47,568 nt of DNA from Muribaculaceae bacterium. Lineage in GTDB: Bacteria > Bacteroidota > Bacteroidia > Bacteroidales > Muribaculaceae. The notes below the pieces were generated by a model. It did not search any database, was not told where the DNA came from, and worked only from the letters and a program-made list of their open reading frames with translations. This document shows positions 1 to 47,568 of this stretch, one piece after another; position 1 is the stretch's first letter, and each line of letters starts with the position of its first letter. Made by a program: the position numbers and the translations under genes. The stretch covers positions 1-47,568 of the forward strand of contig JAIDSM010000224.1 of NCBI GenBank assembly GCA_029061225.1. Direction: 5' to 3'.

Positions 1-929
1 GAGAAATACCAAGGAAGTTCTGCCTTCATCTGCTTGAAATATTCCTGAGGAGTGTCTCCTTTCCGGAAATGGACTATCTCTTCCAGGACATCGGAATCCT
101 TAAACCAGAAGCCATGGAAGTTTTGTGTGGCAAACCAGTTGGAATCGAATATCTTTTCGGGAGGCGGACATCCCATAGCCTTCAGCAGTTCACATTCAAA
201 TTCATAGTTTGTCATTCTGTAGGGTGCTCCACCTCCAATATTATAACATTTGTTCCAGAAAGTGTCAGGCACGTCATCCCGACAGACACGTTCAAGAAGC
301 CGGCCTGAATCATCGGCGGTCACCCATTCCAGAACCCCTCGTATCGGCACATGAAATGCTATCGGATCGGAAGCCTTCATCAGAAGTCCGCAATGAAGGA
401 TACCTGTTTGCCGAAGGGAAACCCACCACCGGAGATCTGAATCCATAAGAATGCGCTCCGCCTCTGTCTTCGAGTAAGCGTAGGCATCGAAAATAGCCGG
501 TGTCAGAGGGTCGCCACATTGCCCCCAATGATCCGGTACCTCCCGGTTGCCGTATTGTGATACCGACCCGATATATACCACTTTTACATCATTTTTCCTT
601 GGCTCAGCTGCTTCAATGATGTTGCGCATCGATCCGATATTGGTCTTGATAGTCTTTTCCGGATACCAGTCGGCAGCCGGCGACACCATACCTCCTACAT
701 GGAGCACTATGTCAGCTTCCGACACCCCCTTCGCCACCGACTGCTTGTCGAGCAGGTCTCCCCAGATCACTTTGACACCCTTTTGCATGAAAGGAGCGAG
801 GAATTTTCTGTTTTTCTTACTGTCCCGGGCGAGAACCGTCACATCATAGCGGCCGGGCTCAGCAGTCAGTTCTTTTAGTCCATGCGAGCCCATCACTCCG
901 GTGGCTCCCGTCAGGAATATCCTTTTCAT
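1..929 (-). CDS. NAD-dependent epimerase/dehydratase, partial (C-terminus beyond window)
   Basis: Extended SDR (NAD-dependent epimerase/dehydratase) family, usually acting on nucleotide sugars; the substrate cannot be told. The reading frame starts at the ATG complementary to 927-929 and stays open to base 1, so about 309 residues are visible and the C-terminus is missing. Seen: N-terminal Rossmann motif TGATGVMG (residues 7-14), and a DAYAYSKTEAE stretch carrying the Tyr-x-x-x-Lys catalytic pair at the expected mid-protein place. It lies 16 nt downstream of the IMPase-family gene on the same strand, so the two are probably co-transcribed. No signal peptide, so cytosolic. Family is well supported; the specific reaction is not. 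Confidence 0.85.
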   Translation of the reverse strand, partial: MKRIFLTGATGVMGSHGLKELTAEPGRYDVTVLARDSKKNRKFLAPFMQKGVKVIWGDLLDKQSVAKGVSEADIVLHVGGMVSPAADWYPEKTIKTNIGSMRNIIEAAEPRKNDVKVVYIGSVSQYGNREVPDHWGQCGDPLTPAIFDAYAYSKTEAERILMDSDLRWWVSLRQTGILHCGLLMKASDPIAFHVPIRGVLEWVTADDSGRLLERVCRDDVPDTFWNKCYNIGGGAPYRMTNYEFECELLKAMGCPPPEKIFDSNWFATQNFHGFWFKDSDVLEEIVHFRKGDTPQEYFKQMKAELPWYF

Positions 930-945
930 ATTTTATCTACTGTGT

Positions 946-1719
946 TTAGGGGAGAAGCAGTTTTCTGAAACTTTCCAAGAGTGCAGGCGCCGATGCAAGA
1001 AGTGAATAATTTCGATCTTCTCGGATACTCTCGACCACAGCTCCAGCCTCTTCAGCGATCAACCTCCCTGCGGCCACATCCCATCGGTTTAGATTGAGTT
1101 CCCAATATGCGTCATAGAATCCTGTTGCAGTATAGCAGAGGTCTATAGCTGCTGAGCCAAATCTCCTTGTACCCCTAACCCTGCATACTACCCTTTCAAT
1201 TTCTTTAAGGTTGTTGTCAGGATTTTCAGCCCTGTCGTATGGCATTCCTGTCGCTACAACCGCAGCATCGAGATTGGATTTCTCAGAACATCTTATGGGT
1301 TTACCATTAAGGAAGGCTCCTTGATTTTTTACTGCATGGAATAGTTCCCCGAGATAAGGAGCATACACAACCCCGATCACAGCCTCACACTTATATTCAA
1401 GAGCTATGGAAACGGAGAAGACAGGCAGGCCGTTGTTGAAGTTGGTAGTTCCATCCAAGGGATCCACCACCCATCGCCAGTCCCGCTCCGAGTGGTCCGC
1501 GCCTGACTCCTCGGAGATAATACCATGGTCAGGGAAATGCTCGGTAATATATGATTTAATAAATAGCTCCGACTCCTTGTCAGCGATTGTCACCACGTCG
1601 AAAGCATTCAGCTTCGTATCCGACTGAAGATTATTGCTGCGGAAATAGCGAAGCTGGATCTCCCCCGCTCCCCTCGCCATCTCGACAGCTGCCTCAAGAT
1701 ACCGTTCAAATTCTGTCAT
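946..1719 (-). CDS. Inositol-monophosphatase family phosphatase
   Basis: Mg2+-dependent, Li+-sensitive phosphatase fold (IMPase/FBPase/CysQ superfamily) that removes phosphate from inositol phosphate or a similar small metabolite. At 257 aa it has the family's usual length. Seen in order: ISEESG (about residues 68-73, metal-binding Glu), WVVDPLDGTTNF (about 82-93, the Asp-Pro-x-Asp-Gly-Thr signature) and WDVAAG near residue 213 (third metal Asp). The protein looks cytosolic. It precedes the epimerase by 16 nt and follows the defence cluster after a 69-nt gap in which I see no clear promoter. It could be SuhB-like or CysQ-like; the sequence does not decide. Confidence 0.9.
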   Translation of the reverse strand: MTEFERYLEAAVEMARGAGEIQLRYFRSNNLQSDTKLNAFDVVTIADKESELFIKSYITEHFPDHGIISEESGADHSERDWRWVVDPLDGTTNFNNGLPVFSVSIALEYKCEAVIGVVYAPYLGELFHAVKNQGAFLNGKPIRCSEKSNLDAAVVATGMPYDRAENPDNNLKEIERVVCRVRGTRRFGSAAIDLCYTATGFYDAYWELNLNRWDVAAGRLIAEEAGAVVESIREDRNYSLLASAPALLESFRKLLLP

Positions 1720-1788
1720 ATCAGTTCAAAGAATAGTCCTAATTATATAACAACCGCACAGCTAATTTTGAATAAAACAAAATAAATC

Positions 1789-3186
1789 TCAAATGTCTTT
1801 GATAGCGTTCTCGTGATTTTTGACACGCCTAATGCTGTCCTCTCTAAGCGTTTGGAGGAGTTTCTGCTCCTGTAATCGTTGCTTTAATATTTCCTTTTTT
1901 TCATATTCAATCTTGGTTCGATCATACTGACTATTGATAGAATCCAGAAAGTCAGTGGAAGCATACAGAATTCTATTCAGGCCCAATCGAATCATCCCCG
2001 TTGAAAATGTCCATACATCATCCTCATGCCGCTCATCCATGAAATTATTTGGATAATAGAAATTCTCAGGATTATAAGGCATTCCATCATATGTCCGGAC
2101 TTCAGCCATTCCGTACTTTTCATGATATAATTCTAATAGAGCTCCAAAATATTTATAATAAGAGAAAATACCTTCAGTACCTTCGATAATCATAAAAGGG
2201 ACTTTCCCATCCGATTCAAAAACCTTTAATTTTATCGGAATTGTATCCAGGACAGTGTTAGTGATAAAGACTCTACCTCTTATGATCTCGTCTTTCGTAG
2301 AACCGCCGGCTGTCTTTTTCGTACTTATTCTGATTCGGTCGTTCATCAACTGAAAGACGGGATGAAGTCTGCCGGAGTTATCCAATTCATAATATCTTTC
2401 ATCAAAGTCTTTAAAGTTCTCATTGGATTTCATATACCGGACCGCAGTATTGTAATCACTGCCTAACCCGATATTCTTCACACTCAACTCTGAATCATAA
2501 TTTTCACGATTTTTGACTCGTTCATAGTTCTCACTCACCTTTTTTTCATATTCTGAATCAGACTGCCACTCGGTCTGACTTTTGGAAGAAGCATATTTAT
2601 TAAATGTGATTATTGCAAGAGGAATAGCTATTACACACACCATAACAAGACCTGTTAGCCAGAAAATCATGCTCTGGTTCCCTTTCGACTGTTTTCCATT
2701 CTGGTTATACAGCTTACTATTAGGAGATTGATAAGATGTGGATAATTGTTGCATATATGAATTCTGATTACTAACAAACCTAACTTTAGATTTATCTAAC
2801 GCATCAGAATTGCCGATATGAGTTGGGTTCAAAGAAGACGCCGTTCTGTTGATGAAGACTGCATAATCCATTTCAGTACATTTACCTATAGCTATTGCAA
2901 CTGAAAAAAGACAAGTCATCAACTCTTTCCTATAACTTCCCTGATATGCTTCAACAAGACGACTTATGTATTCAAAAATACTGTCTTTGTCGCCGGACAA
3001 AGAAACTATGCCGGCAACCCAACCCTTGGAAATACAAGCTTTATAGCTATCCTTAAGTTTCGACTCATGTGCAAATGGGTATAAATCGGTAAGTATACCC
3101 CAAAACCGTGGTTCAGTAAGTATACCTATTCCGTTTTCTTTCACTATTCTTGATACCGTATTAAATAATTCCTTGTATCTACACAT
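1789..3186 (-). CDS. Single-pass membrane protein with helical N-terminal module, function unknown
   Basis: A 465-aa protein of no family I can name. The frame extends upstream to a TTG at 3210, but the ATG at 3186 (MCRYKELF) is preferred because it follows an A-rich leader typical of Bacteroidetes. Visible parts: a mostly helical module (residues 1-105), a polar Asn/Gln/Ser-rich linker (about 125-172), one hydrophobic segment (174-196, IFWLTGLVMVCVIAIPLAII), a soluble domain (about 220-415) and a charged helical tail (420-462, coiled-coil-like). No signal peptide. Orientation is unknown, but N-terminus inside is plausible. It is last in the line of minus-strand defence genes, 252 nt after the caspase-like gene, and is A/T-rich like its two upstream neighbours. 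Inference only: a membrane-located sensor or effector of that module. Confidence 0.7.
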   Translation of the reverse strand: MCRYKELFNTVSRIVKENGIGILTEPRFWGILTDLYPFAHESKLKDSYKACISKGWVAGIVSLSGDKDSIFEYISRLVEAYQGSYRKELMTCLFSVAIAIGKCTEMDYAVFINRTASSLNPTHIGNSDALDKSKVRFVSNQNSYMQQLSTSYQSPNSKLYNQNGKQSKGNQSMIFWLTGLVMVCVIAIPLAIITFNKYASSKSQTEWQSDSEYEKKVSENYERVKNRENYDSELSVKNIGLGSDYNTAVRYMKSNENFKDFDERYYELDNSGRLHPVFQLMNDRIRISTKKTAGGSTKDEIIRGRVFITNTVLDTIPIKLKVFESDGKVPFMIIEGTEGIFSYYKYFGALLELYHEKYGMAEVRTYDGMPYNPENFYYPNNFMDERHEDDVWTFSTGMIRLGLNRILYASTDFLDSINSQYDRTKIEYEKKEILKQRLQEQKLLQTLREDSIRRVKNHENAIKDI

Positions 3187-3438
3187 AGTTATTCTTATTC
3201 TTACGGTCAATGTTTCAGTCTTAATATTCTTTGAAACTTAAACTACTACTCATTAAATCTATCTCGCTCCAGCTTCGCGTCTTCGTTTCACTGAGCATGC
3301 AAGGGTATCCCGCATGATACACTTAAACATCTCATCAGTTGAATCCTTCTTCTACCAAAAATTGAGATTGCATACGTTACTTTCTTTTTCAAAATATTCT
3401 CTTTAGGTTTTTTACCTAATAAACAAAGTATTTTTCAA

Positions 3439-3996
3439 TTAAAAAATTCTGAATTTAAGTAGTTCTCCGTAAAACTTCATTTCCTTTTCAACCTTTGCTT
3501 CGAGCTTGCTTGGCCCCAAACTTTTATGATGGGGGAATAAGTGCATAAGCCATAGTTCAAAAAGGAAACTCTGGTGAAAGTCAACTTTCTTTGCGTAACC
3601 AGTAACAAGTTTGGCTCGTGTCTGCTCTTTGAAATCAAAGACTTCTTGACATGAAATATTTAATGTACTACAAGAACCGAAATGTACTTTTCGTTCGTTA
3701 AATATACCTGGAAACTTCTCTGCTATCTCAGTAAGACTTATGCTCTCGCCATTGGCAAAAGCGATCTCCCCCTCCTTGCCATGAAAACAAAGATAAATTA
3801 TATCAAATCTACTGTAAGCCAATCTTGACAAGTGGTCGAGATAGTATTCAAATTCAGATAGAGTTGCGACCTGCCTGAATACATATTCAGTACCAATAGT
3901 TGTCAGATATTGAAGCAAAGGGTGTACCAATGATTCTTTTTTCATGTCATGAATGGACTGTTCCCATTCTGTTTCAAGGCAAAATATACTACTCAT
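3439..3996 (-). CDS. Small caspase-like (clan CD) cysteine peptidase candidate
   Basis: A 185-aa protein with the layout of a minimal caspase/CHAT-like peptidase. A hydrophobic strand ends in a His-Gly pair (IIYLCFHGKEGE, His72), and about 35 residues later a second strand ends in a Gly-x-Cys (KVHFGSCSTLN, Cys109). This is the His/Cys dyad order and spacing of clan CD peptidases, followed by a third short strand (KLVTGYAKK). I see no prodomain, repeats or membrane segment, so activity would have to come from a partner. Its ATG overlaps the stop of the upstream 1426-aa gene (ATGA, 4 bp shared), which implies translational coupling and matched stoichiometry. Family membership is inferred from motif pattern, not from a profile match; it could instead be an uncharacterised DUF with the same fold. 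Confidence 0.65.
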   Translation of the reverse strand: MSSIFCLETEWEQSIHDMKKESLVHPLLQYLTTIGTEYVFRQVATLSEFEYYLDHLSRLAYSRFDIIYLCFHGKEGEIAFANGESISLTEIAEKFPGIFNERKVHFGSCSTLNISCQEVFDFKEQTRAKLVTGYAKKVDFHQSFLFELWLMHLFPHHKSLGPSKLEAKVEKEMKFYGELLKFRIF

Positions 3997-6900
3997 GCTT
4001 TCAACGAATTACTTGATTCAAGTTCAATTCTCCAATTCGTGCGATCAAATTCATCGTCGAATCCCAACTTTGTCAGTCTTAATTTATCCCCTACCGACAG
4101 CTCGTTAGTGTGAAGACCACATCGAAAAATATCGTTTAAATAAATATGTGAAACTGCATCTCCGATTTCGACATTGAAACCTTTAATCAGCTGTCTTTTC
4201 TTTCCTTTACCTTTAATGGCAGAAACTATTATAGCATCGTAAGATTCTCCGGTGATATAATCTTCAGGTTTATCTATATGTTTTGATTTTTTTGTTATAT
4301 TAACACTATCTAACGGCATCACCACCGGATACTTAACCGTTGAAGTCCAATTAATTAATAGAACAGATATTGGATGATCTGATTTTTCATTTGATTCATT
4401 GTTATACAGCTGGAATATTACGCCACCAACTCTAACTAACTTCTTTGATTTCTTTTTTCCTGATGGTTCTGAATAACCTGCAAATTCTCCCTCCATTGAA
4501 AGTTTATAGGGATAGTAAGCATTTAGTTTAATCAGACGCCCATTTATAATTCCTACTAAACGACCTCTGAAAGTGGAAATCTCATCATAGAGATAATCTA
4601 CTATAACTTGACTTCCAGGATTTAGAATCCCCCATTTCCCACCAAGTTTTACCTTCTTATAGCCTTCCTGTAGTTCGATTACTAGATCTTCTACTATCTT
4701 AAGGTTACTGTCAATTTCATGCTTTAAAGTACCTCTTTTGATTGTACTCTTTCCTTCTTTAAGTGGAGTAATAGAAGAGTACTCGAAGTTTAGCAAAACC
4801 CTGTTATGGCTATCTATAAGACCAAATTTGTTATCCTTTTGTGCTATATATTTATCTATACCCCAATAAGACAGTTTATCGTAAATATGCGGAATGAGTA
4901 TGTTGTTATCTTTTTCTAAACCATATTTTTCGAAGGATTGCGTTATTATTTGACCATCTACAGTATGAGAAATAACCTCAGAAACTATTTTGCCGTTTAT
5001 ATCGACCTTCCCAGTTAGATAGCCCCAACCTCTTGCCTCATTAAGTTTTGTAACAATAAAACAATTTCCGTCAAATCCATCAACAGAACGATAGATGGGT
5101 TCGGCAATAATTTGTCCTGTTGAGGTAGTGATACCCCAACTGTTTCCCTTTTGGACTTTAAGGAAGTTATCATCAAGGACAATTATGGAATCATATTTTG
5201 GTAAGACTATTTCAAAATCATTACTGTCAGTTATACCCCAATATTCATCGAATGTTTCTACAATCGAATAGCCGTTTGCCAGCTTTGATTCTGATTTATA
5301 TTTCTGTTCCTCGATGACAGTACCATCAAGAGCCAATAACTGAGTACGCCCATTAGACGACACTTTAATCGTATCTTCCGAGGTAAATTCAAGACTGTCC
5401 CAAGAAATATCCGTAACTTTCTCACCATTCGACTGCCATAAGCTCCACTTTCCGGAACTACTATTCTTTCTGAATATCTCGTTGCCGACAAAATAAAACT
5501 CTTCCGGCTGTTGACCCTTAAAAAGGTATTTCTTTATTATCAGGTGGTAGATAGAAGATGTATTTGAGATTGTTGACACGACAACTTCATCATCGGATGC
5601 AAATGACGTAAGGGGGTCAATTACACCGAACAAGTACCAGTTACCTTTAGACGCATATAAAATATATCCATTTTGTAGCAGAATAACTTTATCATATTCT
5701 GTCTGTAATCGATAATCGCCGTATCTGTTTATAACTCCATACTTGCCGTCTTTTTCAACCTTGGCGAAATCTCCCATCATAATCGGCTTAGAATCAAAAA
5801 TAGGTTCTATGAAGACTACATCTCCATACTTGAATCCCCATTTTTCACCATCAGAATACGCTTCCACTCCACGTTCATATTTGAGCATTTCCTCAACGGC
5901 ACGATTTCGTTGCTGTTCGTAATTCCAGGCCTCAATAATGTCCTGTTTTAATTTCTCCCTCGTTAGTTTAAGAGGACGCTCTGCTGTTGGATGCTTAAGA
6001 TAGTACGGCTCATCGGCATCATAAAAATATGGTCGACAACTATCATCTTCAAAATGTATCTGATCAAGAGATATGAGGATACCATTCTTACCGTTCTTTT
6101 CAATCTGATAATACCAGGCACCATCTTCGTCCAACCAGTTACATTTTAGCATCAATTCTCCACGACTTTTCGATTCTTCCTGTGCTTCAAGGTCAAACAC
6201 AAATACATTTCGCTTATTAGTGAAGAAAATATCCTTTGAAACAGATCGTCTTAATTCATTATAGTCTACGATTGACTCCAGACCAAATATCCAGAACACT
6301 TGCCTGCGATTTATCAGATAGAAAATGTCCCGGTCATGGACGCGAGCAACATGAGTTGTCGGAGTGACCAGTTCAAATACAACATCTGTATTATTGTATC
6401 GTGCGGTGACATCTGCAAGTCGCCTTTTCATTATTGGCAACTCATCTGAGTATATGTATACACAATCCTCAACATTTGACAGACCCTTATTCAGACTAAG
6501 TTCAGTCCTTAAAGAATCGGCCAACAAATTGCGTAATTCCTTCAGATACGAAAAATCATTCTCACTATTCTCACCATCATCGATAGTAAGGGTATAAGAA
6601 TTATCTCGTTTAAGATCGCAAGGAACATTCTTTACGGCATGAGTAAAGAATTGGACCTCTCTACTCTTTAATCCAAACCCTACACTACGGCTTGAAATCT
6701 TCACCATATTGCCACAACATGGGCAGGTCAGGTATGGAACTCCGGTTCTTGTAGCTTCTTCAAGTTCAAACCTCATACGTGATATCTCCTCTACTGACTT
6801 GTGAAGGAAAACATCATTAGCCGAGATGAATGAGTTTGAACGATGGTTGAATACCTTGTCAATCAATCGCGCGGTCTGAGAATAGACGTTATCATTTTCG

Positions 6901-8273
6901 ATTACAGGGAAATCAACGGTAACAACATCTTTCGACGGAGCTATCGGCTTTTTGCGATATGGGAATTTGGGCTTTCTGTATACAGGGCGTGTCTTATGTG
7001 TTGTTGGTTCAGTCTTTTTTGATGTATCTGAGCCATCAGTCGGTTCACTTCCGGGAGTTGTTGGCTCAGTCTGAGTAGAAACCGGTTCTTCTGAAGCGGG
7101 AGTGCTTGATACTAAAGCATTTATTTTAGCCTCGTATTCCTGAATCTTTGCTTTTAGCTTTTCAATTTCCTTATCTCTTTTAATTAGTTCATTGAGAGTT
7201 GGAGCATTCTTTAACGTATTTTCCAATTCGGCAATTCGCTTTTCTGCCTGAATAAGAGCTTTGCCCTTACTCTGAATTTCACTATACTGCGTGGTGATTG
7301 ATTGTAATTCTTTCTTCAGATCCTCACATTCTCGTATTTTGTCATTGAGTTGATTATTCAATTCACTATTCTTATTGTGGATTGAAGAAAGCTCTTCATT
7401 CAGACGTTGAATATCTGATTCAAGAGCTGAAATTGTCTCTTGTTTTTGTTTAACATCATTTTTCACGGCTGTAAGCAATTCTTCATCTACTGATTCACTT
7501 TGAAGCTTATTGAGCTTTGCGGATAAAGTTTGATTATCAGCCTCTAAAACATTATTTCTTGCCGTAAGAGAATCAATCTGTTCCTGGCTTTCAGACAATA
7601 ATTCGGACAATCTGTTAACTTCTTCTTCAAGAGACCTACGGGAATCTTTCAATTCCAATAACTCAGTCTCTTTAGCACGTAGGCTATCTGATTTTACTGA
7701 TAATTCCTTCTCTGTTTCAGCAGAGATTTTCTGAACATCACTTAAATGATGAGCCAATTCTTGTATCTTGATTTCAAGAGCAGACTTCTGAGAGTTTAGA
7801 TTCTCAATTTGTTCTGTAGATAGTCTTAAATTATCAGCAAATTGTTGAGTTTTAGTATCATTATCCTTAATTAGCTGTTTTTGGATTTCGATAAGGCTCT
7901 CTAACTCCTTCTTTGCCGATTCAAGACTACTGATTTGCTTACGATATTCTTCAATAAGCTCCTTGTCGTTCTCAGATTCCGTTCTTTTTTCTGACAGACT
8001 TCTTTCTAGTACAACAATTCTCTGATTCATTGCAGACAATACAGTGTCCTTAGCTGATATTGTTCCTCGGAGAATGTTTGCCTGATTTTTCAAATTAGAA
8101 ATCTCCTGTTCACAATTATCTATCTGTGAAGCTAATTTCTGCTTCTCGCGCCTTATTTCAATAATGGTTGTTTCCTTTTCAGCTAAAAAATTCTGCTTTG
8201 ACTGAATCTGTTTTTGAAGGGAAGAGATTTCTTCTGAAAAGAGACCTCTGAATATTGATTTAAGGAAATTCAT
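3993..8273 (-). CDS. Giant coiled-coil protein with CoiA-like zinc/nuclease-like core and WG repeats
   Basis: A 1426-aa multidomain protein. Parts in order: a short amphipathic N-terminus (MNFLKSIFRGLF); long heptad-rich coiled coil (about 15-388); a Pro/Thr/Ser linker (about 390-446); a CoiA-like region (about 465-720) with CPCC (517-520), FFTH (His545) and Cys552 as a probable zinc site, then a PD-(D/E)xK-like core with Asp621 and Glu634 and the following DRDIFYLINRRQVFWIF helix/strand; at least eight WG/KWG-type repeats (about 811-1245, for example KWGF 811, KYGV 844, KWGI 1213); and a C-terminal beta-rich domain (about 1300-1426). At the position where CoiA-like enzymes keep Gln or Lys two residues after the Glu, this protein has Val636, so catalysis is doubtful. 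It overlaps the caspase-like gene by 4 bp. Domain names rest on motif reading. I infer a scaffold/sensor that controls the peptidase. Confidence 0.75.
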   Translation of the reverse strand: MNFLKSIFRGLFSEEISSLQKQIQSKQNFLAEKETTIIEIRREKQKLASQIDNCEQEISNLKNQANILRGTISAKDTVLSAMNQRIVVLERSLSEKRTESENDKELIEEYRKQISSLESAKKELESLIEIQKQLIKDNDTKTQQFADNLRLSTEQIENLNSQKSALEIKIQELAHHLSDVQKISAETEKELSVKSDSLRAKETELLELKDSRRSLEEEVNRLSELLSESQEQIDSLTARNNVLEADNQTLSAKLNKLQSESVDEELLTAVKNDVKQKQETISALESDIQRLNEELSSIHNKNSELNNQLNDKIRECEDLKKELQSITTQYSEIQSKGKALIQAEKRIAELENTLKNAPTLNELIKRDKEIEKLKAKIQEYEAKINALVSSTPASEEPVSTQTEPTTPGSEPTDGSDTSKKTEPTTHKTRPVYRKPKFPYRKKPIAPSKDVVTVDFPVIENDNVYSQTARLIDKVFNHRSNSFISANDVFLHKSVEEISRMRFELEEATRTGVPYLTCPCCGNMVKISSRSVGFGLKSREVQFFTHAVKNVPCDLKRDNSYTLTIDDGENSENDFSYLKELRNLLADSLRTELSLNKGLSNVEDCVYIYSDELPIMKRRLADVTARYNNTDVVFELVTPTTHVARVHDRDIFYLINRRQVFWIFGLESIVDYNELRRSVSKDIFFTNKRNVFVFDLEAQEESKSRGELMLKCNWLDEDGAWYYQIEKNGKNGILISLDQIHFEDDSCRPYFYDADEPYYLKHPTAERPLKLTREKLKQDIIEAWNYEQQRNRAVEEMLKYERGVEAYSDGEKWGFKYGDVVFIEPIFDSKPIMMGDFAKVEKDGKYGVINRYGDYRLQTEYDKVILLQNGYILYASKGNWYLFGVIDPLTSFASDDEVVVSTISNTSSIYHLIIKKYLFKGQQPEEFYFVGNEIFRKNSSSGKWSLWQSNGEKVTDISWDSLEFTSEDTIKVSSNGRTQLLALDGTVIEEQKYKSESKLANGYSIVETFDEYWGITDSNDFEIVLPKYDSIIVLDDNFLKVQKGNSWGITTSTGQIIAEPIYRSVDGFDGNCFIVTKLNEARGWGYLTGKVDINGKIVSEVISHTVDGQIITQSFEKYGLEKDNNILIPHIYDKLSYWGIDKYIAQKDNKFGLIDSHNRVLLNFEYSSITPLKEGKSTIKRGTLKHEIDSNLKIVEDLVIELQEGYKKVKLGGKWGILNPGSQVIVDYLYDEISTFRGRLVGIINGRLIKLNAYYPYKLSMEGEFAGYSEPSGKKKSKKLVRVGGVIFQLYNNESNEKSDHPISVLLINWTSTVKYPVVMPLDSVNITKKSKHIDKPEDYITGESYDAIIVSAIKGKGKKRQLIKGFNVEIGDAVSHIYLNDIFRCGLHTNELSVGDKLRLTKLGFDDEFDRTNWRIELESSNSLKA

Positions 8274-8294
8274 GTTTATCCTAATGGTTAATTT

Positions 8295-8432
8295 TTATGA
8301 AGTAATTAATATCATTATCTCAAACTTCAGGCAACAGTTACGTGTAGTTGACGAAACCAGTCGAATTGTCCCTGTATCATTCTTAAAATCAACGTTAGGG
8401 TAATCCCAATTATTGCTCTCAAAAGCACTCAT
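8295..8432 (-). CDS. 45-aa ORF coupled to Res; possible gene remnant
   Basis: A 45-codon frame (begins MSAFESNNWDYPNVDF) whose ATG overlaps the stop codon of the Res gene in an ATGA arrangement. It ends 21 nt before the ATG of the 1426-aa gene. I recognise no family. Its start looks like a real gene start, while the tail (CCLKFEIMILITS) looks like out-of-frame sequence, so it may be the 5' remnant of a longer gene. Alternatively it is a short coupling peptide. Either way it leaves almost no untranslated space between the restriction genes and the caspase-like module. Confidence 0.4.
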   Translation of the reverse strand: MSAFESNNWDYPNVDFKNDTGTIRLVSSTTRNCCLKFEIMILITS

Positions 8433-11400
8433 TTTGCTGAGGTCATTGCGTCGATGAGGTCCTGATAGCATGTGACCTTATGGTACTTGACATTGTCAGT
8501 CGAGATCTCCTTGAAAAGCTGAGTGCAGCAGTCAATCTTGGCATTCTCAATGGCATTGAGCTGCATGGACTGAAGTGATCCTTTGGTCTCAGCGACAAAG
8601 AAAATGTGCTTCACATCTCCTTTATTCATCGCTATTGCCCAGTCAGGAGCATAGTTGCCTACCGGAGTAGGAATCTGGAATGCTCGCGGCAGCTTGGCAT
8701 ATACCACTACCTCATTCGCTTCGTCAAGTTCCTGGGCGAAATTCCTCTCTCCCTTGCTGTCTGTCACGACATAGTCCGTTACATGCTTTGCTGCCTGATA
8801 TGCCTTGTCAAATTCTGCTTTGCTTGACGCAGTGAAGATATCCGAGTCATATTCCCCATCCGTCATATGATAGTGGATATGGTCCACTATCATAGTGGCC
8901 TTCTGCTCCCGGATTATCTGGACAACCTTTCGTATGAATTCCTCCGGGTTGTTCCGGAAAAGGAAAAGCTTCATCGGATAAAGTCCCTGAAGTATTCTTG
9001 CCGCAGTACGCCTGGTTATGTTCGCCCCTTTCGCGATCTGACCGATAAGATCATATTTCACTGAAGAAGTACTTATATCGGTCATTTCTTTCGTACTCGA
9101 AGAAGTATCCCCGAACTCCATCACCATATTCTCATCCTGCTGTCCCTCCACCATTATGTAGCGCAGTTTCCTGACCTGAAGTTCGTCTGTATTCAGGTGC
9201 AGTATTGAATTGGCGATTAACTCCTCCGAGTCATAACTCACGGTATAGACATACTTATGGTTTATTGCCTTCCACAATTTCTGAAATTCCTCTTTACTGA
9301 AGTTTGCATTTAGGCGTTGAGCCGTAAGCTTGGTCACTGATCCGTCTTCGGTGATTCCCTCAAGAAGTGACGGATCAAGTATGGAGTCTATGAGTCTTGT
9401 GACTCCTTCATGAATCAGCTTCAACTTCTCAGGTAGTGAAGCAAGATTTCCAGACTCTCTCTCCTCATGGTATTTCGGAGTAATGTTTCCTGCTATGTCG
9501 ATATAGCCGTTATCTTCCAGGTATATCATAATTCGGCTGGCCTCTGAATCGGAAACGGTATGTGGTTGACCATTGACAGTGATGCTTTTTCCTTTGAAAT
9601 AATCAGTCGATGCCTGTGCGGGCCGCTCTCTGAGCACCTCCCGGATCTCTTTCTGTAAGTCACCTGTAAACCTGCTGTAGCTCTCGTTTGCTATGACGGT
9701 CAGCACGTTTATGTCATGAACAGAGTCTCCGAGCAGTTCCTTATCCTGCCGGATGCCGTTTCTGTCTACACATATGCGTAGCCCGCGGCCCACTTCCTGA
9801 CGTTTGGTAGTCTGGGAGTTGCTGTGACGCAGTGTGCATATCTGGAATACGTTGGGATTGTCCCAGCCTTCACGGAGTGCGGAATGGGAGAAGATAAAGC
9901 GAGTCGGTTCATCGAAACTCAACAGACGCTCCTTATCTCGGAGTATAAGGTCATAGTCGGATGCTTCCTCGCTGACATCGCTGCCACGCTTTGTTTTGGT
10001 GTCTATCATCTTCCCTTTCTTGTCAATAGAGAAGTAACCGCGATGCGTCTCAGACGGGCGGAGCCGTCTCAGGTATTCGTTATAGTCTTCATCAAAGATA
10101 TGGAATTCATCGTTGACAAGACGTGAGTATTCCTCTTCGAAAATGGTTTGGAATATTCCCTTTACCGGTTCTCCGTTCTCGTCATACCTACGATACTTGC
10201 CCACTTCATCAATGAAGAAGAGCGACAGACATTTTATCCCTTTCTTAAACAATTGGCGCTCCTTTTCGAAGTGCGCCTTTATAGTCTCGCGAATCTGTAC
10301 ACGCTGCATGTGAAGTTGATTTGTATCCCCGATTATCTCACCTTTGCGTATAGTCGTTCCGTTTGTGAAAGTGACGTATCCGGTCGGCGAGAGTTTGGTG
10401 CCGGGATTGATCTCCGAGATGTCAAAACCACGGTACTGCTCCATTTCATTCGATTCCACGAATAGGGACTCCCCTGTCGCCAATACTCTGAATTGGCGTC
10501 GGGGTTCTCCGGAAGCGTTCTTGATCTCGATGCAGAGGCGGGCCATTGGAGGGTGTTTTGGCGATAGTATGATATCGTCAAGATACATGTATCCGTTGGT
10601 TCCCCGTAGATTTTTCAGTTCAAAACCGACGACGCGTATTCGTTTCACGAGTCGCTCTCTATAGGCGTCAAGTGCATCGAGGGCATAGACAGTATCATGC
10701 TTAGTGCGGTGAGTCGCCGAGTAATTCAACACGAAAAGCGGATTGAACTTCTTGAGTGCCGCTTGCGTGGCTGCGCCCTCCATCTTCTGCGGTTCGTCCA
10801 TAATGATGATTGGACGGTTTGCGGCAATCACATCAATAGGGCGACGAGAGGCAAACTCATCGCGTTTGGAGTAAATAATTCGGCTCTCCTTGGAGCGTCC
10901 ACCCTCTTTGAGAGAGGCGGCGAACGCCTGAGTGTTTATGATCATCACATTCAGTCCGGCATCTTGAGAGAACTGATCGAGCTGATTGAGGTTGGAGCTA
11001 TTGTAGACAAACCAACGTGCTTTCTTTCCATACTGCTCCATGAAATGTTCCTCCAGCATACGGAAGGACTTAGCCACCCCCTCGCGGATAGCGATACTCG
11101 GCACAACAATTATGAACTTCGACCAACCGTAGAGTTTATTAAGTTCAAACATCGTCTTGATGTAGACGTAGGTCTTGCCTGTGCCGGTTTCCATCTCGAC
11201 ATCAAGGTTGACAGCACCAAGTCCGTCAATCTTGCTGAGAGATTTTGAAAGAGGCACACCTGCGAATGTCTGAACAAAATGGAGATTTTCAAGCAACTGC
11301 TTGGTAGAAAGCTCCACGTCAGCATTGCGATAGCCGTCATCATCACCGTCAAAGCGAATAACACCGGATACCCGCTTACCGAGGTCCCTACGATACTTCG

Positions 11401-11491
11401 AGGCATCACGATTTGGCTGACCGATAAATATATCGGTAGTATTCTTTACGGCGTCAGTCTGATAACCTTGTATCTTGAATTTGAATTTCAT
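8429..11491 (-). CDS. res: Type III restriction enzyme, Res subunit
   Basis: Helicase/endonuclease subunit of a type III restriction-modification system: with Mod it translocates ATP-dependently from unmethylated sites and cuts DNA. The chosen start, ATG at 11491 (MKFKFKIQGYQTDAV), gives 1020 aa, a normal Res length. An ATG at 11536 is in frame but would deepen the overlap with the zeta gene. Seen: Walker A ETGTGKT (101-107), DEPQ motif II (232-235), SAT motif III (258-260), a VGRGLR motif VI, and a C-terminal PD-(D/E)xK nuclease (APDWAIA followed by VAETKGS). All key residues appear present. It overlaps the zeta-like gene by 38 bp upstream and a 45-aa ORF by 4 bp downstream. Confidence 0.93.
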   Translation of the reverse strand: MKFKFKIQGYQTDAVKNTTDIFIGQPNRDASKYRRDLGKRVSGVIRFDGDDDGYRNADVELSTKQLLENLHFVQTFAGVPLSKSLSKIDGLGAVNLDVEMETGTGKTYVYIKTMFELNKLYGWSKFIIVVPSIAIREGVAKSFRMLEEHFMEQYGKKARWFVYNSSNLNQLDQFSQDAGLNVMIINTQAFAASLKEGGRSKESRIIYSKRDEFASRRPIDVIAANRPIIIMDEPQKMEGAATQAALKKFNPLFVLNYSATHRTKHDTVYALDALDAYRERLVKRIRVVGFELKNLRGTNGYMYLDDIILSPKHPPMARLCIEIKNASGEPRRQFRVLATGESLFVESNEMEQYRGFDISEINPGTKLSPTGYVTFTNGTTIRKGEIIGDTNQLHMQRVQIRETIKAHFEKERQLFKKGIKCLSLFFIDEVGKYRRYDENGEPVKGIFQTIFEEEYSRLVNDEFHIFDEDYNEYLRRLRPSETHRGYFSIDKKGKMIDTKTKRGSDVSEEASDYDLILRDKERLLSFDEPTRFIFSHSALREGWDNPNVFQICTLRHSNSQTTKRQEVGRGLRICVDRNGIRQDKELLGDSVHDINVLTVIANESYSRFTGDLQKEIREVLRERPAQASTDYFKGKSITVNGQPHTVSDSEASRIMIYLEDNGYIDIAGNITPKYHEERESGNLASLPEKLKLIHEGVTRLIDSILDPSLLEGITEDGSVTKLTAQRLNANFSKEEFQKLWKAINHKYVYTVSYDSEELIANSILHLNTDELQVRKLRYIMVEGQQDENMVMEFGDTSSSTKEMTDISTSSVKYDLIGQIAKGANITRRTAARILQGLYPMKLFLFRNNPEEFIRKVVQIIREQKATMIVDHIHYHMTDGEYDSDIFTASSKAEFDKAYQAAKHVTDYVVTDSKGERNFAQELDEANEVVVYAKLPRAFQIPTPVGNYAPDWAIAMNKGDVKHIFFVAETKGSLQSMQLNAIENAKIDCCTQLFKEISTDNVKYHKVTCYQDLIDAMTSAK

Positions 11492-12092
11492 TTTCAGGTA
11501 AAATGTTACTTGCCCAATCAGGCAAAGATTCAACATACATTTTACCTAAAATACCGTCAGTAAGTCTGAAAAGTGGCTGTATCGGCATATCATCTGCTGA
11601 GTTATCATATACATACAGCCGATCAACCTCTTGCGCAATGTCACTGCAATTTATTATTGATTTGGAATACCTTGAGATGATTTTTGCGATTGGAACATCA
11701 TGTCCTCCTTTCATAACCCTTCTGGCAATACGGGCAGCATTGATAGTAGGATTATTTGTGGATATAAAGAAAAGTCTAACAAAATAACCAGCCTCTTTAG
11801 CTCTTCTGATAAAATCAATTTTATCTGGAGCTGACATGACAGTTTCGAAAATGAGGCTTTTCCGTTGGACAAGACATTGCTCCCGCATTTCCGAACAATA
11901 AACAGCTGCATTTCTGACTGCATCCGGGGAGTTCCAATCCCCAAATTTTTCATTTGCTATAATGTCCGGATTAATGTAGATGGCATCCTCAAGCCAGTCG
12001 CTTTTCAGCAATTGACTCGTTACTGTAGTCTTACCAGATCCATTAGGTCCGGCAATAACTATTAGAACTGGATTATGTCCATCTTTGCGCAT
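11454..12092 (-). CDS. Zeta-toxin-type kinase
   Basis: A 212-aa P-loop kinase of the zeta/PezT-like family. Known members phosphorylate UDP-activated sugars or other small molecules, and the homologous group also includes non-toxic kinases. Seen: Walker A AGPNGSGKT (14-22), NPD with Asp43 (substrate/catalytic position), FETVMS with Glu83, and a basic stretch RRVMKGGHDVP followed by an Arg-containing helix. It sits between Mod and Res, preceded by a 63-aa antitoxin-like gene with an 18-nt gap, and overlaps Res by 38 bp. The combination reads as a toxin-antitoxin pair built into the restriction operon, perhaps as an addiction or abortive back-up; that role is inferred. Confidence 0.85.
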   Translation of the reverse strand: MRKDGHNPVLIVIAGPNGSGKTTVTSQLLKSDWLEDAIYINPDIIANEKFGDWNSPDAVRNAAVYCSEMREQCLVQRKSLIFETVMSAPDKIDFIRRAKEAGYFVRLFFISTNNPTINAARIARRVMKGGHDVPIAKIISRYSKSIINCSDIAQEVDRLYVYDNSADDMPIQPLFRLTDGILGKMYVESLPDWASNILPENEIQIQDTRLSD

Positions 12093-12110
12093 ATCCGCGA
12101 GATCGTATCA

Positions 12111-12302
12111 TCAATTAATCATACGTCTTGACTTCCTATTGGAATTGGCCGCTTGCCGTAAGTTGTCAAAGAAAATCTTATCAGATTTTCTATTGCTCTC
12201 ACGAACCTCAATTGCAACTTTATCCATAAGAATGGTCATCATCTCATCGGAAGGTTCAGACAGGGAAACCAATCTATATGATTTAAATTCTTGCTCTGAC
12301 AT
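12111..12302 (-). CDS. Small antitoxin-like protein upstream of zeta kinase
   Basis: A 63-aa charged, helical protein (MSEQEFKSYRLVSLSEPSD...) with a very basic C-terminus (NSNRKSRRMIN). No named family recognised. Its position immediately before a zeta-type kinase on the same strand is what one sees for the cognate antitoxin of such kinases, and its size fits. The gap to Mod upstream is 68 nt of A/T-rich sequence with no obvious promoter. Function is inferred from context only. Confidence 0.6.
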   Translation of the reverse strand: MSEQEFKSYRLVSLSEPSDEMMTILMDKVAIEVRESNRKSDKIFFDNLRQAANSNRKSRRMIN

Positions 12303-12370
12303 TGTAAATTCTATTTGGTTATATATTTATAACACTTTTCAATCGCTTATGGTATTTTAGATAAGTATTT

Positions 12371-14239
12371 TTATAAAATTTTCCGGATTGTGTCCGGAGA
12401 GTAATGCTTAAATATCTGCTCGAAGTTGTCAAGGACATTGTCATTGGCGGCAGAGGCATCACGCATTACGAAGTATTGAGGCTTCATTTTGGCGATTTCA
12501 GTGACAGTGGACTCGTTAACATCCATATCGAATGTGGCGATAAGATAAGTGCCGTCAACGAAGAAAACCTTTTTGCCGTTGACATCGCGATCTTCAATTT
12601 TGGCAGAGAGTTCGATGCCGAGTTCAGGCAGAACTTGGAACAGGAGGTCAAGCGAAGATCGGTCAGACTTCACATTATCAACGTAGTTGAAAAGGTGCTG
12701 CTCATTGAAATCTTCGGGAGTGTAGAACACATCCTCCATATTTGACGAGTCAAGTTTGAGCACACGGAAACCAGTGTCAAGATCTTGCCCTTGCAATCCT
12801 GCTTCTTCCTTGATTTTCTTTCCTGCTCGGCGTATACGTTCTTCTCCGATTTGGCATATATTGTCATAGCCAGCCTTGCGGGTTTCGCTCTTTTCATCTG
12901 TCACTTCGGGAAGCTGCACCATAATGAACTTGCGATGACCTCCATCCTCAGCGTTCAGCTTCATAACGGCATGAGCAGTTGTAGCACTACCGCTGAAGAA
13001 GTCAAGGATGATATCAGCGTTAGAGGTACCAATAGCACAAAAGTGACCTATTAATAATATGGGTTTGGGGTAACTAAATGGATTTGGAGTAAATAATGCT
13101 TTAATATCATCATTTCCACTTTCTGTTCTGCCGTAAATAGCATCAATAAGAAGACTACGAGGTGTTACACCTTCAGGACGATAGTATTTAGTATAAACTT
13201 TACTGTTCTTAAATACTAGTTCTTCATATTGTGCTTCGACTTTAGTTTTGCTCCATCTCCAACATGATTGTTTGCCTTTAACTATACGTGGACGATATAT
13301 AGTACCATCAGGACCAATAATATCATAAACCAATGAAGGACTAAACTGTATAGAAGCTTTGTCTAACGTTATTAATCCATAATCGCCTTTTTCATCTGAG
13401 AATGGATAGAGATTATCGTCTAATTTATACTTTTTATCTAAGTTCAGACGAAGAAAAGCTGAATCCTTACCAAAGCATAAGATATATTCATGTTCAGTTA
13501 CGACAAATGAAGAATCATTGCCTCCCCCTTGTTTCTTTTTCCAAATAAATTGTGCGACAAAATTGTCCGATCCAAAAATCTCGTCACAAATTTTACGAAG
13601 ATTTTCAATCTCGTTATCATCAATAGAAATGAAGATTACACCATCAGAAGAAAGCAGGTCACGTGCAATTTTCAGACGAGGATATATCATGTTGAGCCAG
13701 TCCGTATGAAAGCGACCATTGCTCTCTGTGTTGCGTTGCATGGGGTCGAGGACTTGGTTGCCGTCCTCGTCAAAGAGACCGCTTGACTGCTCAAACTCAT
13801 CGCGACCCAGTGCAAAGTCGTCATTATAAACGAAGTCGTTGCCGGTATTATACGGAGGGTCAATGTAGATCATCTTGATTTTTCCAAGATAGTTCTCGCG
13901 GAGAACTTTCAACACGTCAAGGTTGTCACCCTCGATATAAAGATTCTCAGTATTCCAAAAATCTTTTGAAGCATTGACATCAGGACGCAGTGTCTTATCT
14001 GTCGGTATATTTGCGAGACGCGAAGCGGCTCGTTTGTCAGGCCATGTGAACTGATAACGTTCTTCTGCTCCTTCAAGCAGAGCCTTCGACAACTCATCGC
14101 GTAGTTTGTCGAAGTCGATGGCAAGTTCCGGCTTACCGTCTTTATTCAGTCGCTCAGTGACACACTGAGGGAACAAAGCGGCAATCTTAGCTACATTCCC
14201 ATCCACAGCGTCAATACTTTTCATTCGTAGTTTTTCCAT
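12371..14239 (-). CDS. mod: Type III DNA methyltransferase, Mod subunit
   Basis: Site-specific adenine methyltransferase that both modifies host DNA and gives the type III complex its sequence specificity. 622 aa. Motif order is beta-class: catalytic DPPYNTG (127-133) comes before the AdoMet-binding DFFSGSATTAHA (413-424). The region between them should carry the target-recognition domain. Two in-frame starts are possible (14239 or 14224, MKSIDAV); both overlap the end of the DUF4391 gene. No simple repeat is seen at the 5' end, so I see no sign of phase variation. It is separated from Res by a toxin-antitoxin-like pair, which is unusual for a type III operon. Confidence 0.93.
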   Translation of the reverse strand: MEKLRMKSIDAVDGNVAKIAALFPQCVTERLNKDGKPELAIDFDKLRDELSKALLEGAEERYQFTWPDKRAASRLANIPTDKTLRPDVNASKDFWNTENLYIEGDNLDVLKVLRENYLGKIKMIYIDPPYNTGNDFVYNDDFALGRDEFEQSSGLFDEDGNQVLDPMQRNTESNGRFHTDWLNMIYPRLKIARDLLSSDGVIFISIDDNEIENLRKICDEIFGSDNFVAQFIWKKKQGGGNDSSFVVTEHEYILCFGKDSAFLRLNLDKKYKLDDNLYPFSDEKGDYGLITLDKASIQFSPSLVYDIIGPDGTIYRPRIVKGKQSCWRWSKTKVEAQYEELVFKNSKVYTKYYRPEGVTPRSLLIDAIYGRTESGNDDIKALFTPNPFSYPKPILLIGHFCAIGTSNADIILDFFSGSATTAHAVMKLNAEDGGHRKFIMVQLPEVTDEKSETRKAGYDNICQIGEERIRRAGKKIKEEAGLQGQDLDTGFRVLKLDSSNMEDVFYTPEDFNEQHLFNYVDNVKSDRSSLDLLFQVLPELGIELSAKIEDRDVNGKKVFFVDGTYLIATFDMDVNESTVTEIAKMKPQYFVMRDASAANDNVLDNFEQIFKHYSPDTIRKIL

Positions 14240-14879
14240 AATCTTTGTAGGGATGCACGGCTCGTGCGTCCGCGGTAGGAGTTATTTGTATTGTCAGTTT
14301 GGCCAGTTCTGAGAATAGTTCCCGCTTACGACGTGGTTGTTTCGTGGAATTCATCTGCTTTTTTAAGGCCTCAATTTGTCTAATGAGTTTATTCCGTTCT
14401 TCATCATTCCTAATTTGTTCGGATAATGAATTGTTTTCCTCGATGGTGAATTGTCCGATTGAGGAAACTATGTTTTCCCAAACGACATCAAGATTGAGTC
14501 CTGACAACGGCAAAGAGATGTCTTCAACTGTTCGCCAAGGGGTACTAAACAACATCGTGTGATATACGGCAAGCATAGCTTCGCCTTCGTAGCGCAGAAG
14601 ATATACAATGCGTTGAGGAATATGCTTGGCAAGGAGTGTGATTGCCTTTGTATCAAAGTCATGTGATTTGAGCGATATTTCCACAACAAATATCTCTTTC
14701 ACTTCGTCACCGGCTGCAATGGCTGGAACTGTACGAGGAGCAATCCAGTTGACAAAGTCAAGACGCGACACATTGCCATCGAAACATTCACGTTGCGATG
14801 GTTTCCAGTCAAACCGCTTATAAAGCTGTGCTTTGGGAAGCGGTCTCTTGACTTCGGTGGATTGGGGGAGATTAAGCAT
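14211..14879 (-). CDS. DUF4391 family protein of the restriction operon
   Basis: A 222-aa protein resembling DUF4391 proteins, which are repeatedly found next to type III-like methyltransferases and SNF2-type helicases; their molecular role is not established. Seen: conserved-looking N-terminus (LYKRFDWKPSQRECF), a central alpha/beta region (EIFVVEISLK, RIVYLLRYEG) and a C-terminal helical stretch (about 160-200, charged, coiled-coil-like). The start shares TAATG with the stop of the preceding 144-aa gene. The last 20 or so residues (from TADARAVHPYKDYG) are encoded by a palindromic repeat at 14251-14271 and probably are not part of the ancestral protein. The 3' end overlaps mod by 29 nt. Confidence 0.8.
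   Translation of the reverse strand: MLNLPQSTEVKRPLPKAQLYKRFDWKPSQRECFDGNVSRLDFVNWIAPRTVPAIAAGDEVKEIFVVEISLKSHDFDTKAITLLAKHIPQRIVYLLRYEGEAMLAVYHTMLFSTPWRTVEDISLPLSGLNLDVVWENIVSSIGQFTIEENNSLSEQIRNDEERNKLIRQIEALKKQMNSTKQPRRKRELFSELAKLTIQITPTADARAVHPYKDYGKTTNEKY
14251..14271. repeat. REP-like palindrome inside the DUF4391 coding end
   Basis: Stem 14251-14259 with 14263-14271 (9 bp, one G-T wobble) and a 3-nt loop. On the minus strand it reads GCGGACGCACG-AGC-CGTGCATCC, nearly identical to the palindrome at 19894-19922. It is translated as ADARAVHPY within the DUF4391 C-terminus, next to the mod start. Confidence 0.65.
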
Positions 14880-15313
14880 TATTCCTCAACTGAAAAAAGA
14901 TATAATCTATCACCATATTTTGCAGTACCCAAAGCACTTCTTGCAATAATACGCAAGATTTTACCTGTATACCTACTCAATAATATCATCTTCGCTGATG
15001 AATAGTCGGAAGGTAATTTCAAAATACGTTCAGGATGATTAGCTATTAGATCATTAGCATCCTCAGTATACTCTGTTCCTTCGATTTTAAACTTATTGAT
15101 ATTGTTGCAACCCCCAACTAAACGATACATAGAAATAGAAGGAAGATCTATCTCAGTTTTAATAGCTGGATAGTCTGACATATGATCTTCTCCAATTATT
15201 TTGATTCTGGCTCCTACAACATACGTAGAATATGATTTACCGTTATAGATCTCATATTCAGTTGCATTATGAGTTATTGAGCCTAATATTTCTTCAATAT
15301 TCTTTTGATTCAT
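14879..15313 (-). CDS. Hypothetical protein in the restriction operon
   Basis: A 144-aa protein (MNQKNIEEILGSITHNATEY...) of no family I recognise. It looks like a compact alpha/beta or mostly beta domain: alternating strands such as YVVGARIKIIGED and KTEIDLPSISMYRLV, then LLSRYTGKILRIIARS. No signal peptide, membrane segment or catalytic motif is evident. It begins right after the helicase stop codon and its own stop overlaps the next start (TAATG), so it is an integral member of the operon. A role as a subunit or specificity accessory of the helicase/DUF4391 pair is a guess from position. Confidence 0.7.
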   Translation of the reverse strand: MNQKNIEEILGSITHNATEYEIYNGKSYSTYVVGARIKIIGEDHMSDYPAIKTEIDLPSISMYRLVGGCNNINKFKIEGTEYTEDANDLIANHPERILKLPSDYSSAKMILLSRYTGKILRIIARSALGTAKYGDRLYLFSVEE

Positions 15314-15314
15314 T

Positions 15315-18300
15315 TTATCTTATTATCAGAAAACATATTAGTTCAAAGTCATCAAGTCCGCGGACTTCGTTTCCGAATAGCGAACCGCTATCTCCATCAA
15401 GGAAGGAGAATAGGTCGGTGGATTCCTTCACCTTGATAAGTGACGAGATGGCATCGCCGAGCAGACGGGAGTAAGTACCCATTCGCTGACCGTCGCGAGT
15501 TTCGGCATTGAACTTACGGCACAAATCAGCTATAGGCTCTGACTTTCCTTTACACAACTTGCGCATTACATCAAGCAGTCCCTTGGGATCAAGATGATTG
15601 ATAAAGACATTTCCCTCTACAGTCTCGGAATTATGCATTTTCACATAGACCATATAGAATGGATGCAGCCGGTTCTTCTTGTCAATGTTGATGTCGTTGT
15701 TGCGATTTTTCAAAACGAAGATTACACCCTGGGGTGAATCTTTACGTGCGGAGGTCAGGGCATGAAGCCCCATCGGAGTATGCTCTATGTCGACACCGCT
15801 TCGCATATATTCAAGGAGGTCAAGTCGGAATTCGTTTAGACCCAAGTCCATGATAGATACACCTGTGCTCATCTCTTCAATATCCACAACTTCCTCCTTC
15901 AACCGCTCCAGCTGGTCACGGCGATACTTCAAGTCACCTTGCTCTTCGATTGTCAGCGGATTATCATCACCGGTTGCGGTCAGCACCGAGACTTTCATTC
16001 GTGCCTCGACACGACCCTTAAGATTTATGTAGTCGTCAAGATCCATATCGGGCCAGAAGTTGACAAGCTGAATCTTCTCGTTTCGGGAGCCAATACGATC
16101 AATTCGTCCGAAACGTTGGATTATCCGCACCGGGTTCCAGTGAATATCGTAGTTAATCAGATAGTCACAGTCTTGCAAGTTCTGACCCTCGGAAATACAA
16201 TCTGTGGCTATCAATACATCAATTTCCTCCTTAAGATTAGGATATAAGGTAGTCCTATCTTTCGAGACTGGAGAGAACAGAGTCAGGACTTTATTGAAAT
16301 CCAACTTTTCTCGGAGTTTCAATGTAGACCGGGCTTCAATATCTCCGGAAACAAGCGCAGTGTTAAGTCCTGTCCGTTCTTTGACAAGGGGAGCAATGTT
16401 CTCGTAGATGTATTGGGCGGTATCAGAAAAAGCAGTAAACACAATGACTTTCTTGTTCTTGCCATTGATAGGGTGTACAAACTTTTCCCTGATCACGTCA
16501 ACGAGCATCTGAAGTTTACTGTCATGTTCCGGCGTAATGTCACCGAGCATGAAAAGGAGGGTATTGAGATTGTCAAGGTCTTTTGAAAGATAATCGCGCC
16601 ACTGGATATAGTCCATATCCTCCAAAGCAATCTTTGTCTTCTTGTTACCTATAAATACTGTATCCTCCCGTTCATCGAAGTCAAGACCGTATGAGAAATC
16701 GTAATCGCACACCATGGATGTGTCCGACTGGCGAGCTTCTAATCTGTCAATAGCTTCAATCGTTGTGGCTATGTATTTCCTTATCCTCTCCAGTGTCAGA
16801 CGGAATGAATTGACGGAGCTTTCAAGACGTTTTAGCAGATTGATGCTCATCAACTGACGGATACCACGCTCACGTCCGGCACGTGAAAGATTACCGAAAC
16901 GTCCGTCTTCACGCGGTTCGGTGTATTTTTCTAACTTACTCGGAAGAATAAAGTCGGAGGGAGTATAGATGGCAAGGTTCAGCTCACTTACACTGACAAA
17001 AATATCGTTGAAGTCGACTGTTTTTGAAAGATCCGTGAGTTTGGGAACCTTTGAAAGCGGTTTCAGCCGCTCCGGGAATCTGCCTATATCGGAGGTGTCG
17101 TAATACTGTTCGATATGCCTTCGGCTACGGGCTATGGTGACGCTATCAAGAACTTCAAAAAAGTCGAAGTTCAGCATCTCTAAAAGTGTGCCGGTGGTAC
17201 GTTGATCTGCAGGATATTTCGACCATTTGTTGAAAGCCGCCTGTGCCTGACGGAAAATGTCGTCAAGCGAACTTGTGGTCTTCAACTTTGCGTCCATCTG
17301 TGAGCTGTCGCCCTCGTAGGCAAGCGCGAGCTGATTTCGCAGGTCATTGAAACGGTTGTTGACAGGCGTAGCCGAAAGCATCAGCACTTTGGTTTTTACT
17401 CCGGAGCGGATTACCTTATTCATCAACTGGAGATAGCGGTTCTCACGGGGATTCTCGTCATTCTCATCTGTGGTGACTTTGCCTCCGTTACGGAAGTTGT
17501 GGCTCTCGTCAATGACAACGAGGTCATAGTTACCCCAGTTTATATGTTCAAGGTCAAGACCATTGCTTTGTCCTGACTGACGCGAGAGGTCGGTATGATA
17601 GAGTATGTCATATCGCAGGCGGTCAGCGACAAGAGGATTATTCTTGTAGTTGGAACGGTAAGTAACCCAGTTGTCGTGAAGTTTCTTCGGGCAGAGAACA
17701 AGAACGGACTTGTTGCGGTTCTCGTAATATTTGATTACAGACAAAGCCGTGAAAGTCTTTCCAAGACCTACGGAGTCAGCGAGTATACAGCCGTTATACT
17801 TTTCCAACTTATTGATGATAGCAAGAGCAGCATCACGTTGGAAATTGTATAGTTTATTCCAGATTACACTCGATTTGAAGCCTGTTGCCTCATTGGGCAA
17901 TACATCCTCAGAAATATCTTCAAGGAACTCGCTGAAAATATTGTATAGAGTAACAAAATAGATAAACTCCGGAGAGTTTTCCTTATAAGCGTTGGTAATG
18001 TTGTCAAGCACCTGTTCAGTCACTACCTGCAACTGACCACTGTCATTCCATATCTGATTAAAAATTTGCAGATACTGTTGAGAGAATGGAGCTTCTAACT
18101 TGTTGATGGCAGTTGCAAGTTGATTGCCACGTTCACAGCCAAGTTCAACCGTCGTAAAACCATTGAGCGGCATATATGTCGTATCGTCGACTGTAGCGAA
18201 AGCCGGCATTCCGGCATTGGTACGGTTGGACTTGAAGCATACTTTCTTCCGGATCCAATCAGCACATTCCTTTGCAACCGCTTTCAACGACAGTTCATTG

Positions 18301-18575
18301 CGGAGCTTGATTTCAAACTCCGAGCCGTAAAGGTCACGTTCACGATTCAACCGAGGGATATAAAACTCCCGCTTCTGTTTATCCGCCTTTTCGGTAATAA
18401 ATGATGGAGAAGTAAAAATAAAACGCAGTTCTGAAATATCTTCCAGCTTCTCCTTCAACTCCTGGAAAGCATAGATGGAGAAACTTGACGCAGCAATCGT
18501 CACCTTTGAGCCGGAGCGCAAGGTTGCAATCATATCCTCTTTAAGCGTCTTGTTGATGTTGTCTATGATTTCCAT
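15315..18575 (-). CDS. SNF2-type helicase with PLD-like N-terminal region
   Basis: A 1086-aa superfamily 2 DNA translocase of the kind found in multi-gene defence islands. The ATG at 18575 (MEIIDNINK) is chosen over a GTG four codons upstream. Seen: an N-terminal alpha/beta region (1-150; LRSGSKVTIAASSFSIYAF) resembling the phospholipase D-like part of such helicases, without a clear HxK motif; Walker A DSVGLGKT (267-274); DESH motif II (356-359); SATP motif III; and C-terminal helicase motifs ending in QRFGRIDRIGS (motif VI). It is first in the operon after a long structured leader, and its start codon lies in a hairpin. It is distinct from Res, so the operon has two translocating motors. 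Confidence 0.88.
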   Translation of the reverse strand: MEIIDNINKTLKEDMIATLRSGSKVTIAASSFSIYAFQELKEKLEDISELRFIFTSPSFITEKADKQKREFYIPRLNRERDLYGSEFEIKLRNELSLKAVAKECADWIRKKVCFKSNRTNAGMPAFATVDDTTYMPLNGFTTVELGCERGNQLATAINKLEAPFSQQYLQIFNQIWNDSGQLQVVTEQVLDNITNAYKENSPEFIYFVTLYNIFSEFLEDISEDVLPNEATGFKSSVIWNKLYNFQRDAALAIINKLEKYNGCILADSVGLGKTFTALSVIKYYENRNKSVLVLCPKKLHDNWVTYRSNYKNNPLVADRLRYDILYHTDLSRQSGQSNGLDLEHINWGNYDLVVIDESHNFRNGGKVTTDENDENPRENRYLQLMNKVIRSGVKTKVLMLSATPVNNRFNDLRNQLALAYEGDSSQMDAKLKTTSSLDDIFRQAQAAFNKWSKYPADQRTTGTLLEMLNFDFFEVLDSVTIARSRRHIEQYYDTSDIGRFPERLKPLSKVPKLTDLSKTVDFNDIFVSVSELNLAIYTPSDFILPSKLEKYTEPREDGRFGNLSRAGRERGIRQLMSINLLKRLESSVNSFRLTLERIRKYIATTIEAIDRLEARQSDTSMVCDYDFSYGLDFDEREDTVFIGNKKTKIALEDMDYIQWRDYLSKDLDNLNTLLFMLGDITPEHDSKLQMLVDVIREKFVHPINGKNKKVIVFTAFSDTAQYIYENIAPLVKERTGLNTALVSGDIEARSTLKLREKLDFNKVLTLFSPVSKDRTTLYPNLKEEIDVLIATDCISEGQNLQDCDYLINYDIHWNPVRIIQRFGRIDRIGSRNEKIQLVNFWPDMDLDDYINLKGRVEARMKVSVLTATGDDNPLTIEEQGDLKYRRDQLERLKEEVVDIEEMSTGVSIMDLGLNEFRLDLLEYMRSGVDIEHTPMGLHALTSARKDSPQGVIFVLKNRNNDINIDKKNRLHPFYMVYVKMHNSETVEGNVFINHLDPKGLLDVMRKLCKGKSEPIADLCRKFNAETRDGQRMGTYSRLLGDAISSLIKVKESTDLFSFLDGDSGSLFGNEVRGLDDFELICFLIIR

Positions 18576-18601
18576 AAAGGAGCACACACTTTCGCAGCCA
18601 T
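18563..18601 (-). CDS. Possible 12-codon leader peptide overlapping helicase start
   Basis: A short frame, MAAKVCAPLWKS then TAG, starts just after an AAGGAGC sequence (complement of 18604-18610) and runs across the helicase ATG at 18575 in another frame. The spacing between AAGGAG and its ATG is short (about 3 nt) and Bacteroidetes rarely depend on Shine-Dalgarno pairing, so it may not be translated. If it is, its stop codon 10-12 bases past the helicase start would suit translational coupling or opening of the overlapping hairpin. Confidence 0.3.
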   Translation of the reverse strand: MAAKVCAPLWKS

Positions 18602-18614
18602 CAGCTCCTTATGG
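18572..18614 (-). promoter_or_regulatory. Hairpin enclosing the helicase start codon
   Basis: Inverted repeat: 18572-18583 pairs with 18604-18614 (11 bp, one bulged A), loop 20 nt. In the mRNA the helicase AUG sits in the 3' strand and the AAGGAGC of the possible leader peptide in the 5' strand. Folding would hide the start codon, which suggests regulated initiation. Confidence 0.55.
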
Positions 18615-18670
18615 CAAATTCTTTTGATTAATCCTAAACGAAAGACGGGAGCCAATCACCAGCCCATTCC

Positions 18671-18955
18671 GCCGTTCGAGGCCTACCACAGCCCTAGCAA
18701 CTGAATGAGCAATGGTAAATGACCCCACGATGTATGCATATGCAGAATATGCCTTCCCAATCCGGATGGATTGAGTCGGAAAGATACATATACGTACCCG
18801 AGGGCATCTACTATTGCTTCATCCTTGGTTGCTATTCAAAGGTGGTAGTTTCGAACGGCCAAGAAATAAAGCGCAGTAAACGCCTTTCATATGTAAACGA
18901 ACCTCCCAATACCCGGTGACAGTCCTCTTCAGAGGCACCACGCATCGTGGGGTTC
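18671..18955 (-). ncRNA. Structured 5' leader RNA with interleaved long-range helices
   Basis: The gene-free stretch upstream of the helicase is transcribed, by promoter position, from about 18955 leftwards. The first transcribed bases form an 11-bp helix with bases 220 nt downstream (18943-18953 with 18722-18732, perfect). A second 16-bp helix with one small internal loop joins 18842-18859 to 18671-18689. The two helices cross each other, so they form either a pseudoknot or two alternative folds. Local hairpins are also visible: CCTCT/AGAGG near 18924-18935, CAATCC/GGATTG near 18758-18773, and GCATAT/ATATGC near 18736-18752. It matches no RNA family I can recognise; I looked for tmRNA, RNase P and 6S signatures and did not find them. 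Confidence 0.6.
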
Positions 18956-18960
18956 GATTG

Positions 18961-18992
18961 CAAATTTAGCAATAATTCCCCAATCTACCAAA
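18961..18992 (-). promoter_or_regulatory. Bacteroidetes promoter of the defence operon
   Basis: On the minus strand TTTG (18989-18992) and TAAATTTG (18961-18968) are 20 bp apart, exactly the Bacteroidetes primary-sigma -33/-7 pattern. The predicted start is about 18954-18956, precisely at the base of the long-range helix of the leader RNA. I find no comparably good promoter further down the operon. Confidence 0.75.
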
Positions 18993-19076
18993 TATATCCC
19001 TTAATAGATTTCATTTTTTACATGAGAATTTCCAACTTTTCTATCTCAACAATGAGAATAATTCAGATTTTTTATT

Positions 19077-19084
19077 TATCTTTG
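19077..19084 (+). promoter_or_regulatory. -7 element for the 19138 nitroreductase gene
   Basis: TATCTTTG fits TAnnTTTG. No clear TTTG lies 19-21 bp upstream. The 5' UTR would be about 48 nt. Confidence 0.5.
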
Positions 19085-19137
19085 TATTCAAGCAAAGAAA
19101 ATGTTTGATTAATACTTCCGTGTAATAGACATTAATT

Positions 19138-19884
19138 ATGGATAAGGAATATTTCAGCAAGCGGGCTACTGTCCGCAATTATGAGAAAAAACATATACCG
19201 GACAGTCTTCTAGACGATATTCTGGAGAAGGCTATGCGTGCTCCGACATGCGGCAACATGCAGCTATACAGCGTTATCGTTAACCGTGACCCACAACGGC
19301 TTGAGAGGCTCGCCAAGGAGCATTTCAACCAGCCGGCTGCGACGGGAGCGGATGTGATACTTACGATCTGCGCTGACTTCAATAGGTTTACGGAATGGTG
19401 TAATGCAAGCAACGCGAAACCGGGTTACGACAACTTCCATTCCTTTATGATGGCGTTGACGGATGCCGTCATTTATACCCAGCAGGTTGTCACTATAGCA
19501 GAAATGGAAGGCCTCGGCACCTGCTATCTCGGCACTGTCAACTATAACGCGAAGCAGATCTCTGAACTTCTCGAACTGCCGGAACTCGTTGTGCCTGTCG
19601 CATCCATCTCGCTCGGGTATCCTGCAGCAAATCCGGAACAATGCGAACGCCTTCCTCTCGCCGCTATCAAGCACGATGAGACATACAGAAAGGACTCAAG
19701 CGAGGAAATCGTTGAACTCTTCAAGGCCAAGGATGAGTTTCCCGACAATCGGAAGTTTGTGGAAGAGAATCAGAAAGATTCCCTTGCGCAGGTGTTCACG
19801 GATATAAGATATCCGGAGTCGGTAAATACAGCTGTTTCGGAATCATTCACAGCACTGCTTAAAGAGAAGGGCTTCCTTAAATAA
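19138..19884 (+). CDS. NADPH-dependent nitroreductase (FMN flavoprotein)
   Basis: A 248-aa nitroreductase-family flavoenzyme that would reduce nitroaromatics, quinones or similar using FMN and NAD(P)H. Seen: N-terminal KRATVRNYEKKHIPDSLL, the usual R-x-R/S-x-R-x-F/Y FMN-binding start; APTCGNMQLYSV (about 34-45, phosphate/FMN region); and GLGTCYLGTVNYNAKQI (about 125-141) with SLGYPAANPEQ. Length and the C-terminal extension fit the NfsA/FRP-like branch more than the short ones. It has its own promoter and is followed by a strong palindromic terminator shared with convergent recQ. Physiological substrate unknown. Confidence 0.88.
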   Translation: MDKEYFSKRATVRNYEKKHIPDSLLDDILEKAMRAPTCGNMQLYSVIVNRDPQRLERLAKEHFNQPAATGADVILTICADFNRFTEWCNASNAKPGYDNFHSFMMALTDAVIYTQQVVTIAEMEGLGTCYLGTVNYNAKQISELLELPELVVPVASISLGYPAANPEQCERLPLAAIKHDETYRKDSSEEIVELFKAKDEFPDNRKFVEENQKDSLAQVFTDIRYPESVNTAVSESFTALLKEKGFLK

Positions 19885-19893
19885 ATCTTGTAG

Positions 19894-19922
19894 TAGCGGA
19901 CGCACGAAGCGTGCGTCCGCTA
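19894..19922. terminator. Perfect GC-rich palindrome between convergent genes
   Basis: 13-bp perfect stem (19894-19906 with 19910-19922), AAG loop, between the ends of the nitroreductase and recQ genes; probable bidirectional terminator. Its core GCGGACGCACG is shared with the palindrome at 14251-14271 inside the DUF4391 gene, so it also looks like a member of a dispersed palindromic repeat family. Confidence 0.7.
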
Positions 19923-19935
19923 TCGTTCTAACTGC

Positions 19936-22119
19936 TCATTCATTTCCGTCAGGTTCAATCACCCTCATAAGGCTCCTGACCTTGGAATAGAGACCCGGAG
20001 TAATTCCGAAATTCTCCTCAAGATAAGGCTGAAGAGACTTCCTATCTCCATCTGTTTCGGATTCGATTCGAGGTGCGTGTTCTTTAATCAAAGCCGATAC
20101 TGTGCGATATTGCTCTTCCGGTACTATGCGCCAGATATCAATATTCTCTCCTTCGGCATAAAGACGGCATAGATGACCTGCTACGGTACTTCCGGCGATT
20201 CCCCGTATTCCTGCGATTGTGTCTACGTCAAGACCTTGGCGAAACATCAATAGAGAAATCCTGTCACTGATACCTTTCGGCAGCGTCCGCTTCATGCCTT
20301 TGGCCTCTCTGACCTTGACAAGAATCGGCTTGTAGTATTTGGCAAGTTTCACAAGACTCATTCCTTCAAGCCCGACGAGGTCTTCCGGCATCAAAGGCCA
20401 ACGCTCGGCTATCGCCTTTATTGTCACATCCGAGAATATCATATAGTCGGCCATATTCTCTGTCGAAGCCAGTTCTGCACGGAGTTCCTTGAGTTTCTCG
20501 GTAAGTATCTCGTTTGGTGTTCTGGTGTCTATTTCCTTTATCACCTGCCTGTGGGTTCGATGCTGCGCCAACTCTCCATAAACGGGTGCTGAATACTGAG
20601 CCAGTTCTATTTTCCTCTCCCCTTTCAGGACTTTCATTCCCGCAGGTGTCGGCCGCAGATGAAAATGATCCTCATAAGCCACTTCAATCAGACCGAGCTG
20701 AATCATCTGAAGGATATAGGCATGCCATTCCTGTGCGCCAATGTCTTTCCCTACGCCATATGTAGGGAGCATATTGTATTTTTTATCAATGATGTATTGG
20801 CGAGACATTCCGCGGAGTATCTCGATAATAACGTTCATACCCTCTGAACTCGCTACCCTTATGATGGCGCTGAGAGCCTTCTGAACAAGTATGGTTCCAT
20901 CGAATCTGGGTCTCGGATTGCGGCAGTTGTCGCAGTTGCCGCAGTCATGGTCCATATCCTCACTGAAATAGCTCAGCAATATACGACGCCGACAGACAGA
21001 GGCCTCGGCGTATTTCTGCATGAAGTCGAGTTTGCTGGCATTGATCTCCTTTTGTCCGGACTCATCCGCGAAACTTCTTCGTGTTATGATATCCCCGTAT
21101 GAATAGAAGAGGATGGCCTCCGCCGGTAGGCCGTCGCGGCCTGAGCGGCCAATCTCCTGATAATAGCTTTCAATGTTGCCTGGTATATTGTTGTGGACTA
21201 CCCACCGCACATTGCTCTTGTCGATGCCCATACCGAAGGCGATGGTTGCACAAATAGCCTGCAGGTTTCCGTTCACGAAATCTCTCTGCACCTTTTCTCG
21301 CTCTTCGGAAGAAAGCCCGGCATGGTAGCAACCCACCCTCAGACCGGCCTCACGAAGCTTCTCCGTCATTTTCTCAGTACCCTTGCGGCTCAGGCAGTAG
21401 ACGATACCGCAGTCCATCGGGTATTTCGCGGCAAGTCCCCTTATTGCATTTATCCTATCCTTCTGAGTAGAGCCGGATATCACACGTAGCGAAATGTTCG
21501 GACGGTCGAAAGAACCGATATATTTGAATGGATCCTTAAGTCCCAGCGAGCCGGATATGTCATCGCGGGTAAGACGGTCGGCTGTCGCTGTAAGAGCCAT
21601 GACAGGGATATCAGGCCATGTATCCTTAATACGCCTCAGATCTGTATAGACCGGCCGAAAGTCATGTCCCCATTGCGAAATACAATGAGCCTCATCCACC
21701 GCTACAAACGACAGCCTTATCGCATTGGATATCCAATTGATGTCGGTCAGAAAACGTTCGGGAGATATATAGAGCATCTTCAGTTCGCCCCGCATCGCTG
21801 CCTCATAAGTGGTGCGGTTTTCATGTTCTGGACGCAGCGAGTTGATTGCTCCGGCAGGCAATCCGTTGGCACGCAGAGCCGCTACCTGATCATTCATCAG
21901 TGCTATAAGCGGAGAGATTATCACACAGCAACCGTCAGACATAAGCGCAGGCAACTGAAAACAAATGGATTTCCCTCCACCTGTAGGCATCAGCACAATA
22001 GTGTCTCGTTTTGCAAGTATGGCTGAAATAGCCTCCCATTGGCCGGGACGGAAATCAGAAAAACCATAGTATCTGCGCATCGCCTCAAGGGCGGCCTCTC
22101 TGTCGGTATTCGTTTTCAT
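19936..22119 (-). CDS. recQ: ATP-dependent DNA helicase RecQ
   Basis: A 3'-5' DNA helicase for recombination repair and stalled forks. 727 aa, full length for RecQ. Seen: RecQ motif 0 (YYGFSDFRPGQWEAI), Walker A PTGGGKS (45-51), DEAHCISQWGHDFRP (142 onward, includes the RecQ aromatic-rich loop), motif VI EIGRSGRDGLPA, the zinc site (Cys in CRRRILLSYF, then CGNCDNC), a winged-helix RQC region and a C-terminal HRDC-like helical domain (LKELRAELASTENM...). A further helix-turn-helix-like segment (RQGLDVDTIAGIRGIAGSTVAGHL) follows. It has its own promoter and is convergent with the nitroreductase gene. It lies just outside the defence operon and is probably a housekeeping gene. Confidence 0.95.
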   Translation of the reverse strand: MKTNTDREAALEAMRRYYGFSDFRPGQWEAISAILAKRDTIVLMPTGGGKSICFQLPALMSDGCCVIISPLIALMNDQVAALRANGLPAGAINSLRPEHENRTTYEAAMRGELKMLYISPERFLTDINWISNAIRLSFVAVDEAHCISQWGHDFRPVYTDLRRIKDTWPDIPVMALTATADRLTRDDISGSLGLKDPFKYIGSFDRPNISLRVISGSTQKDRINAIRGLAAKYPMDCGIVYCLSRKGTEKMTEKLREAGLRVGCYHAGLSSEEREKVQRDFVNGNLQAICATIAFGMGIDKSNVRWVVHNNIPGNIESYYQEIGRSGRDGLPAEAILFYSYGDIITRRSFADESGQKEINASKLDFMQKYAEASVCRRRILLSYFSEDMDHDCGNCDNCRNPRPRFDGTILVQKALSAIIRVASSEGMNVIIEILRGMSRQYIIDKKYNMLPTYGVGKDIGAQEWHAYILQMIQLGLIEVAYEDHFHLRPTPAGMKVLKGERKIELAQYSAPVYGELAQHRTHRQVIKEIDTRTPNEILTEKLKELRAELASTENMADYMIFSDVTIKAIAERWPLMPEDLVGLEGMSLVKLAKYYKPILVKVREAKGMKRTLPKGISDRISLLMFRQGLDVDTIAGIRGIAGSTVAGHLCRLYAEGENIDIWRIVPEEQYRTVSALIKEHAPRIESETDGDRKSLQPYLEENFGITPGLYSKVRSLMRVIEPDGNE

Positions 22120-22169
22120 TTCTATCGATATGAGGTATTGGATTAATTTGCCTTATTGTCATTTTTACG

Positions 22170-22201
22170 CAAAATTACTATTTTTTACGGTGACATCCAA
22201 A
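22170..22201 (-). promoter_or_regulatory. Promoter of recQ
   Basis: Minus strand TTTG (22198-22201), 20 bp, TAATTTTG (22170-22177): full Bacteroidetes consensus, about 45 nt upstream of the recQ ATG. Confidence 0.7.
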
Positions 22202-22289
22202 GTTATTTTCAAAAAAAGACAATAAATCCGGATTATTTTTCATTATAATAATGACAATACTTCATTGAATGCTCAAATACATCATTAAT

Positions 22290-22883
22290 ATGGATTTTGA
22301 TAGCCTGCGTCAGCTGATGATATCCGACAGAACCGTCCGCCGCTTCGAAGAAGGCCGGAATGTATCTGTCGAAACGCTCGAAAAACTTGTGGAACTCACC
22401 CGCTATTGCCCGTCCGGAAGAAATGCGCAACCTTTGCGATACGTAATTGTTTCTTCTTCCGAAGAAAAGGAAAAAGTCTTTCCTCTCTTGAAATGGGCAG
22501 GATACTTTCAGGATTGGGACGGTCCGGAAAAGGGAGAGAGACCGGCTGCTTATATAATTCAATGTCTTGATACCAAATATGGCAAGGATTGTCTATGTGA
22601 CGATGGTCTGCAACTGGAGGCGATCACACTTGGCATGCGTACTCTCGGACTTGGCGGGTGCATCATAAAGGCTTTCAATGCCCCAAAACTCGCTGAGATA
22701 TTGGCACTTGACGAGCGATATGTACCTCGTTACGTGCTCGCACTCGGATATCCCGCTGAAGAGGTAAAGATAGAAGAAATGAGTATGGACGAGGATGCAG
22801 ACTTCAAATACTTCCGTACTCCGGACGGAGTGCATCACGTACCCAAACGTCCGCTTGAACAGCTCATATTGATGAAATCATGA
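22290..22883 (+). CDS. Nitroreductase family protein
   Basis: A 197-aa FMN-dependent nitroreductase-family protein, shorter than the one at 19138 and of a different branch. ATG at 22290 (MDFDSLRQLMISDRTVRRF) is chosen because the family's FMN-binding arginines follow directly; an in-frame ATG lies 21 nt upstream. Seen: DRTVRRFEEGRNVSVETL, RYCPSGRNAQPLRYVIV (FMN phosphate region) and GLGGCIIKAFNAPKLAEIL, with ALGYPAEEV near the end. Next come a GNAT and a GSCFA gene on the same strand with short gaps, a likely operon. Substrate unknown. Confidence 0.85.
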   Translation: MDFDSLRQLMISDRTVRRFEEGRNVSVETLEKLVELTRYCPSGRNAQPLRYVIVSSSEEKEKVFPLLKWAGYFQDWDGPEKGERPAAYIIQCLDTKYGKDCLCDDGLQLEAITLGMRTLGLGGCIIKAFNAPKLAEILALDERYVPRYVLALGYPAEEVKIEEMSMDEDADFKYFRTPDGVHHVPKRPLEQLILMKS

Positions 22884-22922
22884 TATTCTCATAAGTACCT
22901 TTTGATATTTACATACAATGAT

Positions 22923-23399
22923 ATGAAACTTTCAATACGCAAGGCTGAGGACCGGGACTCTGTTGAAATCATGGATCTCCTCCATCAGGTCAACGATATA
23001 CATGCCGACGGACGGCCCGACCTGTTCATTCACGGCAGCAGCAAATACACTCCTGAGGAACTGGCCGAAATCATAAAAAATCCAGATACCCCTGTTTTCG
23101 TCGCTATAAATGAGGAGGGAATTCTTGCGGGCTACTGCTTCTGCGTCATCGAAGACCATGCAGACAGCAACAATCTGCGCAAAGTCAAGACCCTTTATAT
23201 CGACGACCTCTGTGTAAATGAAAAATTCAGAGGCAGACATGTAGGACAGACTTTATACGGATTTGTCAAGGAATATGCTAAGGAGGAAGGATTCTACAAC
23301 ATCACGCTCAATGTTTGGAGCCGCAATCCCAATGCCATAAAGTTTTATGAATCCCTCGGTATGCAGGTCCAGAAGATCGGCATGGAGGAGATACTTTGA
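22923..23399 (+). CDS. GNAT family N-acetyltransferase
   Basis: A 158-aa acetyl-CoA-dependent acetyltransferase. Start at ATG 22923 (MKLSIRKAEDRD); a TTG seven codons upstream is a weaker choice. Seen: the beta4 strand YIDDLCVNEKFRG, the acetyl-CoA pyrophosphate loop RGRHVGQTLYGF (R/Q-x-x-G-x-A/G pattern), and the C-terminal NPNAIKFYESLGMQ typical of the fold. Amino-group substrate cannot be predicted. It is 39 nt after the nitroreductase and 4 nt before the GSCFA gene. Confidence 0.88.
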   Translation: MKLSIRKAEDRDSVEIMDLLHQVNDIHADGRPDLFIHGSSKYTPEELAEIIKNPDTPVFVAINEEGILAGYCFCVIEDHADSNNLRKVKTLYIDDLCVNEKFRGRHVGQTLYGFVKEYAKEEGFYNITLNVWSRNPNAIKFYESLGMQVQKIGMEEIL

Positions 23400-23403
23400 C
23401 ATA

Positions 23404-24387
23404 ATGAGATTCAGGACAGAATATACAGCCAATCAGAGCGAAAGGCTTCTCAATCCGGAAGAATCCATAGTGCTTATCGGATCATGTTTCACCGATAATA
23501 TCGGTGAGCGCATGCGTGCGTGCCGCTGGGCGGCTTATCCAAACGTCACAGGCACGCTCTTCAACCCCTCCTCCATCGCAAAGACTCTGGAGATTGCGTG
23601 CAAATGGGAAAATCATTTTGAAACCATAAAAGACTCTTTGGCGAATCGAGATCAACTGTGGATGTCGTGGCTTACTGACTCAGGGTGCACTACCTATAGC
23701 AAACGTGATACCGATGAACGGGTATTCAACAGATTTTTACGTCTTCGCGAACACCTTTCAAATGCACGTAGCCTTATCGTAACTTTCGGCACCTCCTGGA
23801 TCTATGAGCTAACAGACAGACCAGGCTATGTCGTCGCAAACTGCCATAAATTTCCAGCAGATACGTTCACTCGCCGCCGGCTTTCTGTTACTGAAATAGT
23901 TGAGGAGTGGGATCTGCTTTTAAAACTTATAAAAAACAGATATCCTAAAATAAGGGTAATCTTTACGGTAAGTCCCGTAAGGCATCTGAAGGACGGTTTT
24001 GAAGGGAACAGCAGGTCGAAGGCAGTTCTTCAACTTGCATGTGAGGAGCTATGCATTAGGAATGAGGACATTGAATATTTTCCATCATTTGAAATAGTAA
24101 ACGATGACCTTCGCGACTATCGTTTCTATGCATCAGATATGGTTCATCCCTCTCCGGAAGCTGTTGATTATATCTGGGAGAAGTTTCAAGACCGTTACCT
24201 TTCAAAAGAATCGCGCGCCCTGCTTGCAGAAGGAGAAAAAGTGACTAAACGTCTCAACCACCGCCCTATTCAGCACGGGAACAGCGAGTTGGCACAATAC
24301 ATGGCTTCACTTCATCATTCTGAGGCCATAGACCGCTACAATGCATTCATGAAAGACCATCCTACCTTGCTATATATCGATCAATAA
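23404..24387 (+). CDS. GSCFA domain-containing protein (SGNH-like)
   Basis: A 327-aa protein of the GSCFA family, named for its conserved Gly-Ser-Cys-Phe-Ala/Thr; here GSCFTDNIGERM at about residues 27-38. The family is related to SGNH hydrolases. Also seen: FGTSWIYE (about 130), the FTVSPVRHLKDG strand and DMVHPSPEAVDYIW near residue 247-260, which holds a Asp-x-x-His pair as in SGNH enzymes. ATG 23404 gives the normal family start; a longer frame would overlap the GNAT gene. No signal peptide. Role unknown, perhaps an esterase or acylhydrolase. A terminator lies just past its stop. Confidence 0.85.
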   Translation: MRFRTEYTANQSERLLNPEESIVLIGSCFTDNIGERMRACRWAAYPNVTGTLFNPSSIAKTLEIACKWENHFETIKDSLANRDQLWMSWLTDSGCTTYSKRDTDERVFNRFLRLREHLSNARSLIVTFGTSWIYELTDRPGYVVANCHKFPADTFTRRRLSVTEIVEEWDLLLKLIKNRYPKIRVIFTVSPVRHLKDGFEGNSRSKAVLQLACEELCIRNEDIEYFPSFEIVNDDLRDYRFYASDMVHPSPEAVDYIWEKFQDRYLSKESRALLAEGEKVTKRLNHRPIQHGNSELAQYMASLHHSEAIDRYNAFMKDHPTLLYIDQ

Positions 24388-24390
24388 ATC

Positions 24391-25041
24391 TCAGTCCTCG
24401 CCTTCCCCGGCGAGGGCTTTCTTCATGGCTCCGGGACTTATAACGCCTTGGAGCACGGTAGTGTCGTCGAAGACCATATAAGGGATAAGGTCGAAATCCG
24501 GTCGGGCATCGACCTCCTTTTCCTCAGCCTTGACCTGCTCGCCATACTCGTCGCTTTCAAGCACAGTCCTGACAGCCGCGCTATCAAGACCGCAATTCTC
24601 TGCTATCGAAAGAAGGACACTATGGTCGGAAAGTCTGAGATTTTCTATGAAGTTGGCATGAAACAGAGCGAAGTTCAGTTTGATCGCCGTTTCCTGAGTA
24701 CATGTGGCCTGCGCATACTCCATAAGCCTATGTGCGTCAAAAGTGCTGCAAACCTGTGTGGTGGCAAGTTTGTAGTCGAGTCCGACACGCGACGCCATCT
24801 TTGTGATCCGTTCCATAAGGTGTGCCGTCTCTTCCGCAGTGAACTTATGGCCGTCCATGAAGTGCTGCGTCATGGTCTCCACCGGAACAGCCGGAGCGTT
24901 AGGATCAAGCTGATAAGATAGGAAACGTATTTTGACTTTATCGGTAATACCCTGTTTCTCTATTATATCCATCAATTGTTTTTCACCCATATAGGAGTAA
25001 GGGCATGCGAAATCAGCCCATATCTTTATTTCCATAATCAT
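24391..25041 (-). CDS. DsbA family oxidoreductase (FrnE-like)
   Basis: A 216-aa thioredoxin-fold protein. Seen: redox motif CPYS (residues 13-16) after the strand IKIWADFA, the helical insertion with MTQHFMDGHKFTAEE, and the conserved end strand YMVFDDTTVLQGVISPGAM that contains the cis-Pro-type loop region. There is no signal peptide, so unlike periplasmic DsbA it is probably cytosolic, as expected for the FrnE group of disulfide isomerase/oxidoreductase or GST-kappa-like enzymes. Alternate ATG six bases downstream (25035). Ends only 3 bp from the convergent GSCFA gene. Confidence 0.88.
   Translation of the reverse strand: MIMEIKIWADFACPYSYMGEKQLMDIIEKQGITDKVKIRFLSYQLDPNAPAVPVETMTQHFMDGHKFTAEETAHLMERITKMASRVGLDYKLATTQVCSTFDAHRLMEYAQATCTQETAIKLNFALFHANFIENLRLSDHSVLLSIAENCGLDSAAVRTVLESDEYGEQVKAEEKEVDARPDFDLIPYMVFDDTTVLQGVISPGAMKKALAGEGED
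24396..24415 (+). terminator. Terminator after the GSCFA gene
   Basis: CCTCGCC (24396-24402) pairs with GGCGAGG (24409-24415), followed by GCTTTCTT. It lies inside the 3' end of the convergent DsbA-like coding region. Confidence 0.6.
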
Positions 25042-25140
25042 CTTATTAAGTATGTCTTCAAATATAACGCTTATTAAAATATGACAGTTCTACAGCAAAA
25101 TGTAAATTTTGAATAAACCATAGAATAGTCCGCGAAGCAT

Positions 25141-25268
25141 CGCAATGTGGTTCAAATAACGCCTTACTCAAGAATTCGAGTGCCCCAGTGTAGTTAGCGA
25201 CCTCCGGGCGCGTCCCGCGATGGCAAAAGGTAACTATGGCCATACTTTCTTATTTGAACCGCATTGCG
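25141..25268. repeat. Element bounded by 19-bp inverted repeats
   Basis: 25141-25159 and 25250-25268 are inverted repeats with one mismatch (18/19), 90 bp apart, between the divergent DsbA-like and CDF genes. Inside are a GC-rich stretch (25198-25222) and a short tagtta/taacta repeat. No ORF. It could be a non-autonomous palindromic element (MITE-like) or a long hairpin RNA. Confidence 0.5.
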
Positions 25269-25355
25269 AGACATCGGTTTATATGGGCTAATTCAGACTG
25301 ATTCTAATATCTCTATTGGTTCCTTAAGACGTTATAAAAGAAATGGCTATATTTT

Positions 25356-26240
25356 ATGAATACTCGTGAAAAGGATATATATAAGGTTACGATAGCCGGA
25401 ACAATAGTAAACGCTATTCTGGTAGCCGTTAAGTTTGTAGCCGGTATTGTCGGACGCAGTTCCGCTTTGGTGGCCGATGCCGTGCATTCGCTTACAGACT
25501 TTATCTCCGACATTATCGTATTGGTATTTGTCAAGATATCAGGGAAACCACGCGACAAAGAGCATGGATACGGACATGGTAAGTTTGAGACGCTGGCTAC
25601 TCTGATTATAGGAGTATTACTGGTGGCCGCAGGCATAGGTCTTCTTGTCAACGGAATCAGACAGGTATGGGACAGTTTTCATGGCGTATCTCTCCCGGAG
25701 CCGACATGGATAGCATTGGCAGTGGCCTTCTTTTCTATTGTATCTAAAGAGTTACTTTTCAGATATACCATCAAGGAAGGAAGGCGACTGAACTCCGATG
25801 CTGTCATTGCCAACGCATGGCATCACCGGAGCGATGTCATTTCATCTGTTGGTACTATGGTCGGTATAGGAGGCGCCATGTTCCTCGGCGAGAGGTGGCG
25901 GATCCTAGATCCTCTTGCGGCCGTTGTTGTCAGTGTATTCATAGTCAAGGCCGGATACGATATCATTAAACCGGCGATCGACGAACTTCTTGAAGCCTCT
26001 CTCCCACCCGACAAGACAAAAGAGATTGTCGAGACCATCAGATCGGTAGAGGGAGTGAAAGGTCTTCACAATCTCCGCACAAGAAAGATTGGAAACTCCA
26101 TAGCGATTGATGTCCACGTCAAGATGGACGGCAACCTTCGACTCACTGATGCGCATGAGATAGCCACCCGCATTGAGAAGGCAATACGCGCACGCTTCGG
26201 AAAGGAAAGTATGATCTACGTACATATGGAGCCATCTTAA
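25356..26240 (+). CDS. Cation diffusion facilitator (Zn/Fe/Mn efflux)
   Basis: A 294-aa inner-membrane antiporter that exports divalent metal in exchange for protons. Seen: six hydrophobic segments between about residues 10 and 210; TM2 metal-site motif ADAVHSLTD (HxxxD); the HGYGHGKFET signature between TM2 and TM3; TM5 motif NAWHHRSDVISS (HxxxD); and a C-terminal cytoplasmic ferredoxin-like domain (about 210-294; HNLRTRKIGNSIAIDVHVKMD). All metal-site residues are present. Metal specificity is not decided by the sequence. GH106 gene starts 23 bp downstream, although a functional link is not obvious. Confidence 0.93.
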   Translation: MNTREKDIYKVTIAGTIVNAILVAVKFVAGIVGRSSALVADAVHSLTDFISDIIVLVFVKISGKPRDKEHGYGHGKFETLATLIIGVLLVAAGIGLLVNGIRQVWDSFHGVSLPEPTWIALAVAFFSIVSKELLFRYTIKEGRRLNSDAVIANAWHHRSDVISSVGTMVGIGGAMFLGERWRILDPLAAVVVSVFIVKAGYDIIKPAIDELLEASLPPDKTKEIVETIRSVEGVKGLHNLRTRKIGNSIAIDVHVKMDGNLRLTDAHEIATRIEKAIRARFGKESMIYVHMEPS

Positions 26241-26263
26241 AGATCAGAGAAAATTTCAACACA

Positions 26264-28717
26264 ATGACCAAACAGAATATTATCATATCCGGTGTCTTAT
26301 TGATGGCATCTTTAACTGAATCGACAAAAGCAGACAACCTTTGGGATTCTTTTATCAATCCATCGCAAGAGGCTCGTACTAAGGTATGGTGGTTTCATGG
26401 CGAGACAGAGACCACCGAAGAAGGCATTGACGCTGACCTGCAGTCTTTCAAAGATGCCGGCATAGGCGGCGTGGTGTTTTACGACCAGACGCATGGTTCG
26501 CAGGAAGGTGCCTTTCCGGCTCTTTCACCCGACTGGTGGAAGAGTCTCAAATATGCCGCATTGAAGGCTAAGGAACTTGGCTTGACTTTCGATATGGCGG
26601 CGACTAACGGATATGTCGCAGGTGGTCCGTGGATAACTCCGGAATACGGAATGAAAAAGATCATCACCCTTCGGCCCGGTGAAGAGGAGCCGAAGGGATT
26701 CGTTCCTCTTATGAAAATCTCAGTTACTTGTCTCAATGATAAGGATTTTATAGACACTGTGATACAGAAGGATCGGGTGACACTCATTGATAATAAGCCA
26801 CTGATAATCCCGATAGAATTCGATCAATCGAAGGAAATACGCTCCATAAGCTATACCGTTCGTCCCCGGGGCAAAGGAGCCTATGGCTCTATGAACATTC
26901 CCGGCAAGCCAAGCAAAGACTATTTCGGAGCCATGTATATCCTCTTTCCACCCATAGGACAGCTTGAATGCAGTGATGATGGCATCAACTGGCGAAAGGT
27001 GGTAACTCTCCGAGGCATCGAGGATATAATAGGACATAAAAGCAAACAACGCACCATTAACTTCCCTCCTGTGGCTGCCAAGTACTTCCGGCTGAACATC
27101 AATGATTGGCAGGGGCCTTCGGAAAAGCACAACAACCTCTATATCGAGAATGTCCGACTCATGAGCTATGACATGACAGACAACTGGGAGACCAAAAGCG
27201 GTCTGAGAAGCGAACTTCTATCGGAATGCGATGTCAAGCCTACTGATGATTTCAGACCTTTTTCCGGAGAAGTGACAATAGGCTATGCTCCCACGGGAGG
27301 ACATGCCAAACATGGCCGCTCAAAAATCATATGGAATGATGAGGAACTGACTGCAAAGACCTGGCCTGAGGCTGATGTCCTTTCCAAGGAGGCCGCAACA
27401 CTCCACTACAATAGCTACTTCAAGGCTGTCCTTGATACCTTGAGTGCTATCGGATGCCCTCCAGCCGGGATGCAGATGGACAGCCATGAGGCCGGAGTAG
27501 CCAACTGGACCGAGAAAATGCCTGAACACTTCAAGCGTCTGCGTGGATATGACATCGAACCCTGGATTCCGGCACTCGGCGGATATATAGTAGAAAGCAG
27601 GATGGCGACAGAAGCATTCCTCCATGATTTCAAAAAGACCGTCAGCGAATTGGTTCGCGAACAGTTTTACGCTACCTTTGATTCCCTTTGCCGACGGGAC
27701 GGCGTTACATTTACCTCACAGGCTATGCTCGGATGCGCCAACGACAATATCGCATCTCGTGGTATGGCCGCTAAACCGCAAGGAGAATTCTGGGGATACC
27801 AGAAAAACGGTAATTACGACTGCCTTGACGCTGCATCTGCCGCACATCTCTATGGAAAACGGATTGCATCTGGTGAGGCATTCACGGATACTCCCTATTT
27901 CTTTCCTGAAAACTCCTCAGACTTCGAATGGGAGGAGCGAGGCTGGCACGAATTGCTCAAGATAGCCAATCTCGCTTATTGCAAAGGCATCAATGAGTTT
28001 GCCGTCTGCGCTTCAAGCTATCAGCCATGGCTTGACAGAAAATATGACGACGACGCATCCGCGCATCCGTATATTTTCCACCGCCACAACCCGGCCTGGG
28101 ACAAAAGCCGCGAACATTTCTGGGAGTATCAGGCCAGGTGTGCGCAGCTGCTTCAGACAGGAAAGCCTGTGGTCGACATTCTCGTATATCTCGGCGAAGA
28201 CCTGCCGGCAAAGACAATGGCTTTCAAACTCCCTGAGATTCCGGAGGGATACTCTTTCGATGTATGCACACCGGCTTCACTTAGCCATTGGATGCAGAAT
28301 AAAGATACTCTTTCCCCGGTATATAAGGTTCTTGTGGTTCAGGACAGAAGCATCATATCTGAAGAATCCGAAAGAATGATCGAGCTTCTGGAAGCACAGG
28401 GTATGCGGATCATAAGATGCGACAAGGGAGAAAATGTAGCGGAAGCAATGGCCTTATATGATATTCATCCCGATATTACTATTAAAAGCGATGACAAGCC
28501 GGATAGCAAGGTCTACTTCTGCCACCGGCAAACGGATGACACGGACATATACTTCATCTACAATCACAGCGCTTCTGAATACAATAATAGGTTGAGCACC
28601 CGTTCAGACAGAAAAAAACCGGAAGTATGGAATCCCTTGACAGGAGAAAAATCCATACCTTCCGGCAACTCTTTATCATTAAAACCCTATGAGGCGATAT
28701 TCCTTATTTACCGATAA
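26264..28717 (+). CDS. GH106-like alpha-L-rhamnosidase / glycosyl hydrolase
   Basis: An 817-aa secreted glycoside hydrolase, most like family GH106 (alpha-L-rhamnosidases acting on rhamnogalacturonan side groups). Seen: N-terminal signal peptide (about 1-23, IIISGVLLMASLTESTKA), then the family's start WDSFINPSQEARTKVWWFHGETETTEEGI, KDAGIGGVVFYDQ, ATNGYVAGGPWITPEYGMKKI, a central MQMDSHEAGVANWTEKMPEHFKRLRGYD region typical of the catalytic barrel, and GINEFAVCASSYQPW. A C-terminal beta-sandwich ends with LKPYEAIFLIYR. It is shorter than many GH106 enzymes (about 1100 aa). It probably acts in the periplasm. The link to the PL11 gene 14 kb away is inferred from substrate logic only. Confidence 0.82.
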   Translation: MTKQNIIISGVLLMASLTESTKADNLWDSFINPSQEARTKVWWFHGETETTEEGIDADLQSFKDAGIGGVVFYDQTHGSQEGAFPALSPDWWKSLKYAALKAKELGLTFDMAATNGYVAGGPWITPEYGMKKIITLRPGEEEPKGFVPLMKISVTCLNDKDFIDTVIQKDRVTLIDNKPLIIPIEFDQSKEIRSISYTVRPRGKGAYGSMNIPGKPSKDYFGAMYILFPPIGQLECSDDGINWRKVVTLRGIEDIIGHKSKQRTINFPPVAAKYFRLNINDWQGPSEKHNNLYIENVRLMSYDMTDNWETKSGLRSELLSECDVKPTDDFRPFSGEVTIGYAPTGGHAKHGRSKIIWNDEELTAKTWPEADVLSKEAATLHYNSYFKAVLDTLSAIGCPPAGMQMDSHEAGVANWTEKMPEHFKRLRGYDIEPWIPALGGYIVESRMATEAFLHDFKKTVSELVREQFYATFDSLCRRDGVTFTSQAMLGCANDNIASRGMAAKPQGEFWGYQKNGNYDCLDAASAAHLYGKRIASGEAFTDTPYFFPENSSDFEWEERGWHELLKIANLAYCKGINEFAVCASSYQPWLDRKYDDDASAHPYIFHRHNPAWDKSREHFWEYQARCAQLLQTGKPVVDILVYLGEDLPAKTMAFKLPEIPEGYSFDVCTPASLSHWMQNKDTLSPVYKVLVVQDRSIISEESERMIELLEAQGMRIIRCDKGENVAEAMALYDIHPDITIKSDDKPDSKVYFCHRQTDDTDIYFIYNHSASEYNNRLSTRSDRKKPEVWNPLTGEKSIPSGNSLSLKPYEAIFLIYR

Positions 28718-28749
28718 CGATTAGATCGCAAGGATAAACGTCAGTGCTT

Positions 28750-29853
28750 TCATTGATTCTTTGTAGCATTACTATCGCTCCATGATTGGAGCCGGTCATA
28801 TTCTTCTTTGGTGATTCTCATGAAAGAGCCATGTTGCGGACGCTTCACGCCTTTAATGTTCTCAGGATCGTGGAAGTTGCGCATATTCTCGTCAGCCTGA
28901 CATATACGATAGTTACGCGGTTTTGAAGAGTATTCTATATATCCGATATGCCATGTCTTCTCACCCGGAAGCTTGAAAGCTGACACGCCTTCGCATTTCT
29001 TATTGCCTTCAAAGTTGATGTAGTCATCGTCGTCAGGTTCTCCCCATGGTCCTGTGAGACGAGGACTCGTTGCTGTGAACAGTCCGGGTTTGCCTCCTTC
29101 CTTTTTTATCATCATGTGCCACATTCCGTCAGCTTCTACCCAATTGATATCAGCGTCAATTGTGGCGTAACCCCAGTCAAACAAAAGTTTCGGTTGTGTA
29201 AGTGTCGTGAATGACTCATCAGCGTATGAGTAATACATTCTGTCATATGGTTCCTCATCACGGTTCCACATGGAATAATATATCATATATCCCCCCTTCC
29301 TGCCGTCGGGCCATACGTATGAGGCGTCCCACATAATCTGGGGGGCCCACACGCGGTTGATGGTCGACCAGTCTTTATATACACTTTCCTGTTCAGGATC
29401 CGAAAATATCTCCTTGCCCTTGCGGTAATCAAACGAAGTAGACTTCCAGTCGATAAGATTATCGCTGGTCAGCAGACAAATCCCATAATTATCCCAGGTC
29501 TCCTTCTTACCGAGCCTTTTGCGCGATGCCTCGTTGGCTTCCATGTCCGTGCAGACCATCAGGAACCCTTTGTCATCATGCCTTCGGCAGATAAATGCAT
29601 CTCGTGTACGACCCTCTATCGGTGCCATCAGCTTGTCGCTGAAGATGGAGTCTCCTTGCAAAAGGTCGTGATATTCGATTCCGTCCTCACTGACCGCATA
29701 AGCCGTCCATGCCGGCCCCGCATCGTTCATATGGCAATACAGCATATGGTCACCTTTTTGGAGGTTGCCAACTTCTATGGGAAGCTTATCAGAAGCCAAC
29801 GCGGAGACACTCACAATAGACATGACACTGCATGTCATAATCAATCTTCTCAT
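28750..29853 (-). CDS. GH43-type glycoside hydrolase (beta-propeller)
   Basis: A 367-aa secreted enzyme with the five-bladed propeller pattern of GH43/GH32-like hydrolases, commonly arabinosidases or xylosidases. Seen: signal peptide (1-20, SIVSVSALA), RDAFICRRHDDKGF (Asp85 region), the clan-typical WAPQIMWD (169-176), an Asp in TIDADINW (233/235, pKa-modulator position) and Glu288 in KKCEGVSAFKLPG (general-acid position). The nucleophile Asp at the N-terminal blade is probably Asp44 or Asp57. The exact subfamily and sugar are not clear. It has its own promoter divergent from the efflux operon and is convergent with the GH106 gene. Confidence 0.75.
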   Translation of the reverse strand: MRRLIMTCSVMSIVSVSALASDKLPIEVGNLQKGDHMLYCHMNDAGPAWTAYAVSEDGIEYHDLLQGDSIFSDKLMAPIEGRTRDAFICRRHDDKGFLMVCTDMEANEASRKRLGKKETWDNYGICLLTSDNLIDWKSTSFDYRKGKEIFSDPEQESVYKDWSTINRVWAPQIMWDASYVWPDGRKGGYMIYYSMWNRDEEPYDRMYYSYADESFTTLTQPKLLFDWGYATIDADINWVEADGMWHMMIKKEGGKPGLFTATSPRLTGPWGEPDDDDYINFEGNKKCEGVSAFKLPGEKTWHIGYIEYSSKPRNYRICQADENMRNFHDPENIKGVKRPQHGSFMRITKEEYDRLQSWSDSNATKNQ

Positions 29854-29881
29854 ATTATTAAGATTTTTTTAATTCATCGCT

Positions 29882-29912
29882 CAAAGATAACCCAAAAATT
29901 CGGTTTCTGCAA
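29882..29912 (-). promoter_or_regulatory. Promoter of the GH43-type gene
   Basis: Minus strand TTG (29910-29912), 20 bp, TATCTTTG (29882-29889). Predicted start about 23 nt before the ATG. Confidence 0.65.
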
Positions 29913-30051
29913 GTCTGAAATAAAAAATCGTGTTTTCGAGAAATTTATAATCTGTTATCTGTATGAATTATTGACAGCGATATGTATGATTTTTTGACAC
30001 TCCGATTTGACATCTTAAAGCTTACTACCTAATAACTACAACCTTACAAAT

Positions 30052-30068
30052 TTGGCACGCCTATTGAA
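30052..30068 (+). promoter_or_regulatory. Sigma-54 (-24/-12) promoter of the efflux operon
   Basis: TTGGCACG (30052-30059), N4, TTGAA (30064-30068). The -24 box is perfect, the spacing is canonical, and the -12 box has GA instead of GC. Predicted start is about 30078, so the leader would be only a few bases if translation starts at 30084. Three TTGACA copies (29971, 29994, 30007) lie 60-110 bp upstream, where activators of this class bind. Confidence 0.75.
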
Positions 30069-30083
30069 AGTATTATGGGCGTT

Positions 30084-31406
30084 ATGAAGCAAATTTTTAC
30101 TATATTAGCCATTTCTACTATTCTATCATCGTCGGCACAGGAACGTTGGACCATGGAGCAGTGTATGTCTTATGCCGCTACCCATGCCTCCTCAGTCGTA
30201 CAGGCACGTTGGGATGTTGCATCGGCCATAGCTACCGGTAAGCAGGCTTTGGGTGATTTCTTTCCATCCATATCAGCGCAGGTCGGATCTCAGTTCAGCT
30301 GGGGACGAAACATCGATCCGGAAACCAACACCTACAATGACGTAACGACTTTCAACAACGGATACGGCATCTATGCGTCGCTGACTCTCTTCGACGGAGG
30401 ACAGACACTTAACCGCTACAGGCAGGCAAGAAACGAGCGTAAGAGATACATCAACGCTGTAGAGATGACCCGAGACGACAGCGCTATTGCAGCTATGATG
30501 GCTTACGCAGACGCATTTTACTACCAACATTCAGTACGTATTGCCGAAGACAAGCTTAATCAAAGCGAAGGAATGCTGACTCTTATAAAAACCCAGGAAG
30601 AGTTAGGTATCAAGGGAGCCCCGGATTTAGCTCAGGCTGAAGCTACAGTCGCAAATGACAGATACTTATTGGTGCATCAGCGCAACTTGTACGAACAATC
30701 GATGCTCAAGCTCAAATCCTGCATGAATCTACCTGTGGAAAAGCCACTTGCAATCGACACCTCATTCTCGGCCTCGCCGTCATTGAGCCCCGGGGAATCG
30801 GTCGAACAAATATATTCGACTGCAATCTCAACTAATCCTAAAGCTTTGAATGCAAAAATGCAGGTGATTTCGACCAGATATGCTTATGATGTGACGAAGG
30901 GGCAATTGATGCCCTCCCTGAGTATTAACGCCGGAATATCAACCTCATACTTTAAAAACCTAAGCGCATCATATAGCCCACATTCTTTTGGTGATCAATT
31001 CAGAAACAATATGGGTGAATATATCTCTGCTACTCTTTCAATACCTTTATATGATGGCCTCAATAGAATTTCATCTAAAATGAAAGCTAAGTATACCTAT
31101 GAGAAAGCCAAGGAAAACCTTTCGGAGGAAATCCGTCGTCTGCACGATGAAATATCCTCGGCTGTGTTGGATCGCGAAGGCTACGCTATTGAGATTGTGT
31201 CGCTGAAGGCTAAAGTCGAAGCGGATGCAGAGGCTTACAGGCTTAATTCGAGGAAATATGAGGAAGGGCTCATGTCGCTGATTGATCTACAACTGTCTGC
31301 AAATACCTACTTCTCTTCAAGAGTTGAGCTGCTTCAGAAACAGATGCTGTATCTTTTGAAAGATAAACTCGTAGAATACTATAAAGGCAATAAGATATGG
31401 ATGTGA
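30084..31406 (+). CDS. TolC family outer-membrane efflux protein
   Basis: Outer-membrane channel of a tripartite exporter. 440 aa from ATG 30084 (MKQIFTILAIST); an in-frame ATG at 30075 exists but lies before or at the predicted transcript start. Seen: signal peptide with LSSSAQ cleavage region, then EQCMSYAATHASSVVQARWD, the usual first helix of OEP domains, and two helical-hairpin repeats rich in Ala/Gln with beta segments (ISAQVGSQFSWGRN and SLSINAGISTSYF; YISATLSIPLYDG). Its stop overlaps the adaptor start by 10 nt. With the adaptor, permease and ATPase it should form a MacAB-TolC-like export machine. Substrate unknown. Confidence 0.92.
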   Translation: MKQIFTILAISTILSSSAQERWTMEQCMSYAATHASSVVQARWDVASAIATGKQALGDFFPSISAQVGSQFSWGRNIDPETNTYNDVTTFNNGYGIYASLTLFDGGQTLNRYRQARNERKRYINAVEMTRDDSAIAAMMAYADAFYYQHSVRIAEDKLNQSEGMLTLIKTQEELGIKGAPDLAQAEATVANDRYLLVHQRNLYEQSMLKLKSCMNLPVEKPLAIDTSFSASPSLSPGESVEQIYSTAISTNPKALNAKMQVISTRYAYDVTKGQLMPSLSINAGISTSYFKNLSASYSPHSFGDQFRNNMGEYISATLSIPLYDGLNRISSKMKAKYTYEKAKENLSEEIRRLHDEISSAVLDREGYAIEIVSLKAKVEADAEAYRLNSRKYEEGLMSLIDLQLSANTYFSSRVELLQKQMLYLLKDKLVEYYKGNKIWM

Positions 31407-32659
31407 AAATAGAAAGGCCTAAGGGAATAAAAGGAATAAAACCAAGATACTGGATATACTTCGGGTGCGGAATCTTAGCCCTCTCTCTGATTGTATGGCT
31501 TGCGGCAAGCGACATCGCCTCTACTTATAAGGTGGAGCGTACGGGACTGAATATCGCTGATGTCAAGTCACTGAAATTTGACGATTACGTACGCATCGAC
31601 GGGCGCATCGAGCCTATAAGCACAGTTCAGATCAGTCCGGAGGAGGGAGGAATAGTACTTGAGAAGGTAGTGGAGGAAGGGGCGCAAGTCCGAAAAGGAG
31701 ATGTCATAATCAGATTGAGCAACAGTAACCTCGATCTTCAGATACTTAATGCCGAAGCAGAACTCGCTGAGAAACAGAACATACTCCGCAACACACAGAT
31801 ATCGATGGAACAGGACCGACTCAACAACAGAACGGAACAGGCACAGCTGGAACTCGAGGTGCAGAGAAAGCAAAGAGCTTTCCAACAAAAAAAGAAACTC
31901 TTCGAAGACAAACTTATAGCTAAAGAAGAATATATTCAAGCAAAGGAAGATTACGAACTGGCTGTAAGAAGAGAGAGGCTTATACACCAGCGGCTCGACC
32001 AGGACAGTATCTATCGTCTGTCGCAGGTAGATCAGATGGAAGACAACCTTGCCAACATGCAGAAGAATGTTCAGATGATTCGCAAGCGGAAGGACCTTCT
32101 CAACGTAGTGAGTCCCATAGACGGTGAACTTGGACTATTAGATGTAGAACTTGGCCAAAACATAACTGCAGGACAGAAAATCGGACAGATCAACGATCTA
32201 ACCAATTACAAGGTTACAGGACAAATTGACGAGCATTATATCGACCGGGTCCACAAGGATCTGCTCGCCACTTCAGCGAAAAAAGAACAGGATTTGAATC
32301 TTCGGCTCCGTAAGGTCTTTCCTGAAGTGAGAGATGGGAAATTCAAGGTAGAGTTTGTGTTTACAGAAAAGGTTCCCGATAATATAAGGAGCGGACAGAC
32401 ATGCTATCTCAGTCTTCAGCTCGGGCAACCGGTCGATGCGGTGGTGATACCCAAAGGCACATTTTATTCAGCTACAGGAGGCAAATGGATATTCGTGGTC
32501 GATCCATCCGGTAAAAAAGCTTATAGAAGGAATATACGTCTCGGACGCCAGAATCCTGAGTACTATGAAGTGCTTGAAGGACTTGAGCCGGGAGAGCGGG
32601 TGATCACTAACGGATATGAATCTTACGGAGAAGCGACTGTATTAAAGATTAAAGATTAA
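31397..32659 (+). CDS. HlyD/MacA-type periplasmic adaptor
   Basis: A 420-aa membrane-fusion protein that bridges the inner-membrane permease to the TolC-like channel. Seen: a short cytoplasmic start, one membrane anchor (about 20-40, YWIYFGCGILALSLIVWLAA), the lipoyl/biotinyl-like half motif ISPEEGGIVLEKVVEEGAQVRKGDVI (about 75-105), a long alpha-helical hairpin (about 115-230, coiled-coil), the second lipoyl half VVSPIDGELGLLDVELGQNI, and a beta-barrel region with GLEPGERVITNGYESYG. The last codons and stop lie in a heptamer repeat. Overlaps tolC by 10 nt; 34 nt before the permease. Confidence 0.93.
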   Translation: MDVKIERPKGIKGIKPRYWIYFGCGILALSLIVWLAASDIASTYKVERTGLNIADVKSLKFDDYVRIDGRIEPISTVQISPEEGGIVLEKVVEEGAQVRKGDVIIRLSNSNLDLQILNAEAELAEKQNILRNTQISMEQDRLNNRTEQAQLELEVQRKQRAFQQKKKLFEDKLIAKEEYIQAKEDYELAVRRERLIHQRLDQDSIYRLSQVDQMEDNLANMQKNVQMIRKRKDLLNVVSPIDGELGLLDVELGQNITAGQKIGQINDLTNYKVTGQIDEHYIDRVHKDLLATSAKKEQDLNLRLRKVFPEVRDGKFKVEFVFTEKVPDNIRSGQTCYLSLQLGQPVDAVVIPKGTFYSATGGKWIFVVDPSGKKAYRRNIRLGRQNPEYYEVLEGLEPGERVITNGYESYGEATVLKIKD

Positions 32660-32661
32660 AG
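32641..32661 (+). repeat. Tandem heptamer ATTAAAG x3 spanning the adaptor stop
   Basis: Three exact copies of a 7-nt unit cover the adaptor's last codons and stop; a further partial copy is near 32680. A change in copy number would only alter the last few residues. Confidence 0.75.
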
Positions 32662-32693
32662 ATCAGATATTTTCGTAAAAGATTAAAGTTAAA

Positions 32694-35039
32694 ATGAAAT
32701 CGTATTTTAAATTTCTAAGTAGAAACAAGGCATATGCCGCCATCGACGTTTTCGGACTGGCGGTCAGCATGATGTTTGTGGTGCTCATAGGCTGCTATAC
32801 ATGGCAGGAGACACATATCGACCGACAGCATACCAAGGCCGACCGAATTTACTACATCGGATTGGATATGAGAGGGGAAAAGACAATGGGCAGTCATTGG
32901 TACCTTCAATTCCTTCTAAAGGACAGATTTCCAGAGATTGAGTCTTCAACTGCGCTTTATCGCAGCAGCAGATACGTGGAACATGAAGGAAAATCAATAG
33001 ACACAAACTCCTATTTCGTGGACTCAACCTTTTTTGATATTTTCGATTTCAAACTCATACAAGGCGACAGGCATACAGTCCTGGACGATCCTTCAAACAT
33101 AGTGGTCACACGCGAATACGCCCGTAAGGTATGGGGCGACGAAGATCCTATGGGCAAGAGCCTGATGTTTAATAAAGATGGTCATCCTCTCGTTGTGGCC
33201 GGAGTGATGGAGCCTATGAAAAACACTGCTTTCATGACCTACTCCAGACAACCAATCGACATGCTTATGAATTTCAAGATGATTGAAATCGAGAACTGGA
33301 CGTTGACCGACAACAGAATGCCTAACGCTACCGGCGCTGAAGTCATCTTGCTGGCCAAGGAGGGTCATGACCTTTCCTTGAATAAGAAAGAATACGAAAA
33401 AGCCATCAAAAAGGATTATTGGATACTGAACCTTCCGGAAGACAATGTAAGGCTTGAGCTATATCCTTTCAGTGGAAGTTATCTCTCTGATCTTAATTCG
33501 GGACATATGAATTTCGGCAACCGAAAGATGATCAAGCTGCTTTCAGGAGTTGGTCTTGTCATACTTCTCTTCGCTATCATGAACTATATCAATCTGACTG
33601 TCGCACTTGCCGGAAAACGAGCGAAGGAGATGGCTACACGCCGTCTTCTCGGTGAAAGCCGTCATGAAATATTGTGGCGTCTTATCGGGGAGAGCGCACT
33701 CCTCTGTAGCTTTTCCATGATTCTCGGAATTGCCTTGGCTTTCATCATGCAGCCATATGCCTCCAGTCTGCTGAATACACCAATCGATATTACGGGATGC
33801 CTGAACATAACCACAATCTCATTCCTGGTCATCATACTCCTGATCATGAGTTTAACTTCCGGAGTATTACCCGCGATCCTTCTGTCATCCATGAAGCCTA
33901 TAGAAGCCGTTAAAGGAGGATTTCGCAGGAGATCAAACATGATCTATGGAAAAGTATTCATTGTAGTTCAGAATGTCGCTACAATAGTGATGATAGCGTG
34001 CGCGCTCACAATGTACATTCAGGTAAGACACCTGATCAATGCCCCTCTTGGTTATGATCCTACAGGTATTGTCAGGATACCCAATATAATTACGAATGGC
34101 AAAGAGAAAGGCCTTCTCCTAAGAGATGCCCTTCTAAAGCTTCCGTGCGTGGAAAAAGTCAGTTTCTCTCAAGGAGATCCGCATAGCAGAGGTAATAACA
34201 ACACCACGACCCACGAGGGACGAACCGTATCATTTCAGGTGTTCGTGGCCGATTCCTCATTCATGGATATCCTCGGGATTAAGTTGAAGAGAGACAATAA
34301 TACGGGGTCCGTTATTAAGGATTACCTCAATCAGCAGGCCATCAATGAACTCAATATATCTGAAAACGATATCGACTATCCTTATGGCGATGAAAATCGA
34401 GCATTGTCAGGAGTAATCGAAGACTTCAAGATAGGCAATATACTGACCGAACAACATCCTGTACGGATAGTTGTGGAAGAACCTTTCGAGGATTTTGGAC
34501 CATGGACTGTGCTGATTAAGACCAAAGGTGATCAGAAGCTGGCCTTAGATCAAATCAAGGAAGTATATGAAAGCATATATTCCAGTGAATATTCAGATTA
34601 CGTCTTCGAGTATCCGTTTCTAAGCCAAAGCATCGAAAATGACTTTAAATATTTCAGACATCTCTCGATGATTATTACCGTTTTCGCTATTATAGCAATA
34701 ATTATCTCCATTCTTGGCCTTACGGCAATGAGCACATACTATGTGCGTCAACGCGCATCCGACATCGCCATACATAAGGTGATGGGAGGCACGAGCGGAG
34801 AAGTGTTGGCAAAGCTCGTGCGTACCTTCATGACATATGTACTGATCGCCACCGTCATCTCAATTCCTATCATCTACTTTGTGATGAACGACTGGTTATC
34901 TCAGTTCAGCTACAGAATAAGCATAGAGTGGTGGATCTACGCGGCTTCCGCCATGCTCACAATCACTATCAGTTTCTTAGCCATAATCACGCAGTGCGCA
35001 GACGCGGCAAATACCAATCCCATCAATTCACTGAAGTGA
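32694..35039 (+). CDS. ABC transporter permease, MacB/FtsX type
   Basis: A 781-aa inner-membrane permease with two MacB-like halves. Each half has one N-terminal membrane segment, a large periplasmic domain (MacB_PCD) and a three-segment FtsX-like bundle. Seen: TM1 about 15-37 (AIDVFGLAVSMMFVVLIGCYTW), periplasmic 1 (about 40-280), FtsX bundle with GVGLVILLFAIMNYINLTVALAGKRAKEMATRRLLG, a second unit from FIVVQNVATIVMIACALTMY, and a terminal bundle with ISILGLTAMSTYYVRQRASDIAIHKVMGG. Such permeases usually work mechanotransmissively with a soluble ATPase and adaptor. The partner ATPase gene follows after 111 nt. Confidence 0.92.
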   Translation: MKSYFKFLSRNKAYAAIDVFGLAVSMMFVVLIGCYTWQETHIDRQHTKADRIYYIGLDMRGEKTMGSHWYLQFLLKDRFPEIESSTALYRSSRYVEHEGKSIDTNSYFVDSTFFDIFDFKLIQGDRHTVLDDPSNIVVTREYARKVWGDEDPMGKSLMFNKDGHPLVVAGVMEPMKNTAFMTYSRQPIDMLMNFKMIEIENWTLTDNRMPNATGAEVILLAKEGHDLSLNKKEYEKAIKKDYWILNLPEDNVRLELYPFSGSYLSDLNSGHMNFGNRKMIKLLSGVGLVILLFAIMNYINLTVALAGKRAKEMATRRLLGESRHEILWRLIGESALLCSFSMILGIALAFIMQPYASSLLNTPIDITGCLNITTISFLVIILLIMSLTSGVLPAILLSSMKPIEAVKGGFRRRSNMIYGKVFIVVQNVATIVMIACALTMYIQVRHLINAPLGYDPTGIVRIPNIITNGKEKGLLLRDALLKLPCVEKVSFSQGDPHSRGNNNTTTHEGRTVSFQVFVADSSFMDILGIKLKRDNNTGSVIKDYLNQQAINELNISENDIDYPYGDENRALSGVIEDFKIGNILTEQHPVRIVVEEPFEDFGPWTVLIKTKGDQKLALDQIKEVYESIYSSEYSDYVFEYPFLSQSIENDFKYFRHLSMIITVFAIIAIIISILGLTAMSTYYVRQRASDIAIHKVMGGTSGEVLAKLVRTFMTYVLIATVISIPIIYFVMNDWLSQFSYRISIEWWIYAASAMLTITISFLAIITQCADAANTNPINSLK

Positions 35040-35150
35040 TAAAAAGATTTAAAAATAATAAAGGATTTAAAAGTTTAGTAATCTACTGAACACAAAGAGC
35101 TTAATTTCTATAACCTCTAAACACATAAAAATCAAACCTAAATATCAATT

Positions 35151-35825
35151 ATGATACAGATAGAAAACCTTACCAAGACATTCCGCACCGACGAAGTCGA
35201 GACTCTGGCTCTGCGCGGAATATCGCTCGACATCAAAAAAGGAGAATTCGTAGGAATCATGGGACCCTCAGGTTGCGGGAAATCCACTCTCCTCAACATA
35301 CTTGGTCTGCTTGATAATCCAACCGATGGGAAATATATACTTAACGGAACAGACGTGTCCGATCTTAAGGAAAAAGACCGTACCGTATTCAGAAAAGGAA
35401 AGATTGGATTCGTATTCCAGAATTTCAATCTTATAGATGAACTGAACATAGAGGAGAACGTGGAGCTTCCTCTGAAATATCTCAAGATTGGAGCTGCAGA
35501 AAGAAAAGAACGAGTGAAGGAGGCCCTCTCCCGCATGAATATCCTACACCGCGCCAAGCATTTTCCGCAGCAGCTATCGGGTGGTCAGCAACAACGTGCC
35601 GCCATTGCTCGGGCCGTAGTGTCAAGACCGGATCTAATACTCGCGGACGAACCGACCGGAAACCTTGACTCAGAGAACGGCAAGGAGGTGATGGAACTTC
35701 TGACAGAACTCAACCGAGAAGGCACGACTATCGTTATGGTGACACATTCCCGTCACGATGCCGCCTATACCCACAGAGTGATCAACCTTTTCGACGGCAA
35801 AATAGTCGAGAAGACACAGTTATAA
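35151..35825 (+). CDS. ABC transporter ATP-binding protein (MacB/LolD type)
   Basis: A 224-aa ATPase that powers the preceding permease. Seen: Walker A GPSGCGKST (38-46), Q-loop (FVFQNFNLIDEL), signature LSGGQQQRAAIARA, Walker B LILADEPTG, D-loop NLDSENG and switch His in VMVTHSRHDA. All catalytic residues are intact. The length fits the LolD/MacB-N group. It follows the permease on the same strand; the 111-nt spacer is A/T-rich with repeated GATTTAAAA. Confidence 0.94.
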   Translation: MIQIENLTKTFRTDEVETLALRGISLDIKKGEFVGIMGPSGCGKSTLLNILGLLDNPTDGKYILNGTDVSDLKEKDRTVFRKGKIGFVFQNFNLIDELNIEENVELPLKYLKIGAAERKERVKEALSRMNILHRAKHFPQQLSGGQQQRAAIARAVVSRPDLILADEPTGNLDSENGKEVMELLTELNREGTTIVMVTHSRHDAAYTHRVINLFDGKIVEKTQL

Positions 35826-35827
35826 GA

Positions 35828-35855
35828 GTTGAGAGTTAAGGGTTGAGAGTTAAGG
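35828..35855 (+). repeat. 14-bp tandem duplication
   Basis: Two exact copies of GTTGAGAGTTAAGG directly after the ATPase gene. Nearby, CTTCTTAAAC occurs twice (35883 and 35910). No function assigned. Confidence 0.7.
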
Positions 35856-35954
35856 ATGAAACTATAAATATTAAAATTTTAGCTTCTTAAACAATTTAAA
35901 CCTCTTATGCTTCTTAAACCTCCTAAACTACTTTTTTACTTCGAGAAAATTCAG

Positions 35955-35962
35955 TAATTTTG
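35955..35962 (+). promoter_or_regulatory. Promoter -7 element immediately before the NtrC-type gene
   Basis: TAATTTTG ends 4 nt before the ATG at 35967; a T-run lies at the -33 distance. The transcript would begin at or within a base or two of the start codon, so the mRNA would be leaderless. Confidence 0.5.
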
Positions 35963-35966
35963 CATC

Positions 35967-37283
35967 ATGAAGAAAACACTGCTTGTGATTGATGATAATA
36001 AGGATGTGCTGACAGCCGTAAAGTTGCTTATGGAGCCAAAGGTCGATGAAGTGGTCACTGCATCAGATCCGTCATACATTCCCTCACTTCTTAGGAAACA
36101 TAATCCTCAGGTAGTGCTTCTTGACATGAACTTCCGATCTTCCATCAACAACGGGAACGAAGGCCTCTTCTGGCTCAGCGAGATAAAACGGATTGCCTCT
36201 GCTACCTCCGTCGTGCTTTTTACCGCATATGCAGATGTTGCTCTCGCTGTGGAGGGGATGAAGCTCGGAGCATCTGATTTTATAGTAAAGCCTTTCGAAA
36301 ACGCTCGTCTTTCCGAGACAATACTTAACGCTTTCGGACAAAAGAAACATAAGCTACCTACACAGAACAAAACAGAAATGCTCTGGGGCAATTCACCGGA
36401 AATGCAACGGGTTCGAATGATTGTGGAGCGCGTGGCTCCCACCGATGCCAACATCCTGATAACAGGAGAAAACGGTACCGGCAAGGATCTTCTTGCAAGA
36501 GAAATACATAGGTTGTCGTTGCGTGGATCGGGTCCGATGGAGATAGTGGACATGGGAGCGGTCATTGAGACTCTCTTCGAAAGCGAGCTTTACGGCCATG
36601 CCAAAGGAGCCTTCACCGATGCCAAAACAGACCGTGCCGGAAAGTTCGAAACTGCCCATGGTGGGACCCTTTTCCTTGACGAAATAGGAAACCTGCCTTA
36701 TCATCTTCAGGCGAAGCTCCTGACAGCCCTTCAACAGAGGAAGATAATCCGAGTCGGCACCAACACACCCCGTGAAATAGACATCCGCCTGATCTGCGCC
36801 ACAAACAGAGACCTTCCCCGAATGGTATCTGCAGGCGAATTCCGTCAAGATCTTTTCTATCGTATCAATACCGTCACTGTTCAGCTTCCACCTCTTCGCG
36901 ACAGGCGTGATGATATCCCGCTGCTTGTGGATTTGTTCATCAAGAAATATGCTGAAATCTACTCGAGACCTGCTCCGAGAGTATCAGATGATGCCATGCA
37001 TAAGCTGTGTTTGCAGTCATGGCCGGGAAATATCCGTCAGCTCGAACATGCCGTTGAGAAAGCCCTCATACTTTCAGAGTCGGAAACCCTTCATGTCAGA
37101 GATTTTGATCTGAATGATTCTATTGATTCTTCATCAGCAGAACCTACTACACTTGAAGAAATGGAGCGGCAGGCAATATCGGCTGCCATCAAACAGCATT
37201 GCGGAAATATGTCTGAAGTGGCAAGACAACTCGGCATAACACGCCAGACCCTTTATAACAAACTAAGGAAATATGGCATCTAA
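35967..37283 (+). CDS. Sigma-54-dependent response regulator, NtrC family
   Basis: A 438-aa transcription activator. Domains: receiver (1-125) with acidic pair DD (9-10), phospho-acceptor Asp53 in VVLLDMNF and Lys108 in IVKPF; AAA+ domain (about 140-370) with Walker A GENGTGKD (167-174), sigma-54 contact loop GAFTDA (214-219) and Walker B FLDEI (236-240); Fis-type helix-turn-helix at the C-terminus ([21 protein letters not shown]). The contact loop carries Asp in place of the canonical second Gly (GAFTGA). It overlaps its histidine kinase by 11 nt and lies at the end of an operon that starts with a -24/-12 promoter, so it most likely activates that promoter. Confidence 0.94.
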
Positions 37284-38490
37284 AGGAAAATCTAAATGGC
37301 ATATGGTTCCGATGGCTTGGCTTATCGGAGCCATTTTCACGTCTTTTGGTGCCGGAATCTGTTTTGCGTATCGAAATCCATGGTGGATATTCCTAAGCAT
37401 CTGTTCTATCACTTGTACGATAGCTATGATTCGTCGTGTAGCACAGGTTCAGAAGCGTCTGCGATATGTAATGGAAGCAACGCTGAGCGGAGATTTTTCA
37501 TATAATTTCCCCACAGAGGATGTTGATGTTGAGCAAATGGAAATCAACCAGATGCTCAATCGATTAGTAGAGCACTTTGAGAAACTCACCATAGAAGTCC
37601 GTCAGAATGAGGCTTTCTTAGGACACCTGATTAACCTTACGGACATTGGCTTGGCAGTGGCTGATGCCAAAGGAGAGGTTAGGCTTCACAACGAGGCAGC
37701 GCTTAGACTGCTCGAACGACATGCATGGACTAATATTTGTCAGATTTCCAAACAAGCTTATATCGACCTTGACATAAGAAAAAGCGAAGTAACTGTTAAT
37801 GACAAACGCTTCACGCTTATCACAATCACCGACCTCAGCCGCCGGCTTCAGGCCGTCGAAGTGGAGTCATGGGAGAAACTTACTCGAGTTCTCACCCATG
37901 AGATTATGAACTCACTTACTCCCATCCAGTCGATAGCCGAGACCATGAGCGGAAAAGCAACTACGCAGGACGTATCCGATGCATTCAATACCATTTCCTC
38001 GAGTAGCGGATCGTTGATGCATTTTGTCAGGAATTTCCGGGAATTCAGCCAACTTCCTTCTCCTCGGATGAGAACACTTTACCTGAAACCTTTGTTGGAG
38101 TCATGCTTGACTATGGCAGATGGTTACGCACAAAATAAGGATATCACAATCACGCTTACTTGTTTTCCTCCGGACTTGATGGTATATACCGATGAAGCTC
38201 TGCTCCGTCAAGTAATCCTCAACATAATAAAAAACGCTGTTGAAGCGGAGCCAAAAACAATTACCATGGAAGCTCAAGAAAAAGCTGATGAATCTATAGA
38301 GATACGAATTTCAAATGATGGTGAACCGATCTCTGAAGAAACTGCTCACCATATCTTCACGCCTTTCTTTACGACACGCGAGTCCGGCAATGGTATCGGT
38401 CTCAGTCTGTCCAGACGCATCGTCACACACCTCGGTGGGACGCTCACCTTCAAGACGATTCCGGTAACATCCTTTTCAGTGAAATTATAA
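37273..38490 (+). CDS. Sensor histidine kinase partner of the NtrC-type regulator
   Basis: A 405-aa NtrY/NtrB-like kinase. Seen: two membrane segments at the N-terminus (about 14-33 and 37-54) with almost no periplasmic loop, a linker, a PAS-like region (about 115-195), the phospho-acceptor helix with His209 (RVLTHEIMNSLTPIQS), an N-box (VILNIIKNAVEAE), and G-boxes (ISNDGEPIS; GNGIGLSLSRRIV). The tiny external loop suggests it senses a membrane or cytoplasmic signal rather than a periplasmic ligand. Translationally coupled (11-nt overlap) to the regulator. Confidence 0.92.
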   Translation: MASKGKSKWHMVPMAWLIGAIFTSFGAGICFAYRNPWWIFLSICSITCTIAMIRRVAQVQKRLRYVMEATLSGDFSYNFPTEDVDVEQMEINQMLNRLVEHFEKLTIEVRQNEAFLGHLINLTDIGLAVADAKGEVRLHNEAALRLLERHAWTNICQISKQAYIDLDIRKSEVTVNDKRFTLITITDLSRRLQAVEVESWEKLTRVLTHEIMNSLTPIQSIAETMSGKATTQDVSDAFNTISSSSGSLMHFVRNFREFSQLPSPRMRTLYLKPLLESCLTMADGYAQNKDITITLTCFPPDLMVYTDEALLRQVILNIIKNAVEAEPKTITMEAQEKADESIEIRISNDGEPISEETAHHIFTPFFTTRESGNGIGLSLSRRIVTHLGGTLTFKTIPVTSFSVKL

Positions 38491-38497
38491 ACTAATT

Positions 38498-38519
38498 CAA
38501 CTTTCGCAAGCGGAAGTTG
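38498..38519 (+). terminator. Hairpin after the histidine kinase gene
   Basis: Stem 38498-38507 with 38510-38519 (one wobble pair), 8 bp after the stop codon. No clear T-run follows, so termination is plausible rather than certain. Confidence 0.4.
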
Positions 38520-38924
38520 AGGGTTAGAAGGTTAATAGGTTAAAGGATTATAAGAAAAATTTGAATATTTACTTCAGAAGGGCTCTATACCTCGTCTGAT
38601 ATAACCCCATAACCATTTAAACCATAAACGTTAAGTTGAGCTTGTTAAATAAAACCTTCTTGAAAGAAGACTTCGAAAAACAAGAAGGACAGGGCTTACC
38701 ACTTACAGATAACCCCCATCCTTTAAAAATGATCCATTATACTTATTAATATTTAATAAGTCGATTTAGTAGTCTTGACAGCAGTCAAGACATTCGGATT
38801 GACCGGACTCTTAATCCATGATAATGATTACACAAATACATCAATCCTTTGTGGCAGCAAAATTATATAAAATCTTTGTTATTAACGTTTTTATTTGATG
38901 CAGATGCATTTTAATTTGAACTCA
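38520..38924. other. Gene-free convergent region with clustered hairpins
   Basis: About 400 bp between the ends of the kinase and the hybrid regulator hold no ORF. It carries purine-rich GGTTAA-type repeats (38523-38550) and several inverted repeats: 38655-38662 with 38681-38688 (8 bp), 38741-38749 with 38753-38761 (9 bp, A/T-rich), 38772-38779 with 38784-38791 (perfect 8 bp, AGCA loop), and GGATT/AATCC from 38796. Some are probably terminators; a small RNA cannot be excluded. Confidence 0.5.
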
Positions 38925-41900
38925 TCAGTTGTTTTTGAGTGATTTTGAGTATTTCGTGCGATACTCTGTTGGTGTCCGGCCCATGAAACGCTTGAACGTC
39001 GTGGAAAATTGAGACTGTGATGAAAATCCCAAGGCATAGGCTATCTGTGTGATGTCCAAATCATCGTTTTTCAGCAGTTCACAGGCTTTCAGCAGACGTC
39101 TGTTACGAATATAGTCACTTGGATTAATTCCGATCTTCTCCTTAAATCTGCGATATAGATGCGTTCTGCTAACTCCTACTGCCTGGGCCAGCCTGTCGAC
39201 ATTCATGTCTTCCTCTCCTATACTTGCGTCTAAGATTTTATCTACACGCTCTATCAGAATCTCATCGTTTCCCTTAAGTTGCGGTAAATCTCCAATCGAT
39301 TTAGATTCTGTTTCGTCGATGACAATATTTTCACTTTCATTTCTTCCATCCTCATCCGGCGTATCCACCGCAACATGAAAATCTTTATCATCTGATTCAT
39401 GATCATTCACTTCGCTTACCAATTCTTCAGGATGATATCGGTCCTTATCCAATGGTATCAGAATTATAAAGGCACTGCCTCTGATACCATCTTTCCTGTT
39501 TTCACCGTAAATTTCACCGTGGTGCAGATTTATATACCTTCTGCAAATATCCAATCCCAATCCGTAGCTGTCTTCGGCAAACGATTCTCCTGACTCAGAT
39601 CTATAATGACGTTGAAAAAGATCCGTCGTAATACTATGTCCTAAACCGATTCCATTATCCCTAACCGTAATCTTTATGCACTTACCGTATAAATCATCAT
39701 ACGAATCATTAAGTATAATATCGACTTCTCCGCTTTCCGGAGTATACTTTATTGCATTGGAAATCAAATTGACTAAAATCCTGTCAATGACACTCCGGTC
39801 AATCCATGCATCAGACGTTTTACTATCCGGATAAAAGGTCAATGTAATGCCTTTATCCTGAGCCTGAGGACGAAACACATCCACAATCTCGCCAATGAAC
39901 TGAGTTAATTTGGTTTTCCGGCATATAAGTCTCTTTCTTCCATAATCAATCTTCTTAATATCAAGAAGCTGATTTACTATATTGAGGATTCTGTGGGCAT
40001 TGCGATAGACTCCCCTGATACGTTGACGCACATCGTATCTTAGTTTTTCTTTCAGCAACGATTCCAGCGGACCGATAATTAAAGTAAGAGGAGACCGCAT
40101 ATCATGCGACATATCCATGAAAAACTCCATTTTCTTCTCATTCATTCGCTCCTTCTGCCTTTTCCTGACAATCGTCAGGCATAAGTAAAGAATAACAATA
40201 AGGATCACTACATAGACCGTCTTGGAATACCATGTAAGATACCACGGAAAGGCCACATTTATCATTATTGAAGAAATCTGAGATTCAACTCCCGCCTCCT
40301 CAGCCTTAAACTCCAATGTATATTTCCCCGGTGCCAATGAAGAGAGATTGATCAGGTCTGTACCATCCGGAAGCTCCACCCAGTCTTTCTCATCAGCAAA
40401 TCTCCATAGGTATTTGAGATTTGAAGTATCTCGAAAATCCATAGTCGAGATTCTAAAGGCTATGGAATTTTCATTATGCCGTAGATTGATGGTATCCGGG
40501 AATCCGGAAGAATCGATTGGAGTCATCTTCTTGCCCTTCTTATATATATCAGTGACTCTTAACGCTGTTTTGAACACCGGCACTGTTAGAGAGGACGGAA
40601 TAAAACTTGTCAACCCCATACGTCCGGCGGCATAAATCATTTCAGTCTCAGGACTATAAAACATACTTTCAAAAGTACGCTCAACCATACCGTTACCTCC
40701 CGAATATGCTATGAATCGTCCGCCATCGGGATGCTCATAATTAATGCCACGCATAGTCCCAATCCATTTTCCTCCCTTCCCATCAATCGCGATAGATCTC
40801 ACATCATTGTCAGAAAGGCCTTCGAGAGTCGTATATTTTTCTATTTCTTTAGAATCGACGTTATATCTGATCAAGCCATTGCTCGTACCGATTAGGACCG
40901 ATTCCGGACTCTCCTGAACAATGTCAAAAACCGCGCATGTCATATAGGGAGACTGGTCTATTTCTTCAAAACTGCCATTTTTTATATTAAAGCATGCCAA
41001 CCCTCCATATGAGCCAAGCCATATCTTATCATCATAAATCTTCATTGAGGATATAAAAGGAGAAAGACATTCTTTGCCGTCTTTGTCCGGAGAAATCCAT
41101 GTTTTTTCTCCCGTTTTAGGATTAAACTTAAGCAATCCTTTCGCATACAACCCGATATATAGGCAGCTATCGTCTGCGGCACAGACCTTCACTGATATAT
41201 ATTTTTCCGGAATATCAAGAATTTTTTGAATCGCACCGGTAAGTAGGTCGAGTTCCCACACTCCGCTTTCTACCACTCCCAAGACAGCCTTATCTCCATC
41301 CATGACATCAATAGAGGTTATGACTCCTCCTTCGGGGAGTTGCCCCCTGTTCAATACTTTCCCATCTTTCGAGATTATGACTATATCACCTTTACTGTTT
41401 CCAATGACAGAATTTCCTTTCCAGACATCAATCCCACTCAAAGGAAGATCATAATTATTAATGATATTAGAGATGTTACGATAAATAAAAGAGGTTCCCT
41501 CTGCTGAAAGCATCATCACACCGTAAAAATCTACTCCAATCCATAAAGATCCGTCATCTGCTCCATATACAGAACCAATCTTTGATTTAGCAATATCGAT
41601 ATATGGAGAATAAATATCATTACAATACTCAGCTACTTCCGAATCTTTATTCAATTTCCATAATCCCGAGCCATATGTCGCTAAATACAACCAATCTCCG
41701 ACAGGATCAGAAAGGTTGTTGATGATAACATCGGCATTCAAACGGATTCGAGTAATATCTTTTGATGACGGGTGATAACGGAAGACTCCATCGAATGAAT
41801 TGATCACCAAACTTCCGTTGTTCTCTTCGCTCATATCAAATACCGCAGAATTCACCTGTGTGGTTTTCTTCCACTGTTTGCCAGAAGTATACTCAAACAC

Positions 41901-42479
41901 TAATCCTTTGTTTGTCCCGGCATAAAGTTTACCGTTTTTGTGAGCGTGAACGCAGTTGATATCTTTCCGACCCGTAGGGGAGTCGATGCTTTTGATAGCC
42001 ATCATTCCTTTTTTATCCATTTCTACATTGTATAATCCAACTCCCCCTACTACAAAAGTGATTATTCCAGCTTCGGAACATGTAATGGATATGATATAAC
42101 CGTTCTCACCAAAATCTGGAACTGTAATCCTTCTAAAGGAGTCATTCGAGGCGTCATATATGTTGAGTCCATTGGCCGTAGCAATCCAGATTCTGTCGTC
42201 GCTATCACATATTAAGCCTAAAATCCTGTTGTCGCTCACACTTTCTTCATTCCCTTCCAAATGTCGGTACACATAATAATGGTTTCCGTCAAAACGTATC
42301 AAGCCGTTATCCGTACCAATCCACATGAATCCTAAAGCATCCTTGCAGAAAGCTGTATAAGTTGAGTTGCCAAGCTCCATTCCTGAAAACATCCTTGCTA
42401 CCCGCGTATTATCGGAGGCCTGAACCGGCATTATATAAAGTACTGAAAATACCAATAATCCTATAATAAAGTTTTTCAT
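38925..42479 (-). CDS. Hybrid two-component regulator lacking a receiver domain
   Basis: An 1184-aa HTCS-type polysaccharide sensor. Seen: signal peptide (1-21), a periplasmic double propeller of Reg_prop repeats (about 40-630; for example FMWIGTDNGLIRFDG, RIWIATANGLNIYD), a Y_Y_Y domain (about 665-742), a membrane segment (753-770), HisKA with His792 (SHDMRSPLTL), HATPase with N-box LVNLISNAIKY and G-boxes DNGIGLG and YGLGLDICRRY, and an AraC-type helix-turn-helix at about 1075-1180. Between the ATPase end (about 1010) and the AraC domain there are only about 60 acidic, low-complexity residues: no room for the roughly 120-aa receiver. Divergent from the PL11 gene, so rhamnogalacturonan fragments are the likely signal. 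Confidence 0.92.
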   Translation of the reverse strand: MKNFIIGLLVFSVLYIMPVQASDNTRVARMFSGMELGNSTYTAFCKDALGFMWIGTDNGLIRFDGNHYYVYRHLEGNEESVSDNRILGLICDSDDRIWIATANGLNIYDASNDSFRRITVPDFGENGYIISITCSEAGIITFVVGGVGLYNVEMDKKGMMAIKSIDSPTGRKDINCVHAHKNGKLYAGTNKGLVFEYTSGKQWKKTTQVNSAVFDMSEENNGSLVINSFDGVFRYHPSSKDITRIRLNADVIINNLSDPVGDWLYLATYGSGLWKLNKDSEVAEYCNDIYSPYIDIAKSKIGSVYGADDGSLWIGVDFYGVMMLSAEGTSFIYRNISNIINNYDLPLSGIDVWKGNSVIGNSKGDIVIISKDGKVLNRGQLPEGGVITSIDVMDGDKAVLGVVESGVWELDLLTGAIQKILDIPEKYISVKVCAADDSCLYIGLYAKGLLKFNPKTGEKTWISPDKDGKECLSPFISSMKIYDDKIWLGSYGGLACFNIKNGSFEEIDQSPYMTCAVFDIVQESPESVLIGTSNGLIRYNVDSKEIEKYTTLEGLSDNDVRSIAIDGKGGKWIGTMRGINYEHPDGGRFIAYSGGNGMVERTFESMFYSPETEMIYAAGRMGLTSFIPSSLTVPVFKTALRVTDIYKKGKKMTPIDSSGFPDTINLRHNENSIAFRISTMDFRDTSNLKYLWRFADEKDWVELPDGTDLINLSSLAPGKYTLEFKAEEAGVESQISSIMINVAFPWYLTWYSKTVYVVILIVILYLCLTIVRKRQKERMNEKKMEFFMDMSHDMRSPLTLIIGPLESLLKEKLRYDVRQRIRGVYRNAHRILNIVNQLLDIKKIDYGRKRLICRKTKLTQFIGEIVDVFRPQAQDKGITLTFYPDSKTSDAWIDRSVIDRILVNLISNAIKYTPESGEVDIILNDSYDDLYGKCIKITVRDNGIGLGHSITTDLFQRHYRSESGESFAEDSYGLGLDICRRYINLHHGEIYGENRKDGIRGSAFIILIPLDKDRYHPEELVSEVNDHESDDKDFHVAVDTPDEDGRNESENIVIDETESKSIGDLPQLKGNDEILIERVDKILDASIGEEDMNVDRLAQAVGVSRTHLYRRFKEKIGINPSDYIRNRRLLKACELLKNDDLDITQIAYALGFSSQSQFSTTFKRFMGRTPTEYRTKYSKSLKNN

Positions 42480-42548
42480 ACCCTTCAGTTGGAATTGTTA
42501 GTCGATATATAGAGACCCTAACGGTTGTAACTTTTGAAAGACATTTCA

Positions 42549-42556
42549 CAAAATTA
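42549..42556 (-). promoter_or_regulatory. -7 element for the hybrid regulator gene
   Basis: Minus strand TAATTTTG, giving a leader of about 64 nt. No clear -33 element. Confidence 0.45.
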
Positions 42557-42823
42557 GGTATATTCATTGTGGCGTCCGTTACGCTGCGTTACAATATAGT
42601 TTGTTTCTGTAAGATGAAACGGTTCCAAACACATTTGTTACGAAACCTAATATCGAACAATGGCAGCGCCCCCAAACAAACCTCATTGATTATGTTATTT
42701 AGCCACAGCGTACCTGCCACACCACCGCCTCCGGCGTGAGGTTTGGAACAGGGTGAAATGATAGAACTGTGGTCGTATTGATATTTTTTTTATTCATTAT
42801 GATGATAATTCGCGAAATTTAAT
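42557..42823. other. Divergent intergenic region between HTCS and PL11 genes
   Basis: No ORF. It should hold the binding site of the regulator's AraC domain, but I cannot identify it. An inverted repeat AAACCTCA / TGAGGTTT (near 42679 and 42738) and a small hairpin CCTC-CGGCGT-GAGG (near 42728) are the only symmetric sequences seen. Confidence 0.4.
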
Positions 42824-42831
42824 TAATTTTG
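42824..42831 (+). promoter_or_regulatory. -7 element for the PL11 gene
   Basis: TAATTTTG, about 45 nt before the ATG. No TTTG at the -33 position, as expected for a promoter that needs an activator. Confidence 0.5.
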
Positions 42832-42875
42832 CATTATCTTCTAATAAACGTGAGAATTAACCAAAAACAACCTAC

Positions 42876-45776
42876 ATGAAACAAACAGTCATTTCCCTAC
42901 TTGCTGCCATGACAGTGGCGGGTGCTTCGGCACAGTCCATCACTGCCACATGGGAGCTAAGCAATCCCGACAAACTGTCGGCTGTTGACGTGACCGGCGA
43001 TGCCTCCGCTGCATCTCTCGTCACCACCGGCTATCAGACCGGTTCCAATATCGCAAAGACGCGACTGGTTGAGAAGTCCGGTGCAGACTCCGGATATGAG
43101 GCTGTGGATTATATCCCCCCTTTCACAGCGTTCACACCTACCACTAAGGTCACCTCGAAAACTGCCGGACACTGTATCACAGTAAGCGTAACTCCTAAGA
43201 GCGGACATAAATTCAAACCGACTCTGATAGCCTTCGATGCAGTAAAGATAGGCACCGACGGAGGAGCCGTGGATGTCTATTACACTGTGAGCCGCGGCAC
43301 AGAAACGGCTCTCGCCACAGGCTTAGGTCCGCTGCGCAACAAAATATCCGAAGCCAATTCCATCGGTTTCAGCCACTATGAGTTCACCCTCGGAGATGTG
43401 ATCACAGACAGCCAGCCCTTCAGCATGACGATCTATTTGATGAACATCAATGGAGCCGATGCCTCATCTCCCAAGGAAATCGGTCTTCGTAATGTCTCGA
43501 TTACCGGTGCGGTTGACGAGGAAGTGACGTCAGTCGGCACATACGTAAAGGGTCTCTCTTGCAGGGCTACTGAGACTATCGGCGGCGCTCCCTCCGCTAT
43601 CGACCTGACTGCTCTCATCAAGGATCTCAAGAATGGAGAAACAGCTGCTTATCCAGCCACCCTTTTCAGCGAACCTTCTGACTTCTCATTCACTATGGCG
43701 GAAGGATATACAGCCGAGACTACCTATGAGAACCACATCCTTAAGGTCAACATCATGAAAGACAATGCCTTGGCAATGACTTTCGGAATCCGCTTCAAAG
43801 TATCTACCCGAGGAGACCGTCCGGCTGCCAAACCTCTCGGTCGCGGACTCATGGCGGTAAGCCTCTCCGGAGCCAAGATGGGCAACGGCAACCTCGTTTC
43901 TTGGCGTCACAGGGAAGCTGACGGCTACGGAGTGAAATACAAACTGTACCGTGGCGACGCTAACGCTCAGAAAGCTGTGCTCAATCGTGGCCTCTACATC
44001 ACCGACCGTACCAATATCTTAGATAACCTCGGAACTGCTGACAATTACTACCGTCTTGAGGTCTATGACCAGTATGGCAATCTCCTTGAGACTGAGGTTA
44101 GCCGCAAGACCTGGGACAACCAGACATTCTATATTCCGACCGAAACACCGATAGACACTAAGAACGGTGCTACGTATACTCCAAACGATGCCTCTTTCTG
44201 CGATATGGACGGTGACGGAGAGTATGAGATAATCCTTAAGTGGTCACCTTCCAATGAAAAAGATGCAGCAAGCTCAGGCACTACATCTCCTGCCATCTTT
44301 GACTGTATCAAGCTCGACGGCACCCGACTCTGGCGTATTAATCCCGGTCACAACTTCTTCACGAGTGCTCATACAATGCAGTTTATCGCTTGGGACTTTG
44401 ACGGCGACGGCTATGGTGAGTTTATGATGAAGACCGCTCCCGGCACTATCGACGGCGAAGGCAACTACGTGCTTCTCGGCGACGACGATCCGAATGAGAA
44501 TCTCCTCAGCGGACGCGGTAAGCAGGATCACGGCTCCGAATACATCACAGTATTTGACGGCCCCACAGGTGCTGCACTTGCTACAATACCTTACCATACG
44601 GACTATAAGGCAGGACTGAGCTATTGGGGAGACAACAATCAGAACCGCTCTGAGCGTTATCTGGCAGCTCTCGCCTATCTTGACGGACCGGATGCTAATC
44701 CAAGTCCTATTTTTGCCCGTGGCTACTATTCAGGTGCTTTCGTAGGTGCGTATGATTGGGACGGGACAACACTCTCAGAGCGCTGGGTAAGCCGCAATAC
44801 GACTTCAGGACAGGGCCTTTGGGGCGAAGGTGCCCATTGGATTTCCGTAGGTGACTGCGACGGTGACGGCAAGCATGAGATCGTATACGGATCTGCTGCT
44901 CTTGACCATGACGGCTCGCTCCTCTACCGCACGGGCCTCGGCCATGGAGACGCCCTCCACCTTGGCGACTTCCTTCCCGACCGTCCCGGTATGGAGGTAT
45001 TCATGGTACATGAAAAGTCACCCTATGGATGCGATCTTCGCGACGCGGCTACCGGCGAACTTATCCTCCACATTAAGGCTGACGGCGACACAGGACGCGG
45101 TCTGGCAGCCCATTTCGACTCATTCTACGATCACTCTCAGTTCCTCTACAGCGCGTCGGCAGGTGTTCATGACTGCGCAGACGGGAAGATGTATGCTGAA
45201 AAGTGGGCGATCGGACAGAGTGGAGCAGGCATCAACAACCGTATCTACTGGGACGGAGACCTCTACGACGAATTCTTCGACAAGAGCATCATCGCTCACT
45301 GGAACCATGAAAACGCATGGTTTGACCGCTACAAGGTCAACAACGGCAACTATGTAATCGGTAAACTCAACAACAGCTCCAAGTTTAATCCCTGCGTTCT
45401 CGGCGACCTTCTCGGTGACTGGCGCGAGGAAATCGTGACTTGGGATGGCGAGACCAACCAGCTTATCATCAACGCTACCAGCTATCCGAGCGACTACCGC
45501 ATTCCTCACCTGATGGATGACCTCAACTATCGCGTGCAGGTCGTAAACCAGAATTGCTGCTACAACCAGCCGCCTCATCTTTCAGTGGATCCATCGATTG
45601 CATATGCAGGTAATCCTAATCAGGCTCAGCAGAAGAATGATACTTCAGGGGTAGACGATATCGAAGCTGAAAATAACGCTTCAGATGCCATATACACCCT
45701 CGAGGGTATCCGCATCGAGCGAATCACAGCTCCCGGCCTCTATATAGTGAACGGCAAGAAAGTGATCGTCCGCTGA
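42876..45776 (+). CDS. PL11 rhamnogalacturonan lyase
   Basis: A 966-aa secreted polysaccharide lyase that cleaves the rhamnogalacturonan-I backbone by beta-elimination. Seen: signal peptide (1-20, LLAAMTVAGASAQ), an N-terminal beta-rich extension (about 21-310), then the PL11 start RGLMAVSLSG (323 onward), LVSWRHREADG, and the Ca2+-binding, Asp-rich propeller segments (DMDGDGEYEIILKW, FDGDGYGEFMMK, DCDGDGKHEIVYGS), with LGDWREEIVTWDG near residue 850. It ends in a short sorting-like C-terminus (IYTLEGIRIE ... GLYIVNGKKVIVR), as on many secreted Bacteroidales proteins. The roughly 300-aa N-terminal extension is longer than the core family needs and may bind carbohydrate. Divergent from the HTCS regulator. 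Confidence 0.92.
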   Translation: MKQTVISLLAAMTVAGASAQSITATWELSNPDKLSAVDVTGDASAASLVTTGYQTGSNIAKTRLVEKSGADSGYEAVDYIPPFTAFTPTTKVTSKTAGHCITVSVTPKSGHKFKPTLIAFDAVKIGTDGGAVDVYYTVSRGTETALATGLGPLRNKISEANSIGFSHYEFTLGDVITDSQPFSMTIYLMNINGADASSPKEIGLRNVSITGAVDEEVTSVGTYVKGLSCRATETIGGAPSAIDLTALIKDLKNGETAAYPATLFSEPSDFSFTMAEGYTAETTYENHILKVNIMKDNALAMTFGIRFKVSTRGDRPAAKPLGRGLMAVSLSGAKMGNGNLVSWRHREADGYGVKYKLYRGDANAQKAVLNRGLYITDRTNILDNLGTADNYYRLEVYDQYGNLLETEVSRKTWDNQTFYIPTETPIDTKNGATYTPNDASFCDMDGDGEYEIILKWSPSNEKDAASSGTTSPAIFDCIKLDGTRLWRINPGHNFFTSAHTMQFIAWDFDGDGYGEFMMKTAPGTIDGEGNYVLLGDDDPNENLLSGRGKQDHGSEYITVFDGPTGAALATIPYHTDYKAGLSYWGDNNQNRSERYLAALAYLDGPDANPSPIFARGYYSGAFVGAYDWDGTTLSERWVSRNTTSGQGLWGEGAHWISVGDCDGDGKHEIVYGSAALDHDGSLLYRTGLGHGDALHLGDFLPDRPGMEVFMVHEKSPYGCDLRDAATGELILHIKADGDTGRGLAAHFDSFYDHSQFLYSASAGVHDCADGKMYAEKWAIGQSGAGINNRIYWDGDLYDEFFDKSIIAHWNHENAWFDRYKVNNGNYVIGKLNNSSKFNPCVLGDLLGDWREEIVTWDGETNQLIINATSYPSDYRIPHLMDDLNYRVQVVNQNCCYNQPPHLSVDPSIAYAGNPNQAQQKNDTSGVDDIEAENNASDAIYTLEGIRIERITAPGLYIVNGKKVIVR

Positions 45777-45805
45777 TTCTTCAATTCCTATAGTTAGCTT
45801 AAAAG

Positions 45806-45839
45806 GTAAGGAGTTGTTCCGCTTGGAACAACTCCTTAC
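45806..45839. terminator. Strong palindromic terminator after PL11
   Basis: Perfect 15-bp stem (45806-45820 with 45825-45839), GCTT loop, 30 nt after the lyase stop and before the convergent PHP gene. Probably bidirectional. Confidence 0.75.
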
Positions 45840-45922
45840 TATTTACCACATGGCAATGTGCCATTAAAAAAGCCAATCTCCATTCTGGGATTACACCATA
45901 ACAAGGAATATGAGCTACACCG

Positions 45923-46732
45923 TTAAAATGATATCAGCTGATGCGTCATCCCGTACTTTCGAAGTCTTTCATAAGCCTCTGAATACCCTGCCGCCACCTT
46001 ACCGGGATAATGAGCATCGGTGCTTAGAATTAGTTTTGCATTGTATTTCTTAAGCAAAGGCCACCATCGCTCTGACGGAAAGAACCGACTGCCGGTGTCA
46101 AATTTCTTTGTATTGACTTCAATAATCACGTCCTTTTCAACAGCAGCGGCAATCACCTTCTCTACCAATTCTGCATACCACTGCTTGTCTTCAAGATCAG
46201 GCATTGCATGACTTCCGTTGTCGCCGATCTTATCCAGATGCCCTATTATTTCAAATCCCCCGCATTCAAGCATTTTAAGTTCTTCTGCATAATAAGTTTC
46301 AACTACATACCTCAAATCCCCGGCATATTCAGATTCAAGATACTTAAGGAATCGGTCTGCAGGTCCATCGACATCGACCGGGCGACCCTCTTTCGTACAT
46401 ACGAAATGCACAGAGCCAATTCTGTAGTCAAGTGGAAGACTTCGGAAATAATCTATATGCGGACCGAAGTCTTCTGAAATGAAATCAACTTCCATTCCTG
46501 TCAGAAGCCTCATCTTGCCCCCGTATTCCTTCTTCAGAAGATTTGATGCTTCGATGTAGGCTTCTACATCACCCGCCTTCATATTGGCTCCTGAAGGGCA
46601 ACAGATGGGACTGTGAGGTGATGTGCCCCATACAGTGAATCCTGCCTCATAGGCAGCCTTAGCCATCTCTTCCATTGATGCCCTACCGTCGCAAAATTCC
46701 GTATGGCTATGTAGATTCTCCATGATAGGCAT
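45923..46732 (-). CDS. Histidinol-phosphatase, PHP type
   Basis: A 269-aa PHP-domain metallophosphatase, most like HisK-type histidinol-phosphatase (penultimate step of histidine synthesis). Seen: metal ligands in ENLHSHTEFCDG (about residues 5-16), WGTSPHSPI, GMEVDFI, IGSVHFV, IGHLDKIGD and the terminal STDAHYPGKV. All expected His/Asp ligands appear present. ATG 46732 or 46723 are both possible starts. It lies 13 bp after the PD40 gene on the same strand. A related PHP phosphoesterase with another substrate cannot be excluded since no other his gene is nearby. Confidence 0.85.
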   Translation of the reverse strand: MPIMENLHSHTEFCDGRASMEEMAKAAYEAGFTVWGTSPHSPICCPSGANMKAGDVEAYIEASNLLKKEYGGKMRLLTGMEVDFISEDFGPHIDYFRSLPLDYRIGSVHFVCTKEGRPVDVDGPADRFLKYLESEYAGDLRYVVETYYAEELKMLECGGFEIIGHLDKIGDNGSHAMPDLEDKQWYAELVEKVIAAAVEKDVIIEVNTKKFDTGSRFFPSERWWPLLKKYNAKLILSTDAHYPGKVAAGYSEAYERLRKYGMTHQLISF

Positions 46733-46745
46733 TTTTCGATATTAT

Positions 46746-47568
46746 TCAATTTTTAGTTTCAAGAGAAATAATGCTGTTGCGTAGCTGTTTCAATTCCTCC
46801 GACATGTCAACGCGTTTTTGCTCAAGTTCAATAATCTGGTTCTTAATCGCTTCCACAGAGCCATGTCTACGGGAGGCCATATGATATTTCTTTCTGAGAT
46901 CAGTAAGTATTCTCTCCAGATCGGCATAAAGCTCCACTGAATGCAGATACTTCTGCATGTCGCGCTTGGCCGTAGGGTCGGAAAAGTCTGACAGACGTTT
47001 CGCTACCCTCCCCTGCGGCATAGGGAAGATGAAGTCATAGCCGTCATTCCTCTTAACGACGCGGTTACGCTCCTCGATTCCTTTGAGGATGGCTGAATAG
47101 TCGGTTTCCGGATCTTGAGTAAGTGTGATATCCTCTACTTTCGCAAGTGAGACTATATCTTCTTCCTCCTCGGTCACGTAATTTTTTCTCACATCGTTAG
47201 TCTTGAAAATATACACCGAGACCTGCCCGTCAAGTGCGTTCCTGTCTGTCACCCACCAACCGATTCCGTTGTCTTCGTCAATAGCCATCAAATATTCGTT
47301 GTATGGGGAGTTGAAGGGATATCCAAGTCCTATAGGCTGACGGAATTCCCCACTTACAGGGTCTTTGGTCGCAACGAAAAGATCATATCCTCCCATGCTT
47401 CCATCACCGTCGGATGAGTAATACAGAGTGAGTCCGTCTGATAGAAGAAAAGGATTTCGGGCGTTACCCCCATCGTTGAGGATAGTTCCGGCCTCCTCCG
47501 GTTTTTCCCACGACCCGTCCATCAACCGTTCGCTCTGCATTATGACCTCCTCATGATCTTCATTGTTT
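46746..47568 (-). CDS. PD40/WD40-like beta-propeller protein, partial (N-terminus beyond window)
   Basis: The frame is open to the right edge (continuing upstream of an internal ATG at 47540 as NNEDHEEVI), so the true start is outside the window; about 273 residues are seen. Seen: PD40 repeats (ARNPFLLSDGLTLYYSSDGDGSMGGYDLFVATKD; FNSPYNEYLMAIDEDNGIGWWVTDR), a linker, and a charged helical C-terminus (about the last 90 residues, coiled-coil-like). PD40 proteins in Bacteroidetes are usually exported and membrane-associated. No OmpA domain follows here, unlike many relatives. Function unknown; upstream of the PHP gene by 13 bp. Confidence 0.75.
   Translation of the reverse strand, partial: NNEDHEEVIMQSERLMDGSWEKPEEAGTILNDGGNARNPFLLSDGLTLYYSSDGDGSMGGYDLFVATKDPVSGEFRQPIGLGYPFNSPYNEYLMAIDEDNGIGWWVTDRNALDGQVSVYIFKTNDVRKNYVTEEEEDIVSLAKVEDITLTQDPETDYSAILKGIEERNRVVKRNDGYDFIFPMPQGRVAKRLSDFSDPTAKRDMQKYLHSVELYADLERILTDLRKKYHMASRRHGSVEAIKNQIIELEQKRVDMSEELKQLRNSIISLETKN

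Follow-up and report, generated by a model that had tools for sequence, protein, structure and literature searches.

A 185-aa gene behind a type III restriction-modification (RM) operon of a Muribaculaceae bacterium belongs to the uncharacterized Pfam family DUF6642, and its sequence profile is related to those of the caspase-like peptidases of clan CD. Close copies stand at the ends of defense operons of different kinds within one Bacteroidales genus, and the gene is modular, its copies being mosaics across operon types. We propose that DUF6642 is a minimal clan CD caspase-like peptidase that, in this genus, is swapped in as the final gene of operons directed against foreign DNA and acts as a backup, or abortive, effector, a proposal to which we attach about even confidence. 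The window, by which we mean the whole stretch analyzed, comprises 47,568 nt (positions 1 to 47,568 of contig JAIDSM010000224.1, assembly GCA_029061225.1).

The presence of both Mod and Res identifies the host operon as type III RM. Its helicase and DUF4391 genes have counterparts in genome G031 of the same genus (83%, in the equivalent position, and 75% identical), and the slot between them holds in G031 a 124-aa ORF unrelated to the 144-aa ORF of the window. The ORF preceding Res is likewise variable: a zeta homolog in G015, and different ORFs in G031, G011, and G1094. Res matches occur in 27 of the 73 genus genomes searched, the genome of the window included. The initial annotation had described three minus-strand ORFs behind this operon, encoding a WG-repeat protein (here WG1426), a caspase-like peptidase, and a membrane protein; the ORFs, their motifs, and the overlap of the first two by four bases (ATGA, 3993-3996) are all confirmed. 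The third gene follows DUF6642 after a gap of 228 nt if it starts at the annotated TTG, or 252 nt from the likelier start, an in-frame ATG at 3186. The absence of a clear promoter after the type III operon holds for sigma-70-like sites, none of which was found on the minus strand of the gap between Res and WG1426 (8274-8428), in a scan that does not cover Bacteroidota promoters. Feature coordinates are given in Table 1.

Table 1. Features of the type III RM operon and its tail in the window; values are those of the profile matches named.
Feature	Position	Strand	Remarks
SNF2-type helicase (PADLOC C3a139 'HKD+Snf2')	15315..18587	-	operon gene 1; Helicase_C 9.2e-17 (Pfam), PADLOC 2.3e-118
Small ORF, 144 aa	14879..15313	-	slot flanked by helicase and DUF4391, apparently variable; no Pfam match over cut-off
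DUF4391 protein of type III RM operon	14211..14879	-	PF14335 8.7e-29
Type III DNA methyltransferase (Mod)	12371..14239	-	PADLOC MTase_III 1.9e-214
Zeta-toxin-like kinase	11454..12092	-	variable slot between Mod and Res; PF06414 3.5e-14
Type III restriction subunit (Res)	8429..11536	-	final core gene ahead of cargo tail; PADLOC REase_III 2e-283
WG1426, 1426 aa	3993..8273	-	type III RM tail cargo, with a degenerate PD-(D/E)XK-like region; Pfam WG 3e-15, DUF7830 1.1e-8
WG1426 coiled coil	7083..8234	-	about aa 14-397; hits from coiled-coil families and from the coiled coils of SMC-like proteins
WG1426 CxxC..H..C zinc-like site (C517, C520, H545, C552)	6618..6725	-	invariant in 7/7 aligned proteins, window included
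WG1426 PD-EXQ nuclease motif remnant (D621, E634, V636 for Q)	6366..6413	-	alignment
WG1426 WG-repeat region, approximate	4527..5459	-	about aa 939-1249; PF14903, 4 stretches
Junction retained with operon	3893..4133	-	60-nt bins 83-97% identical to G031; sliding identity, codon bins
DUF6642 caspase-like peptidase (predicted), 185 aa	3439..3996	-	interchangeable last gene; PF20347 7.9e-21
His72 codon (predicted catalytic), then Gly73	3781..3783	-	conserved 15/15; aligned to catalytic HG of C14 and CHAT
Cys109 codon (predicted nucleophile)	3670..3672	-	conserved 15/15; aligned to catalytic Cys of C14 and CHAT
Membrane-protein gene, 473 aa from TTG	1789..3210	-	ORF confirmed

The 185-aa protein scores 75 bits with DUF6642 (PF20347; cut-off 27), and the match spans nearly its whole length (residues 3-184 of 185; profile positions 3-180 of 182). 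The initial annotation had overlooked that the gene belongs to a named family, and the name DUF6642 occurs in no paper of the literature searched. We aligned a DUF6642 profile with profiles of two groups of caspase-like domains using hhalign. Against 22 bacterial C14 domains the match has P=8.5e-5 and a probability of 60% over 79 columns, and against 25 CHAT domains P=1e-3 and 21% over 50 columns; these probabilities are moderate and the matches are restricted to the middle of the protein. In both alignments, His72-Gly73 and Cys109 coincide with the catalytic residues. As a positive control, C14 against CHAT gave P=8.1e-6 (84%), while reversed profiles gave P>=0.42 and 17 unrelated families of the same loci, mostly of 2-3 sequences each, gave P>=0.14. 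The DUF6642 profile was built from 15 proteins, of which hhalign retained 14 rows, with a fragment from genome G025 excluded here and from the tree; the C14 profile draws on 22 of 25 loci, L151, L152, and L158 being omitted because their frame was not recovered, and all 25 CHAT loci were taken in. The residue conservation was counted in 15 relatives outside family f47; f47 itself was sampled by 5 of its 28 rows. Among Pfam matches at E<=1, a range in which HMMER filters drop most above about 0.1, DUF6642 alone appeared and neither C14 (PF00656) nor CHAT (PF12770) did. Sequence and profile searches of the PDB returned no significant caspase or other relative; one profile search listed three Schlafen chains (E 1.3-1.5), and the other five matches, one of them an ancestral caspase-3/6/7 (E=0.24). 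The profile comparison bears out the caspase-like assignment made in the initial annotation, and from the sequence we infer that the protein is a protease with a role in defense.

All five close copies found in the genus stand at the end of defense operons. In the window and in G031, DUF6642 lies behind the type III RM operon and WG1426, with the ATGA overlap in both. In G032 two more genes separate it from a BREX operon upstream (BrxA-BrxB-BrxC-PglX-(707 aa)-PglZ-BrxL), and in G041 it ends, after a 192-nt gap, a run of genes on one strand that includes PglZ, BrxL, kinase, vWA, PP2C, and helicase genes. In G025 a broken 5' fragment lies 28 nt behind the Gabija genes GajA-GajB (5.9e-204, 9.3e-171); because this copy is dead, intact DUF6642 is found on two kinds of operon only. 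A sixth close copy, in genome G775 of another genus, is solo. Of the six closest copies, five (including the broken one) lie in defense-operon tails, which strengthens the suspected link to phage defense. The gene is scarce, occurring in 7 of 111 genomes of the genus, with the close type in 5 of these 7, and in 8 of 397 genomes of the bacterial family; a scan of genome contigs, limited to two peptide patterns, gave the same three loci again (L040-L042). Recognized defense genes lie near 2 of 10 distant relatives that have the His/Cys pair, their neighbors having been partly HMM-scanned; a type I RM specificity gene lies about 3 kb away from one of them (G943), and the other (G1009) adjoins a deiminase gene followed by AbiH. 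A search of 50,697 phage records did not recover DUF6642, nor did single-protein scans of IMG/VR, which reach close relatives only. Plasmids gave one match, 30% identical, from Brevibacterium, with an abortive-infection-family gene upstream on the same strand and an opposite-strand 401-aa ORF between the two.

Comparison of the DNA supports exchange of the single gene between operons. Homology between copies on different operons begins and ends no more than 36 nt from the ORF ends, with two exceptions, the WG gene that the window has in common with G031 and the G025 fragment, in which homology ends early. The copy in G031 is 81.6 and 80.2% identical in nucleotides to the two BREX copies as against 73.3% to that of the window, although the WG genes of G031 and the window are 84-90% identical. 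Identity between these two loci drops inside the DUF6642 gene, from about 95 to about 72%, and the junction retained with the operon starts about 137 nt ahead of the DUF6642 ATG and reaches about 103 nt past it, with 62-77% beyond. Between the G031 copy and the one behind BREX in G041, identity is 93-96% across the first 66 codons and 70-73% across the final 86.

A stronger form of our proposal would make DUF6642 a universal plug-in executioner, in which one infection-linked trigger and one substrate fit BREX, Gabija, and type III RM unchanged, the gene turns clearance systems into cell-suicide systems, and it moves by homologous recombination at its conserved 5' end; we regard this as possible, on the doubtful side.

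The tail gene in front of DUF6642 in the window, WG1426, is separate cargo carried by the type III RM operon. The coiled coil, CxxC/H/C site, and WG repeats of its earlier description stand (the best PF14903 stretch is aa 1150-1179, and other WG proteins match the region as well), and a DUF7830 match exceeds its Pfam cut-off; DUF6035 falls slightly below its own (20.5 against 22.6 bits). The label 'CoiA-like' does not survive as such, PF06054 being absent from the Pfam matches. Like the CoiA family (PMC1189080), WG1426 and its relatives have a PD-EXQ-like D, and an E except in G898, behind a Cys/His cluster; unlike it, WG1426 carries the nuclease-like region fused to a coiled coil and WG repeats, and the three WG1426 copies have V in place of Q. 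The motif reads FELQ in G451 and G518, LELQ in G098, FKLQ in G898, and FELV in the window, G031, and G1094, so that the complete D...E-x-Q pattern of CoiA/PD-EXQ nucleases is lost where V636 replaces Q, and WG1426 as an intact PD-EXQ nuclease is rejected. A PDB sequence search with the nuclease-like region gave no significant relatives. PADLOC assignments to LmuB/JetC were rejected, their matches being confined to the coiled coil.

WG1426 and DUF6642 could nonetheless be a dedicated pair, in which the zinc site, nuclease-like region, and WG repeats of WG1426 sense invading nucleic acid, WG1426 activates the peptidase or is cut by it, and the BREX and Gabija copies are later loans. The ATGA overlap in two genomes, the recurrence of the pair behind the same operon, and the existence of protease-activated nuclease pairs in Hachiman, AVAST, and canu, as described in PMC12799240, would fit such a pair. 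We consider it unlikely, however, as each gene is found in the absence of the other. A full-length WG1426 homolog behind Res in G1094 (73% identical) has no DUF6642 remnant detectable by tblastn, and the more distant WG protein of G898 has none in the roughly 1 kb available behind it; DUF6642 occurs without WG1426 in G032, G041, G025, and G775, that is, on BREX, on Gabija, and solo. These cases reject WG1426 as an obligate partner and speak against the fixed sensor-scaffold, effector, and membrane module of the initial annotation. By that annotation's own yardstick, co-occurrence in other genomes, the triple fails, having been found around none of the other close DUF6642 copies, whereas the WG-DUF6642 pair recurs once, in G031, whose WG1426 homolog is 89% (aa 1-1042) and 80% (aa 1004-1425) identical. 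The two genes also have different histories when G031 is compared with the window, and in its coupled form WG1426 has a degraded nuclease motif.

DUF6642 might instead be a regulatory protease that tunes the expression or turnover of the neighboring operon, much as CapP cleaves the repressor CapH. CapW/BrxR, CapH+CapP, and CapK+CapS are add-ons common to unrelated defense operons, BREX included (PMC13373217), and DUF6642 resembles these 'controllers of adjacent pathways' in being an add-on gene shared by unrelated operons; in one of these sets the add-on is a protease. CapP is an ssDNA-activated protease that cleaves a repressor, though, and CapK+CapS, which act like CapW and CapH+CapP, sit beside the operon promoter (PMC13373217), whereas DUF6642 is the last gene and no repressor gene travels with it, as follows from DNA homology confined to the single ORF. 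We rate this reading as distinctly unlikely.

The 3' ends of defense operons in this genus may also be insertion slots for mobile genes, with DUF6642 a passive passenger that has no functional tie to them. Tails after Res and BrxL are indeed variable. Among 13 full-length Res matches, 10 of which were read downstream, a WG gene occupies the tail in three, two of these with DUF6642 behind it; the ORF after Res is on the opposite strand in six, and one (G030) has different genes. There were 11 BrxL matches at >=60% identity, and the downstream region was read for eight, including G032 and G041: G003 has no same-strand gene there, G1099, G1073, and G915 have other genes, in G017 part of the G041 block comes first, followed by other genes, and G944 ends at the contig end. 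An Exo_endo_phos gene (77% identical) lies in the tails of both the G041 BREX operon and the G030 type III RM operon, and the G025 copy of DUF6642 is broken. Because such slots gather unrelated genes as well, position alone is no proof of function. Against a mere passenger, two unrelated genes recur in defense tails and the catalytic residues of DUF6642 are conserved, which suggests selection for the place, and the ATGA coupling is retained in two genomes; this explanation seems to us improbable. A single three-gene system of WG protein, peptidase, and membrane protein, for which the shared strand and order in the window would speak, is largely refuted and very improbable, as no homolog of the 473-aa gene was found in the stretches fetched around the other close DUF6642 copies, its relatives (26-43% identical, in 7 other genomes of 120 searched) lie in other surroundings, and it stands more than 220 nt from DUF6642.

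Animal caspases drive cell death. If DUF6642 is a backup effector, as we propose, it would be co-expressed with its host operon and remain inactive until infection; once switched on, it would cleave a host or common target, and infected cells would stop growing or die if the front line of DNA targeting fails. Since different operons carry copies that resemble each other closely, the trigger and substrate are probably generic rather than a neighboring protein. In the version of the window, WG1426, coupled to DUF6642, may act as a scaffold or a switch for the peptidase.

That unrelated immune systems have repeatedly acquired proteases, in the form of fused trypsins and canu caspases, was described in 2025 (PMC12799240). 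The canu (CanABC), Hachiman, and AVAST pairs resemble DUF6642 in repeated acquisition and modular exchange of a protease, caspase-like in canu. They differ in the exchanged unit, which there is an MBL-fold pro-nuclease with a protease, the trypsin being fused to a core gene, and in the CanA caspase, which has an Ig-like fold (PMC12799240); DUF6642 is a single stand-alone 185-aa gene without a second domain, it is found with BREX and type III RM and, as a remnant, with Gabija, and a scan of 10 window genes gave no MBL nuclease match. C14 and CHAT proteins of bacterial immunity, such as Craspase and Borvo (PMC10952713), have the same His-Gly and Cys pattern by profile alignment, and DUF6642 differs from them in consisting of one short domain, with no TPR, STAND, or other sensor parts. 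The word 'caspase' is absent from the main text of a survey of BREX (PMC12839542).

For DUF6642 the analysis supplies a probable fold class, catalytic pair, and genomic role, as read from sequence. It also illustrates that operon adjacency at a single locus can mislead, since the apparent module of the window was assembled from independently moving tail genes. The placement of DUF6642 on unrelated operons points to one add-on protease common to different immune systems, an idea that is directly testable with the closely similar proteins behind two different front-line systems. If true, exchange of a stand-alone caspase-like gene among BREX and type III RM tails, with a remnant behind Gabija, would extend the principle of protease acquisition to systems usually seen as DNA-clearing.

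On its minus strand the window carries, in order, an SNF2 helicase, a 144-aa ORF, DUF4391, the type III methyltransferase Mod, a 63-aa ORF, a zeta-like kinase and the type III restriction subunit Res; behind Res, on the same strand, lie the WG-repeat gene WG1426, the 185-aa gene and, across a gap of at least 228 nt, a gene for a 473-aa single-pass membrane protein. The window genome (287 contigs) belongs to the family Muribaculaceae and is presumably of gut origin. An initial annotation had read the last three genes as a candidate defence module comprising a WG protein, a caspase-like peptidase and a membrane protein, and its coordinates, ATGA overlap and His/Cys motifs are correct on re-reading. 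The membrane protein does not hold as a third part: its relatives (26–43% identity) occur in 7 other genomes of 120 searched, no DUF6642 lies nearby in the four loci fetched, and we place the gene outside the feature. Longer relatives (568–627 aa; loci L130, L131, L132 and L133) occur within the genus, and similar-sized neighbours, compared by size only, in three of the four fetched loci may form a conserved cluster.

The 185-aa protein belongs to DUF6642 (PF20347, scoring 75 bits where 27 is the cut-off), a name with no occurrence in the literature searched. Pfam gives it no Peptidase_C14 or CHAT match. Profiles of 15 DUF6642 proteins, 22 of 25 bacterial C14 domains fetched and 25/25 CHAT domains were compared with hhalign, and DUF6642 matched C14 at P=8.5e-5 (probability 60%, 79 columns) and CHAT at P=1e-3 (21%, 50 columns). 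The catalytic residues of both families pair with His72-Gly73 and Cys109, residues kept in all 15 proteins. The known C14–CHAT relation gave P=8.1e-6 (84%), reversed profiles P≥0.42, and 17 further families taken from these loci, mainly of just 2–3 sequences each, P≥0.14. A PDB profile search returned nothing significant (three Schlafen chains, E 1.3–1.5), nor did a broader profile, among whose five matches was an ancestral caspase-3/6/7 (E=0.24); the caspase-like assignment, as first proposed, is supported by profiles and motifs.

The gene is rare, occurring in 8/101 relatives searched (window genome included), 7/111 genomes of the genus and 8/397 of the family; the genomes compared are often incomplete. 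The window copy forms a clade (support 100/99) with full-length copies, 69–77% identical to it, from three genomes of the same genus (G031, G041, G032) and one of another genus in the family (G775); a further genome of the genus, G025, retains a 5′ fragment. Each of the five close copies found within the genus, the broken one included, stands last in a defence operon. Three unrelated operon kinds are involved: type III restriction-modification (RM) and BREX for intact copies, and Gabija for the fragment. We regard DUF6642 as a modular gene of defence-operon ends.

Coordinates and contexts of the features discussed
Feature	Genome or locus	Position (strand)	Context
WG1426, 1426 aa	window	3993-8273 (-)	behind Res
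DUF6642, 185 aa	window	3439-3996 (-)	behind WG1426
Membrane protein gene, 473 aa	window	1789-3210 (-)	
Mod-Res gap	window	11454-12302	second variable slot of type III RM operon
DUF6642	G031		behind WG1426 homologue and type III RM
DUF6642	G032		end of operon BrxA-BrxB-BrxC-PglX-(707 aa)-PglZ-BrxL-(503 aa)-(510 aa, HEPN below cut-off)
DUF6642	G041		end of long same-strand run: PglZ, BrxL, protein kinase, vWA, PP2C, DpdF-like helicase, DUF1848-like, exo/endonuclease-phosphatase, 369-aa gene (then 192 nt to DUF6642)
DUF6642 fragment	G025		28 nt behind GajA-GajB
DUF6642	G775		solo
Exo/endonuclease-phosphatase	G041, L041	8766-9542	BREX tail
Exo/endonuclease-phosphatase	G030, L233	4163-4930 (reversed strand)	type III RM tail
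Distant DUF6642	G000:C158 (window genome), L047	9224-9811	upstream of RhuM-like gene, AlbA-like gene between (both by eye)
Distant DUF6642	G1007, L135	9819-10421	upstream of RhuM-like gene (by eye)
Distant DUF6642 with neighbouring gene	G1009, L098	730-2210	close to peptidyl-arginine-deiminase-like gene (Pfam PAD_porph); AbiH two genes away
Distant DUF6642 with neighbouring gene	G863, L099	9555-11607	close to peptidyl-arginine-deiminase-like gene (by eye)

Among distant loci that keep the His/Cys pair, recognised defence genes lie nearby in only 2/10, as judged by partial annotation and otherwise by eye. A family of the same class, possibly Flavobacteriaceae, has one match in each of 28 genomes (L010–L037), with both catalytic His and Cys replaced in 28/28, apparently an old inactive branch.

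DNA alignments of the close copies suggest that the gene has moved on its own. Homology starts and stops no more than 36 nt from either end of the ORF, with two exceptions: the window and G031 also have the WG gene in common, and the G025 match stops early. Between the window and G031, the WG genes are 84–90% identical and the DUF6642 genes only 73.3%, and the G031 copy resembles both BREX copies (81.6 and 80.2%) more than it does that of the window. In 60-nt bins, window–G031 identity is 93–97% around the DUF6642 ATG (bins ending −77 to +43); it drops to 83% one bin further on and lies at 62–77% thereafter. The WG end just upstream likewise falls to 65–80% (bins ending at −317 to −137), which makes for a patchy picture instead of one clean break. 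Compared with the BREX copy of G041, that of G031 shows 96 and 93% identity over the first two codon bins (codons 1–66) against 70 and 73% over the final two, with 51/61 versus 28/67 same-amino-acid codons identical. This mosaic points to recombination between copies on different operon kinds, a reading tempered by unequal constraint along the protein: codons 1–30 show the highest identity in 14 of the 15 pairs compared and share that rank with the following bin in the remaining pair (G041–G032).

The ends of both operon kinds are variable slots. Res matches occur in 27/73 genomes of the genus, and the region behind Res was read in 10 of 13 full-length loci, window included. WG1426 follows Res in three (window, G031, G1094), an opposite-strand ORF comes next after Res in six, and G030 carries other genes, including an exo/endonuclease-phosphatase. 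The G031 WG gene is split over contigs C12 and C34, each of which has an end that aligns to the window, the two aligned stretches overlapping there by 119 nt, so that the order Res-WG-DUF6642 is very likely, the contigs being unjoined. BrxL matches occur in 20/111 genomes, 11 at ≥60% identity, and two of these 11 (G032, G041) have DUF6642. No same-strand gene follows BrxL in G003, and other genes follow it in G1099, G1073 and G915; in G017 it is followed by part of the G041 kinase block and then other genes, and in G944 (L209) by the first genes of that block before the contig ends. The exo/endonuclease-phosphatase, 77% identical between G041 and G030, is a second gene recurring in both kinds of tail. 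Added kinase, vWA and PP2C blocks were seen at G041:C2 (L041, L103) and in G017 (L211). The Mod-Res gap holds the zeta-like kinase in the window and G015, and other ORFs in G031, G011 and G1094.

WG1426 is tail cargo separate from DUF6642, which lies behind it in two of its three loci; no DUF6642 remnant follows the G1094 homologue (73% identical), and none lies within the 1 kb available behind that of G898, a distant relative of the same architecture (~26% identity). All seven aligned proteins, that of the window among them, keep the Cys/His cluster unchanged. At the nuclease-like motif, three relatives lacking the coiled coil (G451, G098 and G518) have D...ELQ; the window, G031 and G1094 have ELV, and G898 has KLQ. 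Set against the PD-EXQ site described for CoiA proteins in the part of PMC1189080 available, these variants suggest that the region probably binds nucleic acid, with catalysis unlikely.

That several defence systems have acquired proteases is already known. The available part of PMC12799240 describes recurrently acquired nuclease-protease pairs in Hachiman and AVAST, and caspases in canu; DUF6642 would follow the same add-on protease logic, but unlike canu it appears to be exchanged as one stand-alone gene, without canu's MBL nuclease and Ig-like fold as described there. The literature searches made found no account of this family, its host operons or its one-gene exchange. DUF6642 could possibly be a regulator, in a role like that of CapP in the part of PMC13373217 available, or else a passenger. 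From anatomy and comparison, we consider a second-line protease most likely: a front-line DNA-targeting system would share one transcript with a small caspase-like protease that would act once triggered. Because intact close copies, 73–87% identical to one another, serve different operon kinds, its trigger and substrate would probably not be the neighbour proteins.
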